A stretch of DNA of 45,831 bases, from positions 1-45,831 of the forward strand of contig JACPBO010000036.1 of assembly GCA_016180285.1 (NCBI GenBank). The letters are read 5' to 3'. Positions 1 through 45,831 of this stretch are shown piece after piece. This DNA comes from Candidatus Woesearchaeota archaeon. Its GTDB lineage: Archaea > Nanobdellota > Nanobdellia > Woesearchaeales > JACPBO01. The notes beneath the pieces were generated by a model. It made no database searches. It was not told where the DNA came from and saw only the letters and a list, made by a program, of their open reading frames with translations. The position numbers were made by a program, and so were the translations under genes. Each line of letters starts with the position of its first letter. Position 1 is the first letter of the stretch.

Positions 1-2
1 AC

Positions 3-503
3 TGGGCTAATAACTTCTATCCTGAGAATAAAAATTTGATTAAAGCAAATTCGCCAAGGGTTAAAGAGATTAGTCTTGGATGCTTAGAATCCCTTTTAAC
101 CAAGGCAGAAGTGGCAAGAAGAGAGTTATCTACTTTAGAAAAGGCAAGCAAGTTAAGGAGAGTTTCTCCAGCAGTAGCTATTGAAACGATAAAACAAAGA
201 AGAGGCAGGAGACTTAGAGCAGGCTTTCGTGAGTCTTCCCTTAAACATTCTGATATGAACAAAATGGTTAATATGCTTTGTGAGTATCAGGATTTTGGAG
301 CAGTAGAGGTTCTTCATGAACAAGATTTAACCAGTAGAGATGTGAATGATCGTAGGATAATCTTTTTTCCAGAATTAGATGTTTATTTAGATTCAAAAGA
401 AGGGAATGAAACTAAGTATATATACGGAGAGAAAATTTCAGCTAAAAAGCTTATCAGAAAATTAAAAAGCAATGACAATATCTTTGGACCAGGTGGATTT
501 TAA
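3..503 (+). CDS. Hypothetical protein, 5' end cut by window edge
   Basis: The reading frame is open from the left edge of the window, so the N-terminus is missing; a TTG at 36 could be mistaken for the start but the frame continues upstream of it. The visible 167 residues are basic in the first two thirds (many Lys/Arg, including a KQRRGRRLRAGFR stretch) and end in GPGGF. No signal peptide or membrane segment is visible. I do not recognise a family. It converges on the rad50 gene, with about 70 bases between the two stop codons that hold nothing I can identify. Confidence 0.6.
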   Translation, partial: WANNFYPENKNLIKANSPRVKEISLGCLESLLTKAEVARRELSTLEKASKLRRVSPAVAIETIKQRRGRRLRAGFRESSLKHSDMNKMVNMLCEYQDFGAVEVLHEQDLTSRDVNDRRIIFFPELDVYLDSKEGNETKYIYGEKISAKKLIRKLKSNDNIFGPGGF

Positions 504-576
504 TCTTCTTTTTCCAAAAAGCCTAAAACTCCTATCATGCCCCCTAAACTAAAACTATACTGCCGACAGCGTTTAT

Positions 577-2643
577 TCAATCAGCATGGCTTTCATGCCC
601 TTCTTTCCTGATCTTTATCACATTGTCAACAAAGCTCTCGATCTTGCTCTCATGCGAAACAATGATCGCCTGCTTCACATTCAGCTGATCCAGCACATCC
701 CTGATCTTGTCAAGCTGGGTTTCGCTGAATCCGTCAGTGGGCTCATCAAGTATTATTAAATCTTTTGTCCTTATCTGCGATATCAGGTCATTGATGACCT
801 TGTTCAATGCAAGCCTGTACGCAAGCGCAAGCGAAGTCTTCTCCCCTCCGCTTAAATTCTCTATTATTGTCTCGTAGCCGTTCTGCGCAATAACCGGATT
901 GAAAACATCATCAAGCCTTACATTAAGGGCTTCATCTTCAATCAGCACATTAAACCAGTTCTGGAACAATTCATTGAATTCATGATAAACTGATGCCATG
1001 ACATGCTTCTCCATGACATTCATGAGGTTCTGGAATCCTTCCTGCAGCCATTCCTGCATATCCCTTAAATAAGCCAGCTTTTCTTTTGCCTTTTCTTTCC
1101 TGCCTATTTCTTCATCAATGGCTTTCATTAATTTCAGAATATTTTCTTTATCCCTCAATAAAGAGTTATTTTCTAATTCAACTTCCCTCTCTTTTCCGGC
1201 AATTGCATCAAGCTCTTTTCTGAATCTTAAATATTCTTTTTCTGCATCGCCGAACTTCGAAATTTCATTCTCCAGTTCAGATTTTTTAACATTAAGGCCG
1301 CCAATATCTTTCTTGATTTCCTCGCACTCGCTGCAGAGCTTGTTTTTAAGCCTGGTTTTCTCTTCCAGATCCCTGATTTTCAGCAGAATTAAGTTCAATT
1401 CGCTTTTCTGCTCAATAAGCAGCTTGTGGTCTTTCTTCAATTCGTCCAGTTTTTTCCTTGCTTCCTCGCCCTGTTCTGAAAATAATTTCAATCTTTCATC
1501 GTGGCCTTTTATTTTTCCGTCTTCTTCAATAAGAATTTTCATTTTATGGCCATGCTCTACTTTCTGCCTGCACAGCGGGCATTCGTTCATTTTAGAAAAC
1601 TTTACTTTAATTTCATTTGAGCTTTTAATGCTTGATTTCAGGTCATTTATCCTTGCATCAATCTCAGCAGCTGTGTTCTCCATGAAATCAATTGAATTTT
1701 CCAGCTCTTCCAGCTTTTTGTTCACATCTGCGATATTTGAGTCTTTTTTGCCTTTCAGCTCAGCCTCAAGCTTTTCAATTCTTTTTTCAAGCTCCTTTAT
1801 TTCAGCCTTATTCCTTTCATTCAAGCTTGCTTTATTCAAAATATTTATCCTGCAAACTTCGAATTCTTTTTTCAGGTCATTCAGCTTTTTAATATCCTGC
1901 TCTATTTTTTCAATGTCTTTCTTCTTATTTTTTAATTCTGCTTTTATTTCGATGATCCTTGGCTTTATCTCATCGATTTTTATCGCAATTTCTTTCAGAT
2001 CATGCTCTCTCTCTTTTTTCTGGGATTTTTTTTCCTCTAAATCAAGAATGAAGCCCTCTATCTCCTTCCTTTTTTCCTTAAGCTCCCTTATATAAATCTC
2101 GGAATTCTCCCTTATTCTCTTGTACTTGTCAATTCCGAAAACCCTTCTTAAAGTGTCGAGCCTTGCCTCATCTTCTTCAAAGAGAATCTGCTTCATCTCT
2201 TCCTGCGGGGTGTAAACAGTGTACCTGTAAACAAGCGACTTGCTTTTCGTCAATAATTCAGAAGGATAGCCGAGCAGGTTTAAGACATCATTCTTCAGTT
2301 CGACAGCAGTGCCCTCTTTTTTCCTCCCGTCAACTATTATATAGCCGCTTTCCTGGCCAATATCATCGCCTGATTTTCTTTTTAAGTTTCTCTTGATTAT
2401 TATTTCCCTGTTGTCAAGATAAAATCTTAATTCAACGCTGCCTTCCTTTTTTCCATGCCTCAGCAATGAATTGCCAGTAAGCATGGGCCTCATTATGCCG
2501 AATAGAGCAAACTCCACTGCAAGCAAGATTGTTGTCTTTCCGCTTCCGATATCGCCGCTTAACAGGACAGATCCTTCCGGGAAATCTATCTTTTCATCTG
2601 TATAGCTTCTTATGTTGTTCAGCCTTATTGAGCTAAGAATCAT
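577..2643 (-). CDS. rad50: Rad50-like SMC ATPase (DNA double-strand break repair)
   Basis: ABC/SMC-type ATPase that normally works with Mre11 in DNA end processing. Seen: N-terminal Walker A (GDIGSGKTT, about residues 30-38), a long Lys/Glu-rich coiled coil, a central zinc hook CPLC (about 355), a second coiled coil, then the ABC signature NLSGGEKTS (about 597), Walker B LIILDEP (about 629) and the D-loop/His switch (VSH). At 688 residues it is shorter than typical archaeal Rad50 (about 850-900), mainly in the coiled coil. I chose the ATG at 2643 because MILSSIRLNNIRSY matches the usual family start and an AGGGG stands just upstream; an ATG at 2661 is possible. No mre11 is visible next to it. 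Confidence 0.93.
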   Translation of the reverse strand: MILSSIRLNNIRSYTDEKIDFPEGSVLLSGDIGSGKTTILLAVEFALFGIMRPMLTGNSLLRHGKKEGSVELRFYLDNREIIIKRNLKRKSGDDIGQESGYIIVDGRKKEGTAVELKNDVLNLLGYPSELLTKSKSLVYRYTVYTPQEEMKQILFEEDEARLDTLRRVFGIDKYKRIRENSEIYIRELKEKRKEIEGFILDLEEKKSQKKEREHDLKEIAIKIDEIKPRIIEIKAELKNKKKDIEKIEQDIKKLNDLKKEFEVCRINILNKASLNERNKAEIKELEKRIEKLEAELKGKKDSNIADVNKKLEELENSIDFMENTAAEIDARINDLKSSIKSSNEIKVKFSKMNECPLCRQKVEHGHKMKILIEEDGKIKGHDERLKLFSEQGEEARKKLDELKKDHKLLIEQKSELNLILLKIRDLEEKTRLKNKLCSECEEIKKDIGGLNVKKSELENEISKFGDAEKEYLRFRKELDAIAGKEREVELENNSLLRDKENILKLMKAIDEEIGRKEKAKEKLAYLRDMQEWLQEGFQNLMNVMEKHVMASVYHEFNELFQNWFNVLIEDEALNVRLDDVFNPVIAQNGYETIIENLSGGEKTSLALAYRLALNKVINDLISQIRTKDLIILDEPTDGFSETQLDKIRDVLDQLNVKQAIIVSHESKIESFVDNVIKIRKEGHESHAD

Positions 2644-2714
2644 TTTGCCCCTGAACAGCATAATTGTTCATAGGTTTAAAATGTTTTCTATTTTTGAGTG
2701 TTAAATCCGAAAAG

Positions 2715-2723
2715 TTTAAATAT
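2715..2723 (+). promoter_or_regulatory. TATA box of sepF
   Basis: TTTAAATAT lies about 60 bases before the sepF start codon, in the spacer between the divergent rad50 and sepF genes. The mRNA would have a leader of roughly 35-40 bases carrying a strong GAGGAGGAG ribosome binding site at 2771-2779. Confidence 0.55.
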
Positions 2724-2782
2724 CGGCATAGTATTTGGGTGAATAACATAATTTACAATCAATTAAATAAGAGGAGGAGAAA

Positions 2783-3193
2783 ATGGCTGGTTTTTTTTCG
2801 AATTTGAAGAGAAAATTGGGCGGTTCTGACGAGGATTTTCCTGAAGAAGGCGAGGAAGAGTATGTTGAGCTTGACACCGGCGCTGGCGCTGACATAAAGA
2901 CCAAGATCACAGTAAGGCCGTTTGTCATTGAAGATTTTGCTGATATCAAAGAAGTTCTTGATTCCTTAAGGGAAGGAGCTACAATCGCATTGGTGAATAT
3001 AAGGCCATTGAAAGAGAAGGACCTTGTGGAACTAAAAAGAGCCATAAACAAGCTAAAGAAGACATGCGATGCAATTGAAGGTGATATTGCAGGGTTCGGC
3101 GATGACTATATTGTTGTTACGCCGTCATTTGCAAAGATCTACAGGACAAAGGCGACTGCCGATGTTGCTGAAGAGCCTGAAGGGGAAGAATAG
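2783..3193 (+). CDS. sepF: SepF-like cell-division protein (FtsZ membrane anchor)
   Basis: Archaeal SepF tethers FtsZ to the membrane. Seen: an N-terminal amphipathic segment (MAGFFSNLKRKLGG) suited to membrane binding, an acidic linker (residues about 16-32), then the compact alpha/beta SepF (DUF552) core from about residue 40, with ITVRPFVIEDFADI, ATIALVNIRPL, DLVELKRAINKLK and the closing GFGDDYIVVTPSFAKIY. Length 136 matches archaeal members. The ATG follows a GGAGGAG site at good spacing. FtsZ is not in the window. The gene appears to be transcribed alone from its own TATA box. Confidence 0.9.
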   Translation: MAGFFSNLKRKLGGSDEDFPEEGEEEYVELDTGAGADIKTKITVRPFVIEDFADIKEVLDSLREGATIALVNIRPLKEKDLVELKRAINKLKKTCDAIEGDIAGFGDDYIVVTPSFAKIYRTKATADVAEEPEGEE

Positions 3194-3302
3194 GGTTTAA
3201 TTCTTTATTTTGTTTTTTATTATTATTTCTAAAATTTTCAATAAAAAATAATTTAAAAAATAAATAGAAACTTTTATAAACTTATAACCAAAATAAATTC
3301 TT

Positions 3303-3821
3303 ATGGACAAATTAGAAAAGCAGACATGCCCGATATGCGGCACCAATAACCTGACCCTTACTGAAGATGAAAAGGAAGTCCCATACTTCGGAAAAGTTTT
3401 TATTTTTGCAATGGTGTGCAGCTCGTGCAAATACCACAAGGCAGATGTTGAATGCGCGGAAAAGAAAGACCCTGCGCGCTATACTCTCGAAATTGCTTCT
3501 GAGAATGATATGAAAATAAGAGTTGTGAAAAGCTCTGAAGCAACTGTTAAAGTGCCTTACATCGGCTCTATCGAGCCTGGCCCTGATTCAAATGGAGATG
3601 TCACAAATGTTGAAGGTATCCTGACAAGGTTTAAGGAGCAGATTGAAGGCTTGAAGAATGATGCAGAAGATGAAGAAGATAGGAAAAAGGCAAAAAATCT
3701 GTTAAAGAAGCTTACAAGAATAATGTGGGGGCAGGAGAAGGCTGTGCTGACTGTTGAAGATCCTACTGGTAACAGCGCAATTATTTCTGAGAAAGCGAAA
3801 ATTGTTAAGTTAAAAATTTAG
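3303..3821 (+). CDS. ZPR1-type zinc-finger protein
   Basis: Single-module archaeal ZPR1 homologue. Seen: a four-cysteine zinc finger at the N-terminus (CPICG at about 9-13 and CSSCK at about 40-44) followed by the ZPR1 beta-domain, with GSIEPGPDSNGDVTNVEGIL in the middle and DPTGNSAI near the C-terminus, all characteristic of the family. Eukaryotic ZPR1 has two such modules and binds eEF1A; the archaeal role is not established. At 172 residues it matches archaeal one-module proteins. An AT-rich tract with TATA-like sequence precedes it. It converges on an unrelated gene whose stop begins immediately after this stop. Confidence 0.88.
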   Translation: MDKLEKQTCPICGTNNLTLTEDEKEVPYFGKVFIFAMVCSSCKYHKADVECAEKKDPARYTLEIASENDMKIRVVKSSEATVKVPYIGSIEPGPDSNGDVTNVEGILTRFKEQIEGLKNDAEDEEDRKKAKNLLKKLTRIMWGQEKAVLTVEDPTGNSAIISEKAKIVKLKI

Positions 3822-4325
3822 TTATGCTGCATTTATTTTTCTTTCTAAATCTCCATAATATTTGGCAGCCAAATCATTGATTGTGTTGTTATACTGCGTT
3901 ACAACATTTTTATCTGCCTTATTTGGCTGGGCATTCAGAATCAAATCAACAACTCTATCATCTTTAAGCCAGCCTTTTTTCAGGCTCAGGTTATACAATG
4001 CCGAATAAAGGCACTCATTATCCGTTTTAAATTTTGGTACTGGTCTGCTATTGTGCTCTACTTGCGTAAGTACTGTATTGTAAAATTTGCTGCTGTCAAA
4101 ATCACTGCGCCGTGTCTCGGAGATTGCTTCATTCAGGCGTGCTTTTAAATTTTTTGCGCACGCCCTTCTGTATTCCATGAAATTGCTTCCTGTTTCCCTA
4201 GGAACTTCTTTCTGCAGAGCAGACATTATTGTCACTCCAATCTGCTCTTTTGAGAAATATTTCTTAAGCAGATCTATCTGATCCGTATAATTTACATTTT
4301 CCAGGCTTGTGTGATTTTTTTTCAT
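3822..4325 (-). CDS. Hypothetical helical protein
   Basis: About 167 residues, mixed charge, mostly helical in appearance, no membrane segment, no motif I recognise (contains DLLKKYFSKEQIGVT and a C-terminal NDLAAKYYGDLERKINAA). I prefer the ATG at 4325, preceded by GAGGG, over the upstream TTG at 4355; a TATA box (TTTTATATAG) near 4364-4373 fits transcription starting between the two. It abuts the zpr1 stop codon tail to tail. Confidence 0.65.
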   Translation of the reverse strand: MKKNHTSLENVNYTDQIDLLKKYFSKEQIGVTIMSALQKEVPRETGSNFMEYRRACAKNLKARLNEAISETRRSDFDSSKFYNTVLTQVEHNSRPVPKFKTDNECLYSALYNLSLKKGWLKDDRVVDLILNAQPNKADKNVVTQYNNTINDLAAKYYGDLERKINAA

Positions 4326-4428
4326 CAAACCCTCTGGCTTTTTGAAATGATGCAAATCTATATAAAACTTTCTATTTTAGAATAGTAACATTCCAAGTTG
4401 CCGAATTTCGTACATCTCTCACAAAATA

Positions 4429-4437
4429 TTTATAAAG
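4429..4437 (+). promoter_or_regulatory. TATA box of the PEP carboxykinase gene
   Basis: TTTATAAAG ends about 27 bases before the GTG start codon, the spacing of a leaderless or nearly leaderless archaeal transcript; no Shine-Dalgarno sequence is seen at this start. Confidence 0.6.
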
Positions 4438-4464
4438 GGCTGCAAAATTAAAACAGCGGTCAAT

Positions 4465-6327
4465 GTGAATATCAATAAAACCATTCTGGATGAAAAGAAT
4501 CTTGCAAAACTGCTGGAATTGAAGAACCAGCATGTTATTGAAATAGTTGAAAAATATGTTGATTTATGCAGGCCTGGCAAGGTTACTGTGCTGACTGATT
4601 CAGAAGAAGACTGCGATTATGTTAAAGAGCTGACAATAAAAAATAAAGAAGAACTTCAGCTTGCAATGGATGGGCATACTGTTCATTTTGATGGATTTTA
4701 TGATCAGGGAAGAGATAAGAAAAATACAAGGGTTTTATTGCCAAAAGGCGCAAAAGCAAGCAAATTTCTTGAATGGAAAGACAGGGATGAAGGCTTGAAT
4801 GAGGTGATGGGATTCCTTGAAGGGATTATGGAAGGCAAGGAAATGTTTGTATGCTTTTTTTGTTTAGGCCCGAATAATTCAAGATTTTCAATTCCGGCAT
4901 TGCAAGTAACGGATTCTGCATATGTTGTGCACAGCGAGACGATTCTTTATAGGAGAGGTTATGAAGAATTTAAGAGGCTGAATGGATCAAAAAAATTTTT
5001 TTGTTTCATTCATTCTGCAGGTGAGCTGGATGAGAGGGGCAATTCAAAGAATATTGATAGAAGAAGAATATACATGGACCTTCATGAGAATAAAGTGTTT
5101 ACAGTTAACAACCAATATGCGGGAAACAGTGTTGGCTTGAAGAAATTGGCTTTGCGATTGGGAATAAATAAAGCAAGCCAAGAGGACTGGCTGTGCGAGC
5201 ACATGCTTATTGTGGGCGTCCATCCTTCAGGCAAGGCCAGAGTAACGTATTTTACAGGAGCTTTTCCTTCAGCATGCGGCAAAACTTCTACTGCAATGAT
5301 AGCTGGGCAGACAATAATAGGAGATGATATAGCATACATCAAAGCAGGAGATAACGGCCAGGCCTATGCTGTTAATGTTGAACAGGGCATTTTTGGAATT
5401 ATACAGGACATAAACCCAAATGATGATCCTGTGATCTACAAAGCATTAACAACACAGAGGGAATTAATATTCTCCAATGTTCTTATTGCCGATGATGTTC
5501 CTTACTGGCTCGGAATTGGAAAAGAACTGCCTAAAACAGGGATTAATTTTTCTGGAGACTGGCATGAAGGCAAGAAAGATAAAGACGGTAATGCAATAGA
5601 CCCTGCCCATAAAAATGCCCGCTATACAATAAGAATTAATGATCTTGACAATGCCGATCCCAAATCTGATGATCCCAACGGTGTTCCGATTTCAGGATTT
5701 ATTTACGGAGGCCGTGATTCAGATACAACTGTGCCTGTCTTCGAATCTTTAAGCTGGGGCCATGGCGTTTATGTCGGGGCTGTAGTTGAATCTGAAACAA
5801 CAACTGCCACAATCGGCAAAGTAGGAGTGAGAACCCATGATCCGATGGCCAATATTGATTTCCTGGTTGTTCCTCTGGGGCTTTACATCAAAAACCATCT
5901 TGCTTTTGGAGACAGGCTGGACAAACAGCCAAGGATTTTTCATACAAATTATTTCCTGAAAGAGAACGGAAACTTTCTTAATTCAAAGCTTGACAAGAAA
6001 GTCTGGCTTATGTGGATGGAAGGAAGGGTCAATAATGAGCTTGAAGCCATTGAAACGCCTGTCGGCTTTATTCCAAAATACGATGATTTAAAGAAGTTAT
6101 TCAGAGATATTTTTAACAAAGATTATAAAGAAGAAGAATATGAAAAGCAGTTTACAATAAGAACTGCAAAATTACTTGAGAAACTCGGCAGAATGGAAGC
6201 CGTGTACAAGGAAGAAAGCGATCTCCCTACTCTGTTCTTAGAGCATCTTCACCAAGAGCAGAAAAGACTGATGGAAGCGAAAGAGAAATTCGGAAAAGAA
6301 GACATATCTCCTTTTGATTTTGAATAA
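4465..6327 (+). CDS. pckG: Phosphoenolpyruvate carboxykinase (GTP)
   Basis: Interconverts oxaloacetate + GTP and PEP + GDP + CO2, linking the C4 acid pool with gluconeogenesis. Seen: the GTP-type P-loop SACGKTS (S269 to T274 and on) in the FPSACGKT context diagnostic of GTP-PEPCK, followed by GDDIAYI (metal-binding second motif), and the conserved AGNSVGLKKLALRLG and GVFESLSWGHGV-like regions. At 620 residues it is full length. The start is a GTG positioned just downstream of a TATA box. It stands alone, converging on the ferredoxin/ribosomal operon with 4 bases between stops. Confidence 0.93.
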   Translation: MNINKTILDEKNLAKLLELKNQHVIEIVEKYVDLCRPGKVTVLTDSEEDCDYVKELTIKNKEELQLAMDGHTVHFDGFYDQGRDKKNTRVLLPKGAKASKFLEWKDRDEGLNEVMGFLEGIMEGKEMFVCFFCLGPNNSRFSIPALQVTDSAYVVHSETILYRRGYEEFKRLNGSKKFFCFIHSAGELDERGNSKNIDRRRIYMDLHENKVFTVNNQYAGNSVGLKKLALRLGINKASQEDWLCEHMLIVGVHPSGKARVTYFTGAFPSACGKTSTAMIAGQTIIGDDIAYIKAGDNGQAYAVNVEQGIFGIIQDINPNDDPVIYKALTTQRELIFSNVLIADDVPYWLGIGKELPKTGINFSGDWHEGKKDKDGNAIDPAHKNARYTIRINDLDNADPKSDDPNGVPISGFIYGGRDSDTTVPVFESLSWGHGVYVGAVVESETTTATIGKVGVRTHDPMANIDFLVVPLGLYIKNHLAFGDRLDKQPRIFHTNYFLKENGNFLNSKLDKKVWLMWMEGRVNNELEAIETPVGFIPKYDDLKKLFRDIFNKDYKEEEYEKQFTIRTAKLLEKLGRMEAVYKEESDLPTLFLEHLHQEQKRLMEAKEKFGKEDISPFDFE

Positions 6328-6331
6328 ATAA

Positions 6332-6529
6332 TTATTTTTCTTCTTCAACCTTTATCGCCGCCTTCGGGCACTGTACAACGCAGGCATTGCAGGCAATGCA
6401 TTCCTTTTCTTTCAGAATAAACGCTTTATTCTTTTCATCCTTGCCGAAAACTTCCATAGGGCATATTTCAATGCATTTCAGGCAGTTGTCGCATTTCTCA
6501 GCGCTTATTGTTACTGTTATTTTTGGCAT
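6332..6529 (-). CDS. 2[4Fe-4S] ferredoxin
   Basis: Small electron carrier of 65 residues. Seen: two complete CxxCxxCxxxCP cluster motifs, CDNCLKCIEICP and CIACNACVVQCP, with the second followed by a short acidic tail. The ATG at 6529 (MPKITVTIS) is chosen because the preceding gene ends at 6531, so the two are translationally packed; a longer reading would run into the L31e gene. It is the last gene of the S19e-PDCD5-L39e-L31e operon, where many archaea have the translation factor eIF6 instead. Confidence 0.88.
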   Translation of the reverse strand: MPKITVTISAEKCDNCLKCIEICPMEVFGKDEKNKAFILKEKECIACNACVVQCPKAAIKVEEEK

Positions 6530-6530
6530 C

Positions 6531-7040
6531 TTACTTGATCGCGCTTGTTTCCTTGCTTTTAACAATCTTAGATTTAGCTTCTTTTGGGACTTTGGGAGGA
6601 TCTTTTTTCAGCTCTTTTAATTCTTCTTTTTCTATTTGAACATCTTTTGGAACTTCATCTTTCTTTGCAGAAGGAGTTTCTTTTTCTGATTTGGCCTCTT
6701 CTATTATCTTCCCTTCTTTTTTCACATCTGTTTTCTTTACTTCAGCCTTTTTCTCAGCAGGAGCCCCTGCCAATTCTGCAAAAACCATGCCTTTATCGTC
6801 TTTTCTGGCATCAACTTTTATGTGATGCGGAACATTCTTGATGCCGTGCTTCCAGATCTCAAGATTTGCGTATTTTCCTATTCTAATTTCACTCGCTTTC
6901 ATGTGCTTCTTCAGGAAATCTCTGAGAACATTTACTGCCTTTTTAGCCCTTTTATGCCTTGGGCTGAATTGAACTCTCTTTCTCAGCGGAACATTATAGG
7001 TTCTTTCAAGGATTATTTTTGTATCTTCTTTTTTTGCCAT
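6531..7040 (-). CDS. rpl31e: Ribosomal protein L31e with long charged C-terminal tail
   Basis: Large-subunit protein near the peptide exit tunnel. Residues 1-90 carry the L31e fold (ERTYNVPLRK, RAKKAVNVLRDFLKKHMK, IRIGKYANLEIWKHG, VPHHIKV). The family is normally about 90 residues; here about 80 further residues rich in Lys, Glu and Pro follow (AEKKAEVKKTDVKKEGK and onwards), a low-complexity extension probably disordered. The gene directly follows L39e and is transcribed with it. Confidence 0.93.
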   Translation of the reverse strand: MAKKEDTKIILERTYNVPLRKRVQFSPRHKRAKKAVNVLRDFLKKHMKASEIRIGKYANLEIWKHGIKNVPHHIKVDARKDDKGMVFAELAGAPAEKKAEVKKTDVKKEGKIIEEAKSEKETPSAKKDEVPKDVQIEKEELKELKKDPPKVPKEAKSKIVKSKETSAIK

Positions 7041-7214
7041 TTATGCCTTTGTCTTTATTCTTCTCCAGCTTCTTTTGACAGCAGTATGCCTGCCTGGATG
7101 CACCTTTCTTCCTTTCCCGTAGATCTTCGGCACTGTCCAAAATGGCGCCCATCTTGTCTGCCTGTGCAGTTTCGCCAGTCTTTGCTTTCTGCTTGGATGC
7201 TTGTATCTTGCCAT
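7041..7214 (-). CDS. rpl39e: Ribosomal protein L39e
   Basis: Small Arg/Lys-rich protein of 57 residues lining the exit tunnel. Seen: MARYKHPSRKQRLAKLHRQ, the invariant WAPFWTVPK region and a basic C-terminus ending VKRSWRRIKTKA. Its start follows the PDCD5 stop by one base and its stop abuts the L31e ATG, so it is a tightly packed operon member that would be missed by a size cutoff. Confidence 0.95.
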   Translation of the reverse strand: MARYKHPSRKQRLAKLHRQTRWAPFWTVPKIYGKGRKVHPGRHTAVKRSWRRIKTKA

Positions 7215-7215
7215 T

Positions 7216-7533
7216 TTACCTGAACCTTATTTTTGTTTCGTGCTTTTTGTCCATCATCATCAAAATCTCTTTCAGCTGATTATCATCAATTTTCTTTATG
7301 TTCTGCATTTGTATTGCGTTCGCAACCACAACGAGCAGCTGCACTGCTTTTTCCGGATGCGCTGTCTTCAAATTTCCATAGCGCTGCAATGCCTCCTTTG
7401 TAAGCGCTCGTCTTACAATCTCTTCAAGCTGCTGTATTTGCGTTTTAAGCTGATTTTCTTCCTCAGCCTGTTTTTGTGTTTGCTGCAGCAATTCTATTTT
7501 TCTTTTTCTTATTTCTTCAAGCCCATTGTCCAT
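7216..7533 (-). CDS. PDCD5-family DNA-binding protein
   Basis: Archaeal homologue of eukaryotic PDCD5/TFAR19 (DUF122): a 105-residue helical bundle. Seen: an N-terminal helix rich in Gln/Lys/Glu (RKRKIELLQQTQKQAEEE), the core LEEIVRRALTKEALQRYGNLKTAHPEKA, and a C-terminal basic end KHETKIRFR. The gene order S19e, PDCD5, L39e, L31e is the standard archaeal arrangement and supports the call. The exact function is not established. Confidence 0.92.
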   Translation of the reverse strand: MDNGLEEIRKRKIELLQQTQKQAEEENQLKTQIQQLEEIVRRALTKEALQRYGNLKTAHPEKAVQLLVVVANAIQMQNIKKIDDNQLKEILMMMDKKHETKIRFR

Positions 7534-7535
7534 TT

Positions 7536-8045
7536 TCAGGATTTTCCTGTTTTATCTGCTTCTGTAGGCTGTTCTGTTATTTTTTCTTTATGAGCTTCAG
7601 CAGGCTTTTCTTCAGCAGCCTTTCCGCCAATCATAATCGAAATCTTGTTTAAAAATGCCTTTCCCTCTTTTGTCATTACCCTGCCTTTATGAAGCCCTTT
7701 TTTTTCTTCCTTGACAAAGCCTGCTTTCGTAAGCTGCTGCAGAATCTTTCTTATAATATTGCCTGAGCCTTTGTAAAAATGCTCTGGCTTATGTCCTCTG
7801 TTCTTTTTTCCGCCGTATAATGTCCTTAGCTTTGATACGCCGATTGGGCCTCTTAAATATATCTTCCTGAGCACAGATGCCGCCCTCACATACCACCAGT
7901 CCGGGTTTATAGGAGGCCTTTCTTTATGCATGCCTGTCTTCACAAATATTGCCCATTCCGGAGGCTGTATAGCCTGCACTTTCTTAAGCTCTTCGCTTGC
8001 TTTTTCAATTAATTTTTGCGAGTCTATATCGAATATTGTTGCCAT
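7536..8045 (-). CDS. rps19e: Ribosomal protein S19e
   Basis: Small-subunit protein of the archaeal/eukaryotic set. Seen: MATIFDIDSQKLIEKAS, PPEWAIFVKTGMHKERPP, DWWYVRAASVLRKIYLRGPIGVSKLR, YGGKKNRGHKPEHF and the winged-helix end LTKAGFV, over about 145 residues; a Glu/Lys/Ala/Pro tail of about 25 residues follows, echoing the longer tail on L31e. I chose the ATG at 8045 (MATIFDI) as the family start; an in-frame ATG lies 9 bases upstream. First gene of the operon. Confidence 0.94.
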   Translation of the reverse strand: MATIFDIDSQKLIEKASEELKKVQAIQPPEWAIFVKTGMHKERPPINPDWWYVRAASVLRKIYLRGPIGVSKLRTLYGGKKNRGHKPEHFYKGSGNIIRKILQQLTKAGFVKEEKKGLHKGRVMTKEGKAFLNKISIMIGGKAAEEKPAEAHKEKITEQPTEADKTGKS

Positions 8046-8073
8046 TTTGATCATGATTGATATTAACCATTTC

Positions 8074-8108
8074 GCACCTTGCGGTGCTAGAGCAGCTAAT
8101 TATTAGCT
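8074..8108. repeat. Two adjacent short stem-loops upstream of the S19e operon
   Basis: GCACC (8074-8078) pairs with GGTGC (8083-8087) around a 4-base loop, and AGCTAA (8094-8099) pairs with TTAGCT (8103-8108) around a 3-base loop. They lie between the S19e start and the zinc-ribbon stop. They could end the zinc-ribbon transcript or sit in the S19e leader, where r-protein operons are often autoregulated; the sequence does not decide. Confidence 0.4.
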
Positions 8109-8147
8109 TAGAACAAAAGAATAGGAGTTTATTTAAAAAGCTATCGT

Positions 8148-8291
8148 TTATTCCCTGTAGGCCTCTCCGCATTCAGGGCATTTATATGTGCTGGCGCCTG
8201 TCTTTTTCATCTGCGTGTTGCATTTTCCGCAGTAATAAATAGGCTCAACAACTACTTCTCTTTCATCCAGTTCAGGATCAAGCTCTCCCAT
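8148..8291 (-). CDS. Small zinc-ribbon protein
   Basis: About 47 residues: an acidic N-terminus (MGELDPELDEREVVVEP), then CGKC and CPEC pairs about 17 residues apart, a minimal zinc ribbon (YYCGKCNTQMKKTG ... YKCPECGEAYRE). The ATG at 8291 is chosen because GGGGT precedes it and the upstream in-frame sequence overlaps TATA-like AT tracts near 8320-8345. Such ribbons are common in DPANN genomes; function unknown. Confidence 0.7.
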   Translation of the reverse strand: MGELDPELDEREVVVEPIYYCGKCNTQMKKTGASTYKCPECGEAYRE

Positions 8292-8429
8292 TTTTACCCC
8301 AACAAAAATACATATATAGTCGCATATATTCCCGGCTATATAAATTTTTGGTATATGGTGCATAGATACCGATATGTTTTTATATTAGTGTCTTTTTCAA
8401 AGTGGTAACAATACGTGGGTGAGAGTTTT

Positions 8430-8744
8430 ATGAAAGCAACTGAGTTTAAATTATCAGATCTGGGAGCTGCAATAGCAGAACTTATTTATTTAGAGGATCT
8501 GGAGAAAATATCTTATGACGCTCCTGTTAAAAGTTTTAATGAGACTTTGCCTCCTGATGCGCCAGTTGATGAAGTGCGTAAAGGTTTAAGAGACTTGGAA
8601 AATGCCAATTTCTTGTTCTTTGTTCCTAAAAAAGGCTTGTTTGGAGCAGCATATTATGGAATAAATATGGAGAAAATAGCAGAATACTTTCAAAACGATT
8701 CCAAATATATGGTTAAAATAACAAAAAAGATAGGTTTTGATTAG
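8430..8744 (+). CDS. Hypothetical protein, possible winged-helix
   Basis: About 104 residues; begins MKATEFKLSDLGAAIAELIYLEDLEK and has a middle section EVRKGLRDLENANFLFFVPKK that could form a helix-turn-helix with wing, though I cannot assign a family. The ATG at 8430 is preferred over a GTG at 8415 because GGTGAG (8418-8423) is well placed for it. A TATA-like TTTTTATATTAG lies about 40 bases upstream. No membrane segment. Confidence 0.6.
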   Translation: MKATEFKLSDLGAAIAELIYLEDLEKISYDAPVKSFNETLPPDAPVDEVRKGLRDLENANFLFFVPKKGLFGAAYYGINMEKIAEYFQNDSKYMVKITKKIGFD

Positions 8745-8768
8745 CTTTTGTCCAACTCAATAAAACCT

Positions 8769-9227
8769 TTATTTTTTCCCAAAATAAAACACTTTGTCAA
8801 CAGCGACCTCATTCGGAGAAAAACTGATTTCCTGGCCTTTTATCATCTGCTTCATATTTTTCTTTGGCTCGATTCTTATTTCCTGCTCTGGTTTTTCAGC
8901 AGTTTTTTCCTGCTTTTTCACTTCAATATCTTTATTCAATGAAGCTACATCCTGCCTTAATTTTTCAATGTCATCAACAATGCTGCTCAGCTTCGCATTT
9001 AAGCTGCTGATCTCCCTTTCCATCTTCTGATTGTATTCGTTCATTCTTGTTCTCAGAAATGTGAATCCTTCATCATCAGGCTTTACTTCCTCCTTTATCT
9101 CTTCGCCTTCTGATCCGCCGACAATTCTCTTTGCCTGCTCGTAGGCGTCTTCAGCAGACTCAGCAGATCCTGTTCTCAGAAGCTCTTTTGCAAGATTGTT
9201 GATTTTATTTACAATTTCGAAGTCCAT
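8769..9227 (-). CDS. Coiled-coil hypothetical protein
   Basis: 152 residues. N-terminal helices (NKINNLAKELLRTGSAESA), an acidic linker, then a long coiled coil at about residues 60-115 (SSLNAKLSSIVDDIEKLRQ and onwards) and a short C-terminal strand-like end (NEVAVDKVFYFGKK). No catalytic motif, signal peptide or membrane segment. The start ATG is about 10 bases from an AT-rich promoter-like tract shared with nothing else. Not recognised beyond its structure. Confidence 0.65.
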   Translation of the reverse strand: MDFEIVNKINNLAKELLRTGSAESAEDAYEQAKRIVGGSEGEEIKEEVKPDDEGFTFLRTRMNEYNQKMEREISSLNAKLSSIVDDIEKLRQDVASLNKDIEVKKQEKTAEKPEQEIRIEPKKNMKQMIKGQEISFSPNEVAVDKVFYFGKK

Positions 9228-9262
9228 GGATTAAATAAAAACGCCATCTTATTTAAAGGTTT

Positions 9263-9757
9263 TTATTTTGTTATTTCTTTCCCAAGAATATATGCCTTTT
9301 CATCGGGCCTGTAATGGCTTGCAAGCTCCCCTTCTATTTTGAAGCCGTTCTTTTTGTAGAATTCCAGATCAGATTCATTTTCAGACAGCACCGCTTCGAT
9401 TTTTGCAGTTTTTATTTTGCCATCTTTAATATGCTCTCTTATTTTTGAATCTAAAAAATCCATGATCTCTTTTTTAATATTCTCGTCCTTGCCGACAACA
9501 TGGTTGTATTTGAATCTTATATGCTTATTATCAATAGTTCTTTCCTCTATCTTCAGCAAAGCCCCGCCAACAACTTTGTTTTTATCATATGCAAAGAAAA
9601 CCCCTCCCAGCTCAGAATTCTCTCTGTCTTTTCTATCTAAATATTTTTTTATTTCTTCCAGCGATTTATAAAACACATTATGCGCAGGATATGCCTTTTT
9701 GCATAAGAGCAAAAATTCACCGGCATCTTCTTTTTGATATCTTTTAAATTCAACCAT
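9263..9757 (-). CDS. GNAT-family N-acetyltransferase
   Basis: About 164 residues with GNAT layout: an N-terminal strand and helix (FKRYQKEDAGEFLLLCKKAYP), central strands GGVFFAYDKNKVVGGALLKIEE, and the C-terminal signature SENESDLEFYKKNGFKIEGELA that typically closes the acetyl-CoA fold. The pyrophosphate-binding R/Q-x-x-G-x-G/A loop is not obvious, so the assignment rests on overall layout. ATG at 9757 is preferred over GTG at 9766 because AGGTGG stands just upstream. Substrate unknown. Confidence 0.68.
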   Translation of the reverse strand: MVEFKRYQKEDAGEFLLLCKKAYPAHNVFYKSLEEIKKYLDRKDRENSELGGVFFAYDKNKVVGGALLKIEERTIDNKHIRFKYNHVVGKDENIKKEIMDFLDSKIREHIKDGKIKTAKIEAVLSENESDLEFYKKNGFKIEGELASHYRPDEKAYILGKEITK

Positions 9758-9837
9758 ATCGGCCACCTTTAAATATTTAATATTACTTTAAGGCTTATAA
9801 ACTATTCGCTTTTATAATTACGAAACTCGTTAAAATT

Positions 9838-11058
9838 ATGAAAAAGATTATAAATAGCCTAAAACTGCCAATTAAAATGCTGGCAAAACGCGCACTAAAC
9901 ATTGCGCCATCTGCAACTTTGGCAATAGACGCAAAGGCAAAGCAGCTCAAAAAGAATGGCGAGGACATAGTTGTTTTCGGAGCTGGGCAGCCGGATTTTC
10001 CCACTCCCGACAATATAAAACATGCTGCAATAAAGGCAATAAATGATAATTTTACAGGCTACACTCCTTCCGGCGGGATAATTGAATTAAAGCAGGCAGT
10101 TGCTGCAAAATTGAAAAGGGACAATAATTTAACTTATGATCCTTCTGAAATACTGATAAGCTGCGGCGGAAAGCACACATTATATAATATTATGCAAGTT
10201 CTATTAAACAAGGGCGATAAAGTAATTCTTCCGACTCCTTATTGGGTGAGCTATGAAGAGCAGATTAAACTGGCAGAGGCAAAGCCTGTTTTTGTGAAAA
10301 CAGATAAAAGATTTAAGATAACAGCTGACAGAATATCCAAAAAGATAAATAAAAAAACAAAATTAATCATTTTAACCTCCCCAAGCAACCCGACAGGAGC
10401 AGTAATTGACGAGGAAGAATTAGTTAAGATTGCAGATTTAGCTGTAAAAAATAACATTTATGTGATCTCAGATGAGGTTTATGAATTTTTTATTTATGAC
10501 TGGAAAAAGCAGTTTTCAATAGCATCCTTGAATGATCAAATAAAAGCTCTTACAATAACTGTCAATGCTGTTTCAAAAACTTATTCAATGACAGGCTGGC
10601 GGATAGGCTATTGCGCAGGGCCAAAAGAAATAATAAATGCAATGGACAGTCTACAGAGCCATACAACATCAAACCCGACATCAGTTGCGCAGAAAGCAGC
10701 GTTAGAAGCTTTGAATGGGCCGCAGGATTCAGTTAAAATTATGGTTGAAGAATTCGATAAAAGAAGAAAGTACATGACTGAAAGATTGAACCAGATAAAA
10801 GGGATCAGCTGCAACCTTCCTGAAGGCGCTTTTTATTGCTTCCCGGACATAAGCAAAACAAAGTTAAGCTCGCTGGACTTTTCAAACAGATTGCTGGATG
10901 AAGCAAAGGTTGCTGTTGTGCCAGGAATTGCATTTGGATCAGACAGGCACGTAAGGCTGAGCTATGCAACTTCAATGGATGATATAAAGAAAGGAATGGA
11001 CAGGATAGGAGAATTCATTGACAAGATCTGTCAAGAACCACCAATCAGAAATGGGTGA
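9838..11058 (+). CDS. aspC: Aspartate/aromatic-type aminotransferase (class I/II, PLP)
   Basis: PLP enzyme moving amino groups between amino acids and 2-oxoacids. Seen: GAGQPDFPTP near the N-terminus, the cofactor-binding region SCGGKHTLYN, TSPSNPTGAV (substrate-binding NPTG), DEVYEFFIY (Asp for pyridine nitrogen), and the PLP-lysine in VSKTYSMTGWRIGY. About 406 residues as usual. The last eight or so residues (CQEPPIRNG) are encoded by the left arm of a long stem-loop, so the tail may have been altered by whatever brought that structure. Transcribed in the same direction as the downstream synthase gene. Confidence 0.92.
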   Translation: MKKIINSLKLPIKMLAKRALNIAPSATLAIDAKAKQLKKNGEDIVVFGAGQPDFPTPDNIKHAAIKAINDNFTGYTPSGGIIELKQAVAAKLKRDNNLTYDPSEILISCGGKHTLYNIMQVLLNKGDKVILPTPYWVSYEEQIKLAEAKPVFVKTDKRFKITADRISKKINKKTKLIILTSPSNPTGAVIDEEELVKIADLAVKNNIYVISDEVYEFFIYDWKKQFSIASLNDQIKALTITVNAVSKTYSMTGWRIGYCAGPKEIINAMDSLQSHTTSNPTSVAQKAALEALNGPQDSVKIMVEEFDKRRKYMTERLNQIKGISCNLPEGAFYCFPDISKTKLSSLDFSNRLLDEAKVAVVPGIAFGSDRHVRLSYATSMDDIKKGMDRIGEFIDKICQEPPIRNG

Positions 11059-11094
11059 AATGTTGCTACGATCATTGCATCAGGTGGTTCTTGA
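11031..11094. repeat. Stem-loop A: 12-bp perfect inverted repeat over the aspC stop
   Basis: TCAAGAACCACC (11031-11042) is exactly complementary to GGTGGTTCTTGA (11083-11094) with a 40-base loop. The left arm is inside the aspC coding sequence and the stop codon is in the loop. It is followed after 6 bases by a second stem-loop of the same stem length. Confidence 0.8.
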
Positions 11095-11100
11095 GCATGC

Positions 11101-11167
11101 TCGGAATTTTCCTGAAGCCAATGCACAAACGCACACCACCAGTCATAAACTGGATGGAAAATTCCGA
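11101..11167. repeat. Stem-loop B: 12-bp perfect inverted repeat before the NifV-like gene
   Basis: TCGGAATTTTCC (11101-11112) is exactly complementary to GGAAAATTCCGA (11156-11167) with a 43-base loop. The right arm ends 17 bases before the ATG of the synthase gene, so the structure would be in its leader. The loop shows weak resemblance to the reverse complement of loop A (CATTG...TCA and a GGTG stretch), suggesting two facing copies of one element. Confidence 0.75.
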
Positions 11168-11184
11168 CATTTTAACGAGGAAAT

Positions 11185-12426
11185 ATGCCCAAAATCTATA
11201 TAATTGACGTAACCAACAGGGATGGAGTGCAAACTTCAAGAATATGCCTGTCAAAGCTGCAAAAAACCATGATTAACCTTTATCTGAATGAGATGGGCGT
11301 ATTTCAAAGCGAGTTTGGATTTCCCATAACGCATCACGAAACAAATTACCTCAACGCCAATTTGGAATTGGCCAAAGCAGGCATTTTATCCCCAATTCGC
11401 CTTAGCGGCTGGATCAGGGCAATTGAAGAGGACGTAAAATTAGCATTCAAATTGGTTCCCAAGATACAGCATCTTAATCTTTCAATCTCAACTTCAGACC
11501 AAATGATACTGCATAAATTCAAGGGAAAATTAGATCGCGGCTCAATAATAAAAGAAATGACGAATGCAGCAAAAATGGCCAAAAAGTTAGGCGCGAAAAC
11601 TGTCGGGGTTAATGCTGAAGATGCGTCGCGGACAAATATGGATTACCTTCTTTCTTTTGCTTTGGCAGCGAAAGAAGCAGGGGCGGATAGATTTCGATAT
11701 TGCGATACATTGGGGTTTGACAGCCCTTTTACAATATACGAACGAATTAAGAAACTCGCTGAAGCCATAAAAATACCCATTGAAATCCATTGCCACAATG
11801 ATTTAGGGATGGCAGCGGCAAATTCCGCAGCAGGGGCAATGGCGGCAAACGATGCAGGCGTTGATGCTTATGTAAATACCTGCGTAAATGGAATAGGGGA
11901 ACGGGCAGGCAATGCAGATTTGATATCCGTTATATTGGCGCTGAAATATGGAAGCGGGCTAATGGGCAGATATATTCTGGATGAAAGGATTAATCTAAAA
12001 GTTGCTTGGAAGCTCTGCAAATATGCTTCTTATGCCTTTGGTGTGCCTATACCTATAAATCAGCCAGGCATAGGTGCGAATGCCTTTGCTCACGAATCAG
12101 GCATTCATGCAGATGGCGCTTTAAAAGACAGGCGTAATTATGAGCTCTATGACTTTGAAGCATTAGGTAGAGGCGAACCAGAGATCATTGAAACAGGAAG
12201 GGAGATTACTGTAGGCGAATATTCGGGAATAAAGGGGTTCAGAAACGTTTATGATAAATTAGAGATTACTTTTAAAGATGATGCAGAAGCAGCTAATATC
12301 TTGGAATTAGCAAGATATGCCAATGTGCATAACCAGAAGCCTCTGGTGGAAGAAGAGCTCAGGTTTATTGCCAACCACCCAGATATTGCTCGGAAAATCA
12401 TGATCGTGTCGCCGCCAAAGCAATAA
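11185..12426 (+). CDS. Homocitrate / isopropylmalate synthase family protein (NifV/LeuA-like)
   Basis: DRE-TIM metallolyase condensing acetyl-CoA with a 2-oxoacid. Seen: N-terminal VTNRDGVQT (variant of the TLRDGEQ active-site motif keeping the catalytic Arg-Asp), SISTSDQM, NAEDASRT, the metal-binding IHCHNDLGMA, NGIGERAGNADL, and HESGIHADGAL. 413 residues, close to NifV-type enzymes without the LeuA regulatory domain. The exact substrate is not decidable; from memory the N-terminal wording resembles bacterial NifV-like sequences. Arginine codons CGC/CGG are more frequent than in neighbours, hinting at transfer. No other leucine, lysine or nitrogenase-cofactor gene is nearby. Confidence 0.82.
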   Translation: MPKIYIIDVTNRDGVQTSRICLSKLQKTMINLYLNEMGVFQSEFGFPITHHETNYLNANLELAKAGILSPIRLSGWIRAIEEDVKLAFKLVPKIQHLNLSISTSDQMILHKFKGKLDRGSIIKEMTNAAKMAKKLGAKTVGVNAEDASRTNMDYLLSFALAAKEAGADRFRYCDTLGFDSPFTIYERIKKLAEAIKIPIEIHCHNDLGMAAANSAAGAMAANDAGVDAYVNTCVNGIGERAGNADLISVILALKYGSGLMGRYILDERINLKVAWKLCKYASYAFGVPIPINQPGIGANAFAHESGIHADGALKDRRNYELYDFEALGRGEPEIIETGREITVGEYSGIKGFRNVYDKLEITFKDDAEAANILELARYANVHNQKPLVEEELRFIANHPDIARKIMIVSPPKQ

Positions 12427-12479
12427 AGCGCCAAAGATCATTTCGTGATTAACCATTCTAACTTTTCCTTGTTTCAGTT

Positions 12480-12713
12480 TTATTCCTTTCCTGTTACCTC
12501 TCTCATAGCCTGCTCAATTTTCGCGCTCATGTTATAGCCTTTTTCCCTGCAAAATTTCTTGAATCTTGAAGCTATTGACTTATCCACTGTAAAATTGAGC
12601 CTTGTTTTTGTTCTTATTCTCTTTGTTTTTTCAAATTCCTGCAGAGTTTCAAATAATGCGGAGTCTTTCTTTGCGATTTCATCCGCAATTTTCAAAAATT
12701 TATTTGATCGCAT
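12480..12713 (-). CDS. Ribbon-helix-helix antitoxin (partner of Doc-like toxin)
   Basis: 77 residues. The C-terminal half (TRLNFTVDKSIASRFKKFCREKGYNMSAKIEQAMREV) has the strand-helix-helix pattern of RHH repressors. It overlaps the 3' end of the Doc-like gene by 14 bases, so the two are co-translated with toxin first. Inferred to neutralise the toxin and to bind the promoter palindrome; not proven by sequence alone. Confidence 0.72.
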   Translation of the reverse strand: MRSNKFLKIADEIAKKDSALFETLQEFEKTKRIRTKTRLNFTVDKSIASRFKKFCREKGYNMSAKIEQAMREVTGKE

Positions 12714-13041
12714 CTTTTATCATCTCCTCGATTTTTACAATGCCCGATATATTTTTTAAGAGCATTTCTTTGATTAGCTTTGCAATTTTATCATCATAAG
12801 TTTCATAGCCTTCATACTCTGCATAGCTTTTTATCAGCAACGCAGTTGTCCTTTTGTTTCCTTCCTCAAAGACATGGTCAATCAGTATTGCCCTCGCCAG
12901 CCAAGCCAATGCCTTTGTCCAATTCTCATTTTTTCTGGAATAACTCAATGCAAAATCCAAACTGGCTTCATTATGAAAAGCGCCATCTGCAAATTTCTGG
13001 TTCAATGCAACAATATCTTTTTTAGTCAGTATAAACTTCAT
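12700..13041 (-). CDS. Doc/Fic-family toxin
   Basis: 113 residues, close to Doc (about 126). Seen: the active-site motif HVFEEGNKRTTALL at about residues 56-69, the Doc form (GNKRT) that lacks the second Arg of AMP-transferring Fic proteins; Doc proteins are known to phosphorylate EF-Tu. The preceding helices (FALSYSRKNENWTKALAWLARAIL) fit the fold. In an operon with an RHH protein; upstream lies a palindrome overlapping the TATA box. Confidence 0.85.
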   Translation of the reverse strand: MKFILTKKDIVALNQKFADGAFHNEASLDFALSYSRKNENWTKALAWLARAILIDHVFEEGNKRTTALLIKSYAEYEGYETYDDKIAKLIKEMLLKNISGIVKIEEMIKDAIK

Positions 13042-13052
13042 TTTAGATACTT

Positions 13053-13068
13053 ATTTATACATATAAAT
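13053..13068. promoter_or_regulatory. Palindrome over the TATA box of the Doc-RHH operon
   Basis: ATTTATA and TATAAAT form a perfect 7-bp inverted repeat with a 2-base spacer, 12 bases ahead of the Doc start codon on the minus strand. The position on the core promoter fits an operator for autoregulation by the RHH antitoxin, the usual mode in such modules (inference). A very AT-rich palindrome can also arise from the TATA box itself. Confidence 0.5.
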
Positions 13069-13099
13069 GTGTATTGATATTTAAAGCTTTTGGTTTTTT

Positions 13100-13168
13100 C
13101 CTTTGTCAGCAACAAGAATGATCGGATAGTGCTTCAGCAGATCGCTGACAAGCGTCATTGATGAATTT
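13100..13168 (-). repeat. 69-bp duplicate of the CBS gene fragment (copy B)
   Basis: Identical at all 69 positions to 14186-14254, which lies inside the HTH-CBS gene. In coding sense it gives NSSMTLVSDLLKHYPIILV then ADKGK and runs into a different ending (NQKL, stop) instead of the native EGLITKADLLKKV. It sits just past the 3' end of the 269-residue gene, so that gene is bracketed by the two copies. Confidence 0.95.
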
Positions 13169-13194
13169 CCTTGAATTACAATTAACATTACATT

Positions 13195-14004
13195 CTAGAA
13201 AGCATTAACAGAATAATTTGCAATTCCAAAATATTGTTTAAATCCAATTGCAACTTCGCTTGTCATTGTTTCGTCAAGTTCAAAATGAGACCATATAATG
13301 GGAATCTTTTTCTCATAATCTGAGAAAATGTTAAATAAGCTCTGAATGAATTTCTGTTTTGCGTCTTCGGGGTTTTTCACATCATCTCTTCCAACACAGT
13401 GCTGAAATAGATTGGTCATATTAGCAAATGATATATCTAATTTCCTTTTTTCTAAGATCCTGCCAACCGCATGCGTATACTCTAAATTCATTAAATCACC
13501 TTCACATAGAACAATGGTGCTTTTTTTTAATTTATCTTGAACTACACTAAATCTCTCTTCACCAGCCATATAATGATATCTGCCTAAGCTTTCTATTTCT
13601 TTATTAAAATGTATTTCTGTATTATTAACACTTTCTAAAAAATTATCCTTGATGACTCTTCGAGTATAATCTTTTAAGTTTGGTTCGCATCTTATCGCTT
13701 CTATATTATAAGCCATCCACTCAAGAATAAATTTATTCTTATCAAAAACAAACCATGTTTCAAAAGGCATCTCAGGGCAGATAGACATTAATCCTCCTGT
13801 ACCTACAACCATTCCCGCCTTATTTTCATAATTAGCTTCATTAGAAAATAATTTCTTCACTTCATCTAATACACCCGCCATATTGTCATCATTACTAAAA
13901 ACAAAAGATGTATTTCTTTCACTAGAGCTCTCTTTAATCTCAATCCTATTAAATTCTTCTTGTAAATCCCTTTCTAGTGTAGATGAAGTAATTCCCCCAA
14001 TCAT
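13195..14004 (-). CDS. Hypothetical protein bracketed by CBS-gene repeats
   Basis: 269 residues. Contains GMVVGTGGLMSICPEMPFETWFVFDKNKFILEW, LGRYHYMAGEERFSVVQDKLKK and SFANMTNLFQHCVG; the spacing of a GTGG loop and a later IVLCEGDL strand is reminiscent of Rossmann/methyltransferase-like proteins, but I cannot name a family and make no functional claim. Has its own TATA-like CTTTATAAAAC about 30 bases before the start. Lies between two perfect 69-bp repeats and has no counterpart elsewhere in the window; probably an accessory insertion. Confidence 0.65.
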   Translation of the reverse strand: MIGGITSSTLERDLQEEFNRIEIKESSSERNTSFVFSNDDNMAGVLDEVKKLFSNEANYENKAGMVVGTGGLMSICPEMPFETWFVFDKNKFILEWMAYNIEAIRCEPNLKDYTRRVIKDNFLESVNNTEIHFNKEIESLGRYHYMAGEERFSVVQDKLKKSTIVLCEGDLMNLEYTHAVGRILEKRKLDISFANMTNLFQHCVGRDDVKNPEDAKQKFIQSLFNIFSDYEKKIPIIWSHFELDETMTSEVAIGFKQYFGIANYSVNAF

Positions 14005-14136
14005 CTGAAATGAGAATATTATCTGTTTTATAAAGATTACCTTTTCAATAACTGACTAGTGATGATCATCATTTCTCGTCAGTCCTACTTTCTTTGACTT
14101 TTTCATTGCTTTGCAGCAAAATATACTAACAACCCT

Positions 14137-14656
14137 CTAAACTTTCTTCAGCAAATCCGCCTTTGTTATTAATCCTTCTAATTTCCCTTTGTCAGCAACA
14201 AGAATGATCGGATAGTGCTTCAGCAGATCGCTGACAAGCGTCATTGATGAATTTTTGGATATTATCGGCGGAGTCTCTTCCATTCGATGCGATGTCCTTG
14301 CCTATGTTGTTTATTATTGTCGCTTCAGATATGATGCCAACAACATTGCTTCTTTCAACTACAGGAACCTGCGATATAGCATGCTTCCTCATCAGTTTTA
14401 TTGCGCTGTCAACCTTGTCATTCGGCTTTAGGGAAATTATCTTTTTGATCATGAGCTGCTCTGCCTTTGGCTCTTTTTCCTCTTTAAAAGAAGCCAGAAC
14501 TTCAAAAAGCTTCTTTGTTTTTGTGTAAGACGGCTCTATTAATCTTGCTTCAAGCTTTGCAATAAAGCTCTGCGAAACATTAGCTAATTTAGCAAGGTCT
14601 GACTGCGTTATCCCGAGCTTCCTTCTTAATATTTTGATTTCTTCTAATTCAGGCAT
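14137..14656 (-). pseudogene. HTH-CBS regulatory protein, frameshifted in the second CBS repeat
   Basis: Residues 1-60 form an XRE-type helix-turn-helix (LRRKLGITQSDLAKLANVSQSFIAKLEARLIEPS); a CBS domain follows (LKPNDKVDSAIKLMRKHAISQVPVVERSNVVGIISEATI). The frame then runs into an unrelated tail ending at 14192, while the proper second CBS repeat (MEETPPIISKNSS ... YPIILVADKGKLEGLITKADLLKKV, stop at 14137) continues in another frame. The shift lies near 14283-14300 and corresponds to a one-base change. Such proteins are known archaeal regulators sensing adenosyl ligands. Decay or a sequencing error are both possible. Confidence 0.8.
14186..14254 (-). repeat. 69-bp direct repeat inside the HTH-CBS gene (copy A)
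   Basis: Perfect partner of 13100-13168 in the same orientation, 1086 bases apart. This copy is in its native context: flanking bases continue the second CBS repeat of the host gene on both sides. Confidence 0.95.
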
Positions 14657-14790
14657 TTTTTAATGGGTAAGAAATAAGAGATATATAAATTTATTCTTAT
14701 GGAAATGCTAAATAAATTTTTACTTTTAAATAGTTACAATAGAAAGATTTATAAACTGCTTTTCATTATGTCCTTTAAGGGTAAATTAAA

Positions 14791-15555
14791 ATGAGATTAT
14801 TGGGTATACTGGGGCTAAGAGAAAGTACAGCTAAAAACAAGCCTGAAGAGGAAAAATACAGCCGTGCAATGGAAGTAGCTGAATTAATAATTGACTCATA
14901 TCCAGAAATAGACAGGACCAAAAGGGATGTTTGGGACCATGGGAAAGATGATCGCAAAATAGTTAATAAAGACGGAAGCGTAACTTATTTGGGTTGGAAT
15001 GATGATGCAGTAGTTTGTATCAGCAAAAATAGCAGTAGTTGGTACGGTATTGATTGCCACATTATGGCAAGAGATAAAAAAGAAAGAAATAATTGGGACA
15101 GATATAGCATTTCAGCAACCATTGATTATAGGGGTGTTAACCAGAACTTTATAGAAGAAGAATTAAGAAAAAGCGGTGTTTCAGACAAAAGGAATCTTGG
15201 CCATATAGACATTGATGTTTATAAACTTGGTCAGAATGAGTTCGGAATGTATGATGTAGAAGGACGGGCTTTAATGGATTTGCTTCATGTGACGCTGGCA
15301 CGTGAAATTGCCCCAAAGTACGGCATTAAAATGAAGATTGGCGGCGGTTGTTGCGGCAATAAAGAACGTGTAGAATTTAGCGTGCATAATCTGCAGGAAA
15401 ATAACATAAATAACCTTGTTGAAGCAGTTAAAAGGTACAATTTCCTTATTTCTCTGCCGGAATTTAAAAATATTAAAGAGGCAAATCTGCAAAGAATTGA
15501 GTCTGAATTGCGGGATTTAGCAATAATCAGTAAAAATCATCATTCTGCCCATTAA
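14791..15555 (+). CDS. Hypothetical protein
   Basis: 254 residues, soluble, mixed charge. Notable points are a tryptophan-rich first third (VWDHGKDDRK, YLGWNDDAVV, NSSSWYGIDC), a glycine/cysteine patch KIGGGCCGNKERVEF near residue 185, and a helical C-terminus. No family recognised. It has its own TATA box (AAGATTTATAAAC near 14745) and is followed by an intrinsic-type hairpin and T run, so it is a single-gene unit between the divergent HTH-CBS gene and metK. Confidence 0.65.
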   Translation: MRLLGILGLRESTAKNKPEEEKYSRAMEVAELIIDSYPEIDRTKRDVWDHGKDDRKIVNKDGSVTYLGWNDDAVVCISKNSSSWYGIDCHIMARDKKERNNWDRYSISATIDYRGVNQNFIEEELRKSGVSDKRNLGHIDIDVYKLGQNEFGMYDVEGRALMDLLHVTLAREIAPKYGIKMKIGGGCCGNKERVEFSVHNLQENNINNLVEAVKRYNFLISLPEFKNIKEANLQRIESELRDLAIISKNHHSAH

Positions 15556-15566
15556 GAAATGTTCTC

Positions 15567-15593
15567 AAAATATTCCTATTGGAATATTTTTTT
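15567..15593 (+). terminator. Stem-loop with T tract after the 254-residue gene
   Basis: AAAATATTCC (15567-15576) pairs with GGAATATTTT (15581-15590) around TATT, and the stem runs straight into further T residues. It begins 11 bases past the stop codon. The layout is that of an intrinsic terminator; in archaea the T tract alone is usually the main signal. Confidence 0.65.
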
Positions 15594-15672
15594 CAGCAAT
15601 ATTTATAAATAAGAAGCTGGTAAAGGGAGTATGGGCATTTATTTAAGGGTGGAATCATATGCATAGTTATTT

Positions 15673-15710
15673 TCTTTATAATATGAATTATACAAAAATG
15701 AGGAGGAATT
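15673..15710 (+). promoter_or_regulatory. metK promoter and strong ribosome binding site
   Basis: TTTATAATAT (near 15675) is followed by AGGAGGAATT at 15701-15710, 3 bases before the ATG. A second TATA-like TTTATAAATAAG lies near 15603. The 100-odd bases between show no clear riboswitch fold by eye. Confidence 0.5.
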
Positions 15711-15713
15711 AAC

Positions 15714-16928
15714 ATGGCAAAAACATATTTTGTAACAAGCGAAAGCGTGACAGAGGGCCACCCAGATAAAATCGCAGATCAAATAAGCGACGCAATAGTC
15801 GACAACCTGTTTGCGCAGGACCCGATGTCAAGAGTGGCAGTTGAAACAATGACAACTACAGGATTGGTGATGTGCGCTGGCGAAGTCACAACAAGGGGAT
15901 ATGCGGATGTGCAGAAGATTGTAAGAAGCACATTGAAGGATATTGGATACACAGACCCTCAGTTTGGAATTGATTTTGAAGATGCAGGCGTATTGGTTTC
16001 AATCCATGGGCAGAGCGCGAATATTTCTCAGGGTGTAACAGAGGCAGCAGGCCATGAGCAGGGAGCAGGCGATCAGGGAATGATGTATGGATTTGCATGC
16101 AATGAAACACCTGAACTGATGCCTCTGCCGATAATTCTGGCTCATAAGCTTACAAGAAGAATGGCTGAAGCAAGGAAAAAGGGCGAGATAAAGCACATAG
16201 GGCCAGACGGTAAATCGCAGGTAAGTGTTGAATATGAAGATGGAAAGCCAAAAAGAATAGACGCAATTGTTATTGCGCAGCAGCATAAAAAAGACATTTC
16301 AGAGGATGATCTGAAGAGGGAAATCCTCGAAAAAGTAGTAAAGCCTGTATGCAGCTATATGATGGACGCCAAAACAAAAATCCATATCAATGCAACAGGC
16401 GCATTCGTGATTGGAGGCCCTGAAGGCGATACAGGAGTTACAGGAAGAAAGATCATTGTTGATTCTTACGGCGGAGTTGGAAGGCATGGAGGAGGCTGCT
16501 TCTCCGGTAAAGATCCAACAAAAGTTGACAGAAGCGGAGCTTATGTCTGCAGGTATGTTGCAAAGAACATTGTTGCAGCAGGCTTAGCTGACAAGTGCGA
16601 AGTAGCTGTAAGCTATGCAATAGGAGTTGCAGAGCCCACTTCTGTGAATGTTGACTGCTTTAGCACAAACAAGATTCCTGAAGAAAAAATAAATGAGTTT
16701 GTAAGGAAGCATTTTAACTTAAAGCCTAGAGGCATAATTGACAGCTTAAAGCTGAGAAACCCGATCTACAGGGAAACAGCGAATTACGGCCATTTCGGAA
16801 GAGAACCTGCTGTGAAGGATGTGAAGATTGACATCAATGGAAGAACAACTGTGTTTGAGAACATTGAGTTCTTCACATGGGAGAAAACTGACAAGGCTGA
16901 GATATTGAAGAAAGAGGCTGGACTGTAG
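15714..16928 (+). CDS. metK: S-adenosylmethionine synthetase, bacterial type
   Basis: Makes SAM from methionine and ATP. Seen: N-terminal [22 protein letters not shown] (ATP/Mg site), [16 protein letters not shown], the loop [33 protein letters not shown] and [19 protein letters not shown]. These are motifs of the bacterial/eukaryotic MetK; most archaea carry a separate, very different SAM synthetase, so this gene looks acquired. [10 protein letters not shown] has Cys where Ala is usual. 404 residues, full length. Downstream, a diverged copy of its last 45 bases is found at 18356-18400. Confidence 0.95.
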
Positions 16929-16946
16929 ATTTATTTTAAGAGTGCA

Positions 16947-17660
16947 TTATTTTATTTTTTCTTTTTTTGTAAAGTCTTCAACTTTAACTATATTGCCTGC
17001 TTTTATCCTTTCTTCCATCATCTTTTCTCCGATCTTCATGGTTTTCCTGATAACGTCTTCAGGAATTTCGACTTTGAAGTCATTCTTTAATTCATATAAA
17101 AAATCAAACAAATAAACCGGGAAAATGTAATCTCCTATTTCGGTCTGGTGTATGCTTTCCTCTATTATGACATTCCAATCGATATTGAACTTTTCTATTA
17201 ATGATGCAGCATCATTCCTGTCTTTCTCCCTTTCAGTTGCGCATTTGAGCATTATTATGTCTTCAGGCGAAATTATTTTTACAATTAAATTGCCAAATTC
17301 ATGGGCTTCTTTGACTCTGCTTGATATTGAATCAGATATTTTTAAGCTTATAACTTCGTTCAGAAACAAATCAAATCTTGTATCTCTGCCTTCCATCATC
17401 ACTGGCTTGTTCTTGGCAATTTCGTAATGAGGGAATATGATTTTTACATTCTTTTTTTCATCAAAGCCAAGCTCAAACAGCGCATTTTTTACTGAATCAA
17501 ATGGTTTTTTATTTAAAAAAACCAAATCTACATCTTTTGTTTCTGTTTTTGCTCCGTAAAACATCATTGCAGAGCCGCCAATAGCCAGACATTCTGCTTT
17601 TTCATCCAGCTTTGCTCCCAGAAGATTGAATAATTCGTTTTGCCCAGTTATGCTGATCAT
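16947..17660 (-). CDS. Nucleotidyltransferase-like protein (AbiEii-type toxin candidate)
   Basis: 237 residues. Seen: the polymerase-beta-like catalytic pattern IGGSAMMFYGAKTETKDVDLVF (GS loop then DxD at about 42-44), followed by SPEDIIMLKCATEREKDRNDAASL, the K...RxKDxxD helix typical of DUF6036/AbiEii-like nucleotidyltransferases. It overlaps the upstream winged-helix gene by 4 bases (ATGA), as in two-gene toxin-antitoxin units. I infer a type IV-like pair; whether it is a toxin is untested. It runs convergently into metK. Confidence 0.75.
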   Translation of the reverse strand: MISITGQNELFNLLGAKLDEKAECLAIGGSAMMFYGAKTETKDVDLVFLNKKPFDSVKNALFELGFDEKKNVKIIFPHYEIAKNKPVMMEGRDTRFDLFLNEVISLKISDSISSRVKEAHEFGNLIVKIISPEDIIMLKCATEREKDRNDAASLIEKFNIDWNVIIEESIHQTEIGDYIFPVYLFDFLYELKNDFKVEIPEDVIRKTMKIGEKMMEERIKAGNIVKVEDFTKKEKIK

Positions 17661-18283
17661 TCCTTATACACCTCTAAATCCGCTTTATTGAAAGGTATAA
17701 AAACATTCCATTCTTTTTCTATGTCCTTGAAATCTAATGACCTTGTCCCTTTTATTATGCGCTTGTCTTTAGTTTTTCCTTTCAGCAGCGCTTTTCTTGT
17801 TCTCTCATCCATCTTTTTCACTCTGATTGTTCTTCTTGCAATATCATATAATGCCCCTATTTTTCTTGTTATCTGCTCTTTTTTTGCAAATTCCAGCAAT
17901 CTTGGCCAGCTCTTTATTTTATTGAACAAGCCCAAGGCAGCCAAAATGGTCCTGAAATCACTCTCTTTAACTGCCCTTACTATTGCTTCTTCAACTGTAA
18001 GCTCATGATCATGAATTTTGTGTATTTCTTTTGCGAATAATTTGACTTTTGAATTCTCGTTTATTATATCATACAGGCCTTTGAATCCAGTTTCAGGCTT
18101 TTTTATTGTTCTGATCCTGTACATTCTTATTTTCCTTCTCCCATAGCCTGTTTCTACAAGGCCTTCTTTCCTTAGTTTCCAGATCGTGTTTATGGCGGTT
18201 CTTCTGGATACACCTAGCCTTTTGGCTGCTGTGCCTATTGTCTGCAGCCCTTCAAGCATTTTTGCTGTTTTGTTTAGATCCAT
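17657..18283 (-). CDS. Winged-helix regulator (AbiEi-like partner)
   Basis: 208 residues. Seen: a helix-turn-helix at about residues 15-45 (TIGTAAKRLGVSRRTAINTIWKLRKEGLVET) with a basic wing (GRRKIRMYRI), then a helical domain of unknown role. It is the first gene of a two-gene operon with the nucleotidyltransferase; in AbiE systems the HTH protein is the antitoxin and represses its own promoter. A 9-bp inverted repeat directly before the start codon supports autoregulation. Confidence 0.75.
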   Translation of the reverse strand: MDLNKTAKMLEGLQTIGTAAKRLGVSRRTAINTIWKLRKEGLVETGYGRRKIRMYRIRTIKKPETGFKGLYDIINENSKVKLFAKEIHKIHDHELTVEEAIVRAVKESDFRTILAALGLFNKIKSWPRLLEFAKKEQITRKIGALYDIARRTIRVKKMDERTRKALLKGKTKDKRIIKGTRSLDFKDIEKEWNVFIPFNKADLEVYKE

Positions 18284-18284
18284 T

Positions 18285-18317
18285 TACATCACTTTTTATA
18301 TTATTTTTAGTGATGTA
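18285..18317. promoter_or_regulatory. 9-bp inverted repeat operator before the winged-helix gene
   Basis: TACATCACT (18285-18293) and AGTGATGTA (18309-18317) are perfect inverted repeats with a 15-base AT-rich spacer, one base from the ATG at 18283 and just downstream of a TTTAAATA box near 18330. Centre-to-centre spacing of about 24 bases suits a dimer or pair of dimers on two turns of the helix. Likely bound by the adjacent regulator (inference). Confidence 0.65.
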
Positions 18318-18355
18318 TAAGAAGTAATATTTAAAGGTTACTATTTTTCAATGAA

Positions 18356-18400
18356 GAGAAGACTAACAAGGCAGAGATATTGAATAAAGAGGCCTGCTGT
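18356..18400 (+). repeat. Relic of the metK 3' end
   Basis: Aligns with 16881-16925 of metK in the same orientation; the first 38 bases differ at only a handful of positions and the frame reads EKTNKAEILNKEA against [13 protein letters not shown] in metK, after which the copy loses the stop. The nucleotidyltransferase/winged-helix cassette lies between the true metK end and this relic. Confidence 0.8.
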
Positions 18401-18509
18401 AAGTTTGGATTTCTTATTTTTTATAAAAGCTTAGGTAAAATACCCGCAACCTTAGCTATGAGATGAATGCCGTGCCTCTTTCCAGTATTTCTACAAGAGG
18501 AGAAGCATT

Positions 18510-19028
18510 TCATGATTTTTTGGCCAGTCTGTTAATCTCCTTTGTTGAAATCTCATTAGGGAAAATATCCTCAATTTCAACAGCTAATTTCTTTCTTAGC
18601 GTATATGTGTTTGCATGTTTTGCATAAGCAAACCAGCCTTCAAAGAAGTCATAAATGCCATCATAATCTATTTTTTTGTCTTTGTAGGCTTGCTTTAGTA
18701 TTTCAAAATTCGCCATCATCTTTCTTAAATTAGATTTTTTCAATAACTTGTGATAATAAAAAATCCTAAAACCGAGGAATGTCAATCTATTTCTTAAAAG
18801 TATTATCTTTGATTTATCGGGATGAAGTTTAATATTCAGTCTTTGCTTTAGAAATTTGTTGATTCTGTCTTTATAGTTCAGTAAATCATCTTTGTTTGAC
18901 TGCAATATAACAAAATCATCAACATAGCGAATGTAATATTCTGCTTTTAGCTCAGATTTAACAAACCAGTCTAACTGGTTAAGATAAACATTTGCAAAAA
19001 ACTGAGATGTTAAATTTCCAAGAGGCAT
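18510..19028 (-). CDS. DGR reverse transcriptase, C-terminal half (after frameshift)
   Basis: Carries the catalytic part of the enzyme: MPLGNLTSQFFANVYLN at the start, where LGNLTSQ is the DGR form of RT motif 4 (QGxxxSP in other RTs), YIRYVDDFVIL with the catalytic YVDD at residues 35-38 of this half, LHPDKSKI, LGFRIFYYH and a C-terminal thumb-like helical section. The ATG here is internal to the family and probably not a natural start; the normal polypeptide continues from the upstream half, but a run of 12 G at 19044-19055 puts the two in different frames. Confidence 0.88.
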   Translation of the reverse strand: MPLGNLTSQFFANVYLNQLDWFVKSELKAEYYIRYVDDFVILQSNKDDLLNYKDRINKFLKQRLNIKLHPDKSKIILLRNRLTFLGFRIFYYHKLLKKSNLRKMMANFEILKQAYKDKKIDYDGIYDFFEGWFAYAKHANTYTLRKKLAVEIEDIFPNEISTKEINRLAKKS

Positions 19029-19597
19029 TCCTTTTTCCGTTCGCCCCCCCCCCCCGCAATGCAGTTGTTAAGTATTTTTTGTATTAGCCAAATGACTCTT
19101 TCATCCTTTATCTTCTTTTGGATTATATTTAATAGAATATTATGATCAACTGTTTCAAAGTATTTCTTTATATCTGCCTTAAGCACATAACAGTTTCTTG
19201 TGTTATTCTTGCTTGCCTTTCTTTTGAAATAATCAAACCTTTGCAATGCTTTTAGTGCTCCTTTATTGGTTCTGTTGGCATAAGAATCTTGAATAAAGCT
19301 TTTGTCAAATATGGGCTCTATTATATTGCATAAAGCATGATGCATCACCCTATCCCTAAAATCTGATTTTGAGATTTTTCTTGTTTTTGGGTCTCTAACT
19401 ATGAAGTTTACTAAAGGCTTGGGTTGGTAGCAATGCAGTAATAATTCAGTTTGTAATTGATTGAGGTTTTCCTTTAAGTTTTTTTCAAAATCAATTACAT
19501 AGTCTTTTGTTGTTTTGTGTTTTCTTGCCGTTTTATAAGCACATTCTAAATTTTCATAAGAACAAACATGTTTATACAGGTTGCCATATCGTTTCAT
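19010..19597 (-). CDS. DGR reverse transcriptase, N-terminal half (frameshifted at a G12 run)
   Basis: Begins MKRYGNLYKHVCSYENLECAY, the usual opening of this RT group, and carries the fingers motifs: FIVRDPKTRKISKSDFRDRVMHHALC, SYANRTNKGALKAL and VLKADIKKYFETVDH, which contains the first catalytic Asp. The reading frame then enters a poly-G tract and ends in an out-of-frame tail (ERKKECLLEI). One extra G, or two fewer, would join it to the downstream half. I chose ATG 19597; the ORF is also open back through the template repeat to an ATG at 19624 and beyond. Confidence 0.88.
   Translation of the reverse strand: MKRYGNLYKHVCSYENLECAYKTARKHKTTKDYVIDFEKNLKENLNQLQTELLLHCYQPKPLVNFIVRDPKTRKISKSDFRDRVMHHALCNIIEPIFDKSFIQDSYANRTNKGALKALQRFDYFKRKASKNNTRNCYVLKADIKKYFETVDHNILLNIIQKKIKDERVIWLIQKILNNCIAGGGGERKKECLLEI
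19044..19055. repeat. 12-base C/G homopolymer inside the RT gene
   Basis: Twelve C on the plus strand (G in coding sense) between RT motifs 3 and 4, at a place where the family has a short variable loop. By far the longest G/C run in this AT-rich window. It causes the frameshift between the two RT halves. Confidence 0.95.
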
Positions 19598-19621
19598 AGT
19601 AATTGTCTTGGTTGCCAAGGC

Positions 19622-19710
19622 CATTCCACGGGAATGCCCATTGTTGTTGTCAAAGTGGTTGTTGCCATTGACATGGAACCTATCGCCATTGTCGTCGAAC
19701 CTGACAGCCC
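19622..19710 (-). repeat. DGR template repeat (TR)
   Basis: 89 bases aligning without gaps to the variable repeat at 19914-20002. Seventeen positions differ, and in coding sense all 17 are A in this copy (10 A to G, 7 A to T); the other 8 A and all 64 non-A positions agree. In the target frame it reads through Asn- and His-rich codons (DDNGDRFHVNGNNHFDNNNGHS), the AAC/AAT pattern of TRs. Lies between target gene and RT; would be transcribed as the template RNA. Confidence 0.96.
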
Positions 19711-19877
19711 CAACATTATAGCCAATTTATCCCTTAAGTTCACTGCTGCTTCATCTCTTCGTTTCCTACCAAGTGTTGCAGCTGTATTTCATAACTTTTA
19801 AGCCATGATAAATTGGCGTGTGGCCTTGGCTTTTTTGACCAAGACAAATAAAGAAGAATAAAGCCAGTATAAAAAAT

Positions 19878-20636
19878 TTATTTTTTTGCGCGTCCGCTTC
19901 GCGGACTTATCAACACCCCACGGGAACGCCCAAAGCTGCCGTCAAAGCGGTAGTTGCCATCGACAAGGAACCAACCGCCAAAGTCGTCGAACCCGACAGC
20001 CCTTTCAGGATTTGAGTTTCTTGAACTTTGATCTGGTGTCCAATCTCTAATATCGCCTGCTCTTCTCTTTGAGAGATGTTCAAGAACTTCAGTGATTGTT
20101 TTTGGATTGTCAGTTGTATTCAATACAGATTGAAAATAGGTAACTCCATCTTCTTCATTTAGTATTCGAGGTAATGGTGTATCTTGATAAACAGGAATCA
20201 CAGAAATGTTTATTTTGGTAGGCTGTACTACAGTACTGCCAAAATTATGCACAATTTTTGCACCCAAATCATTTGGATTATATCGAATTCTTGTGCTTGA
20301 AACTTCCCAGCTTTCATCAAAGTCTTTTCTTAAACTGCCAAGCACTTCATCAGAAGCTGTTTTTCCAGCTTGGTAAATATCAGAAGCAGAAATCATTCTT
20401 TTTCCTTTAAATTCTCCTTCTTGGGCATTATATAGCGCAATCCAATCTTTTTGAGTTTTATATGCTCCATTAACAGCAGACTGCAAATCTATAGTTATAT
20501 TTTGAGGTTGGATTAATTCGTGTGCATAATTTTTGATTAAATGTTTTAATACAGCCTCTGGGCTTTTAAAATTACTAGAATCAACTATTCTATTAAGAGT
20601 TCTCGTATCTTTATTGCTGATTTGATAGGGTTTCAT
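19878..20636 (-). CDS. DGR target protein with C-terminal variable region
   Basis: 252 residues. The N-terminal 45 residues are helical (KDTRTLNRIVDSS ... AVLKHLIKNYAHEL); the middle contains WIALYNAQEG and TKINISVIPVYQDTPLPR; the C-terminus (residues 212-241, AVGFDDFGGWFLVDGNYRF and on) is encoded by the variable repeat and resembles the lectin-like/FGE-type folds that display DGR diversity, with the conserved SFG.SRGV ending. No signal peptide or membrane segment is seen, so the product is probably cytoplasmic. 13 of the 29 codons compared differ from the template. TATA (TTTATATATTAG) lies about 25 bases ahead of the ATG. Confidence 0.9.
   Translation of the reverse strand: MKPYQISNKDTRTLNRIVDSSNFKSPEAVLKHLIKNYAHELIQPQNITIDLQSAVNGAYKTQKDWIALYNAQEGEFKGKRMISASDIYQAGKTASDEVLGSLRKDFDESWEVSSTRIRYNPNDLGAKIVHNFGSTVVQPTKINISVIPVYQDTPLPRILNEEDGVTYFQSVLNTTDNPKTITEVLEHLSKRRAGDIRDWTPDQSSRNSNPERAVGFDDFGGWFLVDGNYRFDGSFGRSRGVLISPRSGRAKK
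19892..19906 (-). repeat. Hairpin just downstream of the variable repeat
   Basis: GTCCGC and GCGGAC form a perfect 6-bp stem with a 3-base loop (GAA in coding sense), 7 bases past the end of the variable repeat and inside the last codons of the target gene. DGRs such as that of Bordetella phage carry a hairpin at this place that helps select the retrohoming target. Confidence 0.75.
19914..20002 (-). repeat. DGR variable repeat (VR)
   Basis: Recipient copy of the template repeat, at the 3' end of the target gene. Boundaries are sharp: the bases flanking the 89-base alignment at either side do not match the template. Substituted codons change Asn, His, Asp, Arg and Met of the template reading into Phe, Tyr, Trp, Leu, Arg, Gly, Ser, Asp and Val. 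Confidence 0.96.
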
Positions 20637-20740
20637 TCTAGAAATGGAAAAGTAACACTAATATATAAACCTTTTGGTTTTTGTAACTTTAAAGTAGTTC
20701 TATGAAAGGGAAAGGTTTAAGTTGTCATTTTTTAATCTAA

Positions 20741-23700
20741 TTAATTATATTCATCCCATCCCTTGATCTTCAGCTCCTCAACCTTTGTCCTCGACATCGC
20801 TTCCACAAGCCTTTTTGCGATCTGCAAATTGGTGATCAAAGGAACATCAAAATCAACTGCCTTCCTTCTTATTAAATAATCATTGTCAAGCTCTTCTTTT
20901 TCTATGCTTTTCGGTATATTGATAACAAGGTCTATTTTTCCATCAGCTATGTAACTGAGCGTATTCGGCTCTTTCTTTTCCAAAGGCCAATGCAGGACTT
21001 CTGCATTCAATCCATTGGACTTCATAAACTCAGCTGTTCCCTCTGTTGCATAAAAATTAAAGCCCATTTTTGCAAGAATCTTTTTGCTTTCCAGCAATTC
21101 TGATTTCGCATGTATCGGCCCGGTTGACAATAAAATGTTTTTCTTCGGAAGTTTAAATCCAACTGAGATGAGGCTTTTTAAAAACGCCTCATTAAAATCA
21201 TCGCCAAGGCAGGCAACTTCACCGGTAGATGCCATCTCTACACCCAGCACAGGATCAGACCCCTTTAACCTTGTGAATGAGAACATTGGCGCTTTAACCC
21301 CGACATAATCAAGGTCAAATGCTGACCTGTCTATTTTAGGCACATTCTTGCCCATCATCAGCTTTGTAGCGATATCAATAAAATTTATCTTGAAAACTTT
21401 TGAAACAAACGGAAAGCTTCTTGAAGCCCTTAAATTGCATTCTATAACCTTTACATCATTGTCTTTTGCTATGAACTGTATGTTGAATGGCCCTGTTATT
21501 TTCAGCGATTCTGCAATCTTCCTTGTTATTATCTTAATCCTCCTCATTGTTTCAAGGTAAGTCCTTTGCGGAGGAAGAACAATGGTTGCATCGCCAGAAT
21601 GAACCCCTGCATTTTCAACATGCTCTGAAATTGCATAGCAGAATAATTCGCCGTTATTAGCAACAGCATCTATCTCTATTTCCTTTGCATCTGTTATGAA
21701 CTTGCTTATCACAACAGGATGCTCCTTGTTCACAGCTGATGCTTTCTTCAGGTATTCTTCAAGCTCATTCTCGTTTAAGACAACGCTCATTGCAGCTCCG
21801 CTTAAAACATAGCTCGGCCTTACAAGAACAGGATAACTGGCTTTTCTGGCAAATGCCTTTGCATCAGTTAAAGAAGTAAGTTCATTCCATTCCGGCTGGT
21901 CTATTGAAAGCGCATCAAGCAATTTTGAGAATTTATGCCTGTCTTCAGAATTGTCTATGCTAATCGGAGATGTTCCTAATATTTTAACGCCAACATTGTG
22001 GCACTTCAAAGCAAGGTTATTCGGAATCTGGCCGCCCATTGATATTATTACGCCAAGCGGAGCTTCTTTTTCGTAGATATCAAGCACTCTTTCAAAGCTA
22101 AGCTCGTCAAAATACAGCTTATCGCAGATATCATAATCTGTGCTTACAGTTTCAGGGTTATAATTGATCATGATTGTATTGTACTTTAAATTTCTCAATG
22201 TCAGAACAGCATTAACGCAGCACCAGTCAAATTCAACAGAAGATCCTATCCTGTAAGCTCCGCTGCCTAAAACGATAACCTGGTTTTCCTCATTGAAATC
22301 AATATCATCTTCATTGGAATTATAAGTCAAATATAAATAATTAGTTTTAGCAGGATATTCTGCTGCCAAAGTATCTATCTGCTTTACATAAGGAATTATT
22401 CCGTGCTTTTTTCTTAATTTTCTTGCAGACAATTCATCTGATTTTGTCAATATTGCAATCTGCTTGTCAGAAAACCCTTTTTGCTTTGCTTCTTTTAATA
22501 AAGATGCATCTAGATTTTCAAGCTTGCACTTGATTAATTCTTTTTCTATTTCAACTATATTTTTAATTTTGTATAAAAACCACTTGTCGATTTTGGAGAG
22601 GTCATGTATCTTATCTATTGAATAATCTTTTTTAATTGCTTCTGCTGTTGCAAAAACTCTCTGGTCAGTCGGGTTCTTAAGCTCTTTATCCAGATTGTTC
22701 AGCTCTATCTCATTCGCAACTAGGCCTTCCATTCCAATGCCCAGCATCCTGATTGCTTTCTGCAGCGTTTCCTCAAAGTTCCTGCCAATTGCCATGATCT
22801 CGCCAACTGATTTCATTTCAGTGCCTATTTCTTTCTTGACCATTTTGAATTTTTGGAGATCCCATCTCGGTATTTTGACAACAATATAATCGAGCGCAGG
22901 CTCAAAGCATGCCATTGTTTTTTTGGTTATCATGTTCTGCAGTTCTGTAAGGGAATAGCCTAATGCTAATTTGGCTGCGATAAAAGCCAATGGATAGCCT
23001 GTTGCTTTTGAAGCAAGCGCAGAGCTTCTTGAAAGCCTCGCATTGACCTCAATTATTCTGTATTCTTCGGAATTAGAGTCTAGAGCATACTGTATGTTGC
23101 ATTCCCCAACTATGCCAAGGTGCCTTATGACTTTTATTGACACATCTCTTAATAAATGATATTCTGAATTTGTCAATGTCTGCGATGGAGCGACAACAAT
23201 GCTTTCTCCTGTATGGATCCCCATGGGATCAAAATTCTCCATGTTGCAGACTGTAATGCAGTTATCATATTGGTCTCTCACAACTTCATACTCGACTTCT
23301 TTCCACCCTTCAAGGTATTCTTCCACTAGAATTTGCTTTGTAAAGGAAAATGCCTTTTTTGCCCTTTCTGCCAGCTCTTCTTCGCTGTAAGAAACTCCTG
23401 ATCCCAAGCCGCCCAAAGCATATGCAATTCTTATCATTACAGGATAGCCGATTTTCTTTGCTGCGCTTAATGCTTCATCTACGTTGCTGGCAGCCGCGCT
23501 TCTCGGCACTTTAAGCCCTGCTTCCAATATTTTCCCAACAAACAATTCCCTGTCTTCTGTATTCTTTATTGCATCTACCGGTGTTCCTAAAACTTTCACT
23601 CCATATTTCTTCAGAATGCCTTTGTCATAGAGCTCAACTCCGACATTTAATGCAGTTTGGCCTCCAAAGCCGAGCAGGATTCCATCTGGCTGTTCTTTTT

Positions 23701-23926
23701 CTATTATTTTTTCAACAAAGTACTCATCTATGGGAAGGAAATATATCTTGTCTGCAAGATTTTCAGATGTCTGTATTGTCGCAATGTTTGGATTGACAAG
23801 AACTGTTTTGATCCCTTCTTCCTTTAATGCCTTTATGCATTGACTCCCCGAATAATCAAATTCTCCGGCCTGCCCTATTCTGATTGCTCCCGATCCCAAT
23901 ATTAAAACTTTGTTTGGCTTAATCAT
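20741..23926 (-). CDS. carB: Carbamoyl-phosphate synthase large subunit
   Basis: Makes carbamoyl phosphate for arginine and pyrimidine synthesis. Full length (1061 residues): first half opens [21 protein letters not shown] with the ATP-grasp synthetase and [20 protein letters not shown]; the second half repeats it ([34 protein letters not shown]), and an MGS-like allosteric domain closes ([17 protein letters not shown] ... [21 protein letters not shown]). The start overlaps the nudix gene by 8 bases. Last gene of the arginine cluster; the DGR lies beyond its stop. Confidence 0.96.
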
Positions 23927-24419
23927 TATGAAATTCCCTCATGTATCTGCGGAATATTTTTATCAAATCCGGAGCAAATTTCTTTTTTTTCATCAGCTCT
24001 TTAAGCTCGTTTATTGCCATGAATTTTCCCCATTCGATTTCACTTTTCTGCAGCTTTATTTTTCCGTCATAAACTATCTTATAGACGTTGGCAATATGAT
24101 TGTCAATATTATTTTTAAACCTATTTTTAAAAAGAAACTGCAGCTTTATATCTTTGGCTCCTATTTCTTCCCTTACTTCTCTCTTCGCTCCCTTATTGTA
24201 TGTTTCGCCATGCTTAAGGCCTCCTCCAACAATCGCATCATAGTAGCCGGGATAATATTTTTTATTCCTGTTCCTTTTATGAACAAAGATTTCTCCTTTT
24301 GAATTAAAAACAAATACGGCAATGCCTCTGTGGAGAAGATTTTTAACCACGATCTCGTTTCTGGTCTTTTTACTCATTACTCGGTCATTTTCATCAACAA
24401 CCGCCATATATTCTTTCAT
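23919..24419 (-). CDS. Nudix hydrolase
   Basis: 166 residues. Seen: the Nudix box [22 protein letters not shown] (about residues 66-87; positions G, E, REVxEEIG all in place). The N-terminus ([33 protein letters not shown]) resembles the isopentenyl-diphosphate isomerase/YfcD-like branch. It overlaps carA by 4 bases and carB by 8, so it is translationally locked between the two carbamoyl-phosphate synthase subunits, an unusual place; substrate unknown. Confidence 0.88.
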
Positions 24420-25489
24420 TTCAGCATCTCCAAAAACTTGTCAAATAAAAATCCAGTATCAACAGGTCCTGGCGTTGCCTCTGGATGGAATTGAATTGAA
24501 ATGAATGGCTTGGTTGAATGTTTTATCCCTTCATTCGTATTGTCATTCACATTGACAAACCATGGCGTCCATTCATTTGGCAGGCTTTTAATGTCAACTG
24601 CATAGCCGTGATTCTGCGAAGTTATGAAGCACCTTTTTGTTCCTATTTCCAGGCATGGCTGATTCTGCGATCTATGCCCGTATTTCAGCTTATAAGTGTC
24701 TCCGCCCGCTGCCAAAGCCAAAATCTGATTTCCTAAGCAGATGCCGAATGTCGGAATATTGCTTTCCAATGCTTTTTTTACATTGACGATGGTTTCTTTT
24801 GCTGTTTTAGGGTCGCCAGGCCCATTAGAAATTAGCAAGGCATCAAATTCAAGCTTTAAAAAATCATAATCCCATGGGACTCTGATTACGGTGATGTTTC
24901 TTTTCAGAAGGCTTCTTATAATGTTATTCTTAACTCCGCAGTCTATAACAACAACTTTTGTTTTTCCTTTTTCATAAATAATTGGCTCTTCAATGCTTGC
25001 TTCTGCAGCCAAATTTCTTTTATTCGGGTCTTCAAGCTCAATGTTTTCATCATCATAAACTATCTTGCCGAGCATTGTTCCCTTTTCCCTTAATTTTTTT
25101 GTCAATTCCCTTGTGTCAATACCCTGAATCGCAGGAATATTGTGCTCCTTCAGCCAGTCTGAAAGCGATCTTTTCGCATTCCAATGAGAATAGTTTTCGC
25201 TGTAATTCGAGACAATCAAGCCGGAAATCTGTATTTTATCAGATTCAAAATATTTTAAGATATTGTCTTCTTTTTCATTTCCAGGAACGCCGTAATTGCC
25301 GATCAGAGGGTATGTAAGGGCTAATATCTGGCCTTTGTAGGAAGGATCAGTCAGAGTTTCAGGATATCCGACCATTCCCGTGTTAAAGACAACCTCTCCC
25401 GAAGCGCTTTTTTCAGATCCGAATGAAAATCCCTGGAAAACAGAGCCATCTTCAAGAACAAGCTTTATTTCCGCCCCTTTTGATTGCAT
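24416..25489 (-). CDS. carA: Carbamoyl-phosphate synthase small (glutaminase) subunit
   Basis: Splits glutamine and passes ammonia to CarB. Seen: N-terminal CarA domain (LVLEDGSVFQGFSFG, ALTYPLIGNYGVPG, GIDTRELTKKLREKG) and a class I glutamine amidotransferase domain with nucleophile Cys in FGICLGNQILALAAGG and the His-Glu pair in IQFHPEATPGP. 357 residues, full length. A TATA-like TTATAAAC about 30 bases upstream suggests a promoter of its own in the 59-base gap after argC. Confidence 0.95.
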   Translation of the reverse strand: MQSKGAEIKLVLEDGSVFQGFSFGSEKSASGEVVFNTGMVGYPETLTDPSYKGQILALTYPLIGNYGVPGNEKEDNILKYFESDKIQISGLIVSNYSENYSHWNAKRSLSDWLKEHNIPAIQGIDTRELTKKLREKGTMLGKIVYDDENIELEDPNKRNLAAEASIEEPIIYEKGKTKVVVIDCGVKNNIIRSLLKRNITVIRVPWDYDFLKLEFDALLISNGPGDPKTAKETIVNVKKALESNIPTFGICLGNQILALAAGGDTYKLKYGHRSQNQPCLEIGTKRCFITSQNHGYAVDIKSLPNEWTPWFVNVNDNTNEGIKHSTKPFISIQFHPEATPGPVDTGFLFDKFLEMLK

Positions 25490-25548
25490 ATTAAAAAGAT
25501 GAATGAATTAGCCCAGTTTATAAGCTTTTTTGTTGTTGAGAATATAGA

Positions 25549-26379
25549 TCATAAAAGCCCGGTTGTTTCGTCAAGGCCGTGCATCATGTTGAAATTCTGC
25601 ACTGCCTGGCCTGCTCCTCCTTTGATCAGGTTGTCTAATGCGGAAATAATAATGATCTTGTTATTGTATGCACGAGGTTTTATATCGCAGAAATTAGTTC
25701 CATTCACATTCTTTGTCTCAATTTCATCAGCTATCCTTATAAAATGGCTTTTGCTGTAAAACTGATTGTATTCTTTAATCAAATTTCCAAATTCTTCATG
25801 ATTGCAAAAAATAGTTGAAACTATTCCTCTATATGCGGTGTCTATTCTCTGCGGCACGAATAATGCATTTTCCAGGCCCAATGCTTTTTCAATCTCAGCA
25901 ATCTGTAGATGCGCATTGCCTTCTTTATATATTTTGAAATTGTCTTCTTCCTGCACTTCAAGCCCGGCTCCAGAAATTCCGCTTGTTGAGGCTATATGAA
26001 CATTAGAGATTTTTTCTTTTATAGGAGCTAATGCCAGTATGATTGAAGTTGCGTAGCAGCCTGGATTCGCAACCTTTTGCGCAGCTTTTATCTTACTCTT
26101 GTTCAATTCAGGCAGGCCATAAACCCAACCATCATCAAGCCTGTGGTCAATGCTAAGGTCTATCAGCTTTTTTCCATTTAGTTTAGGCAGATAATTTCCG
26201 CTTTTCCCGTAAGGCAATGCGAGAAAAACGATCTCCGCATCTGACAAGCTTCCTGTGCTGCCTTCTTTCCTGCTCTCCGTATAAACTATTTCTGCATAAG
26301 GATGCTTATTCAAAATCTGAACTAATGGCTTTCCGAGCTTTCCAGTATGGCCGATTATTCCGACTTTCACTTTATTCAT
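25549..26379 (-). CDS. argC: N-acetyl-gamma-glutamyl-phosphate reductase
   Basis: Third step of arginine synthesis (NADPH-dependent). Seen: N-terminal GIIGHTGKLGKPLVQIL dinucleotide site, ALPYGKSG, the catalytic Cys in NPGCYATSIILAL, STSGISGAG and a C-terminal DNLIKGGAGQAVQNFN. 276 residues, somewhat shorter than typical (about 310-345), with compact loops but all active-site motifs. Start overlaps argB by 4 bases. LysY (lysine branch via LysW) is a possible alternative; no LysW gene is nearby. Confidence 0.9.
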   Translation of the reverse strand: MNKVKVGIIGHTGKLGKPLVQILNKHPYAEIVYTESRKEGSTGSLSDAEIVFLALPYGKSGNYLPKLNGKKLIDLSIDHRLDDGWVYGLPELNKSKIKAAQKVANPGCYATSIILALAPIKEKISNVHIASTSGISGAGLEVQEEDNFKIYKEGNAHLQIAEIEKALGLENALFVPQRIDTAYRGIVSTIFCNHEEFGNLIKEYNQFYSKSHFIRIADEIETKNVNGTNFCDIKPRAYNNKIIIISALDNLIKGGAGQAVQNFNMMHGLDETTGLL

Positions 26380-27725
26380 TTTGCCGCCAGTGTTTCTTCT
26401 TTGTTCAAAGCGTAATCAATGATATCATGCAATTCATCTTTAGGGCCGCCTATCCAGAATACAATGAATGGCTTGCTGTAATAGCAGCCGCTTCCGTTGT
26501 TTTCTTCTATTTTTTTCTTGTACATCTCTTTTTTATCGTTATCAATCTTGCATCGCCAGAACAATCCTGATTTTTCTGAAAAAATGCCGGTATTTTTCAG
26601 CTTTAACAGCTCTGAAAATATCTTTGATCCAAGCCCGTTTCCCTCTGTATTTTTATTGACAGCAAACTTATCCATGTAAGCCCAGCCTTTATGATCTTCG
26701 ATTATTGCTGTTCCGTCGTAATCTTCTTCAAGAACAATGTGCGTAATGGGCTCTTCACCAAAATAATTATCAATTAATTTCTTGCCTTTAAAGGCAGATT
26801 CAATCAGGCTCTTAAGCTTGTCTTTGTCAATCCCATTCAGGCCATCACAAGTAATTGTATTATAACCATAAATAATCTTTGTTCCCGATCCCTTGTAGCT
26901 GAACAATTCTGACCACAGGTCTTTCAATAAGGGCGATATAATCTGAACGCTGTTTTTGTTTCCCAGCTTTTCAAGCAGGCTTTTTGCTTCATTGAGCTTT
27001 TTCAGCATTCCTCCGCTTACAACGCCTTCATCCGCCAGTTTTTGGTAATCATCAATTATGCTTATTTTTTCTATAAGCTTCTGATCTTTATCCAAAACAC
27101 CACCTATCCCTGTTATAGATATGCATTTGTGCGGCTTAAGCGCCATTACAAGGGCTTTTGCTGCTGTGTCTGCATTTATATTGTAAATTTGGCTTCCATC
27201 ATAGCCAAGCGGAACCAATAATGGCGTGGCTTTGCTTTCACAGGCTTTCTTTACAAGCTCTAAATTCACGCCTGTTGGCTCTCCAACATACCCCAGGCCA
27301 TCGCTTAATTTTTTAGCAGCAAATATATGCTCACTTGTAAGGTCAACAAGATTGAGCCCGTATTCTTTTGATAAAGAAAAAATTTTGCCCTTCAATTCGC
27401 CAACTACTTCTTTTATTATGCCCAATGTCTCAAAATCAGTAACCCTGTTGCCTTCAATGGATTTTGATTCTATTCCCTTTTCTTTTAGTTTTTTATTAAG
27501 CGGCTCACCCCAGCCAAACAAGACTACAGGATATAGCTTCAGATATTGCAGCACGCTTATGCTCATGATTATTTCTTCGAGCGAATTTTCAATGCAGTCG
27601 CCGCTTACCTTCATAACTGCAAATTCAGATGGCTCCAGCTGCTGGTATTTGCTCAGATAGCTCTCGAATTCCTTGCCTCCGATGCTGCTTGTCAAATGCC
27701 CGATCACATGTTTTATGTTTTTCAT
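26376..27725 (-). CDS. argB: Acetylglutamate kinase fused to a GNAT domain (NAGK-NAGS type)
   Basis: First part (residues about 1-285) is an amino acid kinase: VMKVSGDCIENSLEE, VVLFGWGEPLNKKLKEKGI, VTDFETLGIIKEVVG, ATPLLVPLGYDGSQIYNINADTAAKALVMAL and GGMLKKLNEAKSLLEKLG. The rest is an acetyltransferase-like domain (TAIIEDHKGWAYMDKFAVNK, GNGLGSKIFSEL with the CoA loop, GLFWRCKIDNDKKEMYKK). This matches the bifunctional N-acetylglutamate synthase/kinase known in Xanthomonas and vertebrate NAGS, so one protein could do steps 1 and 2. ATG 27725 is chosen over TTG 27734; TTTATAAAAG lies about 25 bases upstream. Confidence 0.88.
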   Translation of the reverse strand: MKNIKHVIGHLTSSIGGKEFESYLSKYQQLEPSEFAVMKVSGDCIENSLEEIIMSISVLQYLKLYPVVLFGWGEPLNKKLKEKGIESKSIEGNRVTDFETLGIIKEVVGELKGKIFSLSKEYGLNLVDLTSEHIFAAKKLSDGLGYVGEPTGVNLELVKKACESKATPLLVPLGYDGSQIYNINADTAAKALVMALKPHKCISITGIGGVLDKDQKLIEKISIIDDYQKLADEGVVSGGMLKKLNEAKSLLEKLGNKNSVQIISPLLKDLWSELFSYKGSGTKIIYGYNTITCDGLNGIDKDKLKSLIESAFKGKKLIDNYFGEEPITHIVLEEDYDGTAIIEDHKGWAYMDKFAVNKNTEGNGLGSKIFSELLKLKNTGIFSEKSGLFWRCKIDNDKKEMYKKKIEENNGSGCYYSKPFIVFWIGGPKDELHDIIDYALNKEETLAAK

Positions 27726-27767
27726 GCATTGCAAAAACTCGCATTCTTTTATAAAATTATCGTCCTA

Positions 27768-27798
27768 TTCCGGACAAAATAAACATTAATGTCCGAAA
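27768..27798. promoter_or_regulatory. Imperfect inverted repeat in the divergent arg/ACT promoter
   Basis: TTCCGGACA (27768-27776) and TGTCCGAAA (27790-27798) match as an inverted repeat with one mismatch and a 13-base spacer, between the TATA box of argB on one side and TTTATAAATAAG of the ACT gene on the other. A plausible shared operator for arginine control (inference). Confidence 0.45.
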
Positions 27799-27834
27799 CA
27801 AAACATTTATAAATAAGCGAATAATTTCATCATT

Positions 27835-28414
27835 ATGGCCAATATAACAAAGCTAACAGAGGATTACATAAAAAACAGCCCGTTTATCAAGCAGCAAAGA
27901 GAAGAACATCAAGAATTTTGACGCTATTTTAGTTGCATGCAGGCGGTATTGTTACAAGCTAAAGAAATCTGCTTATTCGCCTCCTATAATTGACCTATTG
28001 AAAGGCAGCAAGCTGTCTATCAGGGATAAGATCGTTGTTGTAATTCTGGAGCCAGATACATCTTTTAAGGAAATCCTGCAGCTCCAAAAGGAAGTAGAGG
28101 AAAAAAACGAGATAATGCACGTGATCAGGGGAGCAAATGCAATAACATTGATAACAACAGAGGATTTTTTAAGCGATATAGAAAGAAAGTTTAAGCATGA
28201 TATATTGAAAGTATCGAAAGATCTCGTTGAAATCATGATGAAAAGCTCTGCTAAGATGGAATCAATTCCGGGTGTGATGGGCTATATTTATTCTTTATTC
28301 GGCGAGAACAGCATAAACATCCTTGAAACAATGTCCTGCTGGACAGATACGATCTTTACAATCAGGAAGGAAGATCTGCCGAAGACAATGGATATATTGA
28401 GCTTTAACTCATAG
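27835..28414 (+). pseudogene. ACT-domain protein, frameshifted near the N-terminus
   Basis: Starts at ATG 27835 (MANITKLTEDYIKNSPFIKQQ) and hits a stop after 28 codons, but the next frame continues with KNIKNFDAILVACRRYCYKLKKSAYSPPI and then an ACT-like domain to 28414 (KIVVVILEPDTSF, IMHVIRGANAITLIT, LSFNS end). The ITxLTExYIKxSPFIKxA plus NFDAIL arrangement is that of a regulatory ACT protein. The shift falls at about 27893-27905 and equals a two-base loss or one-base gain. Divergent from the arginine genes, so it may have sensed an amino acid. Confidence 0.75.
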
Positions 28415-28599
28415 CGCAGAAATCATATGGTTGCCTATTCAATGCCATTAGCCGTAGGCGAAAGTGCATGTGGTCAAGGACGAAGCGACGAAGAAGTTTT
28501 TGTTTGCAAGCGTAAAAAAGAAGTAAAGGGATGGGATTTTTAAAAAGGAAATATTTAAATAATGATCGTTAATTTATATGATTAAGGAGAGATAATGTA

Positions 28600-29439
28600 A
28601 TGGAAACTCTTATAGAACCAAAAAAATACACACGAAGTTATGGGATGCAAAAACTATGGCTTTGCAATGTTTATGGGTTAGATAAACAATCAAAAAATGT
28701 TGATGTAAAAGAAACTTTAAAAAGGATTGTTGGCGTTTGTGAGAAAGATAAACCAAAAATAGAAAGACTTGTTGGTGGAAATTTTGAAATTAATAATGGT
28801 GTGGAAGATAGAGGCACACATATATCTTATCCTAAATTAAGATTTAACATTGGTGATGAACATTACGTATGCAATGTTAATATAAATCCTTCTATAACAC
28901 AAACAGCTCATTGGTATAAAGATAAGATATGGGTGAATATAGAATCAATGTTACAACAACCAATAGGGAATCTCAGGGAATTTTTTAATAAAATTAAAAA
29001 CTATGCCGAAAAAATCGAAGAAACTGTAAAGTCTTCTTATTTTTCTGCTATTGGAGGATATGAATTTAAACATGCATATGAGATAACGATAAGAGATGCG
29101 GGAATAGAGATGGAAAAGGGGAGTAAACTAGATGAGTTAATGAAGGCAGAACCAGATCAATCCTTAGGTGATATCTTAAATGATGGGCATGTTCAGGCGG
29201 TTCTTAGAGACTTGTTAAGTGCTCATAAGAACAGAATAGTGCACTCTACAATAGATGAACTTCGAGGTTCTGATATTCGTTGGCGTACCACACAAGATTC
29301 AGAGGGGCATACTCTTTTGAGCGGTATAGAAATTACGAAAGATAGTCTAAATGTTATAGGTCTTGCTAATTTTTTAGATGAAGAAGAATTAAATAATAAA
29401 AGGGTATTTCATATTTTAATGATGGTAAATAATATTTGA
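28600..29439 (+). CDS. Hypothetical protein
   Basis: 279 residues, soluble, rich in Lys/Asn/Ile. Contains ERLVGGNFEINNGVEDRGTHISYPKLRFNIGDEHYVCNVNINPS and a C-terminal SAHKNRIVHSTIDELRGSD. No family recognised. Strong GGAGAG site ahead of the ATG and a TTTAAATAATG-type TATA about 45 bases upstream. The A-rich codon use is like that of other accessory genes in the window (28.6 kb, 40.5 kb). The 185 bases before it hold only GC-richer remnants with a GCCGTAGGC hairpin. Confidence 0.65.
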   Translation: METLIEPKKYTRSYGMQKLWLCNVYGLDKQSKNVDVKETLKRIVGVCEKDKPKIERLVGGNFEINNGVEDRGTHISYPKLRFNIGDEHYVCNVNINPSITQTAHWYKDKIWVNIESMLQQPIGNLREFFNKIKNYAEKIEETVKSSYFSAIGGYEFKHAYEITIRDAGIEMEKGSKLDELMKAEPDQSLGDILNDGHVQAVLRDLLSAHKNRIVHSTIDELRGSDIRWRTTQDSEGHTLLSGIEITKDSLNVIGLANFLDEEELNNKRVFHILMMVNNI

Positions 29440-29518
29440 GATGACCCCTAAAATAAGCCCAGCCCAAATAAACTACTTCTTCTTTCATTAAAAGCGAGCT
29501 AACAAAAATTGCGTTGAA

Positions 29519-29653
29519 TTATTCGCTCTTCGCAGCCTGGTAATTGCACTTCTCATTCGGGCATTTGTAGATGTCATAATTTGTATCGCCAACCTTATAG
29601 CTGGACTTCTTAACGAGATCTGACTTGCACAAAGGGCATTTCTTGGCCGCCAT
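29519..29653 (-). CDS. Small zinc-ribbon protein
   Basis: 44 residues: MAAKKCPLCKSDLVKK then YKCPNEKCNYQAAKSE, i.e. CPLC and CPNEKC cysteine pairs about 21 residues apart, a minimal zinc ribbon. Starts with an ATG and ends with TAA on the minus strand; the Lys/Cys content and codon use are those of a real gene. Function unknown. Confidence 0.7.
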   Translation of the reverse strand: MAAKKCPLCKSDLVKKSSYKVGDTNYDIYKCPNEKCNYQAAKSE

Positions 29654-29696
29654 ATTGCAGTTATTAATTCAAAGAAATATAAAACTTTCTATTATT

Positions 29697-29978
29697 TCAT
29701 CGATCTTGCCAGTTTTTTATGATGGGTTTCCTGCGCTGTAAGCCTTCCGAATATTTGGCTGCCTTCAGCGCTTTTACTGAAGAGCTCCTGCACAGCCTGC
29801 AAAGCTCTTCTGCAACAATCCTTAAATGCTTCATCGATCCAAAGAGCAGCTCATTTACAAGCTTGTAGTTCTTGCTATAATCTAAGTCATCAATGTTGTC
29901 AACATAGAAATTAATTGCATTGATCTCTGTTTTAATATCCTGCTTTAAAACCCTTATAAGATCTTTTTTTGTGTACAT
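29697..29978 (-). CDS. Small helical protein, ferritin-like in appearance
   Basis: 93 residues, all helical. First 65 residues (DIKTEINAINFYVDNIDDL ... ELLFGSMKHLRIVAEELCRL) show the E-x6-Y and later H/E spacing seen in rubrerythrin-like four-helix bundles, but too few metal ligands are evident to be sure. The C-terminus is basic (RRKPIIKNWQDR). Lies next to the zinc ribbon in the same orientation. Confidence 0.55.
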   Translation of the reverse strand: MYTKKDLIRVLKQDIKTEINAINFYVDNIDDLDYSKNYKLVNELLFGSMKHLRIVAEELCRLCRSSSVKALKAAKYSEGLQRRKPIIKNWQDR

Positions 29979-30090
29979 ATGATGAGCCTGTGAAGCGGGC
30001 TTTTTAAAGCTTTCTTTTTTTCTTGTTCATGGCGGGCACTTCATTTGTCCACTTCCCAGCATAGTCTTACAGCTGGCTATGATTCAAGAG

Positions 30091-30155
30091 AAACCCTACA
30101 CCCCTTATCACAGATAAGGGGATTGCTGGCTCACTCCGTTCGCTCGGTCGGGTTT
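30091..30155. repeat. Composite palindromic element (AAACCC...GGGTTT with inner hairpin)
   Basis: Outer arms AAACCC (30091-30096) and GGGTTT (30150-30155). Inside is a perfect 9-bp hairpin, CCCCTTATC (30101-30109) with GATAAGGGG (30113-30121), followed by CACTCCGTTCGCTCGG (30132-30147). The layout, outer stem + inner perfect hairpin + CACTCCGT-type motif, matches the two elements at 31312-31544. GC-rich compared with its surroundings. Confidence 0.6.
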
Positions 30156-30210
30156 ATACAGAGCTGCAATTCAGATAAATATAAATAATAATTGTTGATT
30201 ATTTGCGCTG

Positions 30211-30648
30211 ATGATCAAGAATAAACTAAAAGAATGGTTTAAGAGGTATGCGCTTGCTGAATTGACAGGCATTCTTTTTGCCCTTATTTTTTCAAATCTG
30301 TCGATGTTTTTCTTTAAAAACACAATAATTGCCGGCTTTATAGGCACTTGGATGGATAATTTAGGGTTCTATGGGATAATAGTGCATAGGGATTTAAATA
30401 AAAGAAAAAGAAACAAGAAATTAAATTTCCTGGATTACTTAAAACAATTAAGAAACATGATAGTCGAGTTTGGGCCGGCAGAGTATCTTGACAGCTTCAT
30501 CATACGCCCGCTCTACTACTCTTTTTTACCATACGTCATAGCAGACTATTCACTGGCGATCTTCATAGGGGCAATTTTAGCAGGTATAACATATTATATC
30601 CCTGCAATTATTTCTTATGAATTCCGCAAGAAGATTTTCATGGATTAG
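30211..30648 (+). CDS. Small integral membrane protein
   Basis: 145 residues. Hydrophobic segments at about 17-50 (LTGILFALIFSNLSMFFF and TIIAGFIGTWM) and 108-137 (VIADYSLAIFIGAILAGITYYI), with Lys/Arg-rich ends and a loop KRKRNKKLNFLDYLKQLRNMI that suggests a cytoplasmic side. No catalytic motif. Family not recognised. Convergent with the cobalamin adenosyltransferase gene, 3 bases between stops. Confidence 0.65.
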   Translation: MIKNKLKEWFKRYALAELTGILFALIFSNLSMFFFKNTIIAGFIGTWMDNLGFYGIIVHRDLNKRKRNKKLNFLDYLKQLRNMIVEFGPAEYLDSFIIRPLYYSFLPYVIADYSLAIFIGAILAGITYYIPAIISYEFRKKIFMD

Positions 30649-30651
30649 CCC

Positions 30652-31272
30652 TTAATATTCCACTCCCCTTCTTCCAACAACTCCGCCCTGCATCGGATGC
30701 TTCATTTCATTCATCACAGTAACAAGATCAGCAGCGTCAATTACTTCTTTCGGCGCATTCCTTCCTGTCAGGACAAGCTCGACATTAGACGGCTTGTTTT
30801 TTATCAGCTCAAGAACAGCATCAGCATTAACCAGCCCCTTGTCCATGCAGTTGTTTATCTCGTCGAGAACAACAAGATCATAGTCGCCAGAATTGACAAC
30901 TCCTTTTGCATGCTCAAATGCCTCAATAGCGAGCATCTTCTGCTCATCATCATCAAGAAAGCATTCTCTGCACTCCCCGCAATCAACATCTTCACGTATA
31001 TAATTCAGATGCGGAAATCCATTTGCTCCTTCAAGCTTCAGCTGCTTCTTCTCCTTCACGCAGTGCTTCCCAAACTGCTTTATTTTGAGCTGCGGCAGAA
31101 AATTAGTGGCTGCAATGAACTCGCCTGTATACGCCCCGCCTTTAAGGAACTGCACAATATAAACTTTCAAGTTCTGGCCAATGGCCCTTAATGCAATGCC
31201 TAATGCAATGCTTGTTTTTCCTTTCCCGTTTCCTGTATAAACCTGGACCAGTCCAAGCCTGTTTGTTGGCAT
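30652..31272 (-). CDS. cobA: Cob(I)alamin adenosyltransferase (CobA/CobO type)
   Basis: Makes adenosylcobalamin from ATP and reduced corrinoid. Seen: P-loop YTGNGKGKTSIALG (about residues 12-25), KVYIVQFLKGG, DYDLVVLDEINNC (Walker B) and ELVLTGRNAPKEVIDAADLVT. 206 residues. An extra segment with a cysteine cluster (DVDCGECRECF, about 95-105) is not in the E. coli BtuR/CobA pattern. It lies next to the B12-dependent ribonucleotide reductase, which uses the product, so the pair makes functional sense. Confidence 0.9.
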   Translation of the reverse strand: MPTNRLGLVQVYTGNGKGKTSIALGIALRAIGQNLKVYIVQFLKGGAYTGEFIAATNFLPQLKIKQFGKHCVKEKKQLKLEGANGFPHLNYIREDVDCGECRECFLDDDEQKMLAIEAFEHAKGVVNSGDYDLVVLDEINNCMDKGLVNADAVLELIKNKPSNVELVLTGRNAPKEVIDAADLVTVMNEMKHPMQGGVVGRRGVEY

Positions 31273-31311
31273 CTTGTATTAGTAAAGTTGCTAATGAATA
31301 CTTTTACTATA

Positions 31312-31423
31312 GAAAAACACCACCACAACTGACAGCAGACGGACATTTTCTAACGAAAATGTCCTGCGAGCCACCCCGTAAGGGACAACCCCCGTCTCGC
31401 CTGCGTCAGTGGTGGTGTTTTTC
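31312..31423. repeat. Large composite stem-loop 1 between cobA and nrdJ
   Basis: Perfect 15-bp arms 31312-31326 and 31409-31423 (GAAAAACACCACCAC and complement), extended by an imperfect CTGAC/GTCAG pairing. Inside is a perfect 10-bp hairpin GGACATTTTC/GAAAATGTCC (31341-31364) and a CACCCCGTA motif (31372-31380). Arms begin with A-runs and end with T-runs, so either strand resembles an intrinsic terminator. Confidence 0.8.
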
Positions 31424-31431
31424 TCTCAACA

Positions 31432-31544
31432 AAAAAATCCAGCCATGGTGCCGACGAGGCGAGGGTTGGCTCCTACGGAGTGCCGAGTAGGACAAATTTC
31501 TTTCAGAAATTTGTCCGTAGGCACCATGGTTGGCTGGATTTTTT
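31432..31544. repeat. Large composite stem-loop 2, inverted relative to loop 1
   Basis: Arms of 13 + 8 bp with a 4-base bulge: AAAAAATCCAGCC plus ATGGTGCC (31432-31452) against the 31520-31544 segment. Inside, GGACAAATTTCT pairs with AGAAATTTGTCC (31490-31516), and TACGGAGTG (31474-31482) is the reverse complement of the CACTCCGTA motif. The reverse complement of this loop lines up with stem-loop 1 motif by motif. Together loops 1 and 2 fill the 310-base gap between cobA and nrdJ, where no gene is seen. Confidence 0.8.
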
Positions 31545-31582
31545 GGTTTATCGCGACAATGAATTAACAATTTAATTTGTTC

Positions 31583-34500
31583 TTATAAGCTGCATATTGA
31601 ATAACCGCACTGCGGGCATGTTGAGCATCCTTCCTGGATCTTCATCTTGCTGCCGCATTCAGGGCATTTCTCTAAAAACTTGCCTTTCTTCTTTCCGTCC
31701 TCTTCTTTTTTTGTTATCTCTATGTTCAGCACTTGATTTTCCCTGCTTCCATCTCTGTAAACTGTAACGCCCTTGCAGCCAAGCTTGTAAGCAGTAAGGT
31801 AGACTGTTTTGACATCCTCTGTTGTCGCCCAATTCGGGAAATTAACAGTCTTGCTCACAGCATTGTCTGTATGTTCCTGAAAAGCGGCCTGCATATTTAC
31901 ATGCCACTCCGGCCTTATGTCGTGGCTTACAACAAAGATTCTTCTTCCTTCATCAGGAATCTCCTTGATGTTTTGTATTGATCCTTTGTTGGCAATGCTT
32001 TTCATCAGCTCCTCGCTGTAAAATCCCTCTTTCTTTGCGTAATTCTCAAAATGCTCATTCACATAAACAAGTTCCTTGTTGTCCATTACCCTTTTAATGA
32101 ATGATACAGCAAACAATGGCTCCACTCCGGAGCTGCAGTCAGCAATCATGCTTAATGTCCCGGTTGGAGCAATCGTTGTGACAGTTGCATTCCTCATTGT
32201 TTTGAATTTGGATGCCCAGATGCTGTCCTTGAAATTCTGGAAAGACCCTCTTTTTCTGCCCAACTCTTCAGACATTTTTCTTGCTTCATCGCATACAAAC
32301 TTCATGATGCTTCTTCCTGTTTCAACGCCGTCTTTTGAATTATACGCAAAGTTCAGCTGGAAAAGCATATCGGCAAACCCCATAACGCCCAACCCAATTT
32401 TCCTGTTTGACTTGGTCATCTCCTCTATTTGCTTCAATGGAAACTTATTCATATCAATTACATTGTCCAAAAAATGAACGGCTTTTCTTACAGTTTCACT
32501 GAGTCTCTCATAGTTTATTTTTCCGTTTTCAACAAATTTGCCTAGATTTATGCTGCCGAGGTTGCACGATTCGTAAGGCAAAAGGGGCTGCTCGCCGCAT
32601 TGGTGAACTATGATTGAATTACAGACCATAGAATGTGTAACGGGTTCTGTCAAATCGTAAACTTCGTTTAAGCCAGCGCTCTCGACCATTACAACAGTAT
32701 CTGTGAATTGTTTTTCCCGCCTCTTTTTGAAGCGAATATTTTCTAGATGCTGATTTTTACGTTTGCCAATAAAACCTATTTTCTTCTTAAAACTGTCCAT
32801 ATTCGCGCCAAAGATGCCTAGTTCGTATAATACGCCATCAGAATTGTATGTTCTTCTTTCCCCGTTTTTTGTGATGTACTCAAACAGGCCTTCTCTTGGC
32901 GGCCTTGAGCGATCATAGATTACGCTTTTTATGCCGAAATTCAAAAGAAGCACCTGCACTTCCTTAAGCAGCATTATGCTCTTAGATGTTAATGCCATCC
33001 AGTCACTTGCACTTTTTTTGCTGTCTCTGACTGTGCCGTCTGCGGTAAACAATCCTTGCAGAAATCCGGCAGCAGCTTCTTTCGGCGCAGAGAATACGCT
33101 CTCAGGAACGCTTTTCTCATCCGGGCGAACAACCTTAACTCCGAGCTTCCTAAAGTAATCCACAAAATACTTCGAGTGGTAAGATAAATGAATCACATTG
33201 TTTTTCCTTTTTATTTCCTTTATTTCATTGCCATAAAAATTATTTATCACTGGACTTATGTAATTGAGAATTTCTATATCATCATTGCCAAATGTGAATC
33301 CGATTCTGCAATTTTTGTCCCCTTCGCGGATCCAACCATCCGCAATCAACAAACCAAGTATTTGGCCAAGTTCTTTTGACCATTTTGAAGGCAGGTTAAG
33401 CTTATATGCCCTTCCATTGCTTCCTTTGAATTCATTCTTCACATCAAATTGAATATCATATTTGCTGCTGAATCTGCCTTCTCCGGACTGCAATAAAACT
33501 TTTTTTCCTAAACAATCTTTTAGCTCAAACCAGCCGTCTGTTGTGAGGATTTTGTGGTCTGCTGTAGCAACAAGCTCATAACCGCATTTTGTTGCCAATC
33601 TGCAGCATTCTTTAACTCCTGTTTTCCAAACAGCAGATATCGGATTAAAACTGACCCCTTTCTCCTTCATTTGGAGTAAGCTTAGTGTTCCATCTTTATT
33701 CAGAACAGAAATGGGCACTCTGTTATCAACAGCTATTTTAATTACCTTATGTTTTTCAACTAAGTCTTTCATTCTCATCAACCCGAACTCAGTAGAAACC
33801 AGACAATCGCCTGTAACGCATGGATTAGTGCTTTCGATCTCACCGATTTTCGGCGTCGGATTAGCTCTGTTCATCTCATCAATAAATATTACTCCTGGCT
33901 CTCCGTTCTTCCACGCCATCAGAACAATCAAATCAAAAACATTTCTTGCAGGAAGAGTTTTGGCAACAGACTTATCGTGCGGGCTTATCAGCTCATATTC
34001 TTCGTCTTTTTCAACAGCTTTCATGAACTTGTCGGTCAAGGCAACAGATATGTTGAAGTTGTTCAATGCATTCAGTTTTTCTTTTGATGTTATGAAATCA
34101 ATTATGTCGGGATGGTCAACCCGCAAAATAGCCATGTTAGCGCCGCGCCTTTTGTTATGCACCAAAATGCTGTTCGCAACAAAATAGCCGGTAGCCGGAA
34201 CCATTATGTCCATTGTGTGCTCTTTTTCAGTATTGATCTCAGAAACCTGGCTGTAGAAATATTCGTCATTTGCTGCTTTCAGCAGCTGCTCATTTCTTAA
34301 TTCTGAAAATGTATTGAGCAGCTCTTTAAGCCTCTTTCTTGTGAGATTCCTTGCAGAACTGGTTTTTATGCCGGACAAATGGTGCTGTATTGCCCTGTAT
34401 AATTCCCTATTCGCGCCTTTCTTGCTTCTGTTCTTGCCGCATCCTCTCCCCGGGCCATCATAAAGGCTTCTCAATAAATCAACTTGATTCGGTATAACAT

Positions 34501-37500
34501 CGTTTTGCTCAAATTCCCTGATCTTATATCTCTCTTTTAGCTTATTATTTTTTCTCTCAGAAATGAAGCCGATATTTTTAATGAATTCGCTTATGCTCCT
34601 TTCCTGGATTATATTTAAGTGATGAATTGGATTCTTTCCGTATCTGTTGCTGCTTGTATATCTGTGAAATGTCGAGACAATCCCCAAGCCAAATAACAAT
34701 TGCTGCACATCTTTAACCAGCCTTTGTGATGCTGAATAGAGCCTAGGATAGCCGTCTGAATGCACATCTCCATCGCCTTCAAACAGGCCTTTTAAGAATG
34801 CAAATGCGCTTTCTTTCGAGGACTGGAATATATGAAGCGGAACAAACGCATTCAGAGCCCCGTCTTTTTTCCATCCTGATTTTTCAAAATAACTGCAGAT
34901 GTTTTTTGAATAGAATATCAGGCATATGGAATTTTCGCCTTCCTTTTGTTCTGTTCTGTGCTCTGAAACGCCAAAATTTTTCAGCATTAATTCGCAAATC
35001 CTTTCTTTTAGCAAAATATCAGAGGATTCTACTGCAAAAATAATTCTTCCGCCGCTGCTTATGCAGCCATCAGCCATGTAAATTCCAAGCAATTCTGCTA
35101 AATCAGGGCTCATTTTTTTTGGCAGCTCTGCATGCTTGGTATTAAAATGCTGTTTGAGCTCTATAGCTGGCAGTTCTGTATCTTCAGCAATATGGCCGCC
35201 AAGAACATGGATAACCCAATCTCCTTTTTTAACATCTTCAGCCTTCTTCCACGAGAATTTTCCTTCCTCGCCAACAATGCCTATACTGTGGTTGTAAGTT
35301 GCTTTAATTTCGGTGCCTATCTTTGTCTTTATGCTATACACTTCAGCAACATTATTATCTTCTGCCAAAAATGCCTGCTCAAAGCCGCCATTTGTATAAA
35401 CAAGATGGCTTGTCGGGCAATCTCCTAATGAAGGGCAGTTCAAAAGCTTTCCAATTGGCATGACTCCTTTGTTTGTCCTTATTAGGCTGCCTGTAGCTAT
35501 GCATCCGCCCTGCTTGATAACCTCTGTTGTAACGTCAAATACGCGCATAAAAGACAATGGCCCGGAAGCAACTCCTTTAGTTGACATCACAAGGTCATTC
35601 CTCGGCCTTAGTCTTGAAAAAGAGAATCCTGTATTGTGAACAACTGCAAAGCTGTTCTCCCCAGCCAAATAATTGTTGTTTTCAGACATAGTAAAATCAT
35701 AGAAATCCCCTGCACAAGCGGCTTTCTCAACAGCTACAACGCGGTGCAGAGTGGGCAGAACAGACAGCCACATCTTTAATGTCTCTTTTTCTGAGGATGT
35801 TAATTTTTCTGAAAAAGTTAAGATTATTTTGAGCAGCTCTAACACCTTATTTAAAGAAACGCCCTGATTCTCTTTCCACCTCGCCAGCCAAAAATATGTG
35901 TCTTTAATCTTTATTGATTCTTTGTGAATTTTGCTATTTTTAGTGGCTACATCTATTCGGTTAAGATAAGGCTCAATATCTGCAAAAGAAAGAGGGCATG
36001 TCCGGCTTGTATTCTTTGAAGACGCTTCAGCAAATTTCTGCAGCCTTTCTCTTCTAAAGTTATTTGCAAGATGATGCTTGACCAAATCCCAGAGGCGGCT
36101 CAATTGCTCCTGCGTATCTATGTTTAGTTCATGCATCATATGCCATTTATTTTTGCGCGGCTTTCTTTCCCTGACTGATGTCCTGAAGCCGAGCAAAGAC
36201 AACAAACAGCTTAGCTCTTCAATAAATTGCTTGCTTGCTGAAGCATAATTAACCCTGATCTTTTCCTTGCTTACATACCCGTCAGAATCAATCAGCCCTG
36301 CCAGGAAAGAGCTTATAACAGGCAAAGGAGACTTTAAGACCGAAGAAGGAATACGAATATCCTTTTTTTCTCCGAGAACATTGCATACCGACCTTATAAA
36401 CGCTATTATTCTGCGGTCATAGCAAACAATATAATGGGTTTTGTTTCGCCTGTCTTTCTGAATCTTGTATTTCTTATTGGTGACAGCCGCCAATATATTG
36501 ACTGCCTTATTTAAGCTCTCGACTGACTCATCAAAAAATCTTAACCGCAGCCTGTCTAGATAAGGCCCCAATGAGCCGTCACCCAGGAAATAGCCCAATA
36601 ACCAGCCCATTTCTTCATTAATTTTAATCCCGTTGACTTCCTGATATTGCTCAAACGGCCAATTTTCCAAAATGCTGCTGTTTGAAAATATCGCCCAATC
36701 TCCGGGCTTTATCTCATCTGCACGCCTTTCCAGAATTTTGCCATTCTCAAAAACAAAAAAAGGATGCCAATCGCTTGTAGTTGCCTTTGAGTTTCCCTCA
36801 AAACAAATGCTAAAAACCCGCTCTTTAGGCAGAGTGTAATGCCAGATCTTATCTATTTTATCTTTAGAAAACTTTCCTGTTCTCTTATCAAAAGAAAAGG
36901 TAAAGATATTTTTGCCAGCCAGCTTTATGAATGATTCGCTGTTTTGGCCTTTTTCCTCAGGCACTTCTTTTTTAAGCTTATTATATAGGATTTCGATCTT
37001 CTCCAAGCCGCAATATGTGGTAAACACATTTGAATCCTTATAGACGCATCCTCCTCCGCTTTTGTGTATCACAGCCGTATTCTTCACAGTTTCAAATATC
37101 TCCTCAATAGAATCTCCTACAGGAAGAACGAAGCACGCTGACAATTGCTGCAGCTTTGTTCCTGCATTCATCAATGTCGGAGAATTAGGAAGAAACTCAA
37201 GATTTGACATCATTTGGTAGAATTCTTCCTCTGTTTTGCCTGAAACAGCATCTTTATCATAGAGCTTGTCTGCCTGCGCAACGTTCTTTGCAACCCTTCT
37301 GAACAATTCATCCGGAGTTTCTATTAAAGCACCGTTTTTATCCTTCAATAAATACCTCTCCTTAAGAACCTGCAATGCATTGACAGAAAGCTTTGTCTCA
37401 AAAGTTTTGCCAATGATCATCTCCTTAACTTCTCTCAGTTCCTTATGCTTCTGCCTGTACAGGATGAATGCCTTTGCAGTCTGCGCATGGCCCTGCTCAA

Positions 37501-37756
37501 TAAGAACTTTCTCTACAATGTCCTGCACTTCCTCAACATGAGGTATCTTTTTTCCGTCATACTGCTCATCAAGAACATTGACAACCTTATCTGCAAGCTT
37601 TTCAGCTGTTGCGCGGTCCTCTCCGCCAACAGACTGCGCTGCCTTGAATACTGCATTTATGATCTTTATCTTGTCAAAGTCAACTGTACTGCCGTCTCTT
37701 TTTATTATCTTTGTTACTTTCTTAGAATTTGTCTTCCCATCATCCTCTTGCTTCAT
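31583..37756 (-). CDS. nrdJ: Ribonucleoside reductase, adenosylcobalamin-dependent (class II), with three inteins
   Basis: Precursor of 2057 residues, 728 after removal of three inteins. Extein motifs in order: an ATP-cone-like N-terminus ([35 protein letters not shown]), [93 protein letters not shown] with the thiyl-radical Cys region, [20 protein letters not shown] and a C-terminal cysteine-rich tail CPECGSKM...CPQCGYSIC for re-reduction. Class II is inferred from these motifs and the neighbouring cobalamin adenosyltransferase. ATG 37756 is preferred over TTG 37774 because GAGGGGG precedes it. Confidence 0.94.
32600..33820 (-). other. Intein 3 in nrdJ (407 residues, C-terminal Gln)
   Basis: Inserted at STNP/CGEQ, directly before the catalytic-site Cys. 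Begins [13 protein letters not shown] (splicing block A), has [10 protein letters not shown] (block B, TxxH), a LAGLIDADG endonuclease with ILGLLIADG and LQGLFTADG, and ends [11 protein letters not shown] with +1 Cys. A terminal Gln in place of Asn is a known functional variant in a few RNR inteins. Confidence 0.93.
34154..35503 (-). other. Intein 2 in nrdJ (450 residues, followed by Lys)
   Basis: Inserted at IKQGG/KRRGAN. Begins [17 protein letters not shown], block [22 protein letters not shown] motifs LLGIYMADG and LKGLFEGDG, and ends [12 protein letters not shown]. The following extein residue is Lys (AAA), not Cys, Ser or Thr, which the standard mechanism needs. Confidence 0.92.
35633..37048 (-). 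other. Intein 1 in nrdJ (472 residues)
   Basis: Inserted at KSGGG/TGFSF. Begins [14 protein letters not shown], block [23 protein letters not shown] motifs LGYFLGDGS and [11 protein letters not shown], ends NSFAVVHN with +1 Thr. All splicing residues for a Cys1/Asn/Thr+1 intein are in place. Confidence 0.93.
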
Positions 37757-37906
37757 CTTTCCCCCTCTTTTCAAGTAATTTTTAATTGATTTCCGCTAAT
37801 AACCGCATAAAAATCAACATTAAGCCATATTTAAACTTTTGTGCTTTGAATAATATATATTCTACAGTATTATAAAAATAATTTTGAATGATTTACATTA
37901 AATTTC

Positions 37907-37945
37907 TTATTCCCCTTCAAACTCCGCCAACTTTAAAATCACATA
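37907..37945 (-). repeat. Relic resembling the apt 3' end
   Basis: Matches the last 39 bases of apt (38800-38838) at 30 positions, in the same orientation and ending in the same stop codon; in frame it reads YVILKLAEFEGE-stop against YKVFNLVEFEGE-stop. The Bro-N gene lies between the two. The 205-base gap between nrdJ and the Bro-N gene otherwise holds only AT-rich promoter-like sequence. Confidence 0.65.
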
Positions 37946-37961
37946 CTAGTTTTTTAATAAT

Positions 37962-38798
37962 CTATCCTTTCTTTTCAATTCTTTTGTCTTTTTCCGTTGC
38001 AGAAAGGTAGTTCTCACCTGAAATAATTGATCTGCCTATCCTACGTTCAGCATCTTTCCTTGCGTTGCCGGCGACCTCTCCGCCTTCTTTTGCAGAATCT
38101 TTGCATTCTGGAAAATCCTTATCATCTTTATTTCTGGTGATCTCGGTGGTAACTCTCTCGCCAAGCATTGTAAAGATAAGCTCGAGGTCATTCATGTGGT
38201 CGCGCAGATTTTCTCTTTTCAGCCCTTTGAGTTTTTGATATTCGCTTGGCGTCATTCCAAAGGTTGCTTTTGAGATTTCTGCTGTTAAAATAGCAAACTC
38301 CCTATCCGTTTCTACCCCTCTTTTGTTCCATTCATCTGTTAATTCATCCCTTATTGCAATTCCCCTTACTCTTTTCTCAATCCAGTCTTCAGAATAGCCC
38401 TTTGCCCTGTAGATTTCCTTCATGCGTTTTTGAGCTAGTTCAGGATTTTGGATTTCTTCAACTCTATCATAACCTACCTGAGCCAACCATTGCTTAAATG
38501 GTTCTGCTTTAGGAGATGGAATAGATTGGATGATTCTGAACATATTTTTTGTATTGGCGCAGTCTGTTTCCCTTAATCTGCCATCATCTGCCATTAACTT
38601 CAACTGTCCGATTTTTTCGGACACTTCAAAACCTTCATCGGTAAGCTTAACCTTTAAATCAGACCAGTACTTTCTAGCTCTATCGGTTTGGGTTAATGCA
38701 CCTATTATATCAACTACTGAAAACCACCATTCATTATTATGCCAGATTCTCCTTATCTGCTTTCCTTGAAACACAACTAATGCATTATTTTCTTCCAC
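37962..38798 (-). CDS. Bro-N domain protein (phage antirepressor / DinD-like)
   Basis: About 278 residues. N-terminal Bro-N domain: VFQGKQIRRIWHNNEWWFSVVDIIGALTQT, typical of phage antirepressors and the DinD proteins, followed by NTKNMFRIIQSIPSPKAEPFKQWLAQVGYDRVEEIQNPELA and a helical C-terminal DinD-like part (EFAILTAEISKATFGMTPSEYQKLKGL). Mobile-element cargo by family. Start GTG 38798 follows AAGGTGA formed by the apt stop region; longer starts at 38807 or 38813 overlap apt. Role here unknown. Confidence 0.82.
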   Translation of the reverse strand: MEENNALVVFQGKQIRRIWHNNEWWFSVVDIIGALTQTDRARKYWSDLKVKLTDEGFEVSEKIGQLKLMADDGRLRETDCANTKNMFRIIQSIPSPKAEPFKQWLAQVGYDRVEEIQNPELAQKRMKEIYRAKGYSEDWIEKRVRGIAIRDELTDEWNKRGVETDREFAILTAEISKATFGMTPSEYQKLKGLKRENLRDHMNDLELIFTMLGERVTTEITRNKDDKDFPECKDSAKEGGEVAGNARKDAERRIGRSIISGENYLSATEKDKRIEKKG

Positions 38799-38799
38799 T

Positions 38800-39330
38800 T
38801 TATTCACCTTCAAACTCCACCAGATTAAAAACCTTGTAATTGTTTTCCAGTAACTTGTTCTTTCCTTTCAATTCCGGAAGATCAACAATGAAGGCGCACT
38901 CTACAATATTGCCGCCGAGCTTTTCAATAAGTTGGCAGGCAGCCAACGCTGTACCCCCGGTAGCAATCAAATCGTCAACAAGCAGCACATTATCTCCCTT
39001 TTTTATTGCATCCTTGTTCATTTCAATTGTGTCAGTGCTGTATTCTGTGTCATAAGTTAATGTTTCAACCTCTGGCGGCAATTTTCCTTTCTTCCTTATC
39101 GGAACAAATCCAACGCCAAGCTGATGCGCAATTGCTCCGCCAAAAATAAATCCTCTGCTTTCGATTCCGGCAACAAAATCTATTTTGGCATCTTTGTATC
39201 GCTCAACAAATTCCTTGATCACATCTTTCAGGCCCTGAGCATCTTTCAGCAATGTTGTAATATCCCTGAACATAACGCCCTGCTTGGGCCAATGCGGTAT
39301 TGTCCGGATTTTTGATTTAATATGCTCCAT
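38800..39330 (-). CDS. apt: Adenine phosphoribosyltransferase
   Basis: Adenine + PRPP to AMP. Seen: FRDITTLLKDAQ, the IESRGFIFGGAIAHQLGVGFVPIRKKGKLP flexible-loop region and the PRPP-binding motif VLLVDDLIATGGTALAA (about residues 118-134). 176 residues, typical. In one direction behind mtnP, which releases adenine from methylthioadenosine, so the two form a salvage route. Confidence 0.94.
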   Translation of the reverse strand: MEHIKSKIRTIPHWPKQGVMFRDITTLLKDAQGLKDVIKEFVERYKDAKIDFVAGIESRGFIFGGAIAHQLGVGFVPIRKKGKLPPEVETLTYDTEYSTDTIEMNKDAIKKGDNVLLVDDLIATGGTALAACQLIEKLGGNIVECAFIVDLPELKGKNKLLENNYKVFNLVEFEGE

Positions 39331-39341
39331 TGTATTTGCCT

Positions 39342-39635
39342 CTACTGTGGCTCATAGTCTTTTTCTAACAGGGATTTGCATCCAAATTCTTCAATTATTT
39401 TTTCAGCAGCATTTCTTCCATAAGCCACCACTCCTATTCCGTTGCCATTTTTTATAATCTTATATGCTTTTAAATTACGTTCAAAGTATAAGATTAAAGA
39501 CTCTTTTTCTTTGCTTATTGTGCACCCAAATTTTTCAGCCACTGCATCAGCAAACTCATCAAGCGATATGCCTATTGTAATCACAAGCGGTATCGGCTTT
39601 GTTTTTGATTTTTTTGTTATAAGTTCAACACCCAT
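39342..39635 (-). CDS. Small conserved-looking protein between mtnP and apt
   Basis: About 97 residues: MGVELITKKSKTKPIPLVITIGISLDEFADAVAEKFGCTI then strands ESLILYFERNLKAYKII and NGIGVVAYGRNAAEKII. Alpha/beta, soluble. Starts just past the mtnP stop with AGGTGA ahead of ATG 39635, so it is co-transcribed with the salvage genes. Family not recognised; possibly an accessory or regulatory subunit (guess). Confidence 0.65.
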   Translation of the reverse strand: MGVELITKKSKTKPIPLVITIGISLDEFADAVAEKFGCTISKEKESLILYFERNLKAYKIIKNGNGIGVVAYGRNAAEKIIEEFGCKSLLEKDYEPQ

Positions 39636-39644
39636 AATAATCAC

Positions 39645-40400
39645 CTATGTTATCTTTGTTATGACTTTCAGCAATAATCGTTTTACATTGGCGACATTCT
39701 TCTCAAATACTTTTAATATCTCATGCCATTCAACCGGAGCTTCATCTGTTTTCCAGCAGTCATAGTCAGTTGACATGGCAACAACAGCATATGGAATGCC
39801 GGCTTCATTTGCAAGTATTGCTTCCGGGGCAACTGACATATTTATTACATCTGCACCCCATATCCTGAACATATTGGATTCTGCCCTTGTTGAAAACCTC
39901 GGGCCTTCAATTGTTACAACTGTCCCTTTTTCATGCATTCTTAAGCCCAATTCTTTTCCAGCTTCTATCAATTTCCTTCTTAATCCTTCTGAAAAAGGGT
40001 CTGCCATAGGCGTATGCTTTGCGTTCTCAGCACCCGGCTCAAATTCTTCGTAAAAAGTTATCTTTCTGTGCCTTGTAAAATCTATGAACTGGTTGAGAAT
40101 GACAAAATCCCCTCTCCCGATTTCCTGCCTTAAAGAGCCGCAGGCAGTTGTTGCCAATATATGAGTGCAGCCCTGCTCCTTCAATGCATGAATGTTTGCC
40201 CTGAAATTAACCTGAGATGGCGGAATAGTATGTTTTCTTCCATGCCGTGCAATAAGCACAACATCAACACCTTCAATAGAGCCGATTGTTAATGGCGAAG
40301 ACGGCCTGCCAAAAGGAGTCATGACTTCTATTTCTTTTGCATCTTTCATTATTTTTGGATCGTCCAGCCCGGAGCCTCCGATAATTCCTATTTTAACCAT
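39645..40400 (-). CDS. mtnP: S-methyl-5'-thioadenosine phosphorylase
   Basis: Splits methylthioadenosine to adenine and methylthioribose-1-phosphate. Seen: MVKIGIIGGSGLDD, the phosphate site LIARHGRKHTIPPSQVNFRANI, TACGSLRQEIGRGDFVI, TIEGPRFSTRAESNMFR, the substrate-site NMSVAPEAILANEAGI and STDYDCW (Asp that recognises adenine). About 251 residues. ATG 40400 is chosen (GGGGT upstream). First gene of the mtnP-orf-apt unit. Confidence 0.94.
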   Translation of the reverse strand: MVKIGIIGGSGLDDPKIMKDAKEIEVMTPFGRPSSPLTIGSIEGVDVVLIARHGRKHTIPPSQVNFRANIHALKEQGCTHILATTACGSLRQEIGRGDFVILNQFIDFTRHRKITFYEEFEPGAENAKHTPMADPFSEGLRRKLIEAGKELGLRMHEKGTVVTIEGPRFSTRAESNMFRIWGADVINMSVAPEAILANEAGIPYAVVAMSTDYDCWKTDEAPVEWHEILKVFEKNVANVKRLLLKVITKIT

Positions 40401-40512
40401 TGATTTACCCCAGCCACACATTTATTATTTGATTTAAATAGTTTTTGTTAATTTTTGTTTATAATAAAATTTTCAGAAATATTTATAAAATCCATTAAAT
40501 TTATATCATAAC

Positions 40513-40890
40513 ATGAAAAGTAAAGAAGCTCGAAAAGAACTTGGAGAAATAGTCAGAGTGATTTCAGAATTAGATAGAACCAAACTTGGCGGTAAAATAA
40601 AAGATAATAGATTGCATATGGACATTGTTGTATTGGACCACCCCCTACATGTTTTTAGTAAAAGAAAGGGGAAACAGCTTTATTTTAGTATCATGAAGAA
40701 TGAGCCATCTGTTTATGGTTATGTATATCTTGGTGAAAGAGAAAAGGGGAAACATGATTTTCATTTATCTTTCAATTGTTCTATAATAAAATCAGTAGAG
40801 TCTTTAGTCCCAAAAGATGAGATTAAGACTTTAGATCTAAATGGTTATGAGGTAGAAATGCGTTATTTTCGTTCTTTGGCAAGGTTCTGA
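40513..40890 (+). CDS. Hypothetical protein
   Basis: 125 residues, Lys-rich, alpha/beta; central KRKGKQLYFSIMKNEPSVYGYVYLGEREKGKHDFHLSF suggests a beta-rich domain. No family recognised. Has its own TATA (AAATATTTATAAAATC near 40480). Just after its stop the sequence GAGCGAACGAGTG (40905-40917 region) resembles the reverse complement of the CACTCCGTTCGCTC motif of the 30.1-kb palindromic element. Confidence 0.6.
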   Translation: MKSKEARKELGEIVRVISELDRTKLGGKIKDNRLHMDIVVLDHPLHVFSKRKGKQLYFSIMKNEPSVYGYVYLGEREKGKHDFHLSFNCSIIKSVESLVPKDEIKTLDLNGYEVEMRYFRSLARF

Positions 40891-41016
40891 GAGTTGTTAT
40901 CTCAAGAGCGAACGAGTGAAGAACATTAAACTTTTCAGTTCCGCCTAGCTCAATTTTCAGAAATCTTTTTAAACTAAAACAGTAAATTAACTTCATCACT
41001 TATGGAGGTTTTCAGC

Positions 41017-41334
41017 ATGGCAAAAGAAGAAGAAAACGAAGAGGAATTTGAAGATTACGATGAAGATTCTGAAGAAGATCAGAAAAAAACTGAAAAGAAG
41101 GAAGAGCCTGAAGAAAAAAGCGAAGCTGAAGAAACAGAAGAAGATTCTGAAGAAGAAGAATCAAAAGAAGAAACTGAAGAGAAAGAGCCTGAAAGCGAAG
41201 AAGATAAAACAACAGAAGAAGCTGAAGAAGAGAGTGAGGAACCAGATGATGACGAGTCTGAGGAAGACAGGCTTAAGAAAAGAAAGAAGAAAGGCGAAGA
41301 AATAGAGGAGGATGAAGAAGAATTTGAAGAATAA
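41017..41334 (+). CDS. Extremely acidic low-complexity protein
   Basis: About 105 residues, more than half Glu/Asp, with Lys and Ser/Thr between; one basic patch RLKKRKKKG near the C-terminus. No folded domain. ATG 41017 is preferred over ATG 41002, since the GGAGG that would serve it overlaps the upstream ATG. Promoter TTTTTAAAC near 40970. Function unknown; may act as a charged chaperone-like or nucleic-acid-mimic tail protein (guess). Confidence 0.6.
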   Translation: MAKEEENEEEFEDYDEDSEEDQKKTEKKEEPEEKSEAEETEEDSEEEESKEETEEKEPESEEDKTTEEAEEESEEPDDDESEEDRLKKRKKKGEEIEEDEEEFEE

Positions 41335-41337
41335 ATT

Positions 41338-41763
41338 TTATTTTCTATTTATTTCTGGCTTGTACTGGCAGATATAAAAAACATAGTCAAGCACTGCTAA
41401 GTTCAGCGTTGTATGCGCAGGCGCTATTATACTCCCATATTTTTGCAGTGTTGATTCTGGGCCGTCGTTAACCGAGGCAAATAAGCGGCCATTAAGAACG
41501 ATCATTGTTGCCCTATTTCCCAATATACTGAATTCATACCTCCCAGGAGTTATAACACCAACAGTAGAGTCATGTTCTAGTAGTTTAACCAATCTTCTGC
41601 TCACAATAATTCCAGTTGGGAATTCACAAGCATTAGGAGGTTCAACTGCAAATTCTCCAGATAATAAATCACTTATTTCAGGATTTTCCTTCCTCAAAAC
41701 TGATGCATTCGGATATTTATCCAGTAATTTTCTTATTGCTTCTTTCTTGTTCATGATTTTCAC
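41338..41763 (-). CDS. Hypothetical protein in an operon with the CFI-box protein
   Basis: 141 residues: helical N-terminus (MNKKEAIRKLLDKYPNASVLRKENPEISDLLSG), then strands GIIVSRRLVKLLEH, GRYEFSILGNRATMIVLNGRLFASV and a hydrophobic end NLAVLDYVFYICQYK. Overlaps the upstream gene by 4 bases, so translationally coupled. Family not recognised. Confidence 0.62.
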   Translation of the reverse strand: MKIMNKKEAIRKLLDKYPNASVLRKENPEISDLLSGEFAVEPPNACEFPTGIIVSRRLVKLLEHDSTVGVITPGRYEFSILGNRATMIVLNGRLFASVNDGPESTLQKYGSIIAPAHTTLNLAVLDYVFYICQYKPEINRK

Positions 41764-42290
41764 CTGTTCCTTGAATAATTGTCAACCACAAAATCAAGGC
41801 ATTTGCGGATTACAGGGATCGAAGAAGGCAGATGTTTTTTGACAAAATCAGCAATTCCTTTTCCTGCTCCGCTATAATAAAAATCTGTAAATGCCCTGCC
41901 AAATGGGTTTTGCATTAAAACATCACGTTTAAATTCCTGAAGTCTTAGAACATTCGGATGATTTGCATCGCCATAAACAGCAGTTGCAATAAAACATTCC
42001 TCGAGAAATTCATCAGATTCTCGCGGGTATATATCGGCAATAACTTTAATTTCTCCCAGATCATTGATGTGAAAGTATTCTGTATCACCCACCTTGATCA
42101 AGCCTTCTTTTAATCTATCCTGCTTAGAAAGATCTGCAAATTCTTTTAATTCGCCTTCTACCTCCTTGCTGCATACAAAGATGTCAGCATAAAGTTCTTC
42201 TTTTGAAGATCCGGCGTCTAACTTAAGCAGACCGTCTTCCAGTTTATCTTTATCTTGCTTTTCAAATGGAAGTGCCTTCACGCTTATCAT
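41760..42290 (-). CDS. Protein with C-terminal CFI-box domain
   Basis: 176 residues. The C-terminal half has CFIATAVYGDANHPNV, LQEFKRDVLMQNPFGRAFTDFYY and GKGIADFVKKHLP, matching the CFI-box-CTERM domain, in which Cys-Phe-Ile-Ala-Thr-Ala opens a short conserved C-terminal region found in many proteins of unknown role. The N-terminal half (LKLDAGSSKEELYADIFVCSK, VGDTEYFHINDLGEIKVIADI) is not recognised. Coupled to the downstream 141-residue gene. Confidence 0.75.
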   Translation of the reverse strand: MISVKALPFEKQDKDKLEDGLLKLDAGSSKEELYADIFVCSKEVEGELKEFADLSKQDRLKEGLIKVGDTEYFHINDLGEIKVIADIYPRESDEFLEECFIATAVYGDANHPNVLRLQEFKRDVLMQNPFGRAFTDFYYSGAGKGIADFVKKHLPSSIPVIRKCLDFVVDNYSRNR

Positions 42291-42400
42291 TGGCTTTAAG
42301 AATAAAGCTCCATTTATAAATTTTGCTGTTGTGACTACTGCCGAATAATCTCAATATAAAAACCAATACATTTTTATTTGAAAAGGCATTTTCTGATAAT

Positions 42401-43390
42401 ATGAGCAACAAGCTGCCGTTCGAATTAATAGAGTACAAGATCTTAATTAAAAAGCCCTCTGAAACTTCTGAAAAATACGGCTGCATTCCGGAAGACAGAA
42501 AGACAGAAGAGATCATAGAATACGGAATAATCAACTTAGACAAGCCAAAAGGCCCGACATCGCACCAGGTTTCTGCTTATGTCCAGAAGATTTTAGGGAT
42601 TTCAAAGTCAGGGCATTCTGGAACATTGGATCCGGCTGTTACAGGCATTCTTCCGGTTGCGCTTGGCAGGGCAACAAGGATTGTACAGACATTATTGCCA
42701 GCAGGAAAAGAATATATCTGCCTGATGCACATTCATAAACAAATAGAAGAGAGCTTATTGAGAAAAGTTCTAGATGATTTCCTAGGGAAGATAAGGCAGC
42801 TGCCTCCGATAAAAAGCTCTGTAAAAAGAGTGGAAAGGACAAGGGAAATATATTATCTCGAAATTCTTGAAATCCAGGACCAGGACATTTTGTTCATAGT
42901 AGGCTGCCAGGCAGGAACATACATAAGAAAACTGTGCGATGATATTGGAAAAAAACTTGGCTGCGGAGCCCATATGGCGGAATTAAGAAGGACAAAAGCA
43001 GGGCCTTTCAAGGAAGATGAAAGCCTGTCCACGCTGCAGGACCTGACAGATGCATTCTATTATTACAAAAAAGAGAACAATGGAAAATTCATCAGAAAAA
43101 TAATACTTCAGATTGAACATGCTGTTTCTCACCTTCCAAAAGCATGGGTATTGGATACCACAGTTGACAGCCTGTGCCACGGATCAGATTTGAAGATTCC
43201 GGGAATAAGCAAATTAAATGATAAAATAATTTTCAGCGATATGGTCGCTGTAATGACTTTAAAAAACGAACTAATAGCGATCGGCATAGCAAAGATGAAT
43301 TCTGAAGAGATCATGAAAAAGGACAAGGGCGTTGCTGTGAAGATCGAAAAAGTGTTCATGCAGCCCAATACTTATCCGAGGATTTCTTGA
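42401..43390 (+). CDS. cbf5: tRNA/rRNA pseudouridine synthase Cbf5 (TruB family) with PUA domain
   Basis: Catalytic subunit of archaeal H/ACA RNPs; also makes psi55 in tRNA. Seen: NLDKPKGPTSHQVSAYV, the catalytic Asp in GHSGTLDPAVTGILPVALGRAT, LPPIKSSVKRV, CQAGTYIRKLCDDIG, LRRTKAGPF, then a C-terminal PUA domain (about residues 245-320; LPKAWVLDTTVDSLCHGSDL, MVAVMTLKNELIAIGIA). 329 residues, the usual archaeal length. A TATA-like TTTTTATTTG lies about 30 bases upstream. Confidence 0.93.
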   Translation: MSNKLPFELIEYKILIKKPSETSEKYGCIPEDRKTEEIIEYGIINLDKPKGPTSHQVSAYVQKILGISKSGHSGTLDPAVTGILPVALGRATRIVQTLLPAGKEYICLMHIHKQIEESLLRKVLDDFLGKIRQLPPIKSSVKRVERTREIYYLEILEIQDQDILFIVGCQAGTYIRKLCDDIGKKLGCGAHMAELRRTKAGPFKEDESLSTLQDLTDAFYYYKKENNGKFIRKIILQIEHAVSHLPKAWVLDTTVDSLCHGSDLKIPGISKLNDKIIFSDMVAVMTLKNELIAIGIAKMNSEEIMKKDKGVAVKIEKVFMQPNTYPRIS

Positions 43391-43538
43391 ATGAAAAAGG
43401 TATGTGGTTTGCGATGACTTCTTACCCGCTACTTTAAAAAATAGCATTATAGAGGGTAAAATTTATTTATTCTAAAATTGTTGCAGAACAAAAAGATTTA
43501 TAAATATAAAGTAATTATCAATCATTAGGTAAAATAAA

Positions 43539-43874
43539 ATGGGCGAGACACCAACTTTCTTAGGAAAAAAGGTTACACTTGATGAAGGATTAGCAATGAC
43601 CCATGAAGAAAGGGACGCATATCAAACTGAAGCTTTGAATAAAAATCAGGAATGGATTGAACATCAGTTAGATTTATATGGCGCAGAATGGGTAATGATT
43701 ATTGATGGAGAAGTTGTAAAACACGGTGTTTCCCTTGAGGACTATCCTAGAGATGAGCTAGTATTATCTACGGGCAGAAAATATAATAAATTTCCATATG
43801 TTTTTGCGAGAAACCCCATAATTAAAGAATCTTCAATTAGTTCTGGAAAACATTTGTGCGATATTGTTAAATAA
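43539..43874 (+). CDS. Small protein with DUF5678-like strand motif
   Basis: 111 residues. Middle part EWIEHQLDLYGAEWVMIIDGEVVKHGVSLEDYPRDEL resembles the short 'Y-x-GxWVAIVDGEVVxxG' domain (DUF5678) common in archaea and often near toxin-antitoxin or uncharacterised genes. The rest is unremarkable. TATA (TTTATAAATATAAAG) about 35 bases upstream. Function unknown. Confidence 0.65.
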   Translation: MGETPTFLGKKVTLDEGLAMTHEERDAYQTEALNKNQEWIEHQLDLYGAEWVMIIDGEVVKHGVSLEDYPRDELVLSTGRKYNKFPYVFARNPIIKESSISSGKHLCDIVK

Positions 43875-43937
43875 GTTTCCATTAAAAAAAGAAGATGAAG
43901 CATCGTCTCAATTTATCTCTGAACAGGGGGCATTGAA

Positions 43938-44279
43938 ATGAAGGAATATGTATTGGCCAGGATCAAAGATATTTATTATAAATATAGGCTATTGGGCCCT
44001 AACCCCGAAAACTATCATCCTGCAGGCATCGATATTAGCTTTCTCGTTTTAGAGATGTTTAGCGCAAATAACAATAAATATGCTCCTTCAATAAACGACA
44101 GGATAGTTACATGTGAGCCTGGATTCAAATGGGGGGGCAATAGGCAGGCTGGCGAGGCATCAGTTGAATTTTGCAACCCTGTTTCTGCCAGGGAATTAAA
44201 AGAATTCATGGCGCGTGTTAACGAAGCAAGACGCGATCTAGTTAAATACTGTGAAAGATTTATGCACGCGAGTCAGTGA
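43938..44279 (+). CDS. Hypothetical protein
   Basis: 113 residues: MKEYVLARIKDIYYKYRLLGPNPENYHPAG, FKWGGNRQAGEASVEFCNPVSARELKEFM and a helical C-terminus. No signal peptide or membrane segment. Family not recognised. Preceded by AGGGGGC at 43924-43930, a weak ribosome site; may be read through from the gene before it. A CCCGCAAGGG hairpin-like tract follows its stop. Confidence 0.58.
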   Translation: MKEYVLARIKDIYYKYRLLGPNPENYHPAGIDISFLVLEMFSANNNKYAPSINDRIVTCEPGFKWGGNRQAGEASVEFCNPVSARELKEFMARVNEARRDLVKYCERFMHASQ

Positions 44280-44338
44280 ACTGCTGCTGATTTCTTGGAT
44301 CGACCCGCAAGGGTTCTTGCGCGCCCTCGCACTAAAAA

Positions 44339-44845
44339 TTATTGTGGCAAAAGTTTAATATGCTTTCTTTCATTAATTATTCTGTCAGACTCTCTTTTTA
44401 TTGCCGCAAATATTGCAAATTCAGGATTTACTGTAATGCTTATGATGTCCTTGGGAGGTCCGCCTGCAAAGCGATTTTTGAGAGTGGTGCCATCAACAGA
44501 ATGCCATTCTTCAGCTTCTCTTTCCCAGTATTCTTTGTCTTGCTGAGGAATGTGAATTCGTTCCATGATGCAGTCTGCAATATAAATGTTTAATGGATCT
44601 TCAATACAATTGAGATTATGCTCTGATAATGGCCTTGGATTGGCAAAATACCCGCATAAGCCTTGCTCTAAGCCATCGACACATGCTCCTGCAGTTCTCA
44701 GATACATATTAAAATCAAGTATTTCTTTTGATTCCATTGCCAGCATGGCCTTTTTAATCTCCTTATAGAGAATACCTTGATAGCTATCAAATCCACCTAT
44801 AGTCTCTAAGCCGCTTTTTTCTCTCTTGGCTAATTCACAAGTCAT
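44339..44845 (-). CDS. Hypothetical protein
   Basis: About 168 residues: TCELAKREKSGLETIGGFDSYQGIL, LDFNMYLRTAGACVDGLEQGLCGYF, then QQDKEYWEREAEEWHSVDGTTLKNRFAGGPP and NPEFAIFAAIKRESDRI. Five cysteines, no clear metal pattern. ATG 44845 is preferred over TTG 44854. Family not recognised. Confidence 0.6.
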   Translation of the reverse strand: MTCELAKREKSGLETIGGFDSYQGILYKEIKKAMLAMESKEILDFNMYLRTAGACVDGLEQGLCGYFANPRPLSEHNLNCIEDPLNIYIADCIMERIHIPQQDKEYWEREAEEWHSVDGTTLKNRFAGGPPKDIISITVNPEFAIFAAIKRESDRIINERKHIKLLPQ

Positions 44846-44906
44846 ATAGACCAATAATCACAATGAGGATATAAATCTTAGTGTTTAATTTATGAATCTT
44901 GAGATT

Positions 44907-45224
44907 TCAGACAAAAAGCTTTTCTCTTACACGATAATTGTTTTCGTATATTTTTTCTATTTCAGAATAATATTTTTTTATTCTTCTGTAAACCTCATTA
45001 AAAAGCGGATGCTGTCCGTAATCTTTTTTTAGTTCTTCTAGCTCTCTTAACTCTTGCCTTACATTTTCTTCAAGTATGCCAAAATCTATTTTCTTACACT
45101 TATGTGAATTAAATATCATCATAAAATCAAGAGCTTTTTCTGTTAGAAGCATCTTAATACCCCTCAATGAATAACCGCCTATAAAGAGGTCTTTTTTTGC
45201 AACTTGTGCTTGTTTATCTCTCAT
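44907..45224 (-). CDS. Hypothetical helical protein, second of a coupled pair
   Basis: 105 residues, Lys/Glu-rich helices (KKIDFGILEENVRQELRELEELKKDY, EVYRRIKKYYSEIEKIYENNYR). Its start overlaps the stop of the upstream 107-residue gene by 4 bases. Small size, charge and coupling are toxin-antitoxin-like, but no known toxin motif is seen. Confidence 0.6.
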   Translation of the reverse strand: MRDKQAQVAKKDLFIGGYSLRGIKMLLTEKALDFMMIFNSHKCKKIDFGILEENVRQELRELEELKKDYGQHPLFNEVYRRIKKYYSEIEKIYENNYRVREKLFV

Positions 45225-45544
45225 TTTTTCTCTTTTATAATTTTTACAATGCCTTCTAATGGCAACGATTCATCAAAATTTAGTTCGCTCATTTCAACCA
45301 ATGTGTTTATAGATTTAATCAAGTGCCAATAGTTAAAGGATTTTTGTATGTCTTTTCTTTGTTTTGATACCCCTATGTCTGTTGTGCACTTGTCAAATCC
45401 ATCCAGCACCTTTTCATTAGCGGAACTTAAAAATTCTGAAAATGCATCTAAGGACATCTGCATGCATCCTTTTGGCAGCACATTGTATGTTTCTATAATG
45501 TAATGCTTAAGTTCCCCTATCCTTTTGGTTCTATAGTCTGCCAT
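45221..45544 (-). CDS. Hypothetical helical protein, first of a coupled pair
   Basis: 107 residues: MADYRTKRIGELKHYIIETYNVLPKGCMQMSLDAFSEFL, a mid-section QRKDIQKSFNYWHLIKSINTLVEM, and a short C-terminus ending KIIKEKK. Leads a two-gene operon with TATA (AAATTTATAAATG) about 30 bases before the ATG. Family not recognised. Confidence 0.6.
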   Translation of the reverse strand: MADYRTKRIGELKHYIIETYNVLPKGCMQMSLDAFSEFLSSANEKVLDGFDKCTTDIGVSKQRKDIQKSFNYWHLIKSINTLVEMSELNFDESLPLEGIVKIIKEKK

Positions 45545-45794
45545 TTAAACCCCTTTCTGATTATCGTGATTATGGCTGCATTTATAAATTTTGCCCAGAC
45601 ATCCAATGTAGTTATTTAATTATTTAATATACCAGTATACAAAAACGTAACATTTATATACTAGTTATGATATTCGTAGACTTCCTAATCACAATCAATA
45701 TCAAATCATACCGTCATTCATTCGATAACATCACAGCTCACGCAATTATTCTCTTAATAAGCAAAACGATAGCATAAAAAATCGAGGTGAAAAA
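45545..45794. other. AT-rich intergenic region with divergent promoters
   Basis: About 250 bases without a gene. It holds a TATA box for the leftward pair (TTTATAAAT near 45577) and another for the rightward gene (ATTTATATACTAG near 45653), leaving a leader of roughly 110 bases before the ATG at 45795. No tRNA, palindrome or repeat was seen in it. Confidence 0.5.
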
Positions 45795-45831
45795 ATGGAG
45801 GAGTTAGAAGTCGGGAACGCAAATATAAAAG
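45795..45831 (+). CDS. Start of a gene cut by the right edge
   Basis: Twelve codons (MEELEVGNANIK) after a well-placed GAGGTGA site at 45784-45790. The frame is open to the window end. Too short to identify. Confidence 0.5.
   Translation, partial: MEELEVGNANIK

Follow-up and report, generated by a model that had tools for sequence, protein, structure and literature searches.

A duplicated segment of a CBS-domain gene as a candidate scar of recent, integrase-free gene gain in a woesearchaeal genome

Stacking of genes by homology-facilitated illegitimate recombination has been proposed for the T6SS effector-immunity arrays of Vibrio cholerae, which include the shifted-back 3' end of the old effector gene (PMC5361080), and recombination of this kind has been described in naturally competent bacteria and in Escherichia coli conjugation (PMC3240628). 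Another type of insertion footprint comes from restriction-modification (R-M) systems, for which long and variable target duplications have been recorded (PMC3874152, PMC1643837); for Helicobacter, the insertion of R-M genes with long target duplication is credited in these two papers to Nobusato et al. (2000). Integrative elements with an attachment site at a gene 3' end are a further point of comparison.

The locus described here, from a Candidatus Woesearchaeota archaeon, resembles each of these in part. As in the Vibrio arrays, genes would have been added by homology within a conserved gene on one side and by an illegitimate join on the other, and a displaced old 3' end, together with the old neighbors, would remain downstream in direct orientation. 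Unlike those arrays, the host is a DPANN archaeon known here from sequence alone, the targets are ordinary genes (a CBS regulator, metK, apt, pheT, a radical-SAM gene, and surface genes) instead of effector genes with swappable ends, and the cargo is toxin-antitoxin (TA)-like, BRO-N, or orphan genes, or an adjoining diversity-generating retroelement (DGR). With the Helicobacter R-M genes it shares accessory, often selfish units flanked by long variable direct target repeats with no linked integrase or transposase, but the cargo is not R-M, and the near copy at the CBS locus carries its native tail, so that it is not a clean target duplication. The gene 3'-end duplicate at the far side of the insert recalls the integrative elements, from which the units described here differ in the lack of an integrase, a repeat sequence specific to each locus, a varied repeat length, and a content of just one to a few genes. 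The insertion footprints are thus of known kinds and the host group is new; a search of the open-access literature found no paper combining “DPANN” and “illegitimate recombination.”

The window, i.e., the whole stretch of 45,831 nucleotides that was analyzed, is a contig of genome G000, and the comparison within the genus rests on two genomes, this one and G001, the only other genome of the same genus. On its minus strand the window carries a gene with HTH_3 and CBS domains (Pfam), part of which is repeated beyond an accessory ORF. The features of this locus are as follows:

12480..12713, minus strand: 77-aa antitoxin-like partner, overlapping the Fic/Doc-like gene (weak DUF6364 match)
12700..13041, minus strand: Fic/Doc-like toxin gene just beyond copy B (Pfam Fic, E = 1.1e-4; PHROG Doc-like toxin, E = 3.1e-7)
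13096..13168, minus strand: copy B, an internal piece of the CBS gene with 1 mismatch to copy A (repeat finder, alignment; absent in G001)
13195..14004, minus strand: 269-aa accessory ORF (ORF list; one clear relative, 35% identity)
14137..14181, minus strand: native CBS tail directly after copy A, out of frame (alignment to G001 L011:8483-8527)
14182..14254, minus strand: copy A (73 bp), in its native place in the 3' part of the HTH-CBS gene (repeat finder, self-BLAST; single counterpart in G001)
14192..14656, minus strand: HTH-CBS gene, at present read as 154 aa with a frame-shifted end (ORF list, Pfam; G001 ortholog of 179 aa)
about 14284/14285, minus strand: junction of a 17-bp deletion relative to G001, with frameshift (alignment)

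A first-pass annotation of this DNA had described a perfect 69-bp duplicate, with one copy inside the second CBS repeat and the other beyond the 269-residue gene, and on all three points it was correct. The 69-bp core (13100-13168 and 14186-14254) is identical at every base, and the full direct repeat (13096-13168 and 14182-14254; repeat finder and self-BLAST) reaches 73 bp with 1 mismatch and a spacing of 1086 bp. The self-BLAST E value of the pair is 8.6e-30, and a match by chance is excluded. Copy A matches the stretch of G001 that encodes the second CBS repeat. Copy B is non-coding; the 269-aa ORF stops (13195) on one side of it, the promoter of the Fic/Doc-like gene lies on the other, and foreign sequence adjoins it on either flank; it ends ca. 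45 bp short of the end of the native CBS stop codon, after which other DNA follows. A search of the whole genome found no third copy. Two candidate explanations of the repeat were rejected, namely an RNA element, as Rfam gave no match at copy B, and a repeat family or miniature transposon, as the genome has just two copies of the repeat and a single one of the intergenic stretch 14005-14141. Elsewhere in the window, 11026-11106 is a member of a dispersed, stem-forming repeat of ca. 80 bp (CAAAAACCACC...GGTGGTTTTTG in G001), to which places in many G000 contigs and in G001 are similar.

At the orthologous place, G001 holds an intact 179-aa CBS gene with one copy of the repeat (L011:8528-8600) and no 269-aa gene, so that the duplication is recent and younger than the split between the two genomes. 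Of 73 sites, 1 differs between copies A and B and 12 differ between either of them and G001 (the 95% upper bound of the A-B divergence is ca. 0.4 of the A-G001 divergence), so that copy B arose in the lineage of G000. A recent event, as the first-pass annotation had proposed, agrees with both comparisons, and the same structure with equally diverged copies, the mark of an old static duplication, is not present in G001. Its other proposal, ongoing conversion, found no support: the second copy of apt, at a locus shared by the two genomes (see below), drifts freely in G000 (19/75 differences). Downstream of the CBS gene, G001 has a 344-aa gene and a GNAT gene instead, and the right flank of its single-copy site is unlike that of the window. 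From its 5' part through the tail, the CBS gene aligns to G001 save for the 17-bp deletion, which shifts the frame so that the 154-aa ORF ends at 14192, inside copy A; the DNA of the tail (14137-14181) is intact though out of frame. Copy A is native on both sides, while the alignment places no tail after copy B.

The only ORF of at least 70 aa between the copies is the 269-aa ORF. Its protein gave no significant match in Pfam, NCBIfam, PADLOC, PHROGs, or solved structures, in keeping with the earlier remark that no integrase lies between the copies, and no recombinase gene was found in or beside the unit (ORF list and the same four libraries). Relatives were sought in genome contigs, viral contigs, plasmids, 99 relatives, 371 genomes of the phylum, and 378 of the class. 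The clear relative is one 270-aa ORF of a Woesearchaeota genome (G132, JAGVZG010000002.1), with marginal partial matches in G303 and G189; the plasmid search gave no match. Structure prediction yielded no confident fold (pLDDT 33 and 34.5). By eye, one might guess at a likeness to class I methyltransferases from the pattern VGTGG ... D.N ... GDL ... FAN.TN, a likeness that no family library supported. The function of this protein has no bearing on the scar.

The layout had been read as a single-crossover (Campbell) insertion through the 69-bp homology, i.e., of a circle with 69 bp of the CBS gene and the 269-aa gene. A direct repeat bracketing one gene, in the order copy A, unit, copy B, has the topology of such an event, but the native CBS tail follows A, not B. 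Insertion of the circle into a locus like that of G001 would put the tail after B, so that the Campbell reading is unsupported as written; it would take a recipient gene that was already truncated and a circle that itself carried the tail. Moreover, collapsing the repeats, or removing the 1086-bp unit, cuts the CBS gene short at the Fic/Doc promoter and does not give an empty site like that of G001. Together with the lack of an integrase and of a plasmid match, and with the recurrence of the signature at other loci with a different gene end each time, this makes an insertion of that type very improbable.

Because the native tail follows copy A, one-sided recombination is favored at the CBS locus. 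With moderate confidence, we read copy B as a scar left by accessory DNA that the 3' end of the CBS gene gained recently and without an integrase, through stacking of two versions of the locus. One population would have held two versions, one with the CBS gene, its tail, and the 269-aa gene, and the other with the Fic/Doc pair attached to a 3' part of the CBS gene. The recombination would have been one-sided, through homology in the CBS gene at one end and through an illegitimate join at 13168|13169 at the other. Copy A, the tail, and the 269-aa gene would have come from the incoming version, and the recipient's former CBS 3' fragment (copy B) would have been displaced downstream with its former neighbors. 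The second version, the identity of the donor, the enzymes, and the route of DNA entry are parts that we infer. From the footprint of homology-facilitated illegitimate recombination, the locus has the upstream anchor gene, homologous to the insert-free G001, and the displaced 3' remnant of that gene downstream in direct orientation, which is copy B. This copy runs into the Fic/Doc promoter, a junction compared only with G001, which has other genes there and lacks the Fic/Doc-like gene at this locus. No sequence with a CBS fragment joined directly to Fic/Doc, as postulated for the second version, was found, and inspection by eye gave no clear microhomology at the illegitimate junction.

Alternatively, insertion of the 269-aa cassette, through a long staggered break or its equivalent, might have duplicated a long target, no less than 117 bp from the 3' end of the CBS gene, with the far copy trimmed later by deletion so that it lost its tail. 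Long, variable cases on the order of 100 bp are known for R-M systems (PMC3874152), and the direct duplicates at gene 3' ends in the genus vary from ca. 21 to 150 bp and often end close to the stop codon or right at it (pheT, apt, and L023). At the CBS locus, however, the repeats do not bracket exactly the insert, the tail being native on the near side, and an extra deletion beside copy B would be needed, which must have been quick since the copies are 99% identical. We consider this reading possible but doubtful.

Two further neighbor-end duplicates lie in the window, one of them at the edge of a DGR (18422-20741) that is absent in G001. The names metK, apt, pheT, and radical-SAM were read from translations, not all of them checked against family libraries.

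16881..16918 (or 16881-16945), plus strand: metK 3' end, copy A (second neighbor-end duplicate in the window)
18356..18422, plus strand: diverged copy B of the metK 3'-end fragment, at the left edge of the DGR insert (alignment)
18510-19028 and 19010-19624: DGR RT (RVT_1), split at a poly-C run near 19047-19057
19626-19710: DGR TR
19713-19844: Rfam RT-16 RNA
19918-20002: DGR VR, at the 3' end of a 252-aa gene
37907..37981, minus strand: copy B of the apt 3' end, on the far side of the BRO-N gene (75% like copy A in the window, against 92% in G001)
38800..38874, minus strand: apt 3' end including the stop codon, copy A (third neighbor-end duplicate in the window)

All 15 of the 15 TR/VR mismatches of the DGR fall on TR adenines, and the split of its RT is perhaps a sequencing frameshift. 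Between the CBS gene and metK, a 254-aa orphan ORF (14707-15570) is inserted relative to G001, and each of its junctions has a similar stretch of ca. 14 nt (TATTCYTATTGGAA-like), which may be a short target duplication. Further along, a ribonucleotide reductase large-subunit ORF of 2063 aa (31583-37774) holds three intein/LAGLIDADG inserts, and three stretches of 1.2-1.4 kb in it are missing from G001.

The apt/BRO-N arrangement behind apt is common to the window and G001. Elsewhere in the genus, duplicates of a radical-SAM gene end surround a HEPN-MNT pair (L039) and those of an S-layer gene end surround AbiE (L023). At L045, the end of a surface (S-layer) gene, with its stop codon and terminator, is duplicated around two small ORFs; this duplicate, common to both genomes, measures 151 bp in G001 and 80 bp in G000, and such a shortened far copy is what a trimmed target duplication would look like. 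In G001, duplicates of the pheT 3' end surround a 200-aa ORF. In G000, pheT directly abuts a 144-aa gene, whereas in G001 a 3.3-kb insert lies between them; copy B sits 0.65 kb into this insert, so that at least two insertions may be nested, and the locus fits target duplication and one-sided recombination alike. The scars at pheT, L023, and apt end within a few bases of the stop codon, which long target duplication explains equally well. A HEPN-like and HTH/MNT-like pair also occurs in G000 at L052 (6826-7928).

Two other loci behave differently with respect to the cargo. At metK, and in G001 at C6:45 kb, where a 5074-aa surface gene has a duplicated end and AbiE lies beyond the far copy, the sister genome also has, at least in part, the genes that the copies bracket, and the DNA it lacks (the DGR and AbiE, respectively) lies just beyond copy B. 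The bracketed genes are therefore not the unshared insert, an arrangement that stacking fits and simple target duplication does not. The metK pair is possibly an older duplication, since lost in G001. In the same part of G001 (C6:45803-47576), the HEPN-like and HTH/MNT-like pair of L052 seems to have been deleted between GCAAAAAG repeats, with the start of the first gene fused to the end of its partner and an AbiE-like insertion adjoining.

Copy B could also be a local templated filler, 73 bp for which break repair at the insertion junction took the CBS gene, 1 kb distant, as template, and its nature as an internal CBS piece with unrelated flanks, nearly identical to the local copy A, is in line with this. 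However, copy B at metK resembles the metK of G001 at least as well as the local one, and at G001 C6:45 kb it likewise resembles the A of the sister genome at least as well as the local A, which also fits stacking. Fillers should, moreover, give both orientations. Short dispersed repeats with a spacing of 250-5000 bp, except for pairs within one gene, were sought in 694 kb of G000 (about half) and 458 kb of G001 (about a third), sampled by stretches. The non-paralogous candidate pairs were almost all direct (direct to inverted, 21:0 in G000 and 11:1 in G001), dispersed inverted repeats being almost absent from the sampled DNA of both genomes, although some of these 21 and 11 candidates are paralog remnants or promoter-like AT-rich matches and not insertion scars. 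A filler is thus an unlikely source of copy B. For reference, 5.8% of randomly drawn 50-bp segments overlap a gene stop codon. Six other families of the order, sampled over 1.12 Mb, yielded 11 candidates in direct and 3 in inverted orientation. Most of these have low identity, and a pair of 93.5% touching a gene end (G065) is again an AT-rich match of the promoter-like type; 3'-end pairs of recent origin are rare in these six families, in a comparison that is descriptive, with non-random sampling and clear cases picked by eye.

The genome is fragmented (51 contigs) and probably a metagenome assembly, in which strain variants may be joined as chimeras. Such an artifact is highly improbable here, as the two copies are told apart by one base and by their flanks, and the separate assembly of G001 has the same type of scar at other genes. 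Direct 3'-end duplicates do recur in the genus, and the scars at several loci suggest repeated, integrase-free gene pick-up. It is rather improbable that this reflects a dedicated mechanism of the genus that inserts TA-like or accessory genes at host 3' ends with direct duplication of 21-150 bp and no encoded integrase or transposase.

To our knowledge, how uncultivated, small-genome DPANN archaea gain genes is largely unknown. Taken alone, the CBS locus is a modest case, and it is of moderate interest because the scar recurs across the genus, which makes it worth following. If 3'-end scars are a reliable footprint, insertion events could be dated, ordered, and assigned to donors from their sequence, and the scars would point to an integrase-free, recombination-based gain of toxin-antitoxin and retroelement cargo.
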